39,550 nucleotides of DNA from a virus. A program made the translations under genes and the position numbers. The notes beneath the pieces were generated by a model that saw nothing but the letters and a program-made list of their open reading frames with translations, was not told where the DNA came from and searched no databases. The stretch is from IMG/VR virus record IMGVR_UViG_3300020000_000037, positions 1-39,550 of that record; one strand, written 5' to 3'. This document shows positions 1 to 39,550 of the stretch, in pieces (position 1 is the stretch's first letter; each line of letters opens with the position of its first letter).

Positions 1-621
1 AAACTTAATAGCAAGAGTAGCATTTTGGGCCAACATACCACTGTAGTATGGGTCTCTATAAATAAGATTCATTGAATAACCGTCTTGATTAATATGAGTT
101 ACCGCTTGTTTTCCTAGAACTGGATTATAATAAATATCCTGTCCATTAGCAGATGTACCGCGAGCAACTGGATTTTCAGAACTTGTAAGAATACGGATAT
201 TAAATACATTTCCGTATTCGGATGGCAAAGCAGAGGCATTAGTCGGATAATCCCACTGGTTTTTAAACCCTTGGCCAACCATACCATCAAAATCAGTCTG
301 AAGTTCTGTTGAAGCTAACATAAAATAGCTCGATCTCACAGGTCCAGTTCCAAAGCGATCCATGCCTTCTATACCAGACATAAACTTATATGCATTATTA
401 GTATCTAATGTGGTTGCAAGCAAACTAAAGTCAGTTACACCGTAGTTTGTTGGGTTATCCCCGTTTCCACCACCACCTGCGTTTATTTCCGATGCTGCGC
501 TGATGATATAGTCGCGGAGGATCAAATCCTCTGCTTGCCGCATCGCGACTGCTAAACGCTCTGACACCCAAGCTAATACGCCTTCCTGATCTTGTAAGAT
601 TACCTGCTCATTAATAATGCA
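1..621 (-). CDS. Major capsid protein, exon 2, second allele (3'-truncated by contig end)
   Basis: This is the C-terminal exon of an N4-gp56-like major capsid protein. It enters from the intron at the TGC codon at 621-619 and reads IINEQ, then a long helical segment (SERLAVAMRQAEDLILRDY), and leaves the window at position 1 without a stop. It aligns gap-free with 38904-39524 and differs at about 23 sites in the first 520 bases. Most changes are synonymous; about five alter residues (for example A/S, T/N, A/T, P/Q, N/S), four of them clustered near 205-245. The pattern is that of a functional gene under purifying selection, so it is a strain variant and not a decayed copy. Splice phase is inferred from the intron analysis. 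Confidence 0.85.
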
Positions 622-647
622 CTAACTGTTACTTTTATGACCAGTGA
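1..647. repeat. Left copy of the 647-bp end repeat
   Basis: Positions 1-647 correspond to 38904-39550 with no gaps. Positions 521-647 (127 nt) are identical to 39424-39550; the first mismatch lies directly at 520/39423. The rest is about 95-96% identical by eye count. An exact 127-nt match with a diverged flank is what a de Bruijn assembler run at k=127 leaves when two strain variants merge, so this is better read as a graph junction than as a biological terminal repeat. Confidence 0.85.
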
Positions 648-1915
648 ACAAGAGCGGTCGTTTTTGTTACTCTTGTTACACTGGCGGAGAGTCTTGTCAT
701 TCCTCTCTCAATGGCTCTCACCACTGTTCAGACTATATCTTCACTTCTGCGGTTACAGAGTGCCTGGCGTGTAGTCGTTGAGGGTTCCCTTGCGGGCCTT
801 CCCTGCTGATTGCCCATTGTTACATCTATCAGATTGTCACACTATGGTACTGATAGCTTTAGGGGTTTCCAGCATATAGCCAAGTTTTATGTGATCTCTA
901 ACCTTGTTGAGATTCACACAACAGGCTGCCACTCTTATTTAAAGCCACAATTCTTTGGTAACAAGATTCTCTAAATTTTAATTCTTCTTCAGAAATTCCA
1001 GCTTTGCAATATTTAGTATTTTCACTATTTTTGCAAAAGTCCAAAACAATTGATGCTTGATCTTTTTTTTCCTTGAGATAAGGAAGAATGCTTTCTATGA
1101 ATTCTGCTGAATCCTGTTTCTTGCCTATACTCCAAGCATAATGAAAACCACGAACACAACTTTTGTTTTTGGCAACACATACAGTTCCATAAACACAGTT
1201 TTTTCTTATGTGATTAATAACATCTAAAGATGCCATCGACATTTGAATGCATGGAATATATCTAAGATTCTTTGTATCAGCCTGTCCTCTTTGTCTCTTA
1301 ACAGAAAATGATCCGTCTGTATCCATAATACCAGCAACATAAGCCCAAAAAGCCTCATCTTCAGTATTTAAATAGGTTTTTGCAACCATTGAAATGTTCT
1401 GACGATAAGCCTCATCGTTTAATGTACCTAGTTTTATATGATATTTTTCTCTTCCCATTATCTGTTCAGGACTAAGAGTTATTCCTCTTACAAATGGATT
1501 TTTTTCAATATATTCAGATAAAACTTCAGCTCTTATTTTCTTATAGACTAGAAATTGCGAGATTTTCAGTAAAAAGTCTTTGCAGTTCTCTGATCCTTTT
1601 AATCTCCAATAATGAAGAGGAGAATGATGAGGCATCTTTGGCTTTAAAGATCCTACGATTCCTCCAAAATCATTTTTGAAAGATGAAATTAAAGTGCCAA
1701 ATTTTTTGACGAGCTGGACAAAAGGAATATATAAATTCCCTTCCTTAACTAGATAGATTGCTCCATCTCCGTCGATTGCTCCAGCAGCATATGAATACAT
1801 TAATTCTTCCTTACTTCTTTCCATGTTATCCCCCTTGGTTTTAGTTTCTCCTAGAAAAGATAACACGTTGTATATATTAAGATCAAGTCAATTATGCAGC
1901 TAATTGTTGTGAGTA
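622..1915 (-). ncRNA. Group I self-splicing intron in the major capsid gene
   Basis: The minus strand carries the conserved group I core 3' of the endonuclease gene: a Q-like element AATCAGCAGG (about 808-817), an R-like element TCAACGACTA (about 773-782) and an S-like element AAGATATAGTCTGA (about 728-741). GACTA and TAGTC can form P7. A 14-bp two-part hairpin follows (CCAGTG/CACTGG enclosing AACAAGAG/CTCTTGTT). Exon AAGTT (1920-1916) pairs with GACTT (1889-1885), giving the obligatory U.G pair at the 5' splice site; the intron would end at G622. Splicing removes the in-frame TAA at 1894-1892 and the TAG at 624-622 and joins GEEV to CIINEQ. G620 is an alternative 3' end. No clear P10 was found. 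Confidence 0.88.
898..1824 (-). CDS. LAGLIDADG homing endonuclease encoded in the intron
   Basis: A predicted 308-residue monomeric LAGLIDADG endonuclease. Two dodecapeptide motifs are visible: AAGAIDGDGAIY near the N-terminus and VAGIMDTDGSFSV about 165 residues later, each with the catalytic aspartate, which is the normal spacing of the two-domain family. The start is the ATG at 1824, preceded by a strong ribosome site (AAGGGGG); the frame is open further upstream without a better start. The gene lies in the 5' part of the intron, before the conserved core, and ends just before it. Such enzymes cut intronless capsid alleles and drive homing. In characterised phage introns HNH and GIY-YIG enzymes are more usual. 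Confidence 0.93.
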   Translation of the reverse strand: MERSKEELMYSYAAGAIDGDGAIYLVKEGNLYIPFVQLVKKFGTLISSFKNDFGGIVGSLKPKMPHHSPLHYWRLKGSENCKDFLLKISQFLVYKKIRAEVLSEYIEKNPFVRGITLSPEQIMGREKYHIKLGTLNDEAYRQNISMVAKTYLNTEDEAFWAYVAGIMDTDGSFSVKRQRGQADTKNLRYIPCIQMSMASLDVINHIRKNCVYGTVCVAKNKSCVRGFHYAWSIGKKQDSAEFIESILPYLKEKKDQASIVLDFCKNSENTKYCKAGISEEELKFRESCYQRIVALNKSGSLLCESQQG

Positions 1916-2194
1916 AACTTCTTCACCTGTTCCAAAAAATGCCGTCTGCGCATCCACAATATCGCGTTGTGGTATCTGCGCTGGCGGATCAATACCACTA
2001 TTACCCAACTGTACAGTTGGCGGTTGCAGTGCGCGAGGACGCATAAAGCGCATGGTAGTTCCTCCATGAGCGGGCATGCTAGCTTTGTCGCAAACTGTAA
2101 TGTAATTCATTGATGGAGTAGGCACATAAAGCATTGCAGGCGCTAAACTCTGCAATATCATGGGACCTAAATTCCCCGTGTTTGTGATTTGCAT
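1916..2194 (-). CDS. Major capsid protein, exon 1
   Basis: The N-terminal 93 codons of the capsid protein, beginning MQITNTGN and ending FFGTGEEV at the inferred splice site. The N-terminus is followed by the HGGTTMRFMRPRAL segment typical of the N4-gp56 capsid family (lysine/glycine loop, then a beta strand). The start at 2194 follows AAGGAG at 5-nt spacing; a GTG at 2200 is possible but less well placed. Without splicing the frame runs nine more codons (YSQQLAA) to TAA at 1892. Spliced to exon 2 (39524-38829 across the contig ends) the product is about 324 residues. The scaffold gene lies upstream and decoration-like genes downstream, as expected for a head module. Confidence 0.88.
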
Positions 2195-2304
2195 CTTCAC
2201 TCCTTCATGAGTGATTCAGATGATATGATGATCGGGATACGAGCCTAATTACGTCTTTCTTCGATCATATCTTTGCAGAAGCGAACCTGCTACGCCGAAT
2301 AGAT

Positions 2305-2375
2305 TCACATTGACGAATGTGACACGAAATTTTAAAATATTAAATACTTGGATTAATGTAAAGCGGATTTACATT
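2305..2375 (-). promoter_or_regulatory. Capsid gene promoter with two inverted repeats
   Basis: On the minus strand TTTACA (2362-2357), 17 bp, then TATTTT (2339-2334) makes a sigma70-like promoter for the capsid transcript. The -35 box sits inside an 8-bp inverted repeat (AATGTAAA 2355-2362, TTTACATT 2368-2375). A second inverted repeat, TCACATT/AATGTGA (2305-2322), lies just downstream of the start site. Both arms share ACATT/AATGT, so they may be operator sites or leader hairpins. A terminator immediately upstream separates this unit from the beta-barrel gene. Confidence 0.5.
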
Positions 2376-2376
2376 G

Positions 2377-2404
2377 AAAAATCTCCGGTCACGTTGACCG
2401 GAGA
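2377..2404 (-). terminator. Rho-independent terminator after the beta-barrel gene
   Basis: The minus strand has a perfect 10-bp stem TCTCCGGTCA/TGACCGGAGA with a 3-nt loop followed by TTTTT. It lies downstream of the outer-membrane protein gene and upstream of the capsid promoter, so it ends the scaffold/beta-barrel transcript. Confidence 0.85.
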
Positions 2405-2432
2405 AACCCACGACACCAGGAATATCATAAAA

Positions 2433-3011
2433 TCAAAAGTTTTTGGCAAAATTAATACCTACACTATGATCTTTAATATGAGAGGATCCAATGAAATATT
2501 TATATTCCAATGAGGCTGAATATATTTCATCGATTGAATGCCTTATCCCAACCATTCCTTGATAAGCGATTCTTCCATCCCTGAATTGATCTTTTTCAAC
2601 TTCTTGGTCATATTTAATTTTATTTTTCTCTGTAGTCTTGCAATACCCTAGACCAAATCCAACATAAGGCGTGATCTCCTGAACAGATAATTTAGATAAA
2701 TCGTAAATAACATTGGCCATATATGCCATTCGATTAAATGTACGATACTCCTTAGATTTTATCGTGTCCTTTCCTTCAAGATTATATTTTGTTTTAAATT
2801 CATTCCTAAGGTAAGAAAAGAAAATCTCCATCCGAATATTTTCAGAGGATTTATAACCGAAAAAACACGAGGCTAGCCAGCCGCTTTTAGGATTATGCTT
2901 CTCATTTGTCAGAATCATTGTATTTGTCCCCAAATTCATCCCAACATATTGTTCGGAATATAAACAGGACACTACAAAAAAACTCAATACGGTAAAGATA
3001 AATAATCTCAT
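2433..3011 (-). CDS. Predicted outer-membrane beta-barrel protein
   Basis: A 192-residue protein with a signal peptide (MRLFIFTVLSFFVVSC...). The mature part alternates short amphipathic strands: YVGMNLGTNT near the start, ITPYVGFGLGY in the middle, a late SLEYKYF strand, and a C-terminal strand ending in phenylalanine (GINFAKNF), the outer-membrane assembly signal. The layout is that of small Opa/OmpA-like 8-strand barrels. VVSC also resembles a lipobox, so a lipoprotein cannot be excluded. It lies between the DUF6496-like gene and the capsid gene, in the same direction, with its own terminator. Phage barrels of this sort could alter the cell surface or block superinfection, but that is inference. 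It implies a Gram-negative host. Confidence 0.7.
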   Translation of the reverse strand: MRLFIFTVLSFFVVSCLYSEQYVGMNLGTNTMILTNEKHNPKSGWLASCFFGYKSSENIRMEIFFSYLRNEFKTKYNLEGKDTIKSKEYRTFNRMAYMANVIYDLSKLSVQEITPYVGFGLGYCKTTEKNKIKYDQEVEKDQFRDGRIAYQGMVGIRHSIDEIYSASLEYKYFIGSSHIKDHSVGINFAKNF

Positions 3012-3032
3012 TCAAGACTCCTTGGATTGTTT

Positions 3033-3299
3033 TTATTTCTTTTTATTCTCTTTATGTTTTTCTTCTTTCATGTGTTTTTTTTCATGTTCTTTATGATTTT
3101 CTTTTTCTTTATGATTTTCCTTTTGATGTTCTTTCTTCTTGTGCGCCATTGTATCCCCTTTTTTTGGTATATGAGCCCCTGATTTTCTAGCTTCACTTAA
3201 AGCAATCGCCACAGACTGCTTCTCAGGCCTTCCCGAACGCCTCAATTCTGAAATATTCTCAGAAATAACTTTTTTTGACTTCCCTTTTTCTAGAGGCAT
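3033..3299 (-). CDS. DUF6496-like small protein with a Lys/His/Glu-rich tail
   Basis: An 88-residue, very basic protein. Residues 1-45 contain GKSKKVISENISEL...QSVAIALSEARKSG, resembling the DUF6496 family found in phages and many bacteria. From about residue 52 the sequence becomes low-complexity, with repeats of K/E/H-K-E-N-H-K type to the C-terminus. The start at 3299 is preceded by GGAG at 5-nt spacing. It is 13 bp downstream of the scaffold gene and probably cotranscribed with it. An internal MAHKKKEHQ start, giving only the tail, is possible. The function is unknown; nucleic-acid or capsid-interior binding would suit the charge but is not shown. Confidence 0.65.
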   Translation of the reverse strand: MPLEKGKSKKVISENISELRRSGRPEKQSVAIALSEARKSGAHIPKKGDTMAHKKKEHQKENHKEKENHKEHEKKHMKEEKHKENKKK

Positions 3300-3312
3300 A
3301 TCATCTCCAATT

Positions 3313-3960
3313 TCAAAGCTTAAGATTTCGTTTTAATTCTTGCAATTTGTCGTAGGCATTTTTCTGCCCAGAAGGGCTGAAATCTGATTGTGAAGCGTAT
3401 GCTGGGGACCCTACACCAGATGGCTGATAATATGGAGATCGCCTATTTGCATCAATCTTTTCTTGAACAGAACTTTGTTTTTTTTCTGGCTGATCTAATC
3501 CAAGCGCTTTGATGTTTTGATAAACAAGTTTTTGCCTATCAAATCCAGGAGGCATCTTTAGGATGGTATTTGCTAAATGAGGATTCCTTTCAGCAAATTT
3601 CTCGGAATGCTTTTCTACAACATCGTAGAAATCTTGATTCGTTTCTAACCACATTTCTTCTTTAAGTTCATCTTTAGCTTTGGCTTTAGCCGTTTCCATG
3701 GCTTTTTGAATTTCTGATTGCGTGTTTTCATTAAACTTATTTAACTTTTTATTCAACCTTTTATGATCTACATATGGTTCAGAAGTCTCGTCGTCTTCAG
3801 TCTCTGAATTCTGCCGGATCTTTTCTTCCAGTTGAAGTCTAGCTTGCCTTTCCTGTTCTAATTCCCTTTTATATTTAGCTTCAAGAGCTCTAAAATTAAT
3901 CTCTTTATCATTTTGCTTTTGAACCTGCTCAGTCTGTTGTATAGGTAAGTTTTCTGTCAT
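3313..3960 (-). CDS. Capsid scaffold protein
   Basis: A 215-residue, highly charged, mostly helical protein. Residues about 20-55 form a coiled coil (REL EQERQARLQLEEKIRQ), followed by an acidic stretch, a second helical region (about 75-110), a conserved-looking block PHLANTILKMPPGFDRQKLVYQNIKALGL, and a polar tail with PYYQPSG. Length, charge and position upstream of the major capsid gene are those of phage scaffolds. A strong ribosome site (AAGGAG, 5 nt) marks the start. The family is inferred from composition and context; no protease partner was seen. Confidence 0.72.
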   Translation of the reverse strand: MTENLPIQQTEQVQKQNDKEINFRALEAKYKRELEQERQARLQLEEKIRQNSETEDDETSEPYVDHKRLNKKLNKFNENTQSEIQKAMETAKAKAKDELKEEMWLETNQDFYDVVEKHSEKFAERNPHLANTILKMPPGFDRQKLVYQNIKALGLDQPEKKQSSVQEKIDANRRSPYYQPSGVGSPAYASQSDFSPSGQKNAYDKLQELKRNLKL

Positions 3961-4067
3961 AAATACTCCTTTGATACTTTAATTAAATGTAAATTTGATA
4001 TATTTTAATCGGATAAAAAAATATATATCATATTTTAGGTTAAAATTTATAGAACTATGAGGAAAAA

Positions 4068-4571
4068 ATGAAAGTCAACATCCTTGATGCACACGATAGA
4101 TGGATTCAATACAACAAGCAATCAGACTATATTTCAAAAGGATGTATAGACTGCATAAATAATAGGCCTAAAGAATTCGAAAATCATCCTTTTTACATTT
4201 TCGCTCATGCCAGGACACATGAAAATGGAGTAACCAAAAGACTTCTATGGCAACCTAGACTATCTAAACCAAAATCTCAAACCAACTCTATGCTATTTAA
4301 GGCCTACCCCCCATCCGATAAAATCAAAGTCATTTGGATGATACCGGATAGAAATATGTGGAGCACATATTCAAAAAACAATTTAACGGAAAGCCAAATC
4401 ATTTGCGACAGCATTCAACTTTTTCAATTCAACAGGGAAACTTTAGAGGCTAAAGAAAGTGATGACTTATTGGATTATCAAATCAAAGATATTTATGATC
4501 AAATGAGCCTAAATTCAGAATATAAAAAATCCAATCTAATATTTGAGGGAATTGAAGATGTCAAAATATAA
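4068..4571 (+). CDS. Conserved hypothetical protein, first of a two-gene unit
   Basis: A 167-residue soluble protein not assigned to a named family. It opens MKVNILDAHDRWIQY and has a central block FYIFAHARTHENGVTKRLLWQPRLSKPKSQTNSM that looks strongly conserved, then VIWMIPDRNMW. The start follows GAGGAAAAA. It is one of few rightward genes in the head region and is divergent from the scaffold gene over a 107-bp AT-rich gap. The downstream gene overlaps its end by 14 bp, so the two are translationally coupled. Expression in a different phase from the head genes is likely, but the role is unknown. Confidence 0.7.
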   Translation: MKVNILDAHDRWIQYNKQSDYISKGCIDCINNRPKEFENHPFYIFAHARTHENGVTKRLLWQPRLSKPKSQTNSMLFKAYPPSDKIKVIWMIPDRNMWSTYSKNNLTESQIICDSIQLFQFNRETLEAKESDDLLDYQIKDIYDQMSLNSEYKKSNLIFEGIEDVKI

Positions 4572-4929
4572 AAGAGCTTTCCCAATAAAAAGAAAAGAAG
4601 AATTTAAAGATAAATGTTCTGAAGAATATTTTAATAAATATTTAAATGGTAAAAATGAAAAACTTATCACGCACATGTTTCATGAAGGAATTTTTCATGT
4701 TGATGATAATATTTTAGAAAAAATAGATTCATTACCAAGTCTTAAAGAACGAGAAGCATCAATTAAAATAATGTCAAATTGTCTTATATTAGCATATAGA
4801 GAAGAAGTTAAAATTGAGGTCGAAAAATCAATAAATGAAACAAAAAATAAAGTTAAACAAAAATATAAAGAATTATTTGAAAGATTAAATCCTAAGCAAG
4901 ATTTTTCGGAGGAACTTTTAACTTCTTAG
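4558..4929 (+). CDS. Hypothetical lysine-rich helical protein
   Basis: A 123-residue protein, mostly helical and lysine/glutamate rich, with no recognised domain. The start is the ATG at 4558 (SD GAGGG, 8 nt), inside the end of the upstream gene. Residues about 75-115 can form a coiled coil (EVKIEVEKSINETKNKVKQKYKELF). Its 3' end overlaps by 38 bp the 3' end of the leftward 59-residue gene, so the two transcripts converge. Codon use is strongly A/T-biased compared with the upstream gene, which may indicate separate acquisition. Confidence 0.6.
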   Translation: MSKYKRAFPIKRKEEFKDKCSEEYFNKYLNGKNEKLITHMFHEGIFHVDDNILEKIDSLPSLKEREASIKIMSNCLILAYREEVKIEVEKSINETKNKVKQKYKELFERLNPKQDFSEELLTS

Positions 4930-5071
4930 GACTTATAGATTCAAAACCAATACCTTCCCTTTGGCGTCCTATTTTAGCAAGGATTCCTGAACCATAATAG
5001 TCACCCATTCCTTTCTTTTGACTGGAAGCATGAGCGACAACATGTTTAGATTTTGGTAAAGCGTTTTTCAT
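4892..5071 (-). CDS. Small glycine/lysine-rich protein (59 residues)
   Basis: A short gene with an intact frame from ATG 5071 to TAG 4892. It reads MKNALPKSKHVVAHASSQKK, then GMGDYYGSGILAKIGRQREG and a lysine/proline-rich end. Its ATG overlaps the TGA of the upstream gene (ATGA, 5071-5068), a typical coupled pair. The composition (G, K, Y, S) resembles the two small proteins encoded upstream of it, suggesting a set of minor virion or head-associated proteins. That grouping is inference. Confidence 0.65.
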   Translation of the reverse strand: MKNALPKSKHVVAHASSQKKGMGDYYGSGILAKIGRQREGIGFESISPKKLKVPPKNLA

Positions 5072-5337
5072 TTTTCTAAATCTAACTCTTCGTTTTTATA
5101 AGGAACTTTATCTATTTTCATGGTATTAACTTTATAACGGTCTTGAGGTAGTGCTGGAACCTTAGTCTTTGGATTTCCTTCACGACCAATTGGCTGTGCA
5201 AAACCTACACCATAATGAGAACCTGCATTTACATAACATGATGATCTTTCATCATATTTTGGAGCATCAAAATTCCAAGGGGATTTCATCTTCTTGGTTT
5301 TTGGAGGTGCTGTTCTATCTTCAAAACCGCTATCCAT
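5068..5337 (-). CDS. Small conserved phage protein (89 residues)
   Basis: A soluble 89-residue protein with a compact motif-rich centre: SPWNFDAPKYDERSSCYVNAG followed by HYGVGFAQPIGREGNPK. It is proline, glycine and aromatic rich, with no membrane segment or enzyme motif. The start has SD AAAAGG at 6-8 nt. A predicted pseudoknot and tandem palindromes lie directly upstream in its leader. It belongs to a run of small leftward genes between portal and scaffold, positions where phages often keep minor structural or cement proteins. Function not known. Confidence 0.65.
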   Translation of the reverse strand: MDSGFEDRTAPPKTKKMKSPWNFDAPKYDERSSCYVNAGSHYGVGFAQPIGREGNPKTKVPALPQDRYKVNTMKIDKVPYKNEELDLEK

Positions 5338-5369
5338 AATTCACCTTTTTTGATTTTTTAAAGAATAAA

Positions 5370-5409
5370 ATCTCTGATTTTTGTATGGAACAGAGATGAC
5401 AAACCATAC
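5370..5409 (-). promoter_or_regulatory. Possible H-type pseudoknot in an intergenic leader
   Basis: Two perfect inverted repeats interlock: ATCTCTG (5370-5376) with CAGAGAT (5391-5397), and GTATGG (5383-5388) with CCATAC (5404-5409). The order A-B-A'-B' with short loops (6, 2 and 6 nt) is the topology of an H-type pseudoknot on either strand. On the minus strand it is followed by TTTTATTCTTT and, about 20 nt later, by the ribosome site of the 89-residue gene. It could also act as a weak terminator. Sequence does not match a riboswitch I know. Confidence 0.45.
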
Positions 5410-5414
5410 TTAAG

Positions 5415-5432
5415 AACATGTTTGAACATGTT
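5415..5432. promoter_or_regulatory. Tandem AACATGTT palindromes, 10 bp apart
   Basis: The 8-bp palindrome AACATGTT occurs at 5415-5422 and again at 5425-5432, one helical turn apart, just after a leftward gene and before the pseudoknot candidate. Same-face palindromes suit a dimeric regulator, but no promoter was clearly identified with them. Confidence 0.4.
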
Positions 5433-5440
5433 GAAAACTC

Positions 5441-5665
5441 TTAATTTCTATGACCAATCTTTTGAGGGTGGCCATGAACCTTTTTAGTATTCATCATTTG
5501 CTGGGCCTTAATCGCTTCCGTAGTATCCTCATAGTGAGAAAGTCCACCAAAACCATTAGCACTTGATTCGTCTATCTCTTTGTGCGGGCCATCTGGAAAA
5601 ACGCTTGCCTTTCCTTTTTTGCCCCATGGTGATGAATGATCATCAATTCTTGTTCCGCCGCTCAT
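5441..5665 (-). CDS. Small conserved phage protein (74 residues)
   Basis: A 74-residue soluble protein, glycine/serine/histidine rich: MSGGTRIDDHSSPWGKKGKASVFPDG, then an acidic stretch, HYEDTTEAIKAQQMMN, and a basic end. The start has a good ribosome site (AGAGG, 6 nt). It shares style (glycine, SPW, short polar segments) with the next two small leftward genes, suggesting related minor virion roles. No family was recognised. Confidence 0.6.
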   Translation of the reverse strand: MSGGTRIDDHSSPWGKKGKASVFPDGPHKEIDESSANGFGGLSHYEDTTEAIKAQQMMNTKKVHGHPQKIGHRN

Positions 5666-5733
5666 AACAAACCTCTTTGTTTAACCTATCCTGAATCATC
5701 CTGGGATATTTGAATTTTATTTTCAATGATTTT

Positions 5734-6162
5734 TTAACTTTTATCTTCAATCTTCGCATCCTCTAAATTCCTTATACATTCATCTGCAATATCTCTCATG
5801 CACATGACATTTCCAAATGCTTCATCATCAAATGTGTAAACGTTTGATTCACATTCGATATGAGATAAATTATCCCCAATAGATGAAATGGTTTTTAAAA
5901 CGTTAAGAGCTAAACATAATTTTTCTTTCATTCCATTTTTCCAAAGTTCGATCATTTTAGGGATATCTTCCTCGAGCGTTCCACCCAATGATATTCTTAG
6001 CTTTTTTGCATGTCTTTCATTCCATGCCCATATCAGTTCTTTGCTGAATTTCTCCATATAATTTTCTCCGAAAGCCCATAAGGCAAATTCATCTGTTTCA
6101 GTTTTTCCTAATATATTTTCTGCTATTACTTTGGGAGGAGTATTATCTAAAAAGTGAGTCAT
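5734..6162 (-). CDS. Hypothetical acidic helical protein (142 residues)
   Basis: A soluble, mainly helical 142-residue protein starting MTHFLDNTPPKVIAENIL. There are no membrane segments; six cysteines are scattered without zinc-binding spacing. The ribosome site is weak (GAGAGG lies about 13 nt upstream), so the start is uncertain, though no better ATG is near. It sits between the tRNA-linked gene and the small structural-like genes, same direction. Not assigned to a family. Confidence 0.6.
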   Translation of the reverse strand: MTHFLDNTPPKVIAENILGKTETDEFALWAFGENYMEKFSKELIWAWNERHAKKLRISLGGTLEEDIPKMIELWKNGMKEKLCLALNVLKTISSIGDNLSHIECESNVYTFDDEAFGNVMCMRDIADECIRNLEDAKIEDKS

Positions 6163-6210
6163 AAATTATCGTAGCCTCTCATATCCAAACCAAATTCAAG
6201 TAAACTATTC

Positions 6211-6537
6211 CTAGGATTGAAATCTTTTAAATCGCATAAAAGGACCCGCATTTGATAAACGGGACATTTTCTTAGCGTTTTCAATCGCTTTTTCATAGAT
6301 CTCTTTTTTAATTTTCGCCCGCTCATGATATCCTCTATGAGTTATTAAAAGTCTTTCAATTTCTCTTTTTTTCCCAACATCTTGATTTCTGATTTTTTTA
6401 TTTGCTAATTTTATAATTTCAGACAATTCATAATCTAAATTTTGTAATTTGTCAAAACAACCAAATTTTAATAAATTTTGATTAAATGACAAATTTATAT
6501 TTGGTGGTTGCACGAATGAAGTAGTCATTTTCGTCAT
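6211..6537 (-). CDS. Hypothetical basic helical protein downstream of the tRNA
   Basis: A 108-residue basic protein rich in lysine and arginine, beginning MTKMTTSFVQPPNINLSF and ending in RLSNAGPFMRFKRFQS. The frame is open upstream to 6606, but that part overlaps the tRNA gene; AAGGA five nt before the ATG at 6537 supports the shorter form. Helices in the middle (SEIIKLANKKI..., ERAKIKKEIYEKAIENAKK) may form a coiled coil. Function unknown; it follows the tRNA by 27 bp and is probably on the same transcript. Confidence 0.6.
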   Translation of the reverse strand: MTKMTTSFVQPPNINLSFNQNLLKFGCFDKLQNLDYELSEIIKLANKKIRNQDVGKKREIERLLITHRGYHERAKIKKEIYEKAIENAKKMSRLSNAGPFMRFKRFQS

Positions 6538-6564
6538 TTTTTTCCTTGCATAAACTCCTTTTAT

Positions 6565-6636
6565 CGCCCATGGCAGGTCTTGCACCAACAGCCTCCCGAT
6601 TGACAATCGGGCGTTCTACTTTTGAACTACATGGGC
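6565..6636 (-). tRNA. tRNA-Asp (anticodon GTC)
   Basis: The minus strand folds as a cloverleaf: 7-bp acceptor GCCCATG/CATGGGC, TA, D-stem GTTC/GAAC with loop AAAAGTA, anticodon stem CCCGA/TCGGG with loop TTGTCAA (anticodon GTC), a 5-nt variable loop, T-stem GTTGG/CCTGC with loop TGCAAGA, and discriminator G at 6565. No CCA is encoded. The D-loop lacks GG, and the T-loop lacks TTC and has a T-T mismatch in its stem, so the usual elbow contacts are missing. Confidence 0.82.
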
Positions 6637-6666
6637 ATTTATTTTTGTAATTCTTTAAATTTATTT

Positions 6667-6870
6667 TCAACCGTCTGATTTTGGTGGTTTAGGTAAAGGC
6701 ATCCAATATTTAGCCACTTCATTAGTTTGTCTACAGTCATCTTCAATCCATACAAAACCGTCGGAATCAATATCAAAACATCGACCCACTGTGACTTCGT
6801 TCTTACCATTTACGAAAAGCAAATCTATTCTTAATTCCGGTTTTGTGACTTTACAATTTATCCAATCCAT
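6667..6870 (-). CDS. DUF551-like small protein
   Basis: A 67-residue protein of the DUF551 type. It opens MDWINCKVTKPE (family: WI...LPE), has a central strand RIDLLFVNGKNEVTVGRCFD, and ends with KYWMPLPKPPKSDG, the WMPLPxPP signature. The family is common in phage accessory regions and has no proven function. The start at 6870 has AAGG four nt upstream and lies inside the end of the preceding gene (13-bp overlap), so the two are coupled. Confidence 0.82.
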   Translation of the reverse strand: MDWINCKVTKPELRIDLLFVNGKNEVTVGRCFDIDSDGFVWIEDDCRQTNEVAKYWMPLPKPPKSDG

Positions 6871-7139
6871 TGTGCCTTATCGAAATCATAATTGGGAAAA
6901 TATTTCTTTAACATTTCAAAATATTCATCTGTTACATCTGTGTAATCTTCGTCATAAAATATATCCTCATTGCCATCGTTGACAATTTCAAATTCACCTC
7001 CAATTGCATTAGCTAATATAACCATATTTGAGAAAGGGTTATTAGGATTTATGATGCCAGGAAATTTTATAGAAAATTTATGGGGAGGTTTTATGACTTC
7101 TTTATTTTTATGATCCATTGCTTGGTAATATATCCCCAT
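6858..7139 (-). CDS. Conserved hypothetical protein (93 residues)
   Basis: A soluble, acidic 93-residue protein starting MGIYYQAMDHKNKEVIKPP. Visible blocks are SIKFPGIINPNNPFSNMV and a C-terminal acidic part DEDYTDVTDEYFEML, ending KAQWIG. Similar short proteins occur in phages, but I cannot name a family. A good ribosome site (GGAG, 8 nt) supports the start. It overlaps the DUF551-like gene. Function unknown. Confidence 0.6.
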   Translation of the reverse strand: MGIYYQAMDHKNKEVIKPPHKFSIKFPGIINPNNPFSNMVILANAIGGEFEIVNDGNEDIFYDEDYTDVTDEYFEMLKKYFPNYDFDKAQWIG

Positions 7140-7225
7140 ATTTCAATCTCCGTCTGATAATATAGATTATGTTAAATAAATTCCATTTTTACAGATTAAA
7201 ATAATTACTTGGTCAATACGAATAA

Positions 7226-7414
7226 TTAATTTAAATCAAAAATCTCAGGATTATAAAAATTTACTTTTTTGCTACAATCAAGACATGTTTTCATCAAAAC
7301 ATCACCCCTTGGAAGAACACCGCGATCTTGCTGGTTTTTTGTAATCAAATGAGGATAAATTGTAGTGTAAAATGATTCGTCTGTTTCTTTTTCGCAGGTA
7401 GGACATTTATACAT
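7226..7414 (-). CDS. Small zinc-ribbon protein
   Basis: A 62-residue protein with two CxxC knuckles: MYKCPTCEKET at the start and MKTCLDCSKKV in the second half, about 40 residues apart, as in zinc ribbons. It probably binds one zinc; such phage proteins are often transcription or nucleic-acid factors, but nothing more specific is visible. The ATG at 7414 is preferred over a TTG at 7426; the ribosome site is weak. Its stop lies in a 13-bp box repeated at the end of the neighbouring gene. Confidence 0.65.
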   Translation of the reverse strand: MYKCPTCEKETDESFYTTIYPHLITKNQQDRGVLPRGDVLMKTCLDCSKKVNFYNPEIFDLN

Positions 7415-7429
7415 TCTGAATGCCAATAA

Positions 7430-7597
7430 TTAATTTATAACGTATACCCAAGAGTCATCTAATAATGTAGGATAATTATTTTTCCACTTTAAATAACTCC
7501 CTCGTCTCTTACAAGTCCATTTAGGAAACTTATAGCCGCTTAACCTCATATTATTCTTTCTTCGTATATACCTCAACTTATCTGTCTTATTCCCCAT
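7430..7597 (-). CDS. Small very basic protein (55 residues)
   Basis: An intact frame from ATG 7597 to TAA 7430, reading MGNKTDKLRYIRRKNNMRLS, a CKRRGSYLKWKNN segment and ending VYVIN. It is rich in arginine, lysine and tryptophan/tyrosine, typical of a small nucleic-acid-binding or host-takeover protein; no family recognised. It lies between repeat boxes at 7425-7437 and 7608-7620 and shares its upstream linker with the zinc-ribbon gene. The ribosome site is weak. Confidence 0.5.
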   Translation of the reverse strand: MGNKTDKLRYIRRKNNMRLSGYKFPKWTCKRRGSYLKWKNNYPTLLDDSWVYVIN

Positions 7598-7669
7598 TTT
7601 CAATACCAATAATTAATTTATATAAGTATCATCTAAACTTGGTTTTACTTTCTTGAATATTCATATATC

Positions 7670-7915
7670 CTATCCCTCATCTATAAACATAACAAATTCC
7701 AACATACTAGGAACCCTTAATGGATCAGGGTTAGTCAAATACATATCCTTTGAAATCTCCATTAGATGGTCAAAAATTTCTTCAGTTGTAGGATAATTCT
7801 TTTTGAATGATTTCAAACCCTCGCACTCGCAACAGCAATATTCATCTGTGGTGATCAATTCAGGATTTAAACAAAAATTACTTTTCATTTCACTGTCTCT
7901 TTGCCAATATCTCAT
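7670..7915 (-). CDS. Hypothetical cysteine-rich small protein
   Basis: An acidic 81-residue protein. Residues about 26-32 hold a dense cysteine cluster (YCCCECEG), which might bind a metal; the rest is helical, ending RVPSMLEFVMFIDEG. Two starts are possible, the ATG at 7915 and the ATG at 7888 (MKSNFCLNP). Between this gene and the next upstream one lie three copies of an 8-bp repeat (CTTTCAAT-type, about 7917-7941). Function unknown. Confidence 0.5.
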   Translation of the reverse strand: MRYWQRDSEMKSNFCLNPELITTDEYCCCECEGLKSFKKNYPTTEEIFDHLMEISKDMYLTNPDPLRVPSMLEFVMFIDEG

Positions 7916-7934
7916 CTTTCAATCTTTCAATCTT

Positions 7935-8150
7935 TCATGAGAGCCTATATTCCAAATCCTTAGCCATCTTGCGAGCCTCTAAATGATTTCTTAACCATAT
8001 TTTTTGACAAATATATTGAGAAATGTCTTCAGATAATTTAAATTTCTTCATAATTAAAATACAAGATATCTTCCTAAACTGTCCAATTTCTTTATATACT
8101 AGTTCTATCATTTGCAATCTGTTATTCATATCGATTTCTTCCTGGTTCAT
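7935..8150 (-). CDS. Hypothetical small basic protein (71 residues)
   Basis: A 71-residue helical basic protein beginning MNQEEIDMNNRLQMIELVYKE and ending LEARKMAKDLEYRLS. The central KKFKLSEDISQYICQKIW could be a small helix-turn-helix, but the match is too short to call. AAGG nine nt upstream supports the start. It is 69 bp downstream of the portal gene in the same direction. No family recognised. Confidence 0.5.
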   Translation of the reverse strand: MNQEEIDMNNRLQMIELVYKEIGQFRKISCILIMKKFKLSEDISQYICQKIWLRNHLEARKMAKDLEYRLS

Positions 8151-8219
8151 TTTATCTTACCTTATCAGAAAAAATGTTTTATGTCAACCATTTGTTTTAT
8201 TTAAACTATTTATTGCTTT

Positions 8220-10358
8220 TCATTCCTCACCTGGTGTAGATGACTGTTGTCCCATATTTTCCTGATTTTCCTGCCCCATCCCCTGCATCATTTGCATCAT
8301 AAACTTATTAGACTCGGATGTTTGTTTTGCATCGACTTTTTCCCGGTCTTCTTCTTGCTCTTGCTGAAAACTAACACTTTCCAGCTCATTCATTTTTATT
8401 GCCGCTTCAATTTCGCCATATTTAGCTATCACGTCTACGAGTTTTTCAAGAGCTTCCATTTTCTCTTTTGTCGCCATTGCTCTGTTTTTGGTGATCATTG
8501 AGAGCCTTTCTTCAAATAAACCGATATTACTTTCCGCTCTACCATGTCTCTCGCGTGCTGTTGCAAGATTACTTACTGCTTTACTCATTAATTCTTTTAA
8601 CTTGGCTTCTTGGAAGGCGTGTTCGATATTTGTTGCTTCCGACTGAACCGCTTGTGCTTGTTGCTCTTGCTGTTGCATAAACTCAATTATCTCTGCTTTG
8701 CCCGTTATATTTAATTTAGGAATAATCATAGATGGCGGGAACACTTCACGGCCAAATACAGCATTCATGTCTAGCATTTGCTGAGCTTGTAAGTTTTGTT
8801 GAGTCGGTGTAAGGTCTGCCTCCTCTACCGTTACTTGGTATTTCGCAAATATTCTGCTAAAAAAATGAGGTGTGGGCTCTTCGTTTATCAGCATTTGCAC
8901 TTTTGAAGCATTCCAATTATTCAAAACGACTTGCAGCATGACATCACCTAAAAGCTTGTCTGAATAATCCCATTGGTCAAAAAACTTTTGGAATACCATT
9001 AGATTGGCCGCTTGCTTGATCATTAGTGTTAGGGAACTACTTTGTTTATCTTGCTGACCGGACCAATTCTCCAAATCTATCCCTGATGTTTGGAACATTA
9101 ATTGCCTCAGTTGTTCGGCTAGAGCTAAATCTGATTCAGGTACTCCTGACGGTATGATCTTTTCGCAATCCTCTAGGTTGAATCCGGGATTAATCACTAT
9201 GTCAAAACCCTGTCCGGTTTTTTTAAGATTGTCTTCATTTGCTACCGCTCCAACCTTGCGCTTCCATCCCGAATTTATCGTTGATTCGGTAATATCATTA
9301 TTCATAATAACTTTATGATTGAAAAGAAATTGAGCGGATCTCATTGGCCTTATTAGGCCTCTAACTCTTAAATCATAGTAGTTTATATGAGGTTCGTAGT
9401 TCCAGAAATAGGGAATGAATGGGCATGCTTCGAAGTGTAAAGGATTGTCCCCTAAGTACATAAGTTGATCATTTAAAACTGTCGCAAGTTTCCAGCATGG
9501 GACATCTACTGTTACTTGTTCCAGATCGGGAATAGCCTGTAGGATTTCTTCAAGATTTTCTTCGCCACCGGCAAAATCAAAAAATTGATTAAGTTTTTCA
9601 GAATAGAGTCTCTTTTTCTTGCGTCGCCATTTGTACCATACATAAGACAAAACCATTAAATCGTTACGAGCCATGTTATAGTTTTCAGGAAGAAAATAAA
9701 AGTTGCCATATCTTTGAGGCGTCCCCGCCATGGGGTATATTTGATTAACTTTATCAGGAAATCTCTCCTCGGCCTCTTTCTTACTGATATACTCTTGACA
9801 CCATACAAACTGAGCATCTGACATATCAGGGGATCTAAAATAGGGGTCGACAAGGAAGGAGTTATATTCCCAAATTTTAACCTTTAAATCTCCCTGCGCT
9901 TGATCTTTTCCAGAATAATCAAGATAAGGCTGCATTAATACCATTCCAGATATAGCCGCCAGTTCTTTTGCCTTGGATTTTTGCTCGTGAATACACGATT
10001 GATTAGCCGCGTTTGTGATTATTTTTGTGTATTGATCGGTAGTTTTTGGGTTGGCGCCTTCGATAGGCACATAATTAAAGTTTTTACGGTGTTGTCTTTC
10101 GTATCCAGTTACCATGTTGATAGGCTGCTGGCATATATTAAAATAGTATTCTTGGTTGTTTGAGCTAGGAGAACCACCCCCAAAATACCGATTTACATAT
10201 GTCTGAGCACCGGCGTAAAACATAGTATCTATATTAGATTGATTCCAGCGGCTTTGTTCTATGGGCTGGAATTTTGAGTAAAGATTGTCCAGCCACTGGC
10301 GAGTGCTTCCTTGCGATGGCTCTAACGAGTTATTCCAAGGGGGGAAATAAGATGACAT
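8220..10358 (-). CDS. Portal protein, P22-like
   Basis: A 712-residue portal, close in length to the 725-residue P22 protein. N-terminal and core segments fit the P22 portal family: a helical start, QQPINMVTGYERQHRKN (about 75-95), and the wing strand FLVDPYFRSPDMSDAQFVW (about 190-208), then the DNA-channel region. The C-terminal 150 residues are a long, glutamine-rich alpha-helical part (about 560-700), consistent with the C-terminal barrel. It forms the dodecameric ring through which DNA is packaged and released. It lies 18 bp downstream of the large terminase, a classical order. It ends in low-complexity MMQMMQGMGQENQEN. Confidence 0.93.
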   Translation of the reverse strand: MSSYFPPWNNSLEPSQGSTRQWLDNLYSKFQPIEQSRWNQSNIDTMFYAGAQTYVNRYFGGGSPSSNNQEYYFNICQQPINMVTGYERQHRKNFNYVPIEGANPKTTDQYTKIITNAANQSCIHEQKSKAKELAAISGMVLMQPYLDYSGKDQAQGDLKVKIWEYNSFLVDPYFRSPDMSDAQFVWCQEYISKKEAEERFPDKVNQIYPMAGTPQRYGNFYFLPENYNMARNDLMVLSYVWYKWRRKKKRLYSEKLNQFFDFAGGEENLEEILQAIPDLEQVTVDVPCWKLATVLNDQLMYLGDNPLHFEACPFIPYFWNYEPHINYYDLRVRGLIRPMRSAQFLFNHKVIMNNDITESTINSGWKRKVGAVANEDNLKKTGQGFDIVINPGFNLEDCEKIIPSGVPESDLALAEQLRQLMFQTSGIDLENWSGQQDKQSSSLTLMIKQAANLMVFQKFFDQWDYSDKLLGDVMLQVVLNNWNASKVQMLINEEPTPHFFSRIFAKYQVTVEEADLTPTQQNLQAQQMLDMNAVFGREVFPPSMIIPKLNITGKAEIIEFMQQQEQQAQAVQSEATNIEHAFQEAKLKELMSKAVSNLATARERHGRAESNIGLFEERLSMITKNRAMATKEKMEALEKLVDVIAKYGEIEAAIKMNELESVSFQQEQEEDREKVDAKQTSESNKFMMQMMQGMGQENQENMGQQSSTPGEE

Positions 10359-10376
10359 AGTTAAACCTGTTGTAAA

Positions 10377-11966
10377 TCAAAACGTTCGGGACCTGGTACC
10401 TCTAAATGAATTCCTGGATTTTTCGAATGTGTCTATATCATATAGATAATGACCAGGCAATAAACCGCTGGTGTCTCTATGAGATTCGACTCTTTCTCTT
10501 TCCGCTTCCGCTGTGGTTTTTTTACCTGTTATATAGTGTAGACCTGTTGCCAGCGTGCGGAAAGCGTCTGCGCCATGGCTAGACCAATTGTGCAATGGAC
10601 TTGACCGCCAGCAACCGTGCCTTTCGTCCCATTCTTTTTTGTAATTTTCAAGCGCTTTTATGCCTTTCTCACACTTTTTTTCATCGAACCAGCATCTATT
10701 TAGTATATTTCTCGCCGCATCTATGCCGGAAATTATATCAACTTTGGAAACAGGGATCAAAGTTACGCCGAGTTTAAATGCTGTCGCTTGTCTTGTCATA
10801 CCGCTCGTGTACTCGTGGACTAAAATATCGTGTGGCGCTAAATGCATATCATATGTATATGGCTTTTTAATGACGACATTTAGCCAGTGCGTTAATGACT
10901 CTCCGCTGCCTTCGTCATAATCGATTAGCCGGATTTCTTTTCCAAAAACTTGAAAATAAAATATTGTAGTCGCATCATTGAACCCTAAATCCCATGCCGT
11001 ATGCACAAGCAATGAATCGTCATAAGGCATGTTGCATATGCGTTTTTCTATTCTCGCGCTAGTGATATATCTAGCGTAATATGTTCCAGCATTGGAGACC
11101 TCCCAACACTCCTCAGGAGTGCTTGGAAACTCCCGTTTCATGTCCTCGCCTTGCGTTTTATGACGTAAAGCGTACCAGTTTTTTTGCTCAGAATCTAAAT
11201 CAATTCCTTGGCCCAAAAGCTGAACAAAATAATCGTATAACTCTAGCGGGATAGACGGAACTGAACCAATCCTATAAGATCTGTCACGCCACCAAGGGTA
11301 GAAATGGAATTTAAAATCAAGCTTGCTAAGATCAGCCTTTGAGTCATGTTGTGCTTTTGCTTGCTGGCAAAGATCAAAAAAGTAACCCTCCCGCCCCTCA
11401 GCAGTAGACTCAATAAAACAATATTGTCCAACTCCAAGCGTATTAAGCGACCCTGTAATAATCTCTCTCGCTTTGTCTGGGTATTGAGCGCAGATCTTAC
11501 CGAACTCCGATATATGCAAATATTGCATCGTCGAAGACCTCAGAGATGTTCCTACGCGTATCGACGATCCATTGCTAAATTTAAGCATTTGCGCGGTATC
11601 ATTATCCGCTGTTATGATCTTGCGTATATCGTCCGGTAGCATATCGTAAGCAAACTTTATCCGCCTAAATAGCTGTTGACCATCTTCCAACGTATGTGCA
11701 ATGATGCCTGCAGATATGTTTTTACCAAAAAGGCATTTGTCTAAAAAATAGAGACAAATAAACGTCGATATACCTAGCTGTCGAGCCTTTAAAACGATAT
11801 TGCAATAGTGCATCTCGTCGTATAACTGCCTCTGAGCCCAATTAAGATTAAATACTATCTGATTTCCACGTTTATTAACGATTTGATATAGATTATTCAG
11901 CCGCCAAAAAGGATCAGATAAAAGTTTTTCGACTGTTTCGTAATCAGCTTCGTTGATCTTCTTCAT
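10377..11966 (-). CDS. Large terminase subunit (packaging ATPase/nuclease)
   Basis: A 529-residue terminase with an N-terminal ATPase and a C-terminal nuclease. Visible motifs: Walker A-like KARQLGIST (about 60-68), a Walker B-like LHISEFGKI followed by the coupling motif region, and the nuclease aspartate in AWDLGFNDATT (about residue 325). It drives DNA into the prohead through the portal. The ATG at 11966 is chosen because AAGGCG precedes it and the extension to 12029 lies inside the small-subunit gene; the two genes overlap by 23 bp. Order small subunit, large subunit, portal is standard. Confidence 0.95.
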   Translation of the reverse strand: MKKINEADYETVEKLLSDPFWRLNNLYQIVNKRGNQIVFNLNWAQRQLYDEMHYCNIVLKARQLGISTFICLYFLDKCLFGKNISAGIIAHTLEDGQQLFRRIKFAYDMLPDDIRKIITADNDTAQMLKFSNGSSIRVGTSLRSSTMQYLHISEFGKICAQYPDKAREIITGSLNTLGVGQYCFIESTAEGREGYFFDLCQQAKAQHDSKADLSKLDFKFHFYPWWRDRSYRIGSVPSIPLELYDYFVQLLGQGIDLDSEQKNWYALRHKTQGEDMKREFPSTPEECWEVSNAGTYYARYITSARIEKRICNMPYDDSLLVHTAWDLGFNDATTIFYFQVFGKEIRLIDYDEGSGESLTHWLNVVIKKPYTYDMHLAPHDILVHEYTSGMTRQATAFKLGVTLIPVSKVDIISGIDAARNILNRCWFDEKKCEKGIKALENYKKEWDERHGCWRSSPLHNWSSHGADAFRTLATGLHYITGKKTTAEAERERVESHRDTSGLLPGHYLYDIDTFEKSRNSFRGTRSRTF

Positions 11967-12381
11967 CTTCGCCTTTTTTTGACGAAACTTTATCAATAAT
12001 ACATTGTAGAGGGTTTTGCGAGTCGCCACTAATCTTTGATTCTGTTCTTTCTGCCCATCCGTGATGGTTAGTTAATGCTAGTTTAACAATGTTACTATTA
12101 TACTTACCAATTAGTCCGCCTTCAAATATCTTTGCTTCTTGTTTTTGCTTTCCAATTAAGTACGCTCCTCGAAACCTCTCTGATCTATTACACCATTCTG
12201 ACATACAATCTGAATTAATATCGCGCTCCAAACAAAAGTTTTTCATCCAAACATTTTTATCTTCTTTTAGCCATTCCAAAAACTCATCCGCAAAAATATC
12301 TACTTGTTCGTCGGAGAATTTTGGCGGCCTTCCCCCCTCTCCGTTTTTGTTGTAAGGCGCATGTCCCTTAGGTGATACCAT
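11944..12381 (-). CDS. Small terminase subunit
   Basis: A 145-residue protein with an N-terminal basic/glycine tail (GHAPYNKNGEGGRPPKF), a helix-turn-helix-like region (residues about 40-75, including NFCLERDINSDCMSEWC), a central helical oligomerisation part and an acidic polar end. This is the usual architecture of DNA-recognition terminase subunits with a GRPPKF start. It overlaps the large subunit gene by 23 bp; AAGG precedes the start. Divergent from the small rightward gene at 12460. It would recognise the packaging site, which I could not locate. Confidence 0.85.
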   Translation of the reverse strand: MVSPKGHAPYNKNGEGGRPPKFSDEQVDIFADEFLEWLKEDKNVWMKNFCLERDINSDCMSEWCNRSERFRGAYLIGKQKQEAKIFEGGLIGKYNSNIVKLALTNHHGWAERTESKISGDSQNPLQCIIDKVSSKKGEDEEDQRS

Positions 12382-12459
12382 TTTTATACCTTTTTTTTAG
12401 CTGATTAAATAAATCTTTGATATCATACCACGCAATATTAACACAAGCATAGGTGATAG

Positions 12460-12648
12460 ATGGATACGGATAAAGATGAGATCTCTGAAGATGCTGAAAT
12501 GACACGCGATCAAATGATGCAATTGCTATTAGATCAAGTCAATCATTCCGCTAATCTTCCACCCCATGTCAGACATGCGTTTGTCACATACATCGATTTT
12601 GAATCAATGATACTCCTAATATATTCCATTCTCAAAGCCGAGAAATAG
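12460..12648 (+). CDS. Hypothetical acidic small protein (62 residues)
   Basis: A 62-residue acidic protein starting MDTDKDEISEDAEMTRDQMM, with a hydrophobic helix near the C-terminus (ESMILLIYSILKAEK). The ribosome site AGGTGA lies close to the ATG. It is divergent from the terminase small subunit over 78 bp and precedes the leader and promoter of the early operon, so it may be transcribed separately. No family recognised. Confidence 0.5.
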   Translation: MDTDKDEISEDAEMTRDQMMQLLLDQVNHSANLPPHVRHAFVTYIDFESMILLIYSILKAEK

Positions 12649-12700
12649 ATTTATCGTAAACCTTTGTGTTTTATGGAGTATTGATTTATTTATCATTTGT

Positions 12701-12731
12701 GTTGCTACAATATAGCAACATATGTTATAGT
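12701..12731 (+). promoter_or_regulatory. Early promoter with overlapping palindromic operator
   Basis: TTGCTA (12702-12707), 17 bp, then TTATAG (12725-12730; TATAGT at 18 bp is the alternative) forms a sigma70-like promoter. The -35 box lies inside a perfect palindrome GTTGCTA-CAATA-TAGCAAC (12701-12719). A repressor bound there would block RNA polymerase. A related 7-5-7 site overlaps the second early promoter at 17059-17077, so the Cro-like protein at 16775-16993 is the obvious candidate regulator (inference). Confidence 0.65.
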
Positions 12732-12741
12732 TTTGGGTATC

Positions 12742-12789
12742 AAAGCAAGTCTCCTTGACGACTAGTCCACCAAAACTAGCAAGTTGAGC
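12742..12789 (+). promoter_or_regulatory. 5' leader RNA element, copy 1
   Basis: Starting a few nt after the predicted start site, this element matches 17101-17147 almost base for base: AAAGCAAGT, TCCTTG, then a 28-bp identical block (12762-12789). It contains hairpin CTAGT/ACTAG with loop CCACCAAA. CTTG can pair with CAAG upstream or CAAG downstream of that hairpin, giving two exclusive folds. It occupies about +5 to +52 of the transcript. Confidence 0.6.
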
Positions 12790-12830
12790 AAAAAGCTAAG
12801 ATACGAGTAACCAAAACAAAAAAAACAAGG

Positions 12831-13031
12831 ATGAGCAAAATGAGAAATTTTACAATAGAACAAGTAAACTTAAACGGAAACTTGGTAGATTACGAGGCAT
12901 GCATAAACTTAATGGATGATGAAATAAGGGAAGAACTTCATATGCGTATTTCTCCCTGTCAAGAGCAAGATTTTATAAATGCATACACTGAGGCTCATTA
13001 CAAAAAATACCAAGAAGAATTCACAATTTAA
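12831..13031 (+). CDS. Hypothetical early protein (66 or 63 residues)
   Basis: A soluble acidic protein, sequence core MRNFTIEQVNLNGNLVDYEACI, ending EEFTI. Two in-frame starts are possible: 12831, whose ATG touches the AAGG, and 12840, with AAGG at proper 9-nt spacing; the second is favoured. The same arrangement (AAGG-ATG-six bases-ATG) recurs in the next gene. It is the first gene behind the leader RNA in the small early operon. No family recognised. Confidence 0.6.
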   Translation: MSKMRNFTIEQVNLNGNLVDYEACINLMDDEIREELHMRISPCQEQDFINAYTEAHYKKYQEEFTI

Positions 13032-13039
13032 AAACACAA

Positions 13040-13056
13040 AGGCCCTTCTGGGGCCT
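13040..13056 (+). other. Intercistronic hairpin
   Basis: AGGCCC/GGGCCT with loop TTCTG lies between the first and second genes of the early operon. No T-run follows, so it is more likely an RNA-stability or processing hairpin than a terminator. Confidence 0.45.
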
Positions 13057-13072
13057 ACCTAAAAAGACAAGG

Positions 13073-13321
13073 ATGAATAAGATGAAAGGACTAAAATTTA
13101 AATTAAATCAAGACAAGAAAGATCAAACAAACTTCGGCTATGATCTCATAGAGATAGTAGGCCAAAAACTTCACCGATCAACAACAATTCATGACACTAA
13201 ATATTATGAATATATGTTGCAGTGTATCACAACATGGGATGGCGTAAAAGAGTTTAATGAAATTTTAGAAGGAGAACTTGTGGATGAAATCGAATTAGGT
13301 ATTTACAATTTAGCGGGATAA
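13073..13321 (+). CDS. Hypothetical early protein (82 or 79 residues)
   Basis: A soluble protein beginning (MNK)MKGLKFKLNQDKKDQ, with a middle YYEYMLQCITTWDGVKEFNEI and an acidic end VDEIELGIYNLAG. The ATG at 13082 is favoured by AAGG spacing over the ATG at 13073. It is the second gene of the operon behind the leader RNA. No domain recognised; small size, early promoter and acidity are what is seen in host-takeover proteins, but this is only context. Confidence 0.6.
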   Translation: MNKMKGLKFKLNQDKKDQTNFGYDLIEIVGQKLHRSTTIHDTKYYEYMLQCITTWDGVKEFNEILEGELVDEIELGIYNLAG

Positions 13322-13335
13322 GATAAGGAGCCTCA

Positions 13336-13524
13336 ATGACTGAAAATAAAGCCACAGAAAGAAAGAATTTTAAATCAAAATCTTATCATGATAAAGCTGT
13401 CCGAGTTAGGCTAACTAAAAAAGATCGAGAAAAGCTCGAAGCGTGCTCCATAGCTACTAGCAAAACAATGTCAGAATTTTTGAGAGATTTAGTGCATGAA
13501 GCTTTTGAAAAAAGCTTTAAGTAA
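13336..13524 (+). CDS. Ribbon-helix-helix (Arc/MetJ-like) DNA-binding protein
   Basis: A 62-residue protein with a basic N-terminus and a typical RHH core: strand VRVRLTKKDREKL, then helix A, and TMSEFLRDLVHEAFEK. A strong ribosome site (AAGGAG, 5 nt) marks the start. RHH dimers bind DNA by their paired strand; in phages they are repressors or plasmid-like regulators. It is the last gene of the early operon and is followed directly by a strong bidirectional terminator. Confidence 0.75.
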   Translation: MTENKATERKNFKSKSYHDKAVRVRLTKKDREKLEACSIATSKTMSEFLRDLVHEAFEKSFK

Positions 13525-13530
13525 CAAAAT

Positions 13531-13565
13531 GGGGATGCTGAATAATCAGCATTTCCCCTCTTTCA
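13531..13565. terminator. Bidirectional terminator between convergent operons
   Basis: GGGGATGCTGA / TCAGCATTTCCCC with loop ATAA (TT bulge) is followed by TCTTTCATTTT on the plus strand and by ATTTTGTT on the minus strand. It ends the early rightward operon and the leftward replication operon, whose last gene stops inside the stem. Confidence 0.8.
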
Positions 13566-13692
13566 TTTTCGTCTTCAACTTTTTAGCCTCTTCAATCTTC
13601 TTGTCAAATTTTTTATCTGCCTTAAGCAAAACTTTTGTGTCTTTTTCGCCCTTATCTAGATCGCGCTTAACTCTTTTGATTAGCTTATCCAT
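13546..13692 (-). CDS. Lysine-rich small protein (48 residues)
   Basis: An intact frame from ATG 13692 to TGA 13546, beginning MDKLIKRVKRDLDKGEKDTK and continuing as an uninterrupted basic helix (ADKKFDKKIEEAKKLKTK). The ribosome site AGAGG at 5-6 nt is good. The C-terminal codons lie in the terminator stem. It probably forms a coiled coil or binds nucleic acid; no family known to me. It is the last gene of the leftward operon. Confidence 0.65.
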   Translation of the reverse strand: MDKLIKRVKRDLDKGEKDTKVLLKADKKFDKKIEEAKKLKTKMKEGKC

Positions 13693-13701
13693 GATTCCTC
13701 T

Positions 13702-13800
13702 TTATTTTTTTTCCTTAGACTCTAAGTAAGCTCCATAAATTAAAAAAACCGCAATCGAGATAAACGAGATAGACAATGCTAAAATTATATATTTCATCAT
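13702..13800 (-). CDS. Single-pass membrane micro-protein (32 residues)
   Basis: A 32-residue frame from ATG 13800 to TAA 13702: MMKYIILALSISFISIAVFL and a short lysine-rich tail. The first 23 residues form one transmembrane helix. GGAG precedes the start, and its ATG overlaps the TGA of the upstream gene (ATGA), which supports reality. Possible roles are membrane or lysis accessory; unknown. Confidence 0.55.
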   Translation of the reverse strand: MMKYIILALSISFISIAVFLIYGAYLESKEKK

Positions 13801-13970
13801 GCTATTTTCTCCTTTTTTCTGTAAGAGCGGCCGAAGATCATTTTTTCTTCGATCTCGTTCAAAATATCCATTGTTTTTTCGTCGATCTCAATTAAATAGC
13901 CGTCGCATTCTATTTTTTTGCAAAATATCAAATCGATCAATTCATTTTTTTTTATGATTATTTTTTTCAT
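13797..13970 (-). CDS. Hypothetical small acidic/basic protein (57 residues)
   Basis: A 57-residue protein starting MKKIIIKKNELIDLIFCKKI and ending FGRSYRKKEKIA. AAAGG at 6-nt spacing favours the ATG at 13970 over the ATG at 13988, which would lie inside the DUF1064 gene. Its stop overlaps the start of the membrane micro-protein. No family recognised. Confidence 0.55.
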   Translation of the reverse strand: MKKIIIKKNELIDLIFCKKIECDGYLIEIDEKTMDILNEIEEKMIFGRSYRKKEKIA

Positions 13971-13971
13971 G

Positions 13972-14280
13972 CTAAACCTTTGTGACAATTTTTATCTTCA
14001 CTTGGTACAATTCTTCAACTTGTTTCCGTTTCATAAGACTAACCACAGTGTCCTTTCCTTTTGTATCGATAAATTCAGCGTTTCCGTCTGCGTAGAAGAC
14101 AAGAAAGTCGGCCAGGTATGTCAACCCACCTGGTAAGTCAAAACGTGGCTGTCGGATAAAAAGAACCACATTCCCTGACATTTTCTCTAAAACAAGCCTG
14201 TCGTAGTAATTTCTTTCGAGCTTTGAGGGGAACTTAATCCCTTCCCTCTCGCACCTTATCGCGCCAAATTTATGTTTCAT
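13972..14280 (-). CDS. DUF1064-family predicted nuclease
   Basis: A 102-residue protein of the DUF1064 type (restriction-endonuclease-like fold; proposed Holliday-junction or recombination nucleases of phages). Matching features: start KFGAIRCEREGIKFPSKLERNYYD, a strand VLFIRQPRFDLPGG, then TYLADFLVFYADGNAEFIDTKG with the D...D-x-K active-site pattern, and a C-terminal VKIKIVTKV strand. It overlaps the preceding gene by 11 bp in the replication operon, where such nucleases usually act on recombination intermediates with the ERF/YqaJ pair. Confidence 0.85.
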   Translation of the reverse strand: MKHKFGAIRCEREGIKFPSKLERNYYDRLVLEKMSGNVVLFIRQPRFDLPGGLTYLADFLVFYADGNAEFIDTKGKDTVVSLMKRKQVEELYQVKIKIVTKV

Positions 14281-14524
14281 TCAAACTCTCACATACTTGG
14301 CCGATATTCTGATTAGTTCGATATAGATAAAACACATCCAGTCCGTGCGAAAAAAAACCAACAAACGACTCGTATTCGTCTCCTTCTACTAAGACCGAAT
14401 AAAACTCTCCTGTATTAAAGCATAAAGTCAACATGGAGGTGGTAGGAGAATAATTGAATCCAACCATTGAAGAGAGGACAAAACATTCTTCCTGATCCTT
14501 ATATTTTATAATGAAAAGTTTCAT
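14270..14524 (-). CDS. Hypothetical protein, weakly KTSC-like
   Basis: An 84-residue beta-rich protein. A segment SSMVGFNYSPTTSMLTLCFNTGEFYSV followed by EYESFVGFFSHG resembles the layout of the KTSC fold (strand, Y, G-x-Y, helix), but key residues differ, so the assignment is tentative. It overlaps the DUF1064 gene by 11 bp and the preceding gene by 4 bp (ATGA), so it is translated as part of the replication operon. Confidence 0.6.
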   Translation of the reverse strand: MKLFIIKYKDQEECFVLSSMVGFNYSPTTSMLTLCFNTGEFYSVLVEGDEYESFVGFFSHGLDVFYLYRTNQNIGQVCESLNET

Positions 14525-14790
14525 TTGCCCTCCATTAGATAATCTTTATAGGCTTTAAGTATTTCCTCGCAAAATCTTTTTTGCACGCTGGGGACCTGAT
14601 AAAATATAGCAGGAACCCAAACCTCTTTATCGTCTATGATTTTTTTAACGGATGGGAAGTTAACCCACTTGCTTCTTTCATTTTCACAGAGAGAAATCCC
14701 TTGAAGAACTTGCTGTTCGTTTATCAAAATTTTTAGTTTCCCAATACAAGGGGCCTTTCCTCCAGGGATAAATTCCAAAACTTTAATCAT
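14521..14790 (-). CDS. Small protein with SpoVG-like layout
   Basis: An 89-residue protein. PCIGKLKILINEQQVLQGISL, WVNFPSVKKI, a strand EVWVPAIFYQV and a C-terminal helix EILKAYKDYL follow the order of SpoVG-type nucleic-acid-binding proteins (strand, GI.L turn, FPS.K, helix), although the sequence is divergent. This is a guess from layout, not a clear match. It sits in the leftward replication operon, overlapping the next gene by 4 bp. Confidence 0.55.
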   Translation of the reverse strand: MIKVLEFIPGGKAPCIGKLKILINEQQVLQGISLCENERSKWVNFPSVKKIIDDKEVWVPAIFYQVPSVQKRFCEEILKAYKDYLMEGK

Positions 14791-14836
14791 TCTGCTTCCT
14801 TATTTTTTTTTAATCGTATAAAATGAGCACGACAAC

Positions 14837-15073
14837 TCATCTTGTCAACTTGTTTGGTTTTACCCCTTCGCAATTAGAGACGCGGAGGGGTATTTTTTTT
14901 TCCATATCTAGTATTTCTTCAAGTATTTCTTGAGCTTCATCGAGAGATTCGAAATAAACATGACAAAAAAATGTTCCAAAGTCAGTTTCTTTTTTTTCGT
15001 ATAGCATAGTAATTCGATTTTTCTGGTGATTTAGCGTTATGCTAATCAATTTACCCATGACTATTCTGTCCAT
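14837..15073 (-). CDS. Hypothetical small protein (78 residues)
   Basis: A 78-residue soluble protein beginning MDRIVMGKLISITLNHQKNR, with strands MLYEKKETDFGTFFCHVYF and an acidic helix DEAQEILEEILDMEKK. No family recognised. Its leader is an unusual folded region at 15095-15153. It belongs to the leftward replication operon, 46 bp before the SpoVG-like gene. Confidence 0.5.
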   Translation of the reverse strand: MDRIVMGKLISITLNHQKNRITMLYEKKETDFGTFFCHVYFESLDEAQEILEEILDMEKKIPLRVSNCEGVKPNKLTR

Positions 15074-15094
15074 AAGATCCTCTAATTAAAAGGG

Positions 15095-15153
15095 TAGGGG
15101 CCGTGCTGTTGAAATGATACAGCGACCCCACGTGATCCGCACGCTGTCCCCTA
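15095..15153 (-). ncRNA. Structured intergenic element, possible three-way junction
   Basis: An unusually GC-rich block in AT-rich surroundings. TAGGGG (15095-15100) pairs with CCCCTA (15148-15153), enclosing GCTGT/ACAGC (15105-15109, 15119-15123) and CGTG/CACG (15131-15134, 15140-15143). CGTGC (15102-15106) can pair with GCACG (15139-15143) instead. It lies in the leader of the 78-residue gene, next to the replication initiator. It could be a leader RNA or a single-strand initiation site; I recognise no known family. Confidence 0.45.
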
Positions 15154-15183
15154 AAGTCAAATAATACAAAATCAATTTTAAAA

Positions 15184-15936
15184 TCAATTGTTTAAATTAA
15201 CGGAGTTAGCCCAATTTTTTTCGCAGCTCATTGACAGATAGACTTGTGGTTTTTCTATACGAGATTCTTTCTTACGCTTATACGGAGTGGATTCATCTTT
15301 GATCGCCTGCTCATGTCGTTTAGTGGTATAATTTAGCTGATCGGCCAAGTATTTTATGCCATAATTTGAGTTCAATTCCTCTAAAACTGCAAGCGGGATA
15401 TCCCATTCAACTCCATGTTTATTAGCGAATTTCTCTAAATAAACCTTCAATGAATTTGAAACTTCTTTATCTTCCGAAGAAACGACGACGACTTTTTTCT
15501 CAGGAAGATTTTCTTTCTTCTTTAGCGGTTGTTGTCGTTGTTTTTTTTCATTACTAACATCATTTATTACTAGTGGTCGATTTTCCGCTAGCGGAAAATC
15601 CGCTTGCGGAAAACCTGATCGCGGTAATGATTTTTTTAAATCAGGCGTTTCGAAAAGTATGTATTCTATTTTATTAAATTTACCATCCGATCTCTTGGTT
15701 TGTATCCTCTGGCAATATCCGAATTCAATGAGTTCTTTAAAAGCGGAGTTTATTGCTGTTCGATTTTCCCTCAAAACACTAGACAGTTGATTTACGTGAA
15801 ACTCCCATCCATCGGGCATTGACATGCAATATGCCAGAAGTCCTTTAGCTTTAAGAGATAGATTTGAATCATGTAAAAATTTTTTGTTTATCATTACATA
15901 GGGATGATCTTTGTCTTTAGATGTACGTATTAGCAT
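15184..15936 (-). CDS. Phage replication initiator (O-like, winged helix)
   Basis: A 250-residue replication protein. Residues 1-95 form the winged-helix domain seen in phage replisome organisers (YVMINKKFLHDSNLSLKAKGLLAYCMS, RENRTAINSAFKELIEFGYC). A linker (about 100-160) carries 5-residue repeats (PRSGF-PQADF-PLAEN), encoded by the iterons, followed by a lysine-rich stretch. The C-terminal part (about 165-240) is helical and probably contacts host or phage helicase loading. The start at 15936 follows GGAG at 5 nt and overlaps the stop of the upstream HTH-HNH gene. No helicase or polymerase was found, so host enzymes must be recruited. Confidence 0.85.
   Translation of the reverse strand: MLIRTSKDKDHPYVMINKKFLHDSNLSLKAKGLLAYCMSMPDGWEFHVNQLSSVLRENRTAINSAFKELIEFGYCQRIQTKRSDGKFNKIEYILFETPDLKKSLPRSGFPQADFPLAENRPLVINDVSNEKKQRQQPLKKKENLPEKKVVVVSSEDKEVSNSLKVYLEKFANKHGVEWDIPLAVLEELNSNYGIKYLADQLNYTTKRHEQAIKDESTPYKRKKESRIEKPQVYLSMSCEKNWANSVNLNN
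15580..15631. repeat. Iterons and palindrome inside the initiator gene: candidate replication origin
   Basis: Three 15-bp repeats lie head to tail at 15587-15601, 15602-15616 and 15617-15631, sharing GCGG(A/T)AA. The first overlaps a perfect 20-bp palindrome ATTTTCCGCTAGCGGAAAAT (15580-15599), and TCCGCTTGCGGA follows. AT-rich DNA (TAATGATTTTTTTAAATCA) is adjacent. The 15-bp period keeps the reading frame as 5-residue repeats. Iterons within the initiator gene are the lambda-O arrangement. Confidence 0.7.
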
Positions 15937-16430
15937 ATCATCTCCCATAAAATTTTAAATTTTCTGTAATCACAAAGAAAATGAAATTCCTGATGACAAT
16001 TAGCGCAAATATCTATTGTCTTTATCCCTCCATACTTTTTACGAATGGGGTGATGATGTTTATGCAATAAATAGGAATGGCACTTACACCAATTACAAAA
16101 ATTATTATCAAAATTTAGATCGCATGTAAATTTTTGAGGAATTTTTTCTTTGAGGATTTTTATTGCTTCTTCTTGTTCGAAATTAATTATTTTCAAAATA
16201 TTTTCATTAACTAGAGAATCAGACCATCTTTCTATAGTTTTTTCATCTACTTCGTAAAGATTCGAAAAGAACTCATTAGGAATATGAAAGAACTCATTAG
16301 ATTTAAAAAAATAAATAAGTTCACCCAAAAAAATTTTAGCATTAGCCTCAATCTTATTGTTTTTTAAGATCTTTTCAGGGATTACTATTTTATGATTTGG
16401 TTTGCAAGATTCTGATTCTGAGTTACTCAT
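15930..16430 (-). CDS. HTH-HNH fusion protein
   Basis: A 166-residue protein whose N-terminal two thirds look like a winged-helix replication-type domain (KIFLGELIYFFKSNEF, DEKTIERWSDSLVNENIL). The C-terminal third is an HNH-type zinc module: CNWC, then HKHHHPIRKKYGG, then CANCHQEFH. It is the first gene after the leftward promoter and overlaps the initiator start. The HNH core is more compact than the homing endonuclease at 23753-24391 and lacks its tail, so it may be a DNA-processing enzyme and not a mobile one. Confidence 0.75.
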   Translation of the reverse strand: MSNSESESCKPNHKIVIPEKILKNNKIEANAKIFLGELIYFFKSNEFFHIPNEFFSNLYEVDEKTIERWSDSLVNENILKIINFEQEEAIKILKEKIPQKFTCDLNFDNNFCNWCKCHSYLLHKHHHPIRKKYGGIKTIDICANCHQEFHFLCDYRKFKILWEMIC

Positions 16431-16449
16431 AGATTTCCTGTTATAAAGG

Positions 16450-16478
16450 TTGATTTATAACTAAGCGAAATCCATAAT
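16450..16478 (+). promoter_or_regulatory. Rightward promoter facing the replication promoter
   Basis: TTGATT (16450-16455), 17 bp, CATAAT (16473-16478), an excellent sigma70-like match. Its start site would lie near 16485, and the next 30 nt lead into the terminator at 16514-16545, giving an RNA of about 60 nt, unless read-through occurs. It overlaps the leftward promoter on the opposite strand almost completely. Confidence 0.55.
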
Positions 16479-16483
16479 GACAA
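16455..16483 (-). promoter_or_regulatory. Leftward replication promoter
   Basis: On the minus strand TTGTCA (16483-16478), 17 bp, TTATAA (16460-16455; TATAAA at 18 bp). The start would lie about 18 nt before the HTH-HNH gene. Two nested inverted repeats cover it: CTAAGCGAAA/TTTCGCTTAG (16461-16470, 16502-16511) and TGACAAT/ATTGTTA (16478-16484, 16491-16497). They are probably operators. Confidence 0.65.
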
Positions 16484-16513
16484 TAACTACATTGTTACGC
16501 TTTTCGCTTAGTG

Positions 16514-16545
16514 AAGGCTGCTAACCCTAGCAGCCTTTCTTTTCT
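16514..16545 (+). terminator. Strong rightward terminator
   Basis: AAGGCTGCTA/TAGCAGCCTT with loop ACCC followed by TCTTTTCT. It acts on the plus strand only. It stands 30 nt after the predicted start of the facing promoter. Confidence 0.8.
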
Positions 16546-16700
16546 AGCCGATCTTAATTTTTTCTTAATATTTTCTCAAACAATTTTTAAAAAATTTCTT
16601 TATCATTAAGCTGAAGGAATTTGCATTCAATTTTCATAAATGATGCAAAGAAAATATCCTTAGAGTATTATGGAGATAACCTTGAAAATAGTTGAGTTTA
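16546..16700. other. AT-rich gap between two rightward terminators
   Basis: No gene of useful length is seen. An inverted repeat TTTGCAT/ATGCAAA is present (about 16619-16648). TAGCCGATCTT occurs at both borders. The terminator downstream implies a rightward transcript crossing this gap, possibly a small RNA, but no convincing promoter was found within it. Confidence 0.4.
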
Positions 16701-16730
16701 GCCGATCTTGATTGATCGGCTTTTTTCTTT
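16701..16730 (+). terminator. Rho-independent terminator, rightward
   Basis: Perfect 7-bp stem GCCGATC/GATCGGC with loop TTGATT followed by TTTTTTCTTT. The direction is opposite to the neighbouring repressor gene, so it serves a different transcript. Confidence 0.85.
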
Positions 16731-16774
16731 ACCTATCAGCGCACCATACGATAGGGCAATATTCGTTTAATGAC

Positions 16775-16993
16775 TCATCTTCGTTCATTTTTACTCCAAT
16801 CAAAATCCGGTTTCAACTCTTGTCGTGTCACTTGCCCCCCAGTGATCATCTCTATTTTAATCGCTAGCTTGCGACTTGGAAATCTAACCCCAGATGATAT
16901 ATATCGCACGGTATTAGCATGTAGGTCTAACCCCCTTGCTAGCTCAGATGCTGTCATTTTGTTGAAGTGTAAATAGTCTCTCAATTTCACCAT
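16775..16993 (-). CDS. Cro-like helix-turn-helix repressor
   Basis: A 72-residue HTH protein of the Cro/YdaS type: MVKLRDYLHFNKMTASELARGLDLHANTVRYISSG forms the HTH (helices 2-3 around TASELAR and ANTVRYI), followed by RFPSRKLAIKIEMITGGQVTRQEL, the ending typical of that family. The start has AAGGGGG upstream. It is divergent from the second early operon across 191 bp that hold operator-like half-sites (TAGCA/TTGC). It is the most likely regulator of the paired promoters at 12.7 and 17.06 kb. No CI-type repressor with a cleavage domain was seen. Confidence 0.8.
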   Translation of the reverse strand: MVKLRDYLHFNKMTASELARGLDLHANTVRYISSGVRFPSRKLAIKIEMITGGQVTRQELKPDFDWSKNERR

Positions 16994-17058
16994 AACCCCC
17001 TTAATTTATGAACCTATTGTTACACGTTTAGCATTTTCATGCAACACAAAAAATATAA

Positions 17059-17088
17059 CTTGTAGTAAAATAGCAATTGTTATATATT
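17059..17088 (+). promoter_or_regulatory. Second early promoter with related operator
   Basis: TTGTAG (17060-17065), 17 bp, TATATT (17083-17088). The site cTTGtag-TAAAA-TAGCAAt (17059-17077) has the same 7-5-7 geometry and right half-site as the perfect palindrome at 12701-12719. The gene for the Cro-like protein is divergent and adjacent. Confidence 0.6.
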
Positions 17089-17100
17089 AATCAGTATGAA

Positions 17101-17147
17101 AAAGCAAGTTCCTTGTAGCCTAGTCCACCAAAACTAGCAAGTTGAGC
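17101..17147 (+). promoter_or_regulatory. 5' leader RNA element, copy 2
   Basis: The second copy of the element at 12742-12789, beginning about 6 nt after the predicted start site. The 28-bp core (17120-17147) is identical to 12762-12789. Differences fall in loops or linkers (one base deletion and four changed bases before the core), so pairing is kept. Confidence 0.6.
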
Positions 17148-17184
17148 TACTTTTTGTTGATAAAAACCAAACAAGAGAGACAAG

Positions 17185-17373
17185 ATGAGTGATATACAAC
17201 AAATTATAGAAGCAACGGAAAGATTATGCAACACCCTTTCTGAGATGGCAAACAACGAACTAAAGTTCGGATGGGACCTAGGATTGAGGTTAGAAAACTT
17301 AAGTTATGACATGTTAAAAGCTAGCAACGAACTTAGAGAAATTAAATCTTATCTTATAGGAGGTGTAGCATGA
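17185..17373 (+). CDS. Hypothetical early protein (62 residues)
   Basis: A 62-residue helical, acidic protein (MSDIQQIIEATERLCNTLSE...), first gene after the second leader RNA. AAGAGAGACAAG precedes the ATG. Its end overlaps the next gene by 4 bp (ATGA), so translation is coupled. No family recognised. Confidence 0.6.
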   Translation: MSDIQQIIEATERLCNTLSEMANNELKFGWDLGLRLENLSYDMLKASNELREIKSYLIGGVA

Positions 17374-17576
17374 TTTATGAAGATGACAGCCATTTGATAG
17401 ATGATGAATCTATTATCAGGGAAAAAATGGACGCGTATAGGGAAAGGATTATAAATAGGCTTTCCCCTTTAGAGCGTTTAGCTATTCTTGATGACTATAA
17501 AGAGTTTAAGAAACTGTATATTGAGGAACTTTGCGAAGAAATGGCACAAAATCACTTTACGGGGATATATGAATAA
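17370..17576 (+). CDS. Hypothetical early protein (68 residues)
   Basis: A 68-residue acidic helical protein: MIYEDDSHLIDDESIIREKM, then RLSPLERLAILDDYKEFKKLY. It begins on the ATGA overlap with the preceding gene and its last codons overlap the ERF gene start (17569). No family recognised; position suggests an accessory to the recombination genes. Confidence 0.6.
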   Translation: MIYEDDSHLIDDESIIREKMDAYRERIINRLSPLERLAILDDYKEFKKLYIEELCEEMAQNHFTGIYE

Positions 17577-18195
17577 CCAATCAAATGAAATAAATGAATT
17601 AGCAATCGCCTTGGCTAAGTGCCAGGGTGAAATGGAATCAGCAAAGAAAGATTCCGACAACCCTTTTTTTAAATCTAAATACGCGGATTTAAGTTCGGTA
17701 TGGGCGACATGCAGAATACCCCTAACTAAAAATGGTTTATCCATAGCGCAAACTTTAGAGACTATAAACGATAAGCTGCATTTAAATACTTTGCTATTGC
17801 ATTCCTCAGGTCAATGGATAAAATCGACTATGCCGATTATATCAGCTAAACAGGATGCGCAAGGAATGGGTTCAGGTATCACGTATGCAAGAAGATATTG
17901 CTTAAGTGCAATAATAGGCATATCACAAGATGATGACGATGGCGAAGCTGCTGTGGACAGAAATAAAGCAAATAGAAAGGTTGCCGATATTATTCCCATT
18001 ATTGGAACAGCAAAAGTGAAACAGCTAATAGAATTGTCCGATCAATGCGATAACTCATATATGGAGAAATTATTTTCATATTTGGCATCATTGGGAATAA
18101 AAGATTTTTCCATGATCAAAGAAGACATGTTCCCAAAAATATTAAAAGGGATGATGGCAAATGCGCAAGCTAATGAAAAAGAAGTTGAAACATGA
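17569..18195 (+). CDS. ERF-family single-strand annealing protein
   Basis: A 208-residue protein of the ERF superfamily, phage recombinases that anneal complementary single strands. Diagnostic blocks: NPFFKSKYADLSSVWATCRIPLTKNGLSI (about 25-55), then QWIKSTMPI, and GMGSGITYARRYCLSAIIGI followed by an acidic DDDDGEA. The start at 17569 (MNNQSNEI) is chosen because the longer frame would lie wholly inside the previous gene. It overlaps the YqaJ gene by 4 bp. The pair is the usual exonuclease/annealase module for concatemer formation and genome circularisation. Confidence 0.92.
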   Translation: MNNQSNEINELAIALAKCQGEMESAKKDSDNPFFKSKYADLSSVWATCRIPLTKNGLSIAQTLETINDKLHLNTLLLHSSGQWIKSTMPIISAKQDAQGMGSGITYARRYCLSAIIGISQDDDDGEAAVDRNKANRKVADIIPIIGTAKVKQLIELSDQCDNSYMEKLFSYLASLGIKDFSMIKEDMFPKILKGMMANAQANEKEVET

Positions 18196-18758
18196 GAGTC
18201 ACAGATATTATCCAAGGGTCAAAAGAGTGGCATCAATTCCGGCGCACCCACATTGGGGCGTCGGATGCAAGTATAATTATGGGGTTAAATCCCTGGCGTT
18301 CTATATCTCAATTATGGGAAGAAAAAATTTTTGGATGGGAACAAGAAACGAATGATAAAATGAAAGCCGGAAATGAGATGGAGCATGAAGCCAGGAAATG
18401 TTATCAATCTTTAACGAATCTTTGCGTAAATCCATTAGTATGCGAGGACGAAATATACCCTTTTCTAAGCGCATCATTTGATGGAATAACTGAGGATCTA
18501 TCTCATGCTGTTGAGATAAAATGCGGTAAGGGAAGCCATAGAATGGCAAGCAACGGAAGAATACCAGCTTACTATATGTGTCAATTACATCATCAAATGA
18601 TGATAGCAAATCTAAAGGAGATTGATTATTTCTCTTACTCAAAAGAAGATTACTACTGGATGAATTTAAAAAGAGATGATGATTTTATTAATAAAATGAT
18701 TGCAAAAGAAATTGAGTTCTGGAATAATGTTTTAAATTCAATGCCACCGGAGAATTAA
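18192..18758 (+). CDS. YqaJ-family exonuclease (lambda-Exo-like)
   Basis: A 188-residue PD-(D/E)xK exonuclease. Motifs: start SKEWHQFRRTHIGASDASIIMGLNPW (the YqaJ signature GASD), a helical region MEHEARKCY, then SASFDGI and AVEIKCGKG, giving the D...E-x-K catalytic set, and YYMCQLHHQMMI. It would resect double-strand ends 5'-3' and hand single strands to the ERF protein. ATGA overlap with the ERF gene supports coupled translation. Confidence 0.92.
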   Translation: MRVTDIIQGSKEWHQFRRTHIGASDASIIMGLNPWRSISQLWEEKIFGWEQETNDKMKAGNEMEHEARKCYQSLTNLCVNPLVCEDEIYPFLSASFDGITEDLSHAVEIKCGKGSHRMASNGRIPAYYMCQLHHQMMIANLKEIDYFSYSKEDYYWMNLKRDDDFINKMIAKEIEFWNNVLNSMPPEN

Positions 18759-18759
18759 A

Positions 18760-18924
18760 ATTAACGAAAGTAAACCTTGGACAAATCACGTCGAATTTAT
18801 AATTTTATTGGTTACATTACTAGTCGTATTTTATCTTTTATATGGTAAAATTGAAAGGAAATCAGAAAGAACAGATAAATTATATGAAATGTTTATCGAT
18901 TTGATAAAGGAAAATAGAAAATGA
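18760..18924 (+). CDS. Single-pass membrane protein with apparent AUU start
   Basis: A 54-codon frame with one membrane helix (VEFIILLVTLLVVFYLLYG) and a charged tail ending RTDKLYEMFIDLIKENRK. The tail matches the C-terminus of the protein encoded at 27607-27825 (KRTDKLYEMFIDLLK). The only start at SD distance is ATT at 18760, seven nt after GGAG; there is no ATG in the frame before it. It abuts the exonuclease gene and overlaps the next gene (ATGA 18921-18924). Either AUU initiation, as in infC, or a mutated start is implied. Confidence 0.6.
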   Translation: MNESKPWTNHVEFIILLVTLLVVFYLLYGKIERKSERTDKLYEMFIDLIKENRK

Positions 18925-19130
18925 ATGAGACATGGATACAGGTTATAGCTATAATAGCCTCAAATTTAATCATAATGCTTACTTTCTTTGGAGTTACAAT
19001 TTCACTTCATAACGGGATGAGAGAAGAAATAAGAGGAATGCAACAGGAAAGTAAGGATTTTCACGGAAGGCTTTGCGAAATCGAAGAAAAATATAGAAAT
19101 ACTAGGCCAAAAATAATTGATAGGGATTGA
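18921..19130 (+). CDS. Single-pass membrane protein, DFHGRLC family (copy 1)
   Basis: A 69-residue protein with an N-terminal membrane helix (WIQVIAIIASNLIIMLTFFG) and a cytoplasmic or periplasmic coiled coil ending KDFHGRLCEIEEKYRN. It is a paralogue of the protein at 27401-27610; the DNA of the shared tail is nearly identical. Overlaps the preceding gene by four bases. Holin-like or membrane-anchored sensing roles are possible, but unproven. Confidence 0.65.
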   Translation: MNETWIQVIAIIASNLIIMLTFFGVTISLHNGMREEIRGMQQESKDFHGRLCEIEEKYRNTRPKIIDRD

Positions 19131-19131
19131 T

Positions 19132-19320
19132 ATGCAACAGTTACAGTTTTTCGAAACTCGAGATATTTCTAAGGAGTTCGATAACATGAAAAAAGAATGG
19201 GAAAAAACTAGGCGATCTCTTTATGCAAGGCAAGCTGAACTTGTCAAAAACATTAGGGAGCTTGAACATGAATATGATATGCTAAAACTTGGAATATGCA
19301 AGGGCAAACTTATCCCATGA
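19132..19320 (+). CDS. Coiled-coil protein (62 residues)
   Basis: A 62-residue charged coiled-coil protein: MQQLQFFETRDISKEFDNMK, then WEKTRRSLYARQAELVKNIRELEHEYDMLKL. The start at 19132 follows AGGGAT and begins next to the preceding gene's end. It ends on an ATGA overlap with the next gene. Proteins of this style occur next to phage recombination genes; function unknown. Confidence 0.6.
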   Translation: MQQLQFFETRDISKEFDNMKKEWEKTRRSLYARQAELVKNIRELEHEYDMLKLGICKGKLIP

Positions 19321-19508
19321 ATGAAACAGATGATAACCAAAGAGTTGAGATCCTATCTTTACATCTTAAGCATCTTCTTAAAAAAGAAGATAGCGCACTA
19401 ATTTGGCTTACTGCTATGTTGCCAATTCTTAAAGAAATAGTGGATCAATCACACAAAAAAGAAGCTCTTATCAATAAGATAATTGAAAAACTTAATAAGG
19501 AAGAGTAA
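19317..19508 (+). CDS. Hypothetical helical protein (63 residues)
   Basis: A 63-residue helical protein starting MNETDDNQRVEILSLHLKHL and with a hydrophobic middle (ALIWLTAMLPILKEIV) that is probably an amphipathic helix and not a membrane span. Start chosen at 19317 by the 4-bp overlap with the preceding gene. No family recognised. Confidence 0.55.
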   Translation: MNETDDNQRVEILSLHLKHLLKKEDSALIWLTAMLPILKEIVDQSHKKEALINKIIEKLNKEE

Positions 19509-19512
19509 TCCA

Positions 19513-19752
19513 ATGAAATATTTATCATTATTCCTATTAATCCCAAATTTTATTTTTTGCAATATCGTCCCCGTGATCTTCGATTATCCTCATCTTGAAG
19601 TCGAAAGGATATATAAATTCTGCGAGTTAAAAAAAACAGAATATGAATTGCAAATGCAAGAAGAAAAAAAGGTTCAAATATATTTGGTGTATCGATCGAA
19701 AAGAGATGCCTATATCGAGATAATTAATTTCATAAATTTAACATATGATTAG
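19513..19752 (+). CDS. Secreted or membrane-anchored small protein (79 residues)
   Basis: A 79-residue protein with an N-terminal hydrophobic segment (MKYLSLFLLIPNFIFC) that can be a signal peptide or anchor, then a charged helix (EVERIYKFCELKKTEYELQMQEEKKVQ). AAGGAAGAG precedes the start. The shape (anchor plus periplasmic coiled coil) is that of a spanin-like lysis protein, but no partner was found. It ends 5 bp from the convergent tail-spike gene. Confidence 0.55.
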   Translation: MKYLSLFLLIPNFIFCNIVPVIFDYPHLEVERIYKFCELKKTEYELQMQEEKKVQIYLVYRSKRDAYIEIINFINLTYD

Positions 19753-19757
19753 ATAAT

Positions 19758-21500
19758 TCAACCGACTCTAACACCTGATATTCTTCCTGCCGCGGTGCCG
19801 GTTCCCGCCAAGAAATTTGCTTGTACAACCAGATAATAGGTTGTCGAAGAACTAATAACGACTCTGAATGCGGGTACGCAACCCGATGCCGACACATAAT
19901 CTGCCGTAGTATTACCGCAATTCCACCGTTGATCTCCTCCGTTACCTTGAAGAGTATTATCAACGGTACTCAATGAAATAATGAATGATGAACCTACAAA
20001 TCCAGAAAATGCACATTGAGAAAAACCTGTAACATCCCACACTCCTGGTGTTAAAAGAATGCTGGTTACAGATTTTGGTGTACCCGTAGAGACGCTAACG
20101 TTGATAACAGATCCGGAAGTTATTAATTCTCCTAAAAATCCCGCTGCGGGCGCCGTGTTCTTAGAACCCTGTAAAGTCCCCGAAAATACTTGTGTAGTTA
20201 CGTTAATAGTCGTTGAAGATCCTGAAAAAGTTAATCCAGAATATGTAATTGTGCCTAATCCTGTAATCGCGTTTGTATTGCTCGAATTTATATCACATGC
20301 AATAGGACTAAAAGTCGTCCCCGCATCAATAGTAATTGCGGAAGATGACCCACTTATAAATTGGCTGTTAAATGCTCCGCTTGTGCCCGATCCCGTTAAT
20401 GCTAAACATGCTGTATTACTTCCGGCATTATTAAATCCTGAAGACGTTATTGAGGTACTCGCAGTGCTTGAAACCGCTATTGGAAAATTAATTGTAGATC
20501 TAACAACATTTAAAACACCAGCCGACAAAGTAGAAGGAGTGGATGAAACTGCGCTATTAGCTATAGAACAGCTATTAAAAACTATTGATCCATTACCGGT
20601 TTGCTCAAAATATTTATGACCTGAGGATAACATATCGCCAGTGCAGCTATTGAAAACACTTAATGAAGATGACGATGTTGAGGTAAACAACATGCAACCA
20701 TTAGCTACTCCAATAATACGGCAATTTGTGCAATTTAAAGTGGAAGTCCCCAAAGTTGTAACAGCTAAGCAAAAATTTCCATTAGTTTGAAGGCAAATAT
20801 TTGAAATATTTACTGTTCCAACTTGGTTCAACAATAATAGACCAGAGATTAAAACAGTCTTATTAAAAGAATCTCCGGTATATGCGGTTAAATTCACACC
20901 TGGTTTTAAAACGACATCTTCGACATAATTTCCAGGCATGATTAAAATCGTATCGCCAGAAACTGCGCTTGCAACAGCAGAGACTATAGTTGTATGAGTT
21001 CCATTAGGCCTAAGAGGATCTAACCCCCCTAATGGATCTACTATCCATCTAGCTGGAGACATGGGATTTATGCTAATAGAATGATTACCTGGATTTTCAA
21101 TTATGGTTTGAAAGGGGCTTGGGGAAGATGCTCCATTTTCGTTTAATTGCCCTGTAAACTGAATATTATTCGGAGGAGAATCGCTAGAGAGACTTGGAAG
21201 AACAACTGTTCCCCCAGGAGGATTTACATTATCCGATAAAGTCTGAAGAAGATTCAATCCTGAAATACTAAGAAGCACCCAGTTAGCTAAACTCTGTCCC
21301 GTCACATTGGTAAAACTAACTAAAATCCATTCCTTTACCAGCGTTAAATTGATCCATCTTTTCTTAATCGGATAGTTAAAGTCATAAGGAGTGGGGTCCC
21401 TGTCCATAAATACGGTAATGAATGGATCACTGAGAGCCACTCCCGTAGATAAAGCGTAACTTGAATTTGCGACAGGACCGTTTGATTGAAAAGATGACAT
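19758..21500 (-). CDS. Tail spike, pectin-lyase-like beta-helix
   Basis: A 580-residue secreted-type fibre protein without signal peptide. Residues about 25-70 hold a motif shared with the fibre at 26349-27059: DFNYPIKKRWINL...EWILVSFTNVTGQ...W. Residues about 165-440 read as a parallel beta-helix: SGDTILIMPGNYVEDVVLKPGVNL, TVLISGLLLLNQVGTVNISNICLQ, followed by many short T/S/N/G-rich turns. The C-terminal part is a compact, strand-rich domain. It probably binds or cleaves host polysaccharide. It is the last gene of the leftward tail module and converges with the early operon; only 5 bp separate them. Confidence 0.8.
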   Translation of the reverse strand: MSSFQSNGPVANSSYALSTGVALSDPFITVFMDRDPTPYDFNYPIKKRWINLTLVKEWILVSFTNVTGQSLANWVLLSISGLNLLQTLSDNVNPPGGTVVLPSLSSDSPPNNIQFTGQLNENGASSPSPFQTIIENPGNHSISINPMSPARWIVDPLGGLDPLRPNGTHTTIVSAVASAVSGDTILIMPGNYVEDVVLKPGVNLTAYTGDSFNKTVLISGLLLLNQVGTVNISNICLQTNGNFCLAVTTLGTSTLNCTNCRIIGVANGCMLFTSTSSSSLSVFNSCTGDMLSSGHKYFEQTGNGSIVFNSCSIANSAVSSTPSTLSAGVLNVVRSTINFPIAVSSTASTSITSSGFNNAGSNTACLALTGSGTSGAFNSQFISGSSSAITIDAGTTFSPIACDINSSNTNAITGLGTITYSGLTFSGSSTTINVTTQVFSGTLQGSKNTAPAAGFLGELITSGSVINVSVSTGTPKSVTSILLTPGVWDVTGFSQCAFSGFVGSSFIISLSTVDNTLQGNGGDQRWNCGNTTADYVSASGCVPAFRVVISSSTTYYLVVQANFLAGTGTAAGRISGVRVG

Positions 21501-21524
21501 TTAATTTTATCCAACTATATATAA

Positions 21525-22955
21525 TTATGTAAAATAGAAGCCTGTTGATTTAATAACAAATGCCGTATTTGCTATTTGTAAAAACCCTCCTGCTATTGCC
21601 GAACCTGAAGAGGTTATTGAAATGGTGGTTGTACCTCCTAAAGGAGACGCCGTTAACATTGTACCTCCTGCTGGCCATGTTAAATTAGTAACCCTAACGG
21701 ACATTTGCTCTATTGAATTAGCAACTGTTATTACAGTAAAGGGGAGACCTGCTATAATTAAAGTACCTGTCCCTGTAGCGGAAGAAACAGAAACATCTAT
21801 GCTATAAAAAACCATTCTTCCTATTTTTGTATATGTACCTACTTGGTAAACATATCCTGTAGATCCAGGAACCGTACCATCAACAGTTGGCGTAAAAGTC
21901 CCTTCTACATAAGTACTTAACGCTGTCCCTCCACTTAAAGTAATGCTTGTAAGTGCTGGCGTTGCACTAAATGCTGGGACAGCTCCACTTACTCCTGTTA
22001 ACACTGTGCCTGTGGCCCCTGCCGTTATCTCTCCAATAACACTCGCTGCGGTTGACGCTAATAATTGAAATGCTGTAGTGGTTGTTGGATAGGTCGCAGT
22101 AGTAGCCACCCAGTTTGTTCCATTAGCTCTTAATATTGTCCCTGTTCCTGTGGCTGTTGATGGGAATGTTGCTGTAGATTCAACATAATTCGTACCATCT
22201 GATTGAAGAACTTTTCCAGAAGTTCCTGCTGATGTGGGAAGGGTAGGTGTGGAGGCTATCCAGTTTGTTCCATCTGATCTAATAAATTTTCCTGACGTTG
22301 CAGAAGCATTTGGGAACGTAGGCGTTGAGCTAACAATATTAGTTCCGTCAGATACTAATATCTTTCCTGACGTGCCAGCAGTTGACGGGTAAGTTGCCGT
22401 TGAAAAACTAGGCGCTGCTGCTGCATTAGATTGAAGTATATTGCCTGTAGTCCCTGGCCCTCCCAATATACTAGGAATTCCCGTTGAGGAAGTGACTAAG
22501 GTTCCATTTCCTGTACTAACCAATTCAGACACTGTATTAGTAGCTGAAGAATAGAGTAAACGATTAACTGTTGTAGTAAGAGGGTAAGTTGCTGTGCTAT
22601 ACGCAGGAGTGCTCGATAGTCCTGCCGATTGGAGTACTTGACCAACCGTAGCAGAAGGGCCGGCGAATTTAACCGCAGATGTTCCATTGCCTATTAAAAC
22701 TGAATTAGCTGTTAGTGTTGAATCCCCAGTCCCCCCTTCCGAAACCGGAACGGCTGAAATGGAAACTTGACCCGACCCATTCACCGTAAAGTTAGCTGAG
22801 TTAAATGAAGCTACACCCACAGATGAAGTCGTTGCATTTACGCCCGATACTACAACGTTTCCTGTTGTTGGGCTGGCTGTTACTCCATTCGAACCAGTTA
22901 CTGAATCGACGACGCCCGATTGAGACGATAGGTTAATTATTCCGGCTTGGCTCAT
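21525..22955 (-). CDS. Tail fibre with GKVLxSDGTNW repeats
   Basis: A 476-residue fibre protein. About eight repeats of the type GTSGKVLQSDGTN-V-STPTFP fill residues about 80-310; such repeats form triple-stranded fibre shafts. The C-terminal part (about 330-476) starts with YVEGTFTPTVDG, a common phage fibre tip module, then YQVGTYTKIGRMVFYSIDVSV. The start is near MSQAGIINLSSQSG. It is adjacent to the tail spike in the same direction. Receptor specificity cannot be read. Confidence 0.82.
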   Translation of the reverse strand: MSQAGIINLSSQSGVVDSVTGSNGVTASPTTGNVVVSGVNATTSSVGVASFNSANFTVNGSGQVSISAVPVSEGGTGDSTLTANSVLIGNGTSAVKFAGPSATVGQVLQSAGLSSTPAYSTATYPLTTTVNRLLYSSATNTVSELVSTGNGTLVTSSTGIPSILGGPGTTGNILQSNAAAAPSFSTATYPSTAGTSGKILVSDGTNIVSSTPTFPNASATSGKFIRSDGTNWIASTPTLPTSAGTSGKVLQSDGTNYVESTATFPSTATGTGTILRANGTNWVATTATYPTTTTAFQLLASTAASVIGEITAGATGTVLTGVSGAVPAFSATPALTSITLSGGTALSTYVEGTFTPTVDGTVPGSTGYVYQVGTYTKIGRMVFYSIDVSVSSATGTGTLIIAGLPFTVITVANSIEQMSVRVTNLTWPAGGTMLTASPLGGTTTISITSSGSAIAGGFLQIANTAFVIKSTGFYFT

Positions 22956-22956
22956 A

Positions 22957-23187
22957 TCATTTACCTGAAATTTCCATGATTTTTTTATCGAATTCTTCGC
23001 GATTTACTTTTGAATTCATTAAACCTATATGTCTGGATAGGCATTGTTCGGTTAGATTTATGATGACGTTTTCTAAATATGCAATATTTATTTCGTTATC
23101 CTTAATTCTTTGCTCTAAATCTTCCAGCCTAACACTAGGGTGTTTTTCATCATTTTCAAATAAGTTAAATTGATTGATATCGTTCAT
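22957..23187 (-). CDS. Small coiled-coil protein (76 residues)
   Basis: A 76-residue acidic protein with a coiled-coil segment (RLEDLEQRIKDNEINIAYLENVI). The ribosome site AGGAAAAT is good. It stands between fibre genes, one base from the next gene. It may be a fibre chaperone or attachment protein, which is inference from position. Confidence 0.6.
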   Translation of the reverse strand: MNDINQFNLFENDEKHPSVRLEDLEQRIKDNEINIAYLENVIINLTEQCLSRHIGLMNSKVNREEFDKKIMEISGK

Positions 23188-23196
23188 TTTATTTTC

Positions 23197-23538
23197 CTAT
23201 TGCTGAACAACATACTGAGATACTAAGTAAATAAGTCCTACACCAGCTGAAGCAGATTTACAACTAATCGATGTGCCTGCCGGTACTGCCGGAATAGCGG
23301 TTGGTAATGGCAGCTGAGTTTCATCATAAAGCCAAAATGATCCGCTAGGGCAAACGTCATGGTCGCTCACTCCATCTATGGAAATAGTTACAAGCACATT
23401 GCTATTATTAACCATCTTAAGCTTGAACGAGGGGAATAATAAACCGGTGCCGACAGCGTAATAAAGTGCCGGATTCGTCATAGTGGCGGTATCCAGCGTC
23501 CTAAGTACTTCCCATGCAACTTTGCTAGTATATGACAT
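23197..23538 (-). CDS. Conserved phage protein, probably virion-associated
   Basis: A 113-residue beta-rich protein. The block LKMVNNSNVLVTISIDGVSDHDVCPSGSFWLYDE is a pattern recurrent in phage structural modules, followed by PAGTSISCKSASAGVGLIYLVSQYVVQ. It resembles small virion or tail-attachment proteins. Its first codon overlaps the stop of the next upstream gene. No named family can be given. Confidence 0.65.
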   Translation of the reverse strand: MSYTSKVAWEVLRTLDTATMTNPALYYAVGTGLLFPSFKLKMVNNSNVLVTISIDGVSDHDVCPSGSFWLYDETQLPLPTAIPAVPAGTSISCKSASAGVGLIYLVSQYVVQQ

Positions 23539-23759
23539 TATTCCTCTGTATTTTGCGGATTTTCTGCATTTTTTTCGGTTTCTTCAGCTTCTTGAGCTTG
23601 TTTTTGCTGCATCAATATATTGTCTTCGACTTGACAAGTATATTGGATGAATTTGTTTAAGGCATCTTTGACATGTCCGATAGGTGCGTTGTTATCGCAA
23701 GTGAAATGAAAAAGTTTGCCTTCAACGACATGTTCCATTTGTAGTGTGTTTTTTAGCAT
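23538..23759 (-). CDS. Small conserved tail-module protein (73 residues)
   Basis: A 73-residue protein with a small beta part (MEHVVEGKLFHFTCDNNAPI) and a helical, acidic glutamine-rich tail ending ENPQNTEE. The start at 23759 (ATG, GGGGACACAT upstream) is preferred to TTG 23774. Its start lies in the end of the HNH gene (7-bp overlap), so the endonuclease was inserted just before it. Function unknown. Confidence 0.6.
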   Translation of the reverse strand: MLKNTLQMEHVVEGKLFHFTCDNNAPIGHVKDALNKFIQYTCQVEDNILMQQKQAQEAEETEKNAENPQNTEE

Positions 23760-24391
23760 GTTATGTGTCCCCAACTTATGTTATTTTTTATTCTAAGTAT
23801 CGTTGTTTTTGAAACAGGAAATTCCTTGCTAATTGAATAACATGAATGTCCATCTTTTATCAATTTTTTTATTTCTCTAACTTGATCCTCATTAAGAATA
23901 GCTGAACCATTCTCGATACCTTTTTTAATCGGAGGACTTACCCAATTTGCTCTACCTTTAGCGATTTTATCATCATTATTTTGTTTATGTGTTCCCAACC
24001 ATAAATGATCGGGATTAGTACATATAGGATTGTCGCAAGAATGGCAAACATGCATCCTATTGGGAATAGATCCTTTATGTATTATCCATGACGCCTTATG
24101 TCCTCTATCCGGACCTATGGTTTTTCTGCAAGACATGACAGGATATCCGCCTTTAGCAATAGGGCCATTCCATCCCCAACATCCCTCATATCTAATAACA
24201 TGTTTTTCAAAACTTTTCTTAAGTCTTTCAAACCTCTCTTCATCCGTCAATTCAGCGATTCTGATTTGCCCCCCTGGCCTAAATCCTGTATGTCCTCTAC
24301 AGGCATGACTACAAAATCTTGGTATCGGCCTTCCTTTCATTTGATAAAAAGGAAATTTTTTACCACACTTAACACAAATTAAATCTTCCAT
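23753..24391 (-). CDS. HNH homing endonuclease with C-terminal helix-turn-helix
   Basis: A 212-residue freestanding HNH_3-type endonuclease. It has an N-terminal zinc knuckle (CVKCGKK...CSHAC), a central HNH core HVCHSCDNPICTNPDHLWLGT, and a C-terminal HTH (SCYSISKEFPVSKTTILRIK). The ATG at 24391 is preceded by AGGAGG at five nt; the frame is open to 24415, without its own site. It sits between two tail fibre genes and probably moves by cutting unoccupied sites. A related C-terminal remnant is at 31410-31493. Confidence 0.93.
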   Translation of the reverse strand: MEDLICVKCGKKFPFYQMKGRPIPRFCSHACRGHTGFRPGGQIRIAELTDEERFERLKKSFEKHVIRYEGCWGWNGPIAKGGYPVMSCRKTIGPDRGHKASWIIHKGSIPNRMHVCHSCDNPICTNPDHLWLGTHKQNNDDKIAKGRANWVSPPIKKGIENGSAILNEDQVREIKKLIKDGHSCYSISKEFPVSKTTILRIKNNISWGHITC

Positions 24392-24447
24392 ATAACCCTC
24401 CTTGGTTAGATACATTCTAACCTAAAAGGGTCATTTAGGTACAGCGC

Positions 24448-26386
24448 TTATAAAGGACGTATGATGAAATATCCCACGCTACTCACGTCGGCAGTTTGGA
24501 CCGAAGCAGGCGTCCCCAGAATTAAACTATTGATAGTAAAGGACGCGCCATTGCTAATCGTATAACTCAACTCGCCAAGAGTAACCGCGCCATTGACCGC
24601 AATTCTAGAAAGGAAAATTAAATCTCCAGTCGCAATATTTGTATTAGCTACTGTAACAGTTCCCAAAACAAGCACAGCAGATCCAGCAAAATCTGTTGCC
24701 GCGCCCGCCTTAATTTGAAGTCCTTTAGCAGCAGTAGCAATCTTAAGATTACCTCCCGTAACAGCAACAGCTCCAGTACCTGCATTTATGACAACAGTGG
24801 ACGCCGAACTTGTCGAGCCTATATTTACGGTTTGCGTAGCAGTTCCGCCAGTTCCAATATTGATAGTATCCGCGGAAGTAGTTACGCCGATATTTACAGT
24901 CTTAATACCGGAGTTAGAGGCGATGTTAAGTATCTGGGTTCCAGTACCTCCCGCGATCGTCATAGTCCCTGTATTGGCGCCCGTTCCCCCGAAATTAATC
25001 GTTCCTCCAGTTGTACTAGGTGCAAAAGTATAGGTTGCAGCAGCATCGCCATCTAAAGAGAAGTTTCCAGTTCCTACCCGCATAGTAATTCCGCTGGTTG
25101 AAGAAACACTTCCTAGAGTTAAAACATTACTTACCGCACCCGTTCCAATATTGATGGCCTTAGCAGATCCAGCGCCCGTTGCTAAATTAAGAGTGGTCGC
25201 CCCCGTGCCGGCTCCGATTGCCACAATATTAGTACCGCTAGAACTTCCCAGTGTGATTGTTCCAGTTTGTGAAGTACCTCCAATCAATATAGTATTCGTT
25301 CCGCTAGACAATATCTGAATGTTTCCGGCCCCAGTGCTATTCCCTATATTAACTACATGCGCCGCTCCCGTTCCGGTGGCTATATTAACGGTTCCAAGTT
25401 GTGTAGCAGTATTGCTTGATAGGACATTAAGCGTATTCGTTCCGCCAGTCGCTGCCCCCGCCAGAATATTTACAGTATTAGTACCGCCAGATGGAGCGCC
25501 GGACAATAGATTAAATGTGTTAGTGCCTGATGCAATTGTACCGTTTAGAACGTTGAAGTTGCTTGTAGCGCCCGCAATTGCACCGCCAAAAAACGCTACT
25601 GATTGAGTTCCTGTTGTATTAGCTCCACCAAGAACAGCAATAGATTGAGTTCCAGCAGATGCAATACCGCTCATAATGGTTAATGTCTGACTAGCTCCTG
25701 GTGTTGCGCCTGTCATTAAATTAATTGCATCCGCTCCCGTTGCTGACGCCCCAGTAAATACATTTAATGTATTAGTAGACGCATTGACTCCGGTAGCTAT
25801 ATTAATTGTCGCGCCTGCGGTTGTATTATTTGAAATGGACACCGTTCCAGCCCCAGCCCCTGCGCCAATTGCTACGATATTAGTACCACTTGAGCTTCCC
25901 AAAGTAATCGTGCCAGTTTCAGCGGTGCCCCCAATTGTGATAGCCCCAGTAGTTAAGCTGGCTCCGATCAACATATTAGTTGAAGTTGTTCCGTCTATTG
26001 TTAGACCTGAACTTCCGGCTAAAATTGTCGTTGCTGAAGTCGAACTCACCGATCCAATTGTGACTGTGTTAATTGAAGCGCCCGATCCTAATGTGATGGT
26101 GTTAGTTCCTGCCCCGTCAGCTAGGTGTAGGGTATTTCCCCCTGTTCCAGTCGAGATATTTGTAGTATTAGCGCCATTTCCAACGCCTAGGTTAACGGTA
26201 TTCGTTCCGGAAGAATTTCCAAAAGACATGGCACCAGTCTGAGCTGTGCCCCCAATCGCTATTGTTCCGCTGGTATTTGCCGCGAACATTGTGACTATAG
26301 TAGTTGCAGCTGAGGTGAATGTGAAATTACCGGTCCCTGCTTTCAAGGTCAAAGCGGCCGCGCCTGTGGCTGAACCGCCTGGGTTG
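24448..26386 (-). CDS. Tail fibre shaft (second reading frame)
   Basis: At least 634 residues of Gly/Thr/Asn repeats of type GTNTVNIG, SGTNIVAIGAG, forming a long beta fibre, then a short C-terminal region FLSRIAVNGAVTLGELSYTI. It lies one frame behind the protein at 26349-27059: the open frame continues upstream of the TTG at 26352 as GGSATGAAALTLKAG. The two together read as one about 870-residue fibre. Either a -1 shift near 26385, termination-reinitiation on TTGA (26352-26349), or an indel is needed. The left end given marks where the new frame begins to make sense. Confidence 0.75.
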
Positions 26387-27059
26387 AGTCTCCGATATGG
26401 ATAGTTCTAGCTGCTGCACCGGTGCCAATATTTATAGTGTCCGTTGTTGCATCTGCTCCAATAGATATAGCTGTTCCGCCTGACGCCCATGTACCACCAG
26501 CAGTACCCGTTGCTGTGGTAAATCCTAGAGTTGTTGCGGTGACTGCTGCGGGTGTTGTGCTTCCCAATGCAAATGGAACCGCAAATACAGATGCCAAACT
26601 AGCTGGATTAATTGCATAGTTAGTGGTTAATGCTCCTGCCTGAGCCTGCGCATTCGTAGCTAGAAAGACATATCCTTGTTGAGTGGTAGTAGCAGGGACG
26701 CCCGCGCCTACCACTACAGATGCAATTACAGTTGCCACATCATTAGAGGAAGGAACATATGTAGAGTTAGGAGCATTCCCATTCTGTAATTGCGATAGAG
26801 TGCTAAGAAAAACAGCTCCCGCATTTGTAGTGGAGGCAATTTCTCCTGAGGGAAGGGACCATGTAGCGGCTAGAGTCGCGCTAGCTGATGTAATATTTAA
26901 TAAAGTATAGGATGCCACTCCTAAATAAATCCAAACTTTACCGATAGGAAAATTAGTGTCGCTGGATGTTGGGGCTCTTGTTTGATATGTTGGGATTTCT
27001 ACGCCTTCGGGTCGGCTTCCAAAACTCTGAGTATATAACATTGCACCTGTAGGTATCAT
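26349..27059 (-). CDS. Tail fibre, N-terminal part (reading frame 1)
   Basis: A 236-residue N-terminal fibre part. MIPTGAMLYTQSFGSRPEG, then SSDTNFPIGKVWIYLGVASYTLL matches the head-binding motif shared with the spike at 19758-21500. Alanine/threonine repeats follow, then DTINIGTGAAARTIHIGDST, typical fibre repeats, after which the frame diverges to QAVQPQARPL and stops at TGA 26351. Strong ribosome site (CGGAGG). The frame change lies in the middle of a repeat, so the terminated form is probably not the main product unless the shift is regulated. Confidence 0.8.
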   Translation of the reverse strand: MIPTGAMLYTQSFGSRPEGVEIPTYQTRAPTSSDTNFPIGKVWIYLGVASYTLLNITSASATLAATWSLPSGEIASTTNAGAVFLSTLSQLQNGNAPNSTYVPSSNDVATVIASVVVGAGVPATTTQQGYVFLATNAQAQAGALTTNYAINPASLASVFAVPFALGSTTPAAVTATTLGFTTATGTAGGTWASGGTAISIGADATTDTINIGTGAAARTIHIGDSTQAVQPQARPL

Positions 27060-27201
27060 AATTCCTCCGTGGATTTTATTTTAAATTCCACTTTATTAAA
27101 TATGTTAAATTAAAAATATAAATAATATGCAAGTTTCTAATCATAACATCCTAAGGACCTTTTTTAAAAAAAATATGTCACTTGTTATTATATAGATTAT
27201 A

Positions 27202-27218
27202 TGGTACATTTGGTACAT
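27202..27218 (+). promoter_or_regulatory. Tandem TGGTACAT operator-like repeats
   Basis: TGGTACAT occurs at 27202-27209 and 27211-27218, the second overlapping the ATG of the RHH-like gene. TTGTTA (27183-27188) and AT-rich DNA upstream may provide a promoter. RHH proteins bind tandem repeats, so self-repression is plausible. Confidence 0.45.
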
Positions 27219-27399
27219 GAGCAAGAAACAGCATAAATTTTTGATTGATACAGAGGTTCTTAAGAAATATAAAATGCTTTGTGTAGAGCTAAACCTCGTC
27301 ATGAGCAGTCAGACAGAGCAATTGATTGTTCAATTTGTGAAAGTTCAGAAAGAAAATGCTAAGATAAAAAGAGAGCTAAAAAGGTTAGAGAGGATTTAA
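27217..27399 (+). CDS. RHH-like small regulator
   Basis: A 60-residue protein: MSKKQHKFLIDTEVLKKYKM, LNLVMSSQTEQLIVQFVKVQ and a basic, coiled-coil end KENAKIKRELKRLERI. A short strand (KFLID) and two helices fit the ribbon-helix-helix fold loosely; the C-terminal coiled coil is atypical. It is the first gene of the rightward membrane-protein cassette and is divergent from the fibre genes. It probably represses its own promoter (inference from the tandem repeats). Confidence 0.55.
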   Translation: MSKKQHKFLIDTEVLKKYKMLCVELNLVMSSQTEQLIVQFVKVQKENAKIKRELKRLERI

Positions 27400-27400
27400 A

Positions 27401-27610
27401 ATGGATTGGATACAATTTGCAACATTTATTATAGCCAATATGATTTTTACTTTATCATTATGGTTTTGGGCAAGAACTGAATCAAATGCAGATAGAAGGG
27501 AAGCTGCAAATGATCGAAGGGATATATTGCAATTAATAAGAGGAATACAAGAAGAAATTAAAGATTTCCACGGAAGGCTTTGCGCGATCGAAGAAAGGAA
27601 TAGAAAATGA
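27401..27610 (+). CDS. Single-pass membrane protein, DFHGRLC family (copy 2)
   Basis: A 69-residue protein with an N-terminal membrane helix (WIQFATFIIANMIFTLSLWFW) and a charged helical tail ending KDFHGRLCAIEERNRK, a paralogue of the protein at 18921-19130. It overlaps the next gene by 4 bp. The size and topology fit a phage holin or a membrane-linked accessory; no such activity is shown. Confidence 0.65.
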   Translation: MDWIQFATFIIANMIFTLSLWFWARTESNADRREAANDRRDILQLIRGIQEEIKDFHGRLCAIEERNRK

Positions 27611-27825
27611 CTGAATTAATAGATTTTTTAAAGGGATTCAACATTCAAAATTTAATGGGCATGGCTGTTATCTGCTGGTATTTTACTCATGACCTTAAGT
27701 CTCAAATTGAAAAATTGGACAATGACTTAAATAATAAGATTGATCAGCAATCTAAAAGAACAGACAAATTATATGAAATGTTTATAGACCTATTAAAGAG
27801 CAAAAGCCAAGAGAGTTTAAAATGA
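27607..27825 (+). CDS. Single-pass membrane protein, TDKLYEMF family
   Basis: A 72-residue protein with a central membrane helix (LMGMAVICWYFTHDL) and a coiled coil ending KRTDKLYEMFIDLLKSKSQ. Its tail matches the protein at 18760-18924, where the partner order is reversed. It overlaps both neighbours by 4 bp (ATGA). Holin-like by topology and position in the cassette. Confidence 0.65.
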   Translation: MTELIDFLKGFNIQNLMGMAVICWYFTHDLKSQIEKLDNDLNNKIDQQSKRTDKLYEMFIDLLKSKSQESLK

Positions 27826-28037
27826 GTCCATTCATGGAAGTAGTTATTGCTTGCGTTGCAATCATAGGCGGATTTTGCTCTTTTATCTATTTGGCGTTTT
27901 CATCAATGGAAAAACGCTTAGAATCTAAAATGGATTCTGTTTCTACTAAGGTGTCTAGAATAGCAGATGAATTGAGAGAGGAAAGAAGGAGCAAAGACGA
28001 TCTTTATAAATTTGTTAACTATAAAAAAGGATTATAA
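27822..28037 (+). CDS. Single-pass membrane coiled-coil protein
   Basis: A 71-residue protein with an N-terminal membrane helix (VVIACVAIIGGFCSFIYLAF) and a coiled coil (MEKRLESKMDSVSTKVSRIADEL), ending YKFVNYKKGL. Begins on an ATGA overlap. Same topology as the two preceding genes, so the three may work as a membrane complex. Confidence 0.6.
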   Translation: MSPFMEVVIACVAIIGGFCSFIYLAFSSMEKRLESKMDSVSTKVSRIADELREERRSKDDLYKFVNYKKGL

Positions 28038-28040
28038 AAA

Positions 28041-28145
28041 ATGTACATTTCTGGAACTTTTATACTTTCTTGCTTGGTGATTTATTCTATTCTAATGTTC
28101 ATCACTAGAGAAAAAAAATATGATGGACACCCTGATACTTGGTAA
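28041..28145 (+). CDS. Membrane micro-protein (34 residues)
   Basis: A 34-residue frame with a membrane helix (MYISGTFILSCLVIYSILMF) and a short charged tail ending HPDTW. AAGG lies 10 nt upstream. It stops one base before the convergent ejection-protein gene. It is the end of the cassette; small size leaves doubt. Confidence 0.45.
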   Translation: MYISGTFILSCLVIYSILMFITREKKYDGHPDTW

Positions 28146-29627
28146 TCACTCTTCGATTTTAGCTAATTCATCATCAAGCAATTTAGCATTTTTAGAAACT
28201 TGTGATGCGTTACCCGCAGATGCACCTTTAAGAATATTTCCATAATATTTCGCCATTGTCTTACTCTTAAGAATTTGGTGAAATACTTTATATGTTTCAT
28301 ATCCGGCATAAACTAGTGGAGCGCTTATAGCTCCTGTTTTTCCTATTGCTCCTGCTACTCCGGCCTTATGAATTCCATAACCGCCCAATCCCAATAATGT
28401 GCTTGTGTAAGGAGATTTAAATGATTGCTTAATGCTTTTCAAAATGAATTTTCCCATTTTTTCTGAACTTTCTACTGCTGCCCACGCTTCATTAGCAGAT
28501 TTATTTAATTTTCTAAATTCTGGATTATGTTTGGCTCCATATTCGTCAAGAGCTCCTATCACTTCTTTTTTCACTAAATCTAAATTAACAATCATTTTCT
28601 TTTTTATTTTTGCAGGAACTGTAATATCAAAACCACCAAGAGAATCTTTGATCTCATTAATACTTTTCCTAAAATCAATTAATTCTTTAACTTCAATTTG
28701 TCCATTTTTCATTTTTTTTTGGATTTCATTAACTTTAATCAATGATTTTTCTGTAGAAGGTCTTGTGCCTCCACTTTCAAGAGTTTTTTCTAGATTTGAC
28801 AAGGACTTTTGGAATGAATGAGAAGTTAATTCTGCTCCTTCAGGAATCAATTTTTCACTTTCATTAAATAAATTTCCAGCGAATTTTCTAGCTCCGCCTT
28901 TCCTGTGAGACATTAAATCTAACACAACCATAGTTCCAATCTTGGCAGCATCTCCTAATTTTTCTGTACCTGTATATTTAATGCCTTCTTTTGCCAAGTT
29001 GGCAACAACTGGAATCCCAATATTTCTCATCATGTTATATTTTCCGGAACCTGGAATCATAAATGAAGCAATATCTGAAAGTACTTCATCGCTTTTTTCC
29101 TCTGCTTCATTTTTCGCTTTTGTATATCCCTTTGTTGATTTTTCACTTAATTCTTTTAAACTTTTAGAAGTTGGAAGATTTGTTTCTGGATTAGCTCCAA
29201 ATAGATATTTTCCAAATGAATAAAGATCTCCTGGAAGTCCTAAAATTGTTTCTCCGATTCTTGAAGTACCCCTAGCAATATTTCTCTCGATCTCTCTTTC
29301 TAAATCATTTTCTTCTTCAAAAGGAAACTCTTTTTCTTCTTCCTGTAGAGACTCTATCTCTTGAGGTTCATTTTGAATTCCCTCTTTTTGTTCTATAGTC
29401 TCAAAATTTTCTAATTCATCTTCTTCTTTTTGATCAAATTCTTCAGGGAAACTAGTAAATTCAGTTTCCCCCCCCTTCCCTTTTCTAGAATAAAGAGGGC
29501 GTAATTGCTCTGAATTGTGATAGTCTGGCTCTAATTGATCTTTTGTGAAATAAGTAAAATCTTCATCATTGCTTCCTTCCCCTTCTAACTGATCCTTTGT
29601 GAAAAAAGTGAAATCTAAATCATTCAT
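28146..29627 (-). CDS. Candidate ejection protein (internal virion protein)
   Basis: A 493-residue protein. A duplicated N-terminal motif DFTFFTKDQLE / DFTYFTKDQLE (residues 5-33) precedes a long acidic stretch. Then ARGTSRIGETILGLPGDLYSF (about 118-140), a region of helices, and glycine-rich hydrophobic segments (STLLGLGGYGIHKAGVAGAIG) that could enter membranes. This composition, and the place after the tail genes, fits the large ejection proteins of P22-like phages (gp16). It starts on the ATGA overlap with the preceding gene. Confidence 0.65.
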   Translation of the reverse strand: MNDLDFTFFTKDQLEGEGSNDEDFTYFTKDQLEPDYHNSEQLRPLYSRKGKGGETEFTSFPEEFDQKEEDELENFETIEQKEGIQNEPQEIESLQEEEKEFPFEEENDLEREIERNIARGTSRIGETILGLPGDLYSFGKYLFGANPETNLPTSKSLKELSEKSTKGYTKAKNEAEEKSDEVLSDIASFMIPGSGKYNMMRNIGIPVVANLAKEGIKYTGTEKLGDAAKIGTMVVLDLMSHRKGGARKFAGNLFNESEKLIPEGAELTSHSFQKSLSNLEKTLESGGTRPSTEKSLIKVNEIQKKMKNGQIEVKELIDFRKSINEIKDSLGGFDITVPAKIKKKMIVNLDLVKKEVIGALDEYGAKHNPEFRKLNKSANEAWAAVESSEKMGKFILKSIKQSFKSPYTSTLLGLGGYGIHKAGVAGAIGKTGAISAPLVYAGYETYKVFHQILKSKTMAKYYGNILKGASAGNASQVSKNAKLLDDELAKIEE

Positions 29628-30799
29628 AAAGGTTTAGCGCCTCTTTTTTTAGCTTTTGAAACATCTGATTTAGGAACAAAAATATTTTCCCCATTCAATT
29701 CCATCAATACCAAGCCTTTTTGACTTGCTAATTTACGATCTGAATCTATTGATTTTGTGTAGGATTTTTTTGAATTTGATTCAATTTTTATAAAATCTTT
29801 TTTCAATTCATCTACGATATTTTTACTTCTTTTATCAGCTTCTCTTTCTGCTCTATCCCAATCAACATTTCTAACACCACCTTGCTCATCAACATAATTA
29901 ATTAAAGCTTGCTCGCGTGCCATATTTATAGAATTCAGCGTCCTCATTTGTTCAATGATCTCTTTTCTTCCTTCTTCCGTATTTGCTAATGTAGGAAGCC
30001 TTTTCATAAATTGAGTTAAGTCAAAATTTGTGACCCTAGATCCATAACTATCTTTAGCTTTAGTCGTAAAATCATTTATAGTTTTAATATATCTTTGAGC
30101 TTCAGGGGAGGCAAGCGCTGGAATAATCAATTCTCCGCTTTGAGGATTTAAGTTTAAGCGTGTTAATCCTGAAATTTGAGGTGATAATTCTTCAAGAATC
30201 CCTAATGCTGTTTGTTCATCTTCAAGAGATTTTACTTTTGTCTGTCTTTCTTGATAAAGAGGGAGATTCTTAGCATAACGTTCTTTTCCTAATCCCACTT
30301 CTTCTTTAGGTGTATATCCTGGGGTTTTAGATGTGTCTTGTGTTTTTTTTAAAAGGTTGGAAACATCAAGACCTCTTTGTTTTGAATCGACAAATTGCTT
30401 AATGAGTTCTGTTTTACCGCCTTCAGGAGCTGATTTATAAAGATCGGCTGCTTCTTGACCAAATTGATCTTTAATAACATTATATCTCTCAAGTTCCTGA
30501 AATTTTTCTTCAGGAGTTAGATTTTTTCTATCTTGTAAAAATTTTCCTTTTATTTCTTCCTGCTCCAATCCTTGCTTGCCTTTTAAAATTTCCTTTTGAA
30601 AATCTTTAGGCAATCCCTTGGTATTTACCTTATATTCTTCTTCCATAAAACGAGCTAGATTTTCATCTTCTTTTTTTTTAAATTCTTCTATTTTTTTTTC
30701 TCTTGCATGCTCTCCAATTAAATTGGATATTCCTGAAAATGCCCGAGTGAACTTTTCGGTTGTCGTAGGTTTTCGATTAGATTCAATTATTTGTACCAT
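29624..30799 (-). CDS. Candidate ejection protein (internal, coiled coil)
   Basis: A 391-residue protein, nearly all helical, charged and with long coiled coils (EHAREKKIEEFKKKEDENLARFMEEEYK). The start at 30799 (MVQIIESNRK) follows GGGGG; the longer frame overlaps the preceding gene. The end has a beta segment MELNGENIFVPKSDV. It resembles the middle ejection protein of P22-like phages (gp20) in style and place, but sequence similarity is not evident. Confidence 0.6.
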   Translation of the reverse strand: MVQIIESNRKPTTTEKFTRAFSGISNLIGEHAREKKIEEFKKKEDENLARFMEEEYKVNTKGLPKDFQKEILKGKQGLEQEEIKGKFLQDRKNLTPEEKFQELERYNVIKDQFGQEAADLYKSAPEGGKTELIKQFVDSKQRGLDVSNLLKKTQDTSKTPGYTPKEEVGLGKERYAKNLPLYQERQTKVKSLEDEQTALGILEELSPQISGLTRLNLNPQSGELIIPALASPEAQRYIKTINDFTTKAKDSYGSRVTNFDLTQFMKRLPTLANTEEGRKEIIEQMRTLNSINMAREQALINYVDEQGGVRNVDWDRAEREADKRSKNIVDELKKDFIKIESNSKKSYTKSIDSDRKLASQKGLVLMELNGENIFVPKSDVSKAKKRGAKPL

Positions 30800-30800
30800 T

Positions 30801-31391
30801 TTAACCCCCAAACATCTTTAAGGCATTTAAGAATCCTTCCGTATTCCTAGTATCTCCTTCATATAAATCTCCTCCCACAGGCGAAATAAGCCCTAGCATG
30901 CTTTCCCATAACTTTGGTTTATGCTGTTTTTTTTCTAGGAATCTTTCATATGGTCTCTTATCCAAAAGCTGGCTACTAAATCCCTGTAAATCCGATATAG
31001 CTTGTCTTTGAAGGTTTTGTCTTTGAGCTTGCAGATCTTGAGCGAAGTTTGAATATGCCGAAGTTGCTTTGTTCTGAAATCCGCTGCTTCTTCGAGTCCC
31101 TAAAGATCCTTGGCCACCTCCAGCGCTAAATCTTGATGCCATATTTCCAAGGCCTTGTTGGAATTGTCGGAATGCTGGAGCTTCCATTTCGTTGAACAAG
31201 CCTTCATCGCCTTGTGATAACCTAGAAAGATAACTTTCCGGTCCCACGCCTCCCATTGATTGCTCAAAAAGCTGCAATTGCTCTGGTGTATATTGTTGAA
31301 GTGCGCCCGCTTTATATCCTTTAGGTGTTTTATCTCCTGAAAAGTTAGGTGTCTTATTTCTTGGTTGAGATGCGGTTGCCATTGGGTTCAT
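30801..31391 (-). CDS. Candidate ejection protein (small, glutamine-rich)
   Basis: A 196-residue protein with a disordered N-terminus, glycine-rich GGGQGSLGTRRSSGF (about 95-110) and a glutamine-rich coiled coil (FAQDLQAQRQNLQRQAISDLQ). Such shapes are typical of P22 gp7-like and related DNA-transfer proteins. Strong ribosome site (AAGGAG). It precedes the two larger internal proteins and follows the tail hub, as in P22-like gene order. Assignment by context. Confidence 0.6.
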   Translation of the reverse strand: MNPMATASQPRNKTPNFSGDKTPKGYKAGALQQYTPEQLQLFEQSMGGVGPESYLSRLSQGDEGLFNEMEAPAFRQFQQGLGNMASRFSAGGGQGSLGTRRSSGFQNKATSAYSNFAQDLQAQRQNLQRQAISDLQGFSSQLLDKRPYERFLEKKQHKPKLWESMLGLISPVGGDLYEGDTRNTEGFLNALKMFGG

Positions 31392-31409
31392 ATAGACTCC
31401 TTTTCTTAA

Positions 31410-31493
31410 TTAAACGTGATTACATGCTCTTCTAAGCACTATATTACCTATATGATGCCTATCTACTCCGTATTTTTTTGCTAAAAGCACTTG
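31410..31493 (-). pseudogene. Remnant of an HNH homing endonuclease C-terminus
   Basis: Between two tail genes the minus strand has a frame after TAA that reads QVLLAKKYGVDRHHIGNIVL and ends in NHV before TAA. It resembles the C-terminal HTH of the endonuclease at 23753-24391 (ISKEFPVSKTTILRIK...GHI). There is no start codon or HNH core, so it looks like a scar of a lost endonuclease gene. Confidence 0.45.
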
Positions 31494-31503
31494 TTATTCT
31501 TGT

Positions 31504-31977
31504 CTATGGGTTACCTAGGTACTCCAGGCAAATTAGCCCTTTAGTACAAGCAGGCGGGCTTCCCGCGCCTTTAGTTATCAATATACTTGTTGCGTTCACT
31601 TTAACATTGATTTGATTGGTTGCATTAACTACATCTACATATGGCAAAGCCTGCCAATTTGTGCCATCAAAAAATGTACCCCATATCCTTACAAAATTTG
31701 TTAGAGAAAGAAAGTCAAGTCCATGTGCAATGGTTAAATTTGTATCGGACCACTGGTAAACCTGTCTTACTCCCTGCTGCTTTTTAGCTTGGGTAATGTA
31801 CCAATTTTCTCCGGTTACGATAGAACGATTTGTTGGGAATGTACCAATTACTCGAGAATTTACATTATGAGCAATGTCCACATAGCTTCTGTTAACTTCA
31901 ACACATAATTGGTGAAGATCCTCAGGAAAGGTTCTTGTAGTTCTTAAAAAACCTGATTTGCTTAAAACATCATTCAT
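31504..31977 (-). CDS. Conserved tail-associated protein (157 residues)
   Basis: A 157-residue protein: TRTFPEDLHQLCVEVNRSYVDIAHNVNSRVIG near the N-terminus, TGENWYITQAKKQQGVRQVYQW and IAHGLDF in the middle. The strand-rich end is LICLEYLGNP. The pattern recurs in tail modules of related phages, but the function is not defined. It overlaps none of its neighbours and lies between the tail hub and the ejection proteins. Confidence 0.65.
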   Translation of the reverse strand: MNDVLSKSGFLRTTRTFPEDLHQLCVEVNRSYVDIAHNVNSRVIGTFPTNRSIVTGENWYITQAKKQQGVRQVYQWSDTNLTIAHGLDFLSLTNFVRIWGTFFDGTNWQALPYVDVVNATNQINVKVNATSILITKGAGSPPACTKGLICLEYLGNP

Positions 31978-31983
31978 ATAAAC

Positions 31984-34734
31984 CTAGCATAGATCTTGAC
32001 TTGGGCTAACGTCTAAAATAAATCCGTGGAGTTCTATTTCAGCAGTTTGATTAGAAAACGTAACATCTCTCATTTGCGCATCTGAAAGAGTGAATCCCAA
32101 TTGTACAGTATCGCCGATTAATGAAGTATTCATCCTATGCCATATTTGCGCTGATGGGGAAGTACCAGCAGCATTCGGGGCATTTCCTGGAAAGTTTAGC
32201 ATTTGAAGATTGGTATTTGCAGGAGTCAAACCTAAATTCGTAGTTTCAGGGCATGTATAGACAATTTGGCTAAAAATTAATGAGTCGTTTAATGATAGAG
32301 TTGTTGGAACAATAGGGCCCTGATTATATGGCGTAGCAGCATCTTGGCTCAAGTAAATCTGTACAGTAATTTGACCATTACTTGTCTTAGATAAGAGATA
32401 CTTCTGAGGGCCAATTCTTGTTTTTTTAGCTAAAGCCCAACCTATAGGGAATTGTTTAGTCTGAATAAAAGGAACATACAACCTTGTGATTTGCCCCCCT
32501 CCCTTATAATCTAAAACAGGAATATTTACAGATGGCTTTAACATAAAATCATTGGCTGTTACATTGAATATAGAAAATATGGAATTATTCAATGCGGCGG
32601 ATACCGTTCCGATGGCTCCAGTTATTATAATATAATCTTGGTTGTTTAAGCAGTGATTAGGAGATGTCACAGTATTTGCCAATATGTTTTGAATAGACAA
32701 GGAAGGTTCTTCGTCAGTATCCTTATCGTTTCTAAACATCACATAGCCTTGCTGATTTCCAGCAATTACCTGTATCTGCCCGTCTGCATTATCTCCGGAA
32801 TTCCAAGGAGAGTTCCAATCAGCCCATGACTCTATATTCAAAGTAGCCCAGGTATCTCCGCCTGTTGGTGTAATCGTTCCATATGTCGTATAGTTTTCAA
32901 GAAAAATAGCAAAAGACTGATCGCGATAATTGTAAAATAGAGTTTCATTAGGAAATATATTTCCATCTTCTTCATAATTTGGATAGGTGAAATAGCACCA
33001 TTCGTTAATGAAATCTCTTATAGCTGTCACTCGTTCATTTCCGTTATTATTTGTATTTATCTGGAATGCTTGATCTGGAATATCTAAATCGAATCTGCTA
33101 GCTCCTACTTGATTGGATATGATAAATCCTCTATTGCCCCTAGACAAAACCCCTTGGTCCATATCAACGACTGAAAATGTGCTAGATGTTCCAAGCTCAG
33201 AGTTTACTTTGAAAAACTCAAATGGATTTTCGTCATTGCCTGTAGCAACTAATCTGGCCTGTAACTTTGTGAACCCTGTTATAATGACGTCTTCATTAAA
33301 TGAAGATGACACTATTCGATCGGTTAGACCAAGTGAGAGAAATCCTCCAAATCCAAATTGGTCTTCGAACATTGCACAAGGTGATGCGCCAAGATTTGTC
33401 GGAGTCAATAAAGCAACGAATTCATTCAATATACTAGTAGGTGTATCAATCGTTGCTGTAGGCTTATTAGTATATGAAGCCGTATAATAAGGAGTCCCAT
33501 TCTGAGTAAATACTATCGTGTCAGGTAAATAAATCGGATTCCCTGAAGACGTCTGAACTATAGGACCAAAAAAAACAAGACGGTCTTTATAAGGAAGAAT
33601 TAATTTCGCCCCTGCAAGATAATAGATTGCAGGCTTTAAACCAGCTATTGAATAAGGCAATTGGTTTAAAGGAGGCATATAGTTCACCCAGCCAAAACCC
33701 GTTTGAAAAGTAGGCGGCACAGTCAAACTCGTAGGAGGCCCATCATAAAATCTAACACAATCTAAAGTTGCATTGGAATTATTTGTTAGATATTGAAGCA
33801 TTCCTACTGTATAAGCAGAATTTTGTATAGTGGCATTTGGAAATACAACAGTGAATGTATTTCCTGCCACTGTTACATAACCCGTCTGAAAGTTAAGCCC
33901 TGATCCTCCTACAAATTCATTTGCAAAAACGAAATCTCCTACAACTAATGGATTTCCAACTATGGTAAATTGCATGGTTGTTGGATTTACAAAAGTTGCT
34001 GCTGTTAATGTAGGAACTGTAGAGGCACTAGCAAATTGCATGCCAACATTATTAATTGAAAATGGTACTGTAACACCATTTGTAACCCAAAGCGCATTCT
34101 CATAATTTGTTGACCAAAATTGCTGATAATTTTGACCATTCCAACGTAAAGGCGTCCATGTAGTTTTAGCAACATATGTTCCAGATGAAGAAGGGTTTTT
34201 ATAATAACTAACATCTGTAATTAGATAGGGTGAAACGGTACTTATGTTATAAGCATTTGTTGTGTCAAAGGCGATCTCTCCAGTGTCAGAAATAGGAGAT
34301 AATTGAAGTTCTTCCAATCCCATTACAGGCAATTGAGGAATAAAAACAATTGGGGTATTTATTTTAGACCCTGTAATCGTCAAAACACCTGTAGTCAAAT
34401 TCAAAGTACCGCTTCCAGTTCCATTCGTGATCAGCGTAACTACTGGGGTCATCCCTCCTGGATCGGTAAATATATCCGTTCCAATTTGAAACACCGAAAT
34501 CCCTTCAGGGATAGGATGAACGAAAATTGTTACAATACGATTCCCGCTTCCATCTGTCGTTGCAATCCATCTTTGCAATTGGCCTAATAAATCAGTTCCT
34601 CTTTTTCTTTTGATTTTAAGCCTATGTTGATAGGCATTAATGAGCACAGGGAAACTGTCATTGTCAATATTGAATGGCTCTATCCCTGTCCTAAGACCTC
34701 CGGATATTGGGCCTACAATTAATTTATCTGCCAT
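31984..34734 (-). CDS. Tail hub / tail accessory protein, P22 gp10-like by context
   Basis: A 916-residue beta-rich protein, starting MADKLIVGPISGGLRTGIEPF with a good ribosome site; a longer frame to 34809 overlaps the next gene. It has many short strands, aromatic repeats and two H/N-x-L...GD/QD blocks, for example NHCLNNQDYIIITG...NNSIFSIFNVTANDFML, similar to E1-FCCH-like phage modules. Length and place after the tail adaptor fit the gp10-type hub that joins adaptor and needle. The assignment rests on size, order and style, not on recognised catalytic residues. Confidence 0.65.
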   Translation of the reverse strand: MADKLIVGPISGGLRTGIEPFNIDNDSFPVLINAYQHRLKIKRKRGTDLLGQLQRWIATTDGSGNRIVTIFVHPIPEGISVFQIGTDIFTDPGGMTPVVTLITNGTGSGTLNLTTGVLTITGSKINTPIVFIPQLPVMGLEELQLSPISDTGEIAFDTTNAYNISTVSPYLITDVSYYKNPSSSGTYVAKTTWTPLRWNGQNYQQFWSTNYENALWVTNGVTVPFSINNVGMQFASASTVPTLTAATFVNPTTMQFTIVGNPLVVGDFVFANEFVGGSGLNFQTGYVTVAGNTFTVVFPNATIQNSAYTVGMLQYLTNNSNATLDCVRFYDGPPTSLTVPPTFQTGFGWVNYMPPLNQLPYSIAGLKPAIYYLAGAKLILPYKDRLVFFGPIVQTSSGNPIYLPDTIVFTQNGTPYYTASYTNKPTATIDTPTSILNEFVALLTPTNLGASPCAMFEDQFGFGGFLSLGLTDRIVSSSFNEDVIITGFTKLQARLVATGNDENPFEFFKVNSELGTSSTFSVVDMDQGVLSRGNRGFIISNQVGASRFDLDIPDQAFQINTNNNGNERVTAIRDFINEWCYFTYPNYEEDGNIFPNETLFYNYRDQSFAIFLENYTTYGTITPTGGDTWATLNIESWADWNSPWNSGDNADGQIQVIAGNQQGYVMFRNDKDTDEEPSLSIQNILANTVTSPNHCLNNQDYIIITGAIGTVSAALNNSIFSIFNVTANDFMLKPSVNIPVLDYKGGGQITRLYVPFIQTKQFPIGWALAKKTRIGPQKYLLSKTSNGQITVQIYLSQDAATPYNQGPIVPTTLSLNDSLIFSQIVYTCPETTNLGLTPANTNLQMLNFPGNAPNAAGTSPSAQIWHRMNTSLIGDTVQLGFTLSDAQMRDVTFSNQTAEIELHGFILDVSPSQDLC

Positions 34735-34742
34735 AAAAAATC

Positions 34743-35351
34743 CTAATTGCCAATCGCCACCCAATAGAATCCAACATAACTTGTTGTACCAGTATAATTC
34801 CATCTCCAATTTGTTAAAGTTTGCGAACCTGTAATATATGAAACAGTATTGGTTTCTGATGTTCCTGCCGATTTGCTAATTAATGTTGGGCAAATCACAA
34901 ACACATTATTAATAAATGGAGTTGGAAAAGTTATCAGCCCTGTCGATGATAGGGAATTTCCCGCACTTCTTCCCCATTGCATAAGGATTCCACCTGGGAG
35001 AGTTGTATATCCATTAAAATTTGCTGAAGGAGTTCCTGGTCCTGTCAACCTAATTCCTGTTCCTGAAGCTCCTCTTACAAACCACAAATCGCCAACTCCA
35101 GAAGTTAAAGATGAATAAAGTGTTTCAAAATTTAGACCCTGTAAACCTGAAGGAATAGTCCCATTACCTCCTGGAACTTCAAAAAGCTGGCATTGCTGGT
35201 GTGTCCCGCCATTATTTATGTTGAATCCAAAATGATCCACAGAAAGAAAGTTATCTATATTATTCGTATTCAACTTCATTTTTGGCTGATCGACAGACGG
35301 CTTATTAGTCGCTAAAGGTGTATCAAGGTTATAGTCCCAGAATAATGTCAT
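34743..35351 (-). CDS. Tail fibre protein with gp53-like C-terminal domain
   Basis: A 202-residue protein. The C-terminal half contains GYTTLPGGILMQWGRS followed by TGLITFPTPFINNVFVI, the signature of the gp53-like fibre tip (PF21882-type) with its QWG and FP.PF motifs. The N-terminal half has NHR-like fibre segments and a cross-linking glycine region. It is the most upstream of the fibre genes, directly after the tail adaptor, so it is likely part of the receptor-binding apparatus. Confidence 0.8.
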   Translation of the reverse strand: MTLFWDYNLDTPLATNKPSVDQPKMKLNTNNIDNFLSVDHFGFNINNGGTHQQCQLFEVPGGNGTIPSGLQGLNFETLYSSLTSGVGDLWFVRGASGTGIRLTGPGTPSANFNGYTTLPGGILMQWGRSAGNSLSSTGLITFPTPFINNVFVICPTLISKSAGTSETNTVSYITGSQTLTNWRWNYTGTTSYVGFYWVAIGN

Positions 35352-35353
35352 TT

Positions 35354-36571
35354 CTAAACTCCTAATGAGGATTGGTTATAGTTTCCTTGAAACCCTTGTC
35401 CGCTATATATATTTTGGCTTCTTGTAGAAGTGAATTGCCTTTGAGATCTGATATGTACCAGATCTTCTTGTTCTCTAAATAATGCCTCATACGCATTGAA
35501 TTGATCCCAATCGCCTGTATCTGATAAAATCTTCCTTGCTGCACCCCTGGAAATATATTCTGACATATATCCAAAAGGGATGGCTCCCGTAGAATTAAGG
35601 AAAGCTGCAGGGGTTAAATAGGCGTCTAGTTCAACTAAGTATTGGGTATCCGGAGGAACCCTTAAAGTTAATACGTTATTGTAAAACAAGCAACTTCTCG
35701 GAAATCCTGTCTGATAATAGACGCATTGTCCATTTATAGGCATTCCTTGAGGTATAGCAGAAGGAAAATAAACATTTGTTGCAATTCCGGTGAAGTAATT
35801 GAATGTATTTTGAGTTGTAGCATAGTTAACACCCAATCCCCCTCCATCGACTAGAACGGTATTCCCATAAGGGGCCTTACCTTGATTAATGAGAAGACCA
35901 TAGTTTAAATTTCCGGAAAGAAATATACCTGAATCCGCCACTGAAATATTAGTTCCATCTGTTGCTTGAGATGTAAAAAATACTTGAGATAGCATACTAG
36001 TGGTAGGAATAACAGGAACATTAGTTCCTAATCCGCTATCTAATGGAGGGTCTTGATTTACTCCTGTGGAAATTATACCCGTAATATCTATATGCCCTCT
36101 GCAAATCGCTGTTGAAACTGGGAAATTATTAGTTCCAACAGCTGGAACAATAGGAAATTGCAGGGTATAAGGGCCCGTTGAGCCATCTCCTGTTCCCGTT
36201 TGCACAGATCTTTGATTATAATTTGTCCAAACATTGAAGAAGAACTCTCTTTGGGTATTATAATTCATTTGAATTCCATTCGCATAAGCTGGACCAAAAA
36301 GTCCTTGATATACAGGAAACATTGCAACTTGCTGAATCGGATTATTCGTTTCTGTCTGAACGGAATATAGAGGCATATTATACTGATCAAAACCAGGTGT
36401 AGTCAAAAATTGATATTTGGTTTTCAAATCAAATAATTGCATTCTCGCATCGACATCCATTAGCCAAAAACGGTTAATATAGTCGATCAAAAGCGCATCC
36501 GTTATAACCGCATTAGAAGGAGATTTTATTATCCTTCTAATGTAGGTGATTATATCTTGCAAAGTGTTCAT
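35354..36571 (-). CDS. Tail adaptor protein, P22 gp4-like
   Basis: A 405-residue protein whose N-terminal MNTLQDIITYIRRIIKSPSN...LLIDYINRFWLMDVDARMQLFDLKTKYQF matches head-to-tail adaptors (helix bundle followed by YxF...TxPxxDxY). A long beta-rich insertion (about 110-290) separates it from the C-terminal helices (YISRGAARKILSDTGDWDQF...LFREQEDLV) that complete the core. It would dock to the portal bottom. P22 gp4 is much shorter, so the insertion is a lineage feature. AAAGG precedes the start. Confidence 0.75.
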   Translation of the reverse strand: MNTLQDIITYIRRIIKSPSNAVITDALLIDYINRFWLMDVDARMQLFDLKTKYQFLTTPGFDQYNMPLYSVQTETNNPIQQVAMFPVYQGLFGPAYANGIQMNYNTQREFFFNVWTNYNQRSVQTGTGDGSTGPYTLQFPIVPAVGTNNFPVSTAICRGHIDITGIISTGVNQDPPLDSGLGTNVPVIPTTSMLSQVFFTSQATDGTNISVADSGIFLSGNLNYGLLINQGKAPYGNTVLVDGGGLGVNYATTQNTFNYFTGIATNVYFPSAIPQGMPINGQCVYYQTGFPRSCLFYNNVLTLRVPPDTQYLVELDAYLTPAAFLNSTGAIPFGYMSEYISRGAARKILSDTGDWDQFNAYEALFREQEDLVHIRSQRQFTSTRSQNIYSGQGFQGNYNQSSLGV

Positions 36572-36580
36572 ATAAACCTT

Positions 36581-37147
36581 TTAAGAGCCATTAACTCCCA
36601 TAAATACAGATTTTCTTGTTGAAACAGGCCTAGCATCTAATCTTTGAATAGTTTTATCGACTACAAATGAGCCATAATATTGACCTACACCATCGGATCC
36701 AGTAGGCTTATCTTCCATATGCAAACGGTGGTAATTTCTTCTCCTTATCTGTTCTGCAAGATATCTAGGTCCCCAAACAGGTTTACCAACTGGCACATTC
36801 CAGAATTCAGCAGGAACACCGCCATAAGGTCTTGTCCAGATTTCTATCAAATCGTGGCTTTCATTATTTTCAGCAATGAACTGCACATATTCTTTATCAA
36901 ATTCATAATCTTTCCTGAATTTCTCATTGAACTTTTGCGCTGCCATAACTACACGAGCGGGTCTCAAATAATGATCTTTCGTTTTATCAATATCTACCTG
37001 TGCAATTTTAGGGCCCTCTGTTTCTTCCTTAGGCGCTTCATTCATCCTGTCTAATGTAAGATCCTTAACTTGCTTATCGAATTCGTCGAATTGAGCTTCT
37101 AATTTCTGCATTTCTGCATCTTGAATCTTTGGTTTTTTTTCTATCAT
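36581..37147 (-). CDS. Conserved head-module protein (188 residues)
   Basis: A 188-residue soluble protein with an N-terminal coiled coil (DAEMQKLEAQFDEFDKQVKDL), a central helical domain and a conserved looking block WTRPYGGVPAEFWNVPVGKPVWGPRYLAEQI followed by RRRNYHRLHM. It lies between decoration-like proteins and the tail adaptor, same direction. Related proteins occur in head modules; function unknown. Confidence 0.65.
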   Translation of the reverse strand: MIEKKPKIQDAEMQKLEAQFDEFDKQVKDLTLDRMNEAPKEETEGPKIAQVDIDKTKDHYLRPARVVMAAQKFNEKFRKDYEFDKEYVQFIAENNESHDLIEIWTRPYGGVPAEFWNVPVGKPVWGPRYLAEQIRRRNYHRLHMEDKPTGSDGVGQYYGSFVVDKTIQRLDARPVSTRKSVFMGVNGS

Positions 37148-37170
37148 TTTTACCTCTATTTTTTTAGTTT

Positions 37171-37620
37171 CTAATTTGGAGAAATATTAATAAAACTTCC
37201 TGCTATTTCTGTCCCTGTATTCAAATTTCCATTGGCATTTATGTCCCCTGTATTTACATCCCCAATAGGTATAATTTGAGGTTGTGTAGGATACGTAGAT
37301 GTTTGGAATAATGCATAGAAAGTCGAATCTATATTTAAAATTACTTCGTTAGGATTAGGAATTGCAATGACATATCCGCTTTGCTCATTCAACTGAATTG
37401 TTCCATTGAATCGTGGAATTATCAATCTGACCAATTGTCCTAATGAATAATTATGATTAACGGTAGTGGTAATTGTTGTGGTTTGACCTAATGCTATTGC
37501 GGATATGAAAAATTTGCTAGGTGCATAATATTGGGCATTGATAGCCACATTACTATAAAGGGCTACTGCTCCAGATATTATCGGATAGTATGGAAGCGTC
37601 ATTTTCAACCTTATTTTCAT
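37171..37620 (-). CDS. Decoration-like protein with an E1-FCCH-like module
   Basis: A 149-residue beta-rich protein. PYYPIISGAVALYSNVAINAQYY begins the conserved part; TTTITTTVNHNYSLGQLVRLIIPRFNG...LNEQSGYVIAI is the H-Y..GQ.V.. module shared with the 383-residue neighbour. Two starts are possible: 37620 (SD AGGAGG in a hairpin stem) and 37602 (MTLPYYP, AAGG six nt upstream). The end is glycine/asparagine rich. It may decorate the capsid surface. Confidence 0.65.
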   Translation of the reverse strand: MKIRLKMTLPYYPIISGAVALYSNVAINAQYYAPSKFFISAIALGQTTTITTTVNHNYSLGQLVRLIIPRFNGTIQLNEQSGYVIAIPNPNEVILNIDSTFYALFQTSTYPTQPQIIPIGDVNTGDINANGNLNTGTEIAGSFINISPN

Positions 37621-37623
37621 AAA

Positions 37624-37648
37624 GATGCCCTCCTATAAGGAGAGCATC
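37624..37648 (-). promoter_or_regulatory. Hairpin sequestering a ribosome site
   Basis: On the minus strand GATGC-T-CTCCT / AGGAG-G-GCATC folds with a 3-nt loop, burying the AGGAGG eight nt before the ATG at 37620; TTTATG follows. It can act as a translational lock, or as a weak terminator between the two decoration-like genes. Confidence 0.6.
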
Positions 37649-37664
37649 ACATTACAAAACGTAA

Positions 37665-38816
37665 TTAATTGGCAACGTAATCATCTAAAAATGCTTCCCA
37701 ATATATGACATTAGTATTAGCTCCAACCAAAACACCACCTGTTACAGCAGTTCCGGCGCCAGCGCCAATAATAAATCCTTGAGCAGTCGCATTAATAAAT
37801 GCTCCCTGAATTGAAGGGCCATTAATCGTATTAACAGCAGCAGTTGAATACCCTTGATATACAGTAGGAGATGGATATAAATTACCTCCGTTATATGGGA
37901 ATCCTCCGCTATTAACATCTCCAGCTGCGAAAACCTGCGCAAACTTCAATCCTGGGAATGAAGCAAATGGAGGATTAGCAACGGAGAACGCAGATAATGA
38001 GCCACTATAGTTAAATGTAAATACGTTAGAACTTGCAACGGTCGATACATAAAAATATTGCGGCGATCCTGGAAGTGTTGTACTTTGCAATTGATTAAGT
38101 TCTTTAGCTCCATAAATTGATGGAATCCTAAAGGCGATTTCTTGACCAACTTGGAAATTGTGAGGCGCTGTTGTGTTAACAGTTATCACACCGGCAGATA
38201 AAGTAATCGACCAAGGGAATGCAATACCTGGCACATAAATAGCAGGATACAAAATTTGCTTGAATCCTGGCGTGCCTGTTGCTGAACCATCAATAGCTGT
38301 TAAATTCGATGCATTACCTACCCAACTAATTGTGAATACAGTTGTAGATGTAACACTAACGACTTGGAAAGGAATCCCCGCCAATGTTTGCATACCGGTT
38401 GTTGCAGTTTCATATAAATTATTAAAAACTACCCAGTTTCCAGCAGATAAACCATGAGCAGCAGTCGTCGTTACGGTAAGAACAGTTGCACTTGTCTTTG
38501 CAATACCACCAGATGCACCTAATAAAATATTATTACCAAATTGTAGAGATAGGCCCTCCGAAAAAGAACTTATCCCATTGGTTGCAACAATATCATAAAC
38601 TAAGGCGCTTCCACTTGTATATGCTTGAACAATAGCAATGCCTTGACCCATAGACACATCCCATTGAGCCGAGATGATCTTACTTGCAGCAGCACCTGCA
38701 GCAGCGAGAGTATAATTAAGCACCTTCACTCGGTCAGGCTGGAATGGCAAAAAAATAGGTTGCGCATTACCTGTTGAAGTAAAATGACCTTTTGCTAGTC
38801 TTGAATATTCAGCCAT
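37665..38816 (-). CDS. Decoration-like structural protein with two FCCH-like modules
   Basis: A 383-residue beta-rich protein directly after the capsid gene. Residues 1-110 form the conserved first domain (RLAKGHFTSTGNAQPIFLPF...). Two modules follow: VTTTAAHGLSAGNWVVFNNL (about 130) and VNTTAPHNFQVGQEIAFRI (about 210), each with a downstream VFTI/VFTFNYSGS strand, like the E1-FCCH-like phage repeats. The C-terminal part is glycine-rich and ends LDDYVAN. Good ribosome site (AAAGGAG). Likely an abundant virion surface protein. Confidence 0.75.
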   Translation of the reverse strand: MAEYSRLAKGHFTSTGNAQPIFLPFQPDRVKVLNYTLAAAGAAASKIISAQWDVSMGQGIAIVQAYTSGSALVYDIVATNGISSFSEGLSLQFGNNILLGASGGIAKTSATVLTVTTTAAHGLSAGNWVVFNNLYETATTGMQTLAGIPFQVVSVTSTTVFTISWVGNASNLTAIDGSATGTPGFKQILYPAIYVPGIAFPWSITLSAGVITVNTTAPHNFQVGQEIAFRIPSIYGAKELNQLQSTTLPGSPQYFYVSTVASSNVFTFNYSGSLSAFSVANPPFASFPGLKFAQVFAAGDVNSGGFPYNGGNLYPSPTVYQGYSTAAVNTINGPSIQGAFINATAQGFIIGAGAGTAVTGGVLVGANTNVIYWEAFLDDYVAN

Positions 38817-38828
38817 AAAAATACTCCT

Positions 38829-39524
38829 TTAAAGTGATGCACTCAATCGAGTTGCTAAAGAAATTCTGATGGCTGTATCCTGCGTTAAGGCTTGCGCTTG
38901 CGCAAACTTAATAGCAAGAGTAGCATTTTGGGCCAACATACCACTGTAGTATGGGTCTCTATAAATAAGATTCATCGAATAACCGTCTTGATTAATATGG
39001 GTTACCGCTTGTTTTCCTAGAACTGGATTATAATAAATATCCTGTCCATTAGCAGATGTACCGCGAGCAACTGGATTTTCAGAGCTAGTCAGAATACGGA
39101 TATTAAATACACTTCCGTATTCGGATTGCAAAGCAGAGGTATTATTCGGATAATCCCACTGGTTTTTAAACCCTTGGCCAACCATACCATCAAAATCAGT
39201 CTGAAGTTCTGTTGAAGCTAACATAAAATAGCTAGATCTCACAGGTCCAGTTCCAAAACGATCCATACCTTCTATACCAGACATGAACTTATATGAATTA
39301 TTAGTATCTAATGTTGTTGCAAGCAAACTAAAGTCGGTTACACCATAGTTTGTTGGGTTATCCCCGTTTCCACCACCACCTGCGTTTATTTCCGATGCTG
39401 CGCTGATGATGTAATCCCGTAAAATCAAATCCTCTGCTTGCCGCATCGCGACTGCTAAACGCTCTGACACCCAAGCTAATACGCCTTCCTGATCTTGTAA
39501 GATTACCTGCTCATTAATAATGCA
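38829..39524 (-). CDS. Major capsid protein, exon 2 (main allele)
   Basis: The 231-residue C-terminal part of the N4-gp56-like capsid protein: from TGC (39524) through IINEQVILQDQEGVL, a long helix, NAGGGGNGDNPTNY, and the folded part ending IRISLATRLSASL. It has no start of its own: upstream frame reads TAG at the splice site, because the intron precedes it. Exon 1 is at 1916-2194. The copy at 1-621 is a second allele. Decoration genes follow 12 bp downstream. Confidence 0.88.
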   Translation of the reverse strand, partial: CIINEQVILQDQEGVLAWVSERLAVAMRQAEDLILRDYIISAASEINAGGGGNGDNPTNYGVTDFSLLATTLDTNNSYKFMSGIEGMDRFGTGPVRSSYFMLASTELQTDFDGMVGQGFKNQWDYPNNTSALQSEYGSVFNIRILTSSENPVARGTSANGQDIYYNPVLGKQAVTHINQDGYSMNLIYRDPYYSGMLAQNATLAIKFAQAQALTQDTAIRISLATRLSASL

Positions 39525-39550
39525 CTAACTGTTACTTTTATGACCAGTGA
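38904..39550. repeat. Right copy of the 647-bp end repeat
   Basis: Same as 1-647 (see there): identical at 39424-39550, with about 23 substitutions in 38904-39423. The last 26 bases (39525-39550) are the 3' end of the group I intron. Confidence 0.85.

What the first reader, a model, noticed from the sequence alone, without database searches (positions are those of the whole stretch)
622..2194. Group I intron with LAGLIDADG endonuclease splits the major capsid gene
Seen: two capsid fragments each have a stop or no start at the break, and the space between holds Q, R and S core elements and an intact double-motif LAGLIDADG gene. A U.G pair at 1916/1889 defines the 5' site and G622 the 3' site, restoring one frame. 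Known: phage introns usually sit in replication, nucleotide or lysis genes, and mostly carry HNH or GIY-YIG enzymes. Inference: capsid production depends on splicing. It is unusual to risk the most abundant virion protein this way.
Basis: partly seen in the sequence, partly recalled or inferred. Interest (0 to 1): 0.82.

Follow-up and report, generated by a model that had tools for sequence, protein, structure and literature searches.

The report
Capsid-gene group I intron encoding degradation tag
A phage's capsid gene is split by a self-splicing intron that, if it fails to splice, would end the broken capsid protein with a "destroy me" tag, and relatives carry up to six such introns plus tiny introns that have a splice guide but no catalytic core.

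Summary
A group I intron (Rfam Intron_gpI, 76.8 bits, E 5.8e-18) carrying an intact double-motif LAGLIDADG gene interrupts the major capsid gene. The 3' site is right. The 5' site is 9 nt upstream of the one proposed: intron 1924..622, guide 929..920 (P1 6 bp plus U1925.G926, P10 3 bp), giving FFGTG|CIINEQ exactly as in intronless relatives. Capsid introns with LAGLIDADG genes are already known (mycobacteriophage LittleE), so that part is a new member of a known kind. Two further patterns are not described in anything I found. (1) Reading from the capsid frame into the unspliced intron gives ...EEVYSQQLAA*, an ssrA-like C-degron. Across 122 related capsid introns the true frame ends in Ala-Ala 58 times, against 1 in 244 for the other two frames. 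(2) Relatives carry 29-68 nt "mini-introns" in capsid and portal genes. They have a covarying P1/P10 guide and a terminal G but no room for a core, and each found in an untruncated gene lies upstream of a full group I intron. I propose that the introns encode a degron that clears truncated capsid, and that mini-introns borrow a neighbour's ribozyme. Splicing and degradation are inferred.

The parts
1925..2194 (-). Capsid exon 1 (90 codons), ends ...FFGTG (GGAACAGGT)
   Evidence: spliced alignment to intronless relatives; PHROG major head protein for the joined product
622..1924 (-). Group I intron, 1303 nt, ends in G622
   Evidence: Rfam RF00028, spliced alignment, same site in L236/L162 and L237
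1892..1924 (-). In-frame read-through tail EEVYSQQLAA followed by TAA (LAA codons 1903..1895, stop 1894..1892): putative ssrA-like C-degron
   Evidence: relatives EEVYSYLLAA* and EEVYSYEVSA*
898..1824 (-). Double-motif LAGLIDADG homing endonuclease gene inside the P1 loop; its last codons overlap the guide
   Evidence: Pfam LAGLIDADG_1 E 5.7e-4, just below cutoff; PHROG endonuclease 5.9e-27; I-MsoI 8.8e-5
920..929 (-). Internal guide GCA.G.CCUGUU: CCUGUU with exon AACAGG, G926 with U1925, GCA with exon 2 UGC
   Evidence: identical in L237
709..951 (-). Catalytic core matched by the Rfam group I model (full model 1-253)
   Evidence: folding z-score -3.7 for 622-951
1..621 (-). Capsid exon 2 (CIINEQ...), cut by the contig start
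38829..39524 (-). Capsid exon 2, complete copy at the other contig end (strain variant of 1-621)
   Evidence: 624/647 identical over the overlap; the reading frame ends at its own stop codon at 38829
39525..39550 (-). Last 26 nt of the same intron at the other contig end, so that variant also has the intron

Best explanation
The capsid gene carries a mobile group I intron at codon 90 (1924..622). The RNA should fold with exon 1 paired to the guide 929..920 across a ~1 kb P1 loop holding the LAGLIDADG gene, be cut after U1925 and joined at U621, restoring the 321-residue capsid protein. Ribosomes that translate unspliced mRNA run from exon 1 straight into EEVYSQQLAA*, so the 90-residue capsid fragment would carry an Ala-Ala C-terminus of the ssrA type and be destroyed by ClpXP before it can poison assembly. 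In relatives that have several introns the same logic appears repeatedly. Where the core intron stands close behind, the degron is often carried by a separate 29-68 nt mini-intron that has only a guide and a terminal G and is probably removed by the neighbouring intron's core. Shown here: intron anatomy, corrected junction, in-frame tail and its frame-specific recurrence, guide covariation, linkage of mini-introns to core introns. Inferred: splicing, proteolysis, core sharing.
For: Rfam hit over the whole model. Intronless relatives and spliced alignment fix the site. Guide/P10 match, same guide in L237. 18 compact relatives' introns at many capsid sites fold as group I: P1 with invariant U.G in 18/18 and 35 of 40 pairs with compensatory changes. 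Read-through peptide ends in Ala-Ala in 58/122 introns in the true frame, 0/122 and 1/122 in the other frames (Fisher 9e-32). Core introns beyond codon 140: 17/20 against 0 and 0. Core introns before codon 50 stop within 3 codons in 12/13 and never end AA, as expected if short fragments are harmless. All 20 mini-introns whose stop lies in the next exon use the codon (NTA) that creates LAA-TAA, against 5/55 intronless genes (p 7e-14). Two RT-PCR-proven introns outside the group also end this way: LittleE ...ATAAA* and BAKA ...LAAAAA*. Terminal Ala-Ala is the main ClpXP determinant of the ssrA tag (PMC7652416).
Against: No RNA reads or protein data. Host and its proteases unknown. The tail rule is not universal: T4 td, T4 nrdB and Tuc2009 capsid introns lack it. 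Relatives share ancestry, so the p-values overstate independence, though intron sites and sequences differ widely. The Pfam LAGLIDADG score is just below its cutoff.
Confidence: 0.8

Rival explanations
1. The LAA tail has no degradation role: in-frame stops near the 5' end only keep ribosomes from disturbing ribozyme folding (the accepted view), and Ala-Ala is a by-product of conserved RNA such as GCAGCCUGA in the core or CTGGCTGCATAA in the exon.
For: In-frame stops in many group I introns are already explained this way (PMC3984707). Some tails do use the conserved core element CAGCCUGA.
Against: A plain stop needs no Ala-Ala. 5'-proximal introns with the same core stop at once, while distal ones stay open to reach AA. 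Tails are made from unrelated sequences (LLAA before P5, KAA at the core, LAA in mini-introns, EEVYSQQLAA here), always in the true frame.
Confidence: 0.2
2. One reading: 5' site after 1916 with guide 1893..1889 (GACUU), spliced protein with EEV added.
For: 5 bp with a terminal U.G can be drawn; reading frame is also restored.
Against: None of the uninterrupted relatives has EEV; GAAGAAGTTTACTC is conserved as intron sequence in L236/L162 and L237, which share the GGT|TGC site; the guide next to the core pairs better and also gives P10.
Confidence: 0.03
3. Capsid is not reconstituted: the gene is broken and two proteins are made, or the ribosome bypasses the insert.
For: No transcript data.
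Against: Exon 2 has no start at the junction and stays conserved at about 86% identity; a 1.3-kb bypass is unknown. For mini-introns, bypass would need matching take-off and landing codons, absent at capsid site 104 (GGT to ATG/TTG) and impossible at split-codon site 92, while a guide spanning both exon edges is what group I splicing predicts.
Confidence: 0.03
4. Mini-introns are removed by something other than a neighbouring group I core, for example a protein enzyme or a trans-acting ribozyme elsewhere.
For: No core in 29-68 nt, and no direct evidence of who catalyses.
Against: The guide has exact P1/P10 geometry with U.G at the junction. Mini-introns occur with a full group I intron downstream in the same gene in every untruncated case (portal 7/9 core genes, 0/36 genes without).
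Confidence: 0.25

Closest known systems
Mycobacteriophage LittleE major-capsid intron (PMC3706429)
   Same: Group I-type intron with a LAGLIDADG-type gene in a major capsid gene; U before the 5' site, G at the end; read-through also ends in Ala-Ala-Ala
   Different: Different phage and host lineage; endonuclease on the opposite strand; intron ~820 bp; the tail was not commented on in the passages read; no mini-introns reported
Lactococcus phage Tuc2009 mp4 (major head protein) intron
   Same: Group I intron with ORF in a capsid gene
   Different: Sits at codon ~55; read-through ends FPAWS*, no degron
T4 td and nrdB introns
   Same: Phage group I introns with homing endonucleases and in-frame stops
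   Different: In nucleotide-metabolism genes, GIY-YIG/HNH enzymes, no Ala-Ala tail
ssrA/tmRNA degradation tag
   Same: C-terminal ...LAA as proteolysis signal on incomplete proteins
   Different: Here the tag would be encoded by the intron, not added by tmRNA
Trans-splicing (split) group I introns
   Same: P1/P10 and core may lie on separate RNA segments (from general knowledge)
   Different: There one intron's own core is split; the mini-introns here have no core at all and lie beside a complete second intron

Membership tests
Group I intron (window, 1924..622) | Conserved core matching the group I covariance model | tested here: met
   RF00028 76.8 bits (cutoff 50), model 1-253
Group I intron (window, 1924..622) | Guide with U.G at the 5' site and G at the intron end | tested here: met
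   U1925.G926, P1 6 bp, P10 3 bp, G622
Group I intron (window, 1924..622) | Intronless alleles lacking exactly this segment | tested here: met
   65 uninterrupted relatives, FFGTG|CIINEQ
Group I intron (window, 1924..622) | Splicing of RNA | not testable with these tools
   no RNA data
LAGLIDADG homing endonuclease | Two LAGLIDADG helices with acidic residues in one chain | tested here: met
   AAGAIDGDGA and VAGIMDTDGS; Pfam 21.2 bits against cutoff 23.1, slightly short; I-MsoI, I-CvuI matches
ssrA-like C-degron | Terminal Ala-Ala on an accessible tail of at least 5 residues | tested here: met
   EEVYSQQLAA, 10 residues; length requirement from PMC7652416; accessibility itself not tested
ssrA-like C-degron | Protease-dependent turnover | not testable with these tools
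   needs experiment
Mini-introns as group I introns (relatives) | P1/P10 guide with U.G and terminal G | tested here: met
   41 capsid mini-introns: summed paired bases 425 against 146+-9 after shuffling inserts and 271+-13 after swapping inserts, 0/500; 7 in portal. Weak cases L083, L097, L103
Mini-introns as group I introns (relatives) | Own catalytic core P3-P8 | tested here: not met
   29-68 nt long; so they are not filed as group I introns, only as guide-only elements that work like them
Compact neighbour introns (relatives) | Group I core with covariation | tested here: met
   P1, P3-P6, P9; 35/40 pairs covary. All fall below Rfam's cutoff

The most novel reading that the evidence does not exclude
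This phage group has a two-part splicing system. Core-less introns of 29-68 nt, made of little more than a guide, a degron-coding stretch and a terminal G, are excised by the ribozyme of the next group I intron downstream in the same transcript. Unspliced messages of capsid genes therefore nearly always yield a fragment tagged for destruction. Such non-autonomous, core-borrowing group I introns and intron-encoded degrons would both be new.
Probability: 0.55. Interest if true: 0.93.

Novelty: new variant of a known kind. Interest (0 to 1): 0.85.

Why it matters
Group I introns are usually treated as neutral passengers. A degron written into the unspliced reading frame would show how a phage can tolerate introns in its most abundant virion protein: failed splicing is cleaned up at the protein level. 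The guide-only mini-introns would, as far as I could find, be the first group I-like introns without a core, a parallel to non-autonomous transposons, and would show one ribozyme serving several introns in a message. Both ideas are testable with short transcripts and reporter tails.

Tried and rejected
Rfam at gathering threshold on relatives: no hits, but the lower-threshold search and a model built here (R1) recognise them as group I. Ribosomal bypass for mini-introns: rejected on codon and frame grounds. One large intron skipping the small exon between mini- and core intron: rejected, because that exon is conserved and the mini guide pairs with it. 'LAA is just the exon sequence in another frame': true for 20 mini-introns, but those exons have switched to the stop-making codon, and 12 others make their own stop. 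Exon-T/intron-G counts (121/122, 120/122) are not independent evidence: the alignment rewarded them, and without that reward protein alignment alone leaves the boundary undecided for many introns (57/122 unchanged). Scan with the loose codon-104 pattern gave mostly unrelated contigs. Capsid structure prediction failed (pLDDT 32), so no fold search. Host search in genome collection gave only scattered metagenome bins. No phage in INPHARED has a related capsid. Literature searches for intron-encoded degrons or core-less group I introns found nothing relevant, but only open-licence papers are held.

Full report
CHECK OF THE OBSERVATION. The window is one whole IMG/VR virus record. Its ends overlap by 647 nt at 96% identity, so the contig is a circular or permuted genome whose two ends are strain variants. 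The capsid gene spans that seam: exon 1 lies at 2194..1925, exon 2 starts at 621 and is complete at 39524..38829. The end copy also holds the last 26 nt of the intron, so both variants have it. cmscan finds one group I intron, 951..709, full model, 76.8 bits. The ORF at 1824..898 has two LAGLIDADG motifs and resembles I-MsoI/I-CvuI.

WHERE THE SPLICE SITES ARE. A scan for relatives of the capsid found 172 (80 kept). Uninterrupted ones read FFGTG|CIINEQ without extra residues. A spliced-alignment program built for this purpose puts the intron at codon 90, phase 0, 1303 nt, 1924..622. The guide GCAGCCUGUU at 929..920, directly before the core, is complementary to AACAGGU|UGC with U1925.G926. The two relatives of the endonuclease (L236, in the same record as L162, and L237; 83% identity) sit in the same gene at the same site, and the guide is identical in L237. 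The endonuclease gene thus lies in the P1 loop and its last codons overlap the guide.

INTRONS IN RELATIVES. Spliced alignment of all relatives gives 67 capsid genes without introns and 57 with one to six, the window included and re-fetched copies not merged; after removing duplicates there are 122 distinct introns at 34 position/phase combinations. Eighteen compact ones (196-225 nt) align and fold as group I: P1 with an invariant U.G, P3, P4, P5, P6 and P9, 35 of 40 pairs with compensatory change. A model from them (R1) finds group I introns in 23 of 30 records (29 chosen for capsid introns, plus the window, which has no R1 hit and is a different subtype), in 4 of 40 records without capsid introns, and at nine places near the start of the portal gene.

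THE TAIL. Translating from each exon into its intron, the peptide ends in Ala-Ala in 58 of 122 introns in the true frame, in 0 and 1 in the shifted frames (p 9e-32). The reading frame into the intron does not depend on the exact splice position, so this test is independent of boundary calls. The rule follows position. Introns before codon 50 stop at once (12/13 within three codons, none AA). Introns beyond codon 140 end AA in 17 of 20. Core introns at codons 97-122 mostly lack it (3/38 AA), but nearly all stand behind a mini-intron. The mini-introns end AA in 32 of 41, AA or VA in 39 of 41. Window: EEVYSQQLAA*; relatives: EEVYSYLLAA* and EEVYSYEVSA*. Two introns proven by RT-PCR in mycobacteriophages LittleE and BAKA (PMC3706429) also end AAA. 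T4 td, T4 nrdB and Tuc2009 do not. Ala-Ala at the C-terminus is the main ClpXP signal of the ssrA tag, and a tail of about five residues suffices (PMC7652416). An in-frame stop alone is already explained as protecting ribozyme folding (PMC3984707); the Ala-Ala is what needs explaining.

MINI-INTRONS. Pattern scans for a short insert between FFG and CIINEQ gave 34 stretches, about 30 distinct. With sites 92 and 104 there are 41 mini-introns of 29-68 nt in the capsid set, and seven more in portal genes (29-55 nt). Nearly all contain a segment complementary to both exon edges with U.G at the junction. It covaries with the exons: ACTGG/CCAGT, ACAGG/CCTGT, ACGGG/CCCGT, ACCGG/CCGGT and TTCGG/CCGAA, TTTGG/CCAAA. 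Own guides pair better than swapped ones in every permutation (0/1000 for site 88, 0/1000 for the others). Weak cases: L083, L097, L103. There is no room for P3-P8. In every untruncated gene a full intron lies downstream (capsid 9-56 codons, portal 8-19). Portal: 7 of 9 genes with a core intron have a mini-intron, 0 of 36 without (p 8e-7); capsid genes in the unselected top 80 give p 9e-5.

MECHANISM. Most likely the core intron folds, removes the mini-intron by accepting its guide duplex, and excises itself, in either order. If folding fails, neither is removed and the ribosome makes a degron-tagged fragment. An additional or alternative reading is that mini-introns are non-autonomous passengers that spread by co-conversion with the neighbour's homing. 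Who catalyses is inferred, not shown. In the window itself there is a single intron with its own core, its own guide and its own LAA tail; no mini-intron was found in its capsid gene.

LIMITS. No RNA or protein data; metagenomic contigs; shared ancestry weakens the p-values; exact boundaries use the T/G rule; mini-introns at site 88 were found by a pattern made for them; the paper library covers open-licence papers only. Splicing of the window intron is near certain from anatomy; the degron role is likely; core sharing is more likely than not.

Noticed in passing
L065-L115, L162, L221, L236-L242 (capsid genes): Capsid genes in this phage group carry up to six introns in a ~960-nt reading frame, at 34 position/phase combinations.
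   Followed up: yes
L245-L253 (portal gene 5' ends): Nine related phages have a group I intron near the start of the portal gene, seven of them with an upstream guide-only mini-intron.
   Followed up: yes
L243 (LittleE), L244 (BAKA): Read-through of two experimentally proven mycobacteriophage introns ends in Ala-Ala-Ala, apparently not remarked before.
   Followed up: partly
window 1-647 and 38904-39550: Contig ends overlap at 96% identity: circular or permuted genome closed on two strain variants.
   Followed up: partly
window 23753-24415 (-): Free-standing HNH endonuclease gene among tail or structural genes.
   Followed up: no
window 17488-18195 (+): Erf-like single-strand annealing protein, a possible partner for double-strand-break homing.
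   Followed up: no
window 6565-6636 (-): tRNA gene (Rfam 60 bits) overlapping the start of the ORF 6211-6606.
   Followed up: no

What the first reader, a model, noticed from the sequence alone, without database searches (positions are those of the whole stretch)
12742..12789. Twin 5'-terminal leader RNAs on both early operons
A 47-48 base element starts about 5 nt after each early promoter (12742 and 17101); its 28-bp core is identical. It has one fixed hairpin with loop CCACCAAA and a CTTG segment that can pair with CAAG on either side, so two folds exclude each other. Differences fall outside the core. It may be an antitermination site, a riboregulator or a stability cap. I know no described family.
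Basis: partly seen in the sequence, partly recalled or inferred. Interest (0 to 1): 0.68.

Follow-up and report, generated by a model that had tools for sequence, protein, structure and literature searches.

The report
Conserved phage early-operon leader RNA
Two early operons of this uncultivated phage, and of dozens of other phages, begin with the same small folded RNA that starts at the first transcribed base; it belongs to no catalogued RNA family, and the best guess is that it helps the phage's first genes to be expressed.

Summary
The 28-nt core occurs exactly twice in the window (12762-12789 and 17120-17147, 0 expected), each copy just behind a sigma70-type promoter. Covariance models built here found 42 distinct members in uncultivated phages, some through protein-based fetching that did not use the motif. 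Four genomes of the main clade, the window included, carry two copies on one strand; a fifth, unrelated phage carries two divergent copies. The RNA is a bulged hairpin of about 65-70 nt. Sixteen of its 19 pairs show changes on both sides (120 double-change cells; shuffles average 29), so it works as RNA. It starts at the predicted +1 in 33 of 33 members, and the first 1-2 nt are paired in 21 of 32. It has no Rfam match, no relation to HK022 put, and no cultured-phage hit. Mechanism is open. A put-like nascent RNA acting on RNA polymerase (about 0.35) narrowly leads 5'-end protection (about 0.3) and a protein-binding site (about 0.2). Against antitermination: intrinsic terminators are not enriched downstream. 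Only 8 of 32 close relatives carry it. All is computation; no transcript data, host unknown.

The parts
12702..12731 (+). Predicted sigma70-type promoter of copy 1: -35 TTGCTA, 18-nt spacer, -10 TATAGT
   Evidence: same layout in 33/33 members
12738..12804 (+). Leader RNA copy 1 (full element): P1a 12739-12741/12800-12802 (extendable to 12737/12804), P1b 12744-12746/12795-12797, P2 12749,12751-12753/12786-12789, P3 12754-12757/12780-12783, bulge ACGA 12758-12761, P4 12762-12766/12775-12779, loop 12767-12774
   Evidence: model R1 hit 12736-12810, E 6e-16; R2 69.5 bits; structure
12762..12789 (+). 28-nt core identical in both copies (P4 hairpin plus 3' strands of P3 and P2)
12831..13524 (+). Operon 1 behind copy 1: three small ORFs (12831-13031, 13073-13321, 13336-13524), unknown except the last, a weak match to a repressor family; terminator-like hairpin 13531-13556 after the last
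17060..17088 (+). Predicted promoter of copy 2: TTGTAG-17-TATATT
17095..17155 (+). Leader RNA copy 2 (full element), P1 as AAAAAG 17099-17104 / CUUUUU 17150-17155
   Evidence: model R1 hit 17095-17164, E 4e-14; R2 57.2 bits; fold
17120..17147 (+). 28-nt core, copy 2
17185..18758 (+). Operon 2 behind copy 2: 62-aa ORF (17185), 68-aa ORF (17370), Erf-like annealing protein (17488-18195), YqaJ/RecE-type exonuclease (18192-18758)
16775..16993 (-). Divergent Cro/YdaS-like repressor gene, first gene of the replication operon, which lacks the element

Best explanation
The element is a real, conserved, cis-acting RNA of about 65-70 nt that forms the very 5' end of early phage transcripts. Shown by comparison: it folds into one long bulged hairpin (P1 from the transcript start, P2, P3, a 4-nt bulge usually RUGA, P4 with a variable loop); the structure is kept by compensatory changes; it travels with a promoter and not with a particular gene; it can sit on one or two operons of one phage. 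Inferred: the folded nascent RNA, once about 70 nt have been made, is bound by the transcription machinery, probably RNA polymerase itself, and makes it resistant to pausing or to Rho-dependent or polar termination along the early operon, in the manner of HK022 put. The step 'acts on RNA polymerase' is not shown. I put about 0.95 on 'conserved functional cis-RNA', about 0.35 on the put-like mechanism.
For: Two identical cores at two promoters. 42 distinct members; 92.4% of cells paired against 75.9% in shuffles, 16/19 pairs with double changes, covariation score 0.439 against 0.138; unaided RNAalifold gives the same core fold. P1 pairing confirmed without alignment: true 5'/3' flank pairs -7.24 kcal/mol against -6.10 +/- 0.28 for permuted partners, p = 0.0002. 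Members found without the motif (portal-protein fetch) carry compensated P3 (CCAG/CUGG, L258) and P4 (GGUUUC/GAAACC, L259). Promoter with 17-18 nt spacer in 30/33; RNA start 6-7 nt after the -10 in all 33. Downstream genes differ between operons and phages, so it serves operons, not one gene. G024 (L141) has divergent copies on a recombination side and a replication side, the layout of nutL/nutR and putL/putR. No N-like arginine-rich small protein in the window and 14 of the 17 other carriers examined, as expected if RNA acts without a phage partner. putL also begins next to its promoter and pairs from A3 (PMC9378689).
Against: Intrinsic terminators are not enriched behind the element: 24 sense against 38 antisense in 28 operon starts, while the same scan finds four behind HK022 putL, two of them within about 300 nt. 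In the main clade the Cro/replication operon lacks the element. Only 8 of 32 near-complete close relatives carry it. The position at +1 would equally suit a 5'-end function. No sequence or model relation to HK022 put.
Confidence: 0.36

Rival explanations
1. 5'-end cap: P1 buries the first nucleotides of the mRNA, so that pyrophosphohydrolase and RNase E cannot start decay; the A-rich linker behind it is an open ribosome landing site.
For: First or second nucleotide paired in 21/32 members; start at +1 in 33/33; element ends a median of 30 nt before the start codon with a linker of 51% A against 38% before other genes; 5'-terminal stem-loops are known to stabilise bacterial mRNAs (works cited in PMC3997798).
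Against: About a third of the members have 3 or more unpaired 5' nucleotides in the predicted fold. A plain cap does not explain the conserved bulge and internal loops (partly inflated by the search patterns). It is not used on the late or replication operons of the main clade.
Confidence: 0.3
2. Binding site for a host or phage protein that acts in antitermination, decay or translation of the early mRNAs; the RUGA bulge with flanking pairs is the recognition site.
For: Bulge RUGA and its neighbouring pairs are near-constant while P4 and its loop vary, typical of RNA-protein sites (general knowledge).
Against: No small arginine-rich candidate shared by carriers; the only early gene family in 18/18 carriers is Erf, which is also present in relatives without the element. 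L259 replaces the bulge by ACAA.
Confidence: 0.2
3. Riboregulatory switch between two exclusive folds.
For: CAAG-CTTG-CAAG is present in both window copies.
Against: Upstream pairing broken in 15/19 members; downstream pairing intact in 19/19.
Confidence: 0.03
4. DNA operator or chance repeat, no RNA function.
For: It lies next to promoters, where repressors bind.
Against: Compensatory changes in 16/19 pairs and P1 complementarity.
Confidence: 0.03

Closest known systems
HK022 put RNA (putL/putR)
   Same: Structured nascent RNA of about 70 nt on early phage operons, two copies per genome, one next to its promoter, no obvious phage partner protein (PMC9378689).
   Different: put has two stem-loops, this is one bulged hairpin; no sequence similarity and no model hit in HK022; putR lies about 270 nt downstream of its start, here all members start at +1; terminators follow put but not this element.
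lambda-type nut sites (boxA/boxB)
   Same: A copy per early operon; in G024 divergent copies.
   Different: No boxA plus small GNRA-like boxB seen by eye (no dedicated test run); no N-like arginine-rich protein found; much larger and different fold.
5'-terminal stabilising stem-loops (ompA, papA leaders)
   Same: Stem-loop at the extreme 5' end followed by an open A-rich ribosome site.
   Different: Those are, to my knowledge, not one conserved sequence-plus-structure family; this one has conserved internal loops.

Membership tests
HK022 put RNA | Sequence or covariance similarity to put | tested here: not met
   No R1/R2 hit in HK022 24000-33000; put repeat CCAYTTA..TGGCTTTTGG differs
HK022 put RNA | Two stem-loops | tested here: not met
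   One long bulged hairpin in the members; put structure from PMC9378689
HK022 put RNA | Located on early operons behind their promoters | tested here: met
   (that the operons are early is inferred from gene content)
HK022 put RNA | Terminators downstream that need read-through | tested here: not met
   no enrichment; HK022 control positive
HK022 put RNA | Binds RNA polymerase beta' zinc domain, suppresses termination without proteins | not testable with these tools
   needs in vitro transcription
lambda nut/N system | N-like arginine-rich protein encoded by the phage | tested here: not met
   none in the window and 14 of 17 other carriers; hits in three carriers belong to no shared family; very divergent N proteins could be missed
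lambda nut/N system | boxA (GCUCUUUA-like) single-stranded upstream of a small hairpin | tested here: inconclusive
   The boxA-like GCUCYCUG lies inside covarying helices P2/P3; judged by eye only
Any Rfam 15 family | Covariance match | tested here: not met
   no match at the element, even at E up to 5
5'-terminal stabilising stem-loop | 5' nucleotide(s) paired | tested here: inconclusive
   21/32 with first paired nt +1 or +2; start sites are predicted, not mapped
5'-terminal stabilising stem-loop | Longer mRNA half-life | not testable with these tools
   needs rifampicin chase
Two-state riboswitch | Conserved alternative pairing | tested here: not met

The most novel reading that the evidence does not exclude
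A second, unrelated class of autonomous RNA antiterminator or anti-pausing element: a one-hairpin nascent RNA that begins at +1 and changes RNA polymerase directly, exchanged between phages as a promoter-leader cassette, and replaced in some relatives by yet another 5'-terminal leader type (L228, L264).
Probability: 0.28. Interest if true: 0.82.

Novelty: new variant of a known kind. Interest (0 to 1): 0.6.

Why it matters
The paper found here on put aligned only ten known put sequences, and put is the phage RNA known to free RNA polymerase from terminators without a protein. An unrelated leader RNA family with strong covariation, 42 members and a start fixed at +1 offers a second candidate, and its small size makes it easy to test with purified polymerase. 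If it proves to be a 5' cap instead, it would be a conserved, structured mRNA cap of phage early transcripts, also worth having as a tool.

Tried and rejected
Searches for cultured relatives: no match in phage records by megablast or blastn, none in plasmids, all 26 pattern hits in GTDB genomes judged chance after model scoring, one weak hit in 369 gammaproteobacterial genomes judged chance (22.9 bits, no promoter). Exact-core scan of viral contigs empty and one-sided pattern gave a chance hit. Third hit in G001 lies inside a coding gene (23.3 bits by R2) and sets the noise level. Intrinsic terminators as targets of antitermination: not found. N-like partner protein: not found. Fold switch: rejected. 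Kink-turn and hammerhead resemblances of the RUGA bulge considered and dropped by inspection, because the opposite strand lacks the required unpaired nucleotides. Host not identified.

Full report
1. Observation. The core CTAGTCCACCAAAACTAGCAAGTTGAGC lies at 12762-12789 and 17120-17147 on the + strand, without mismatch; shuffles give none even with 3 mismatches. Each copy follows a sigma70-type promoter: TTGCTA-18-TATAGT before copy 1 and TTGTAG-17-TATATT before copy 2. The genome is a phage of about 39 kb with a P22-like portal. Copy 2 opens the operon of an Erf-like annealing protein and a YqaJ/RecE-type exonuclease; copy 1 opens a set of three small genes beside the small terminase gene; a Cro/YdaS-like gene and replication genes run the other way between them and have no copy. 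That the operons are early is inferred from this gene content.

2. Relatives. Erf relatives gave L003 (52% identity), which has two copies in the same two places with changed but compensated stems. Degenerate DNA patterns over the viral contigs gave more members. Because patterns force conservation at the fixed letters, I also fetched relatives by their portal protein, without using the motif: 8 of 32 near-complete genomes have a member, some with letters that the patterns would have excluded. Altogether 42 distinct members were aligned (A7). Four genomes of the main clade (window, G001, G012, G014) have two copies on one strand, 4 to 6 kb apart; G024, a phage with other virion genes, has two divergent copies. 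Among the 16 aligned carriers' portals, identities to the window fall to 23-27% in four and 45% in one, so the element is spread over several phage groups.

3. Structure. RNAalifold on the first 19 sequences gives P2-P3-P4 unaided. On 42 members the 19-pair structure has 92.4% paired cells (shuffled 75.9%), 16 pairs with a change on both sides, 120 such cells (shuffled 29) and a covariation score of 0.439 (shuffled 0.138; best slid control 0.061). A3 and A7 were fitted to the model, which favours the structure; A2 was a plain MAFFT alignment and shows the same (score 0.291 against 0.137). P1, which joins the 5' end to the 3' end, was tested without any alignment: true flank pairs bind with -7.24 kcal/mol on average, permuted ones with -6.10 +/- 0.28 (p = 0.0002, n = 32). 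The bulge between P3 and P4 is usually RUGA, and the P4 loop varies in length and sequence.

4. Position. In 33 of 33 members a promoter fits, with a 17-18 nt spacer in 30, and the RNA begins (Y)AU[C/A] 6-7 nt after the -10 hexamer in nearly all. The first paired nucleotide is +1 or +2 in 21 of 32. The element ends a median of 30 nt before the first start codon; the linker is 51% A. These start sites are predictions.

5. Mechanism. The element is tied to promoters and not to a gene, acts as RNA, and is specific to certain operons. I considered a put-like action on RNA polymerase, a 5'-end cap, and a protein-binding site. For the put-like reading speak the layout (two operons, divergent in G024), the lack of a shared small arginine-rich protein and the conserved internal loops. 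Against it speaks the terminator scan: HK022 has terminators right behind putL, these phages do not. The cap explains the fixed start but not the internal conservation. I commit to the put-like reading at about 0.35 with the cap at 0.3; the statement that this is a conserved functional cis-RNA stands at about 0.95.

6. Known or new. No Rfam 15 family matches. HK022 put differs in sequence and fold and is not hit by the models (PMC9378689). No cultured phage, plasmid or GTDB genome searched here carries a convincing member; those searches used patterns or blastn, so remote members could be missed. Papers searched describe no such family; most subscription papers were not available.

7. Limits. 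No transcript data, unknown host, incomplete contigs, conservation counts inflated at pattern-fixed letters, rough E-values from shortened calibration (noise up to about 23 bits).

Noticed in passing
L228 (- strand, about rc 18608-18690); L240/L264 (same contig, - strand of L264 about rc 6592-6676): A second, different 5'-terminal leader at the same place before the Erf operon in two relatives without the element: (A)AUC...GUACGYGAUUAACGCC-hairpin-GGYGGUUGCUAAA...GAUA; not matched by model R2, no further members in a viral scan.
   Followed up: partly
window 1-2200 and 38829-39550: The major capsid gene appears interrupted by a group I intron (Rfam hit 709-951, -) with an HNH/homing-endonuclease ORF (898-1866, -); exon pieces at 1892-2200 and 1-700/38829-39470.
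   Followed up: partly
window 1-647 and 38904-39550: The ends of the contig repeat each other over 647 bases at 96.4% identity: a permuted or circular genome with strain variation at the overlap.
   Followed up: partly
window 16513-16538 and 16700-16721 (+): Two strong + strand terminator-like hairpins lie antisense within the Cro/replication operon, as if to stop transcripts from operon 1; a relative (L093) has similar ones.
   Followed up: no
window 18838-19099 and 27535-27798: Two stretches of 72 nt are duplicated at 78-85% identity between operon 2 and a distant + strand gene group.
   Followed up: no
window 6564-6637 (-): A tRNA-Asp gene (anticodon gtc).
   Followed up: no
L221, upstream of Erf: A relative without the element has a simple hairpin UCAAGAC/GUCUUGA at the predicted 5' end of the same operon.
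   Followed up: no
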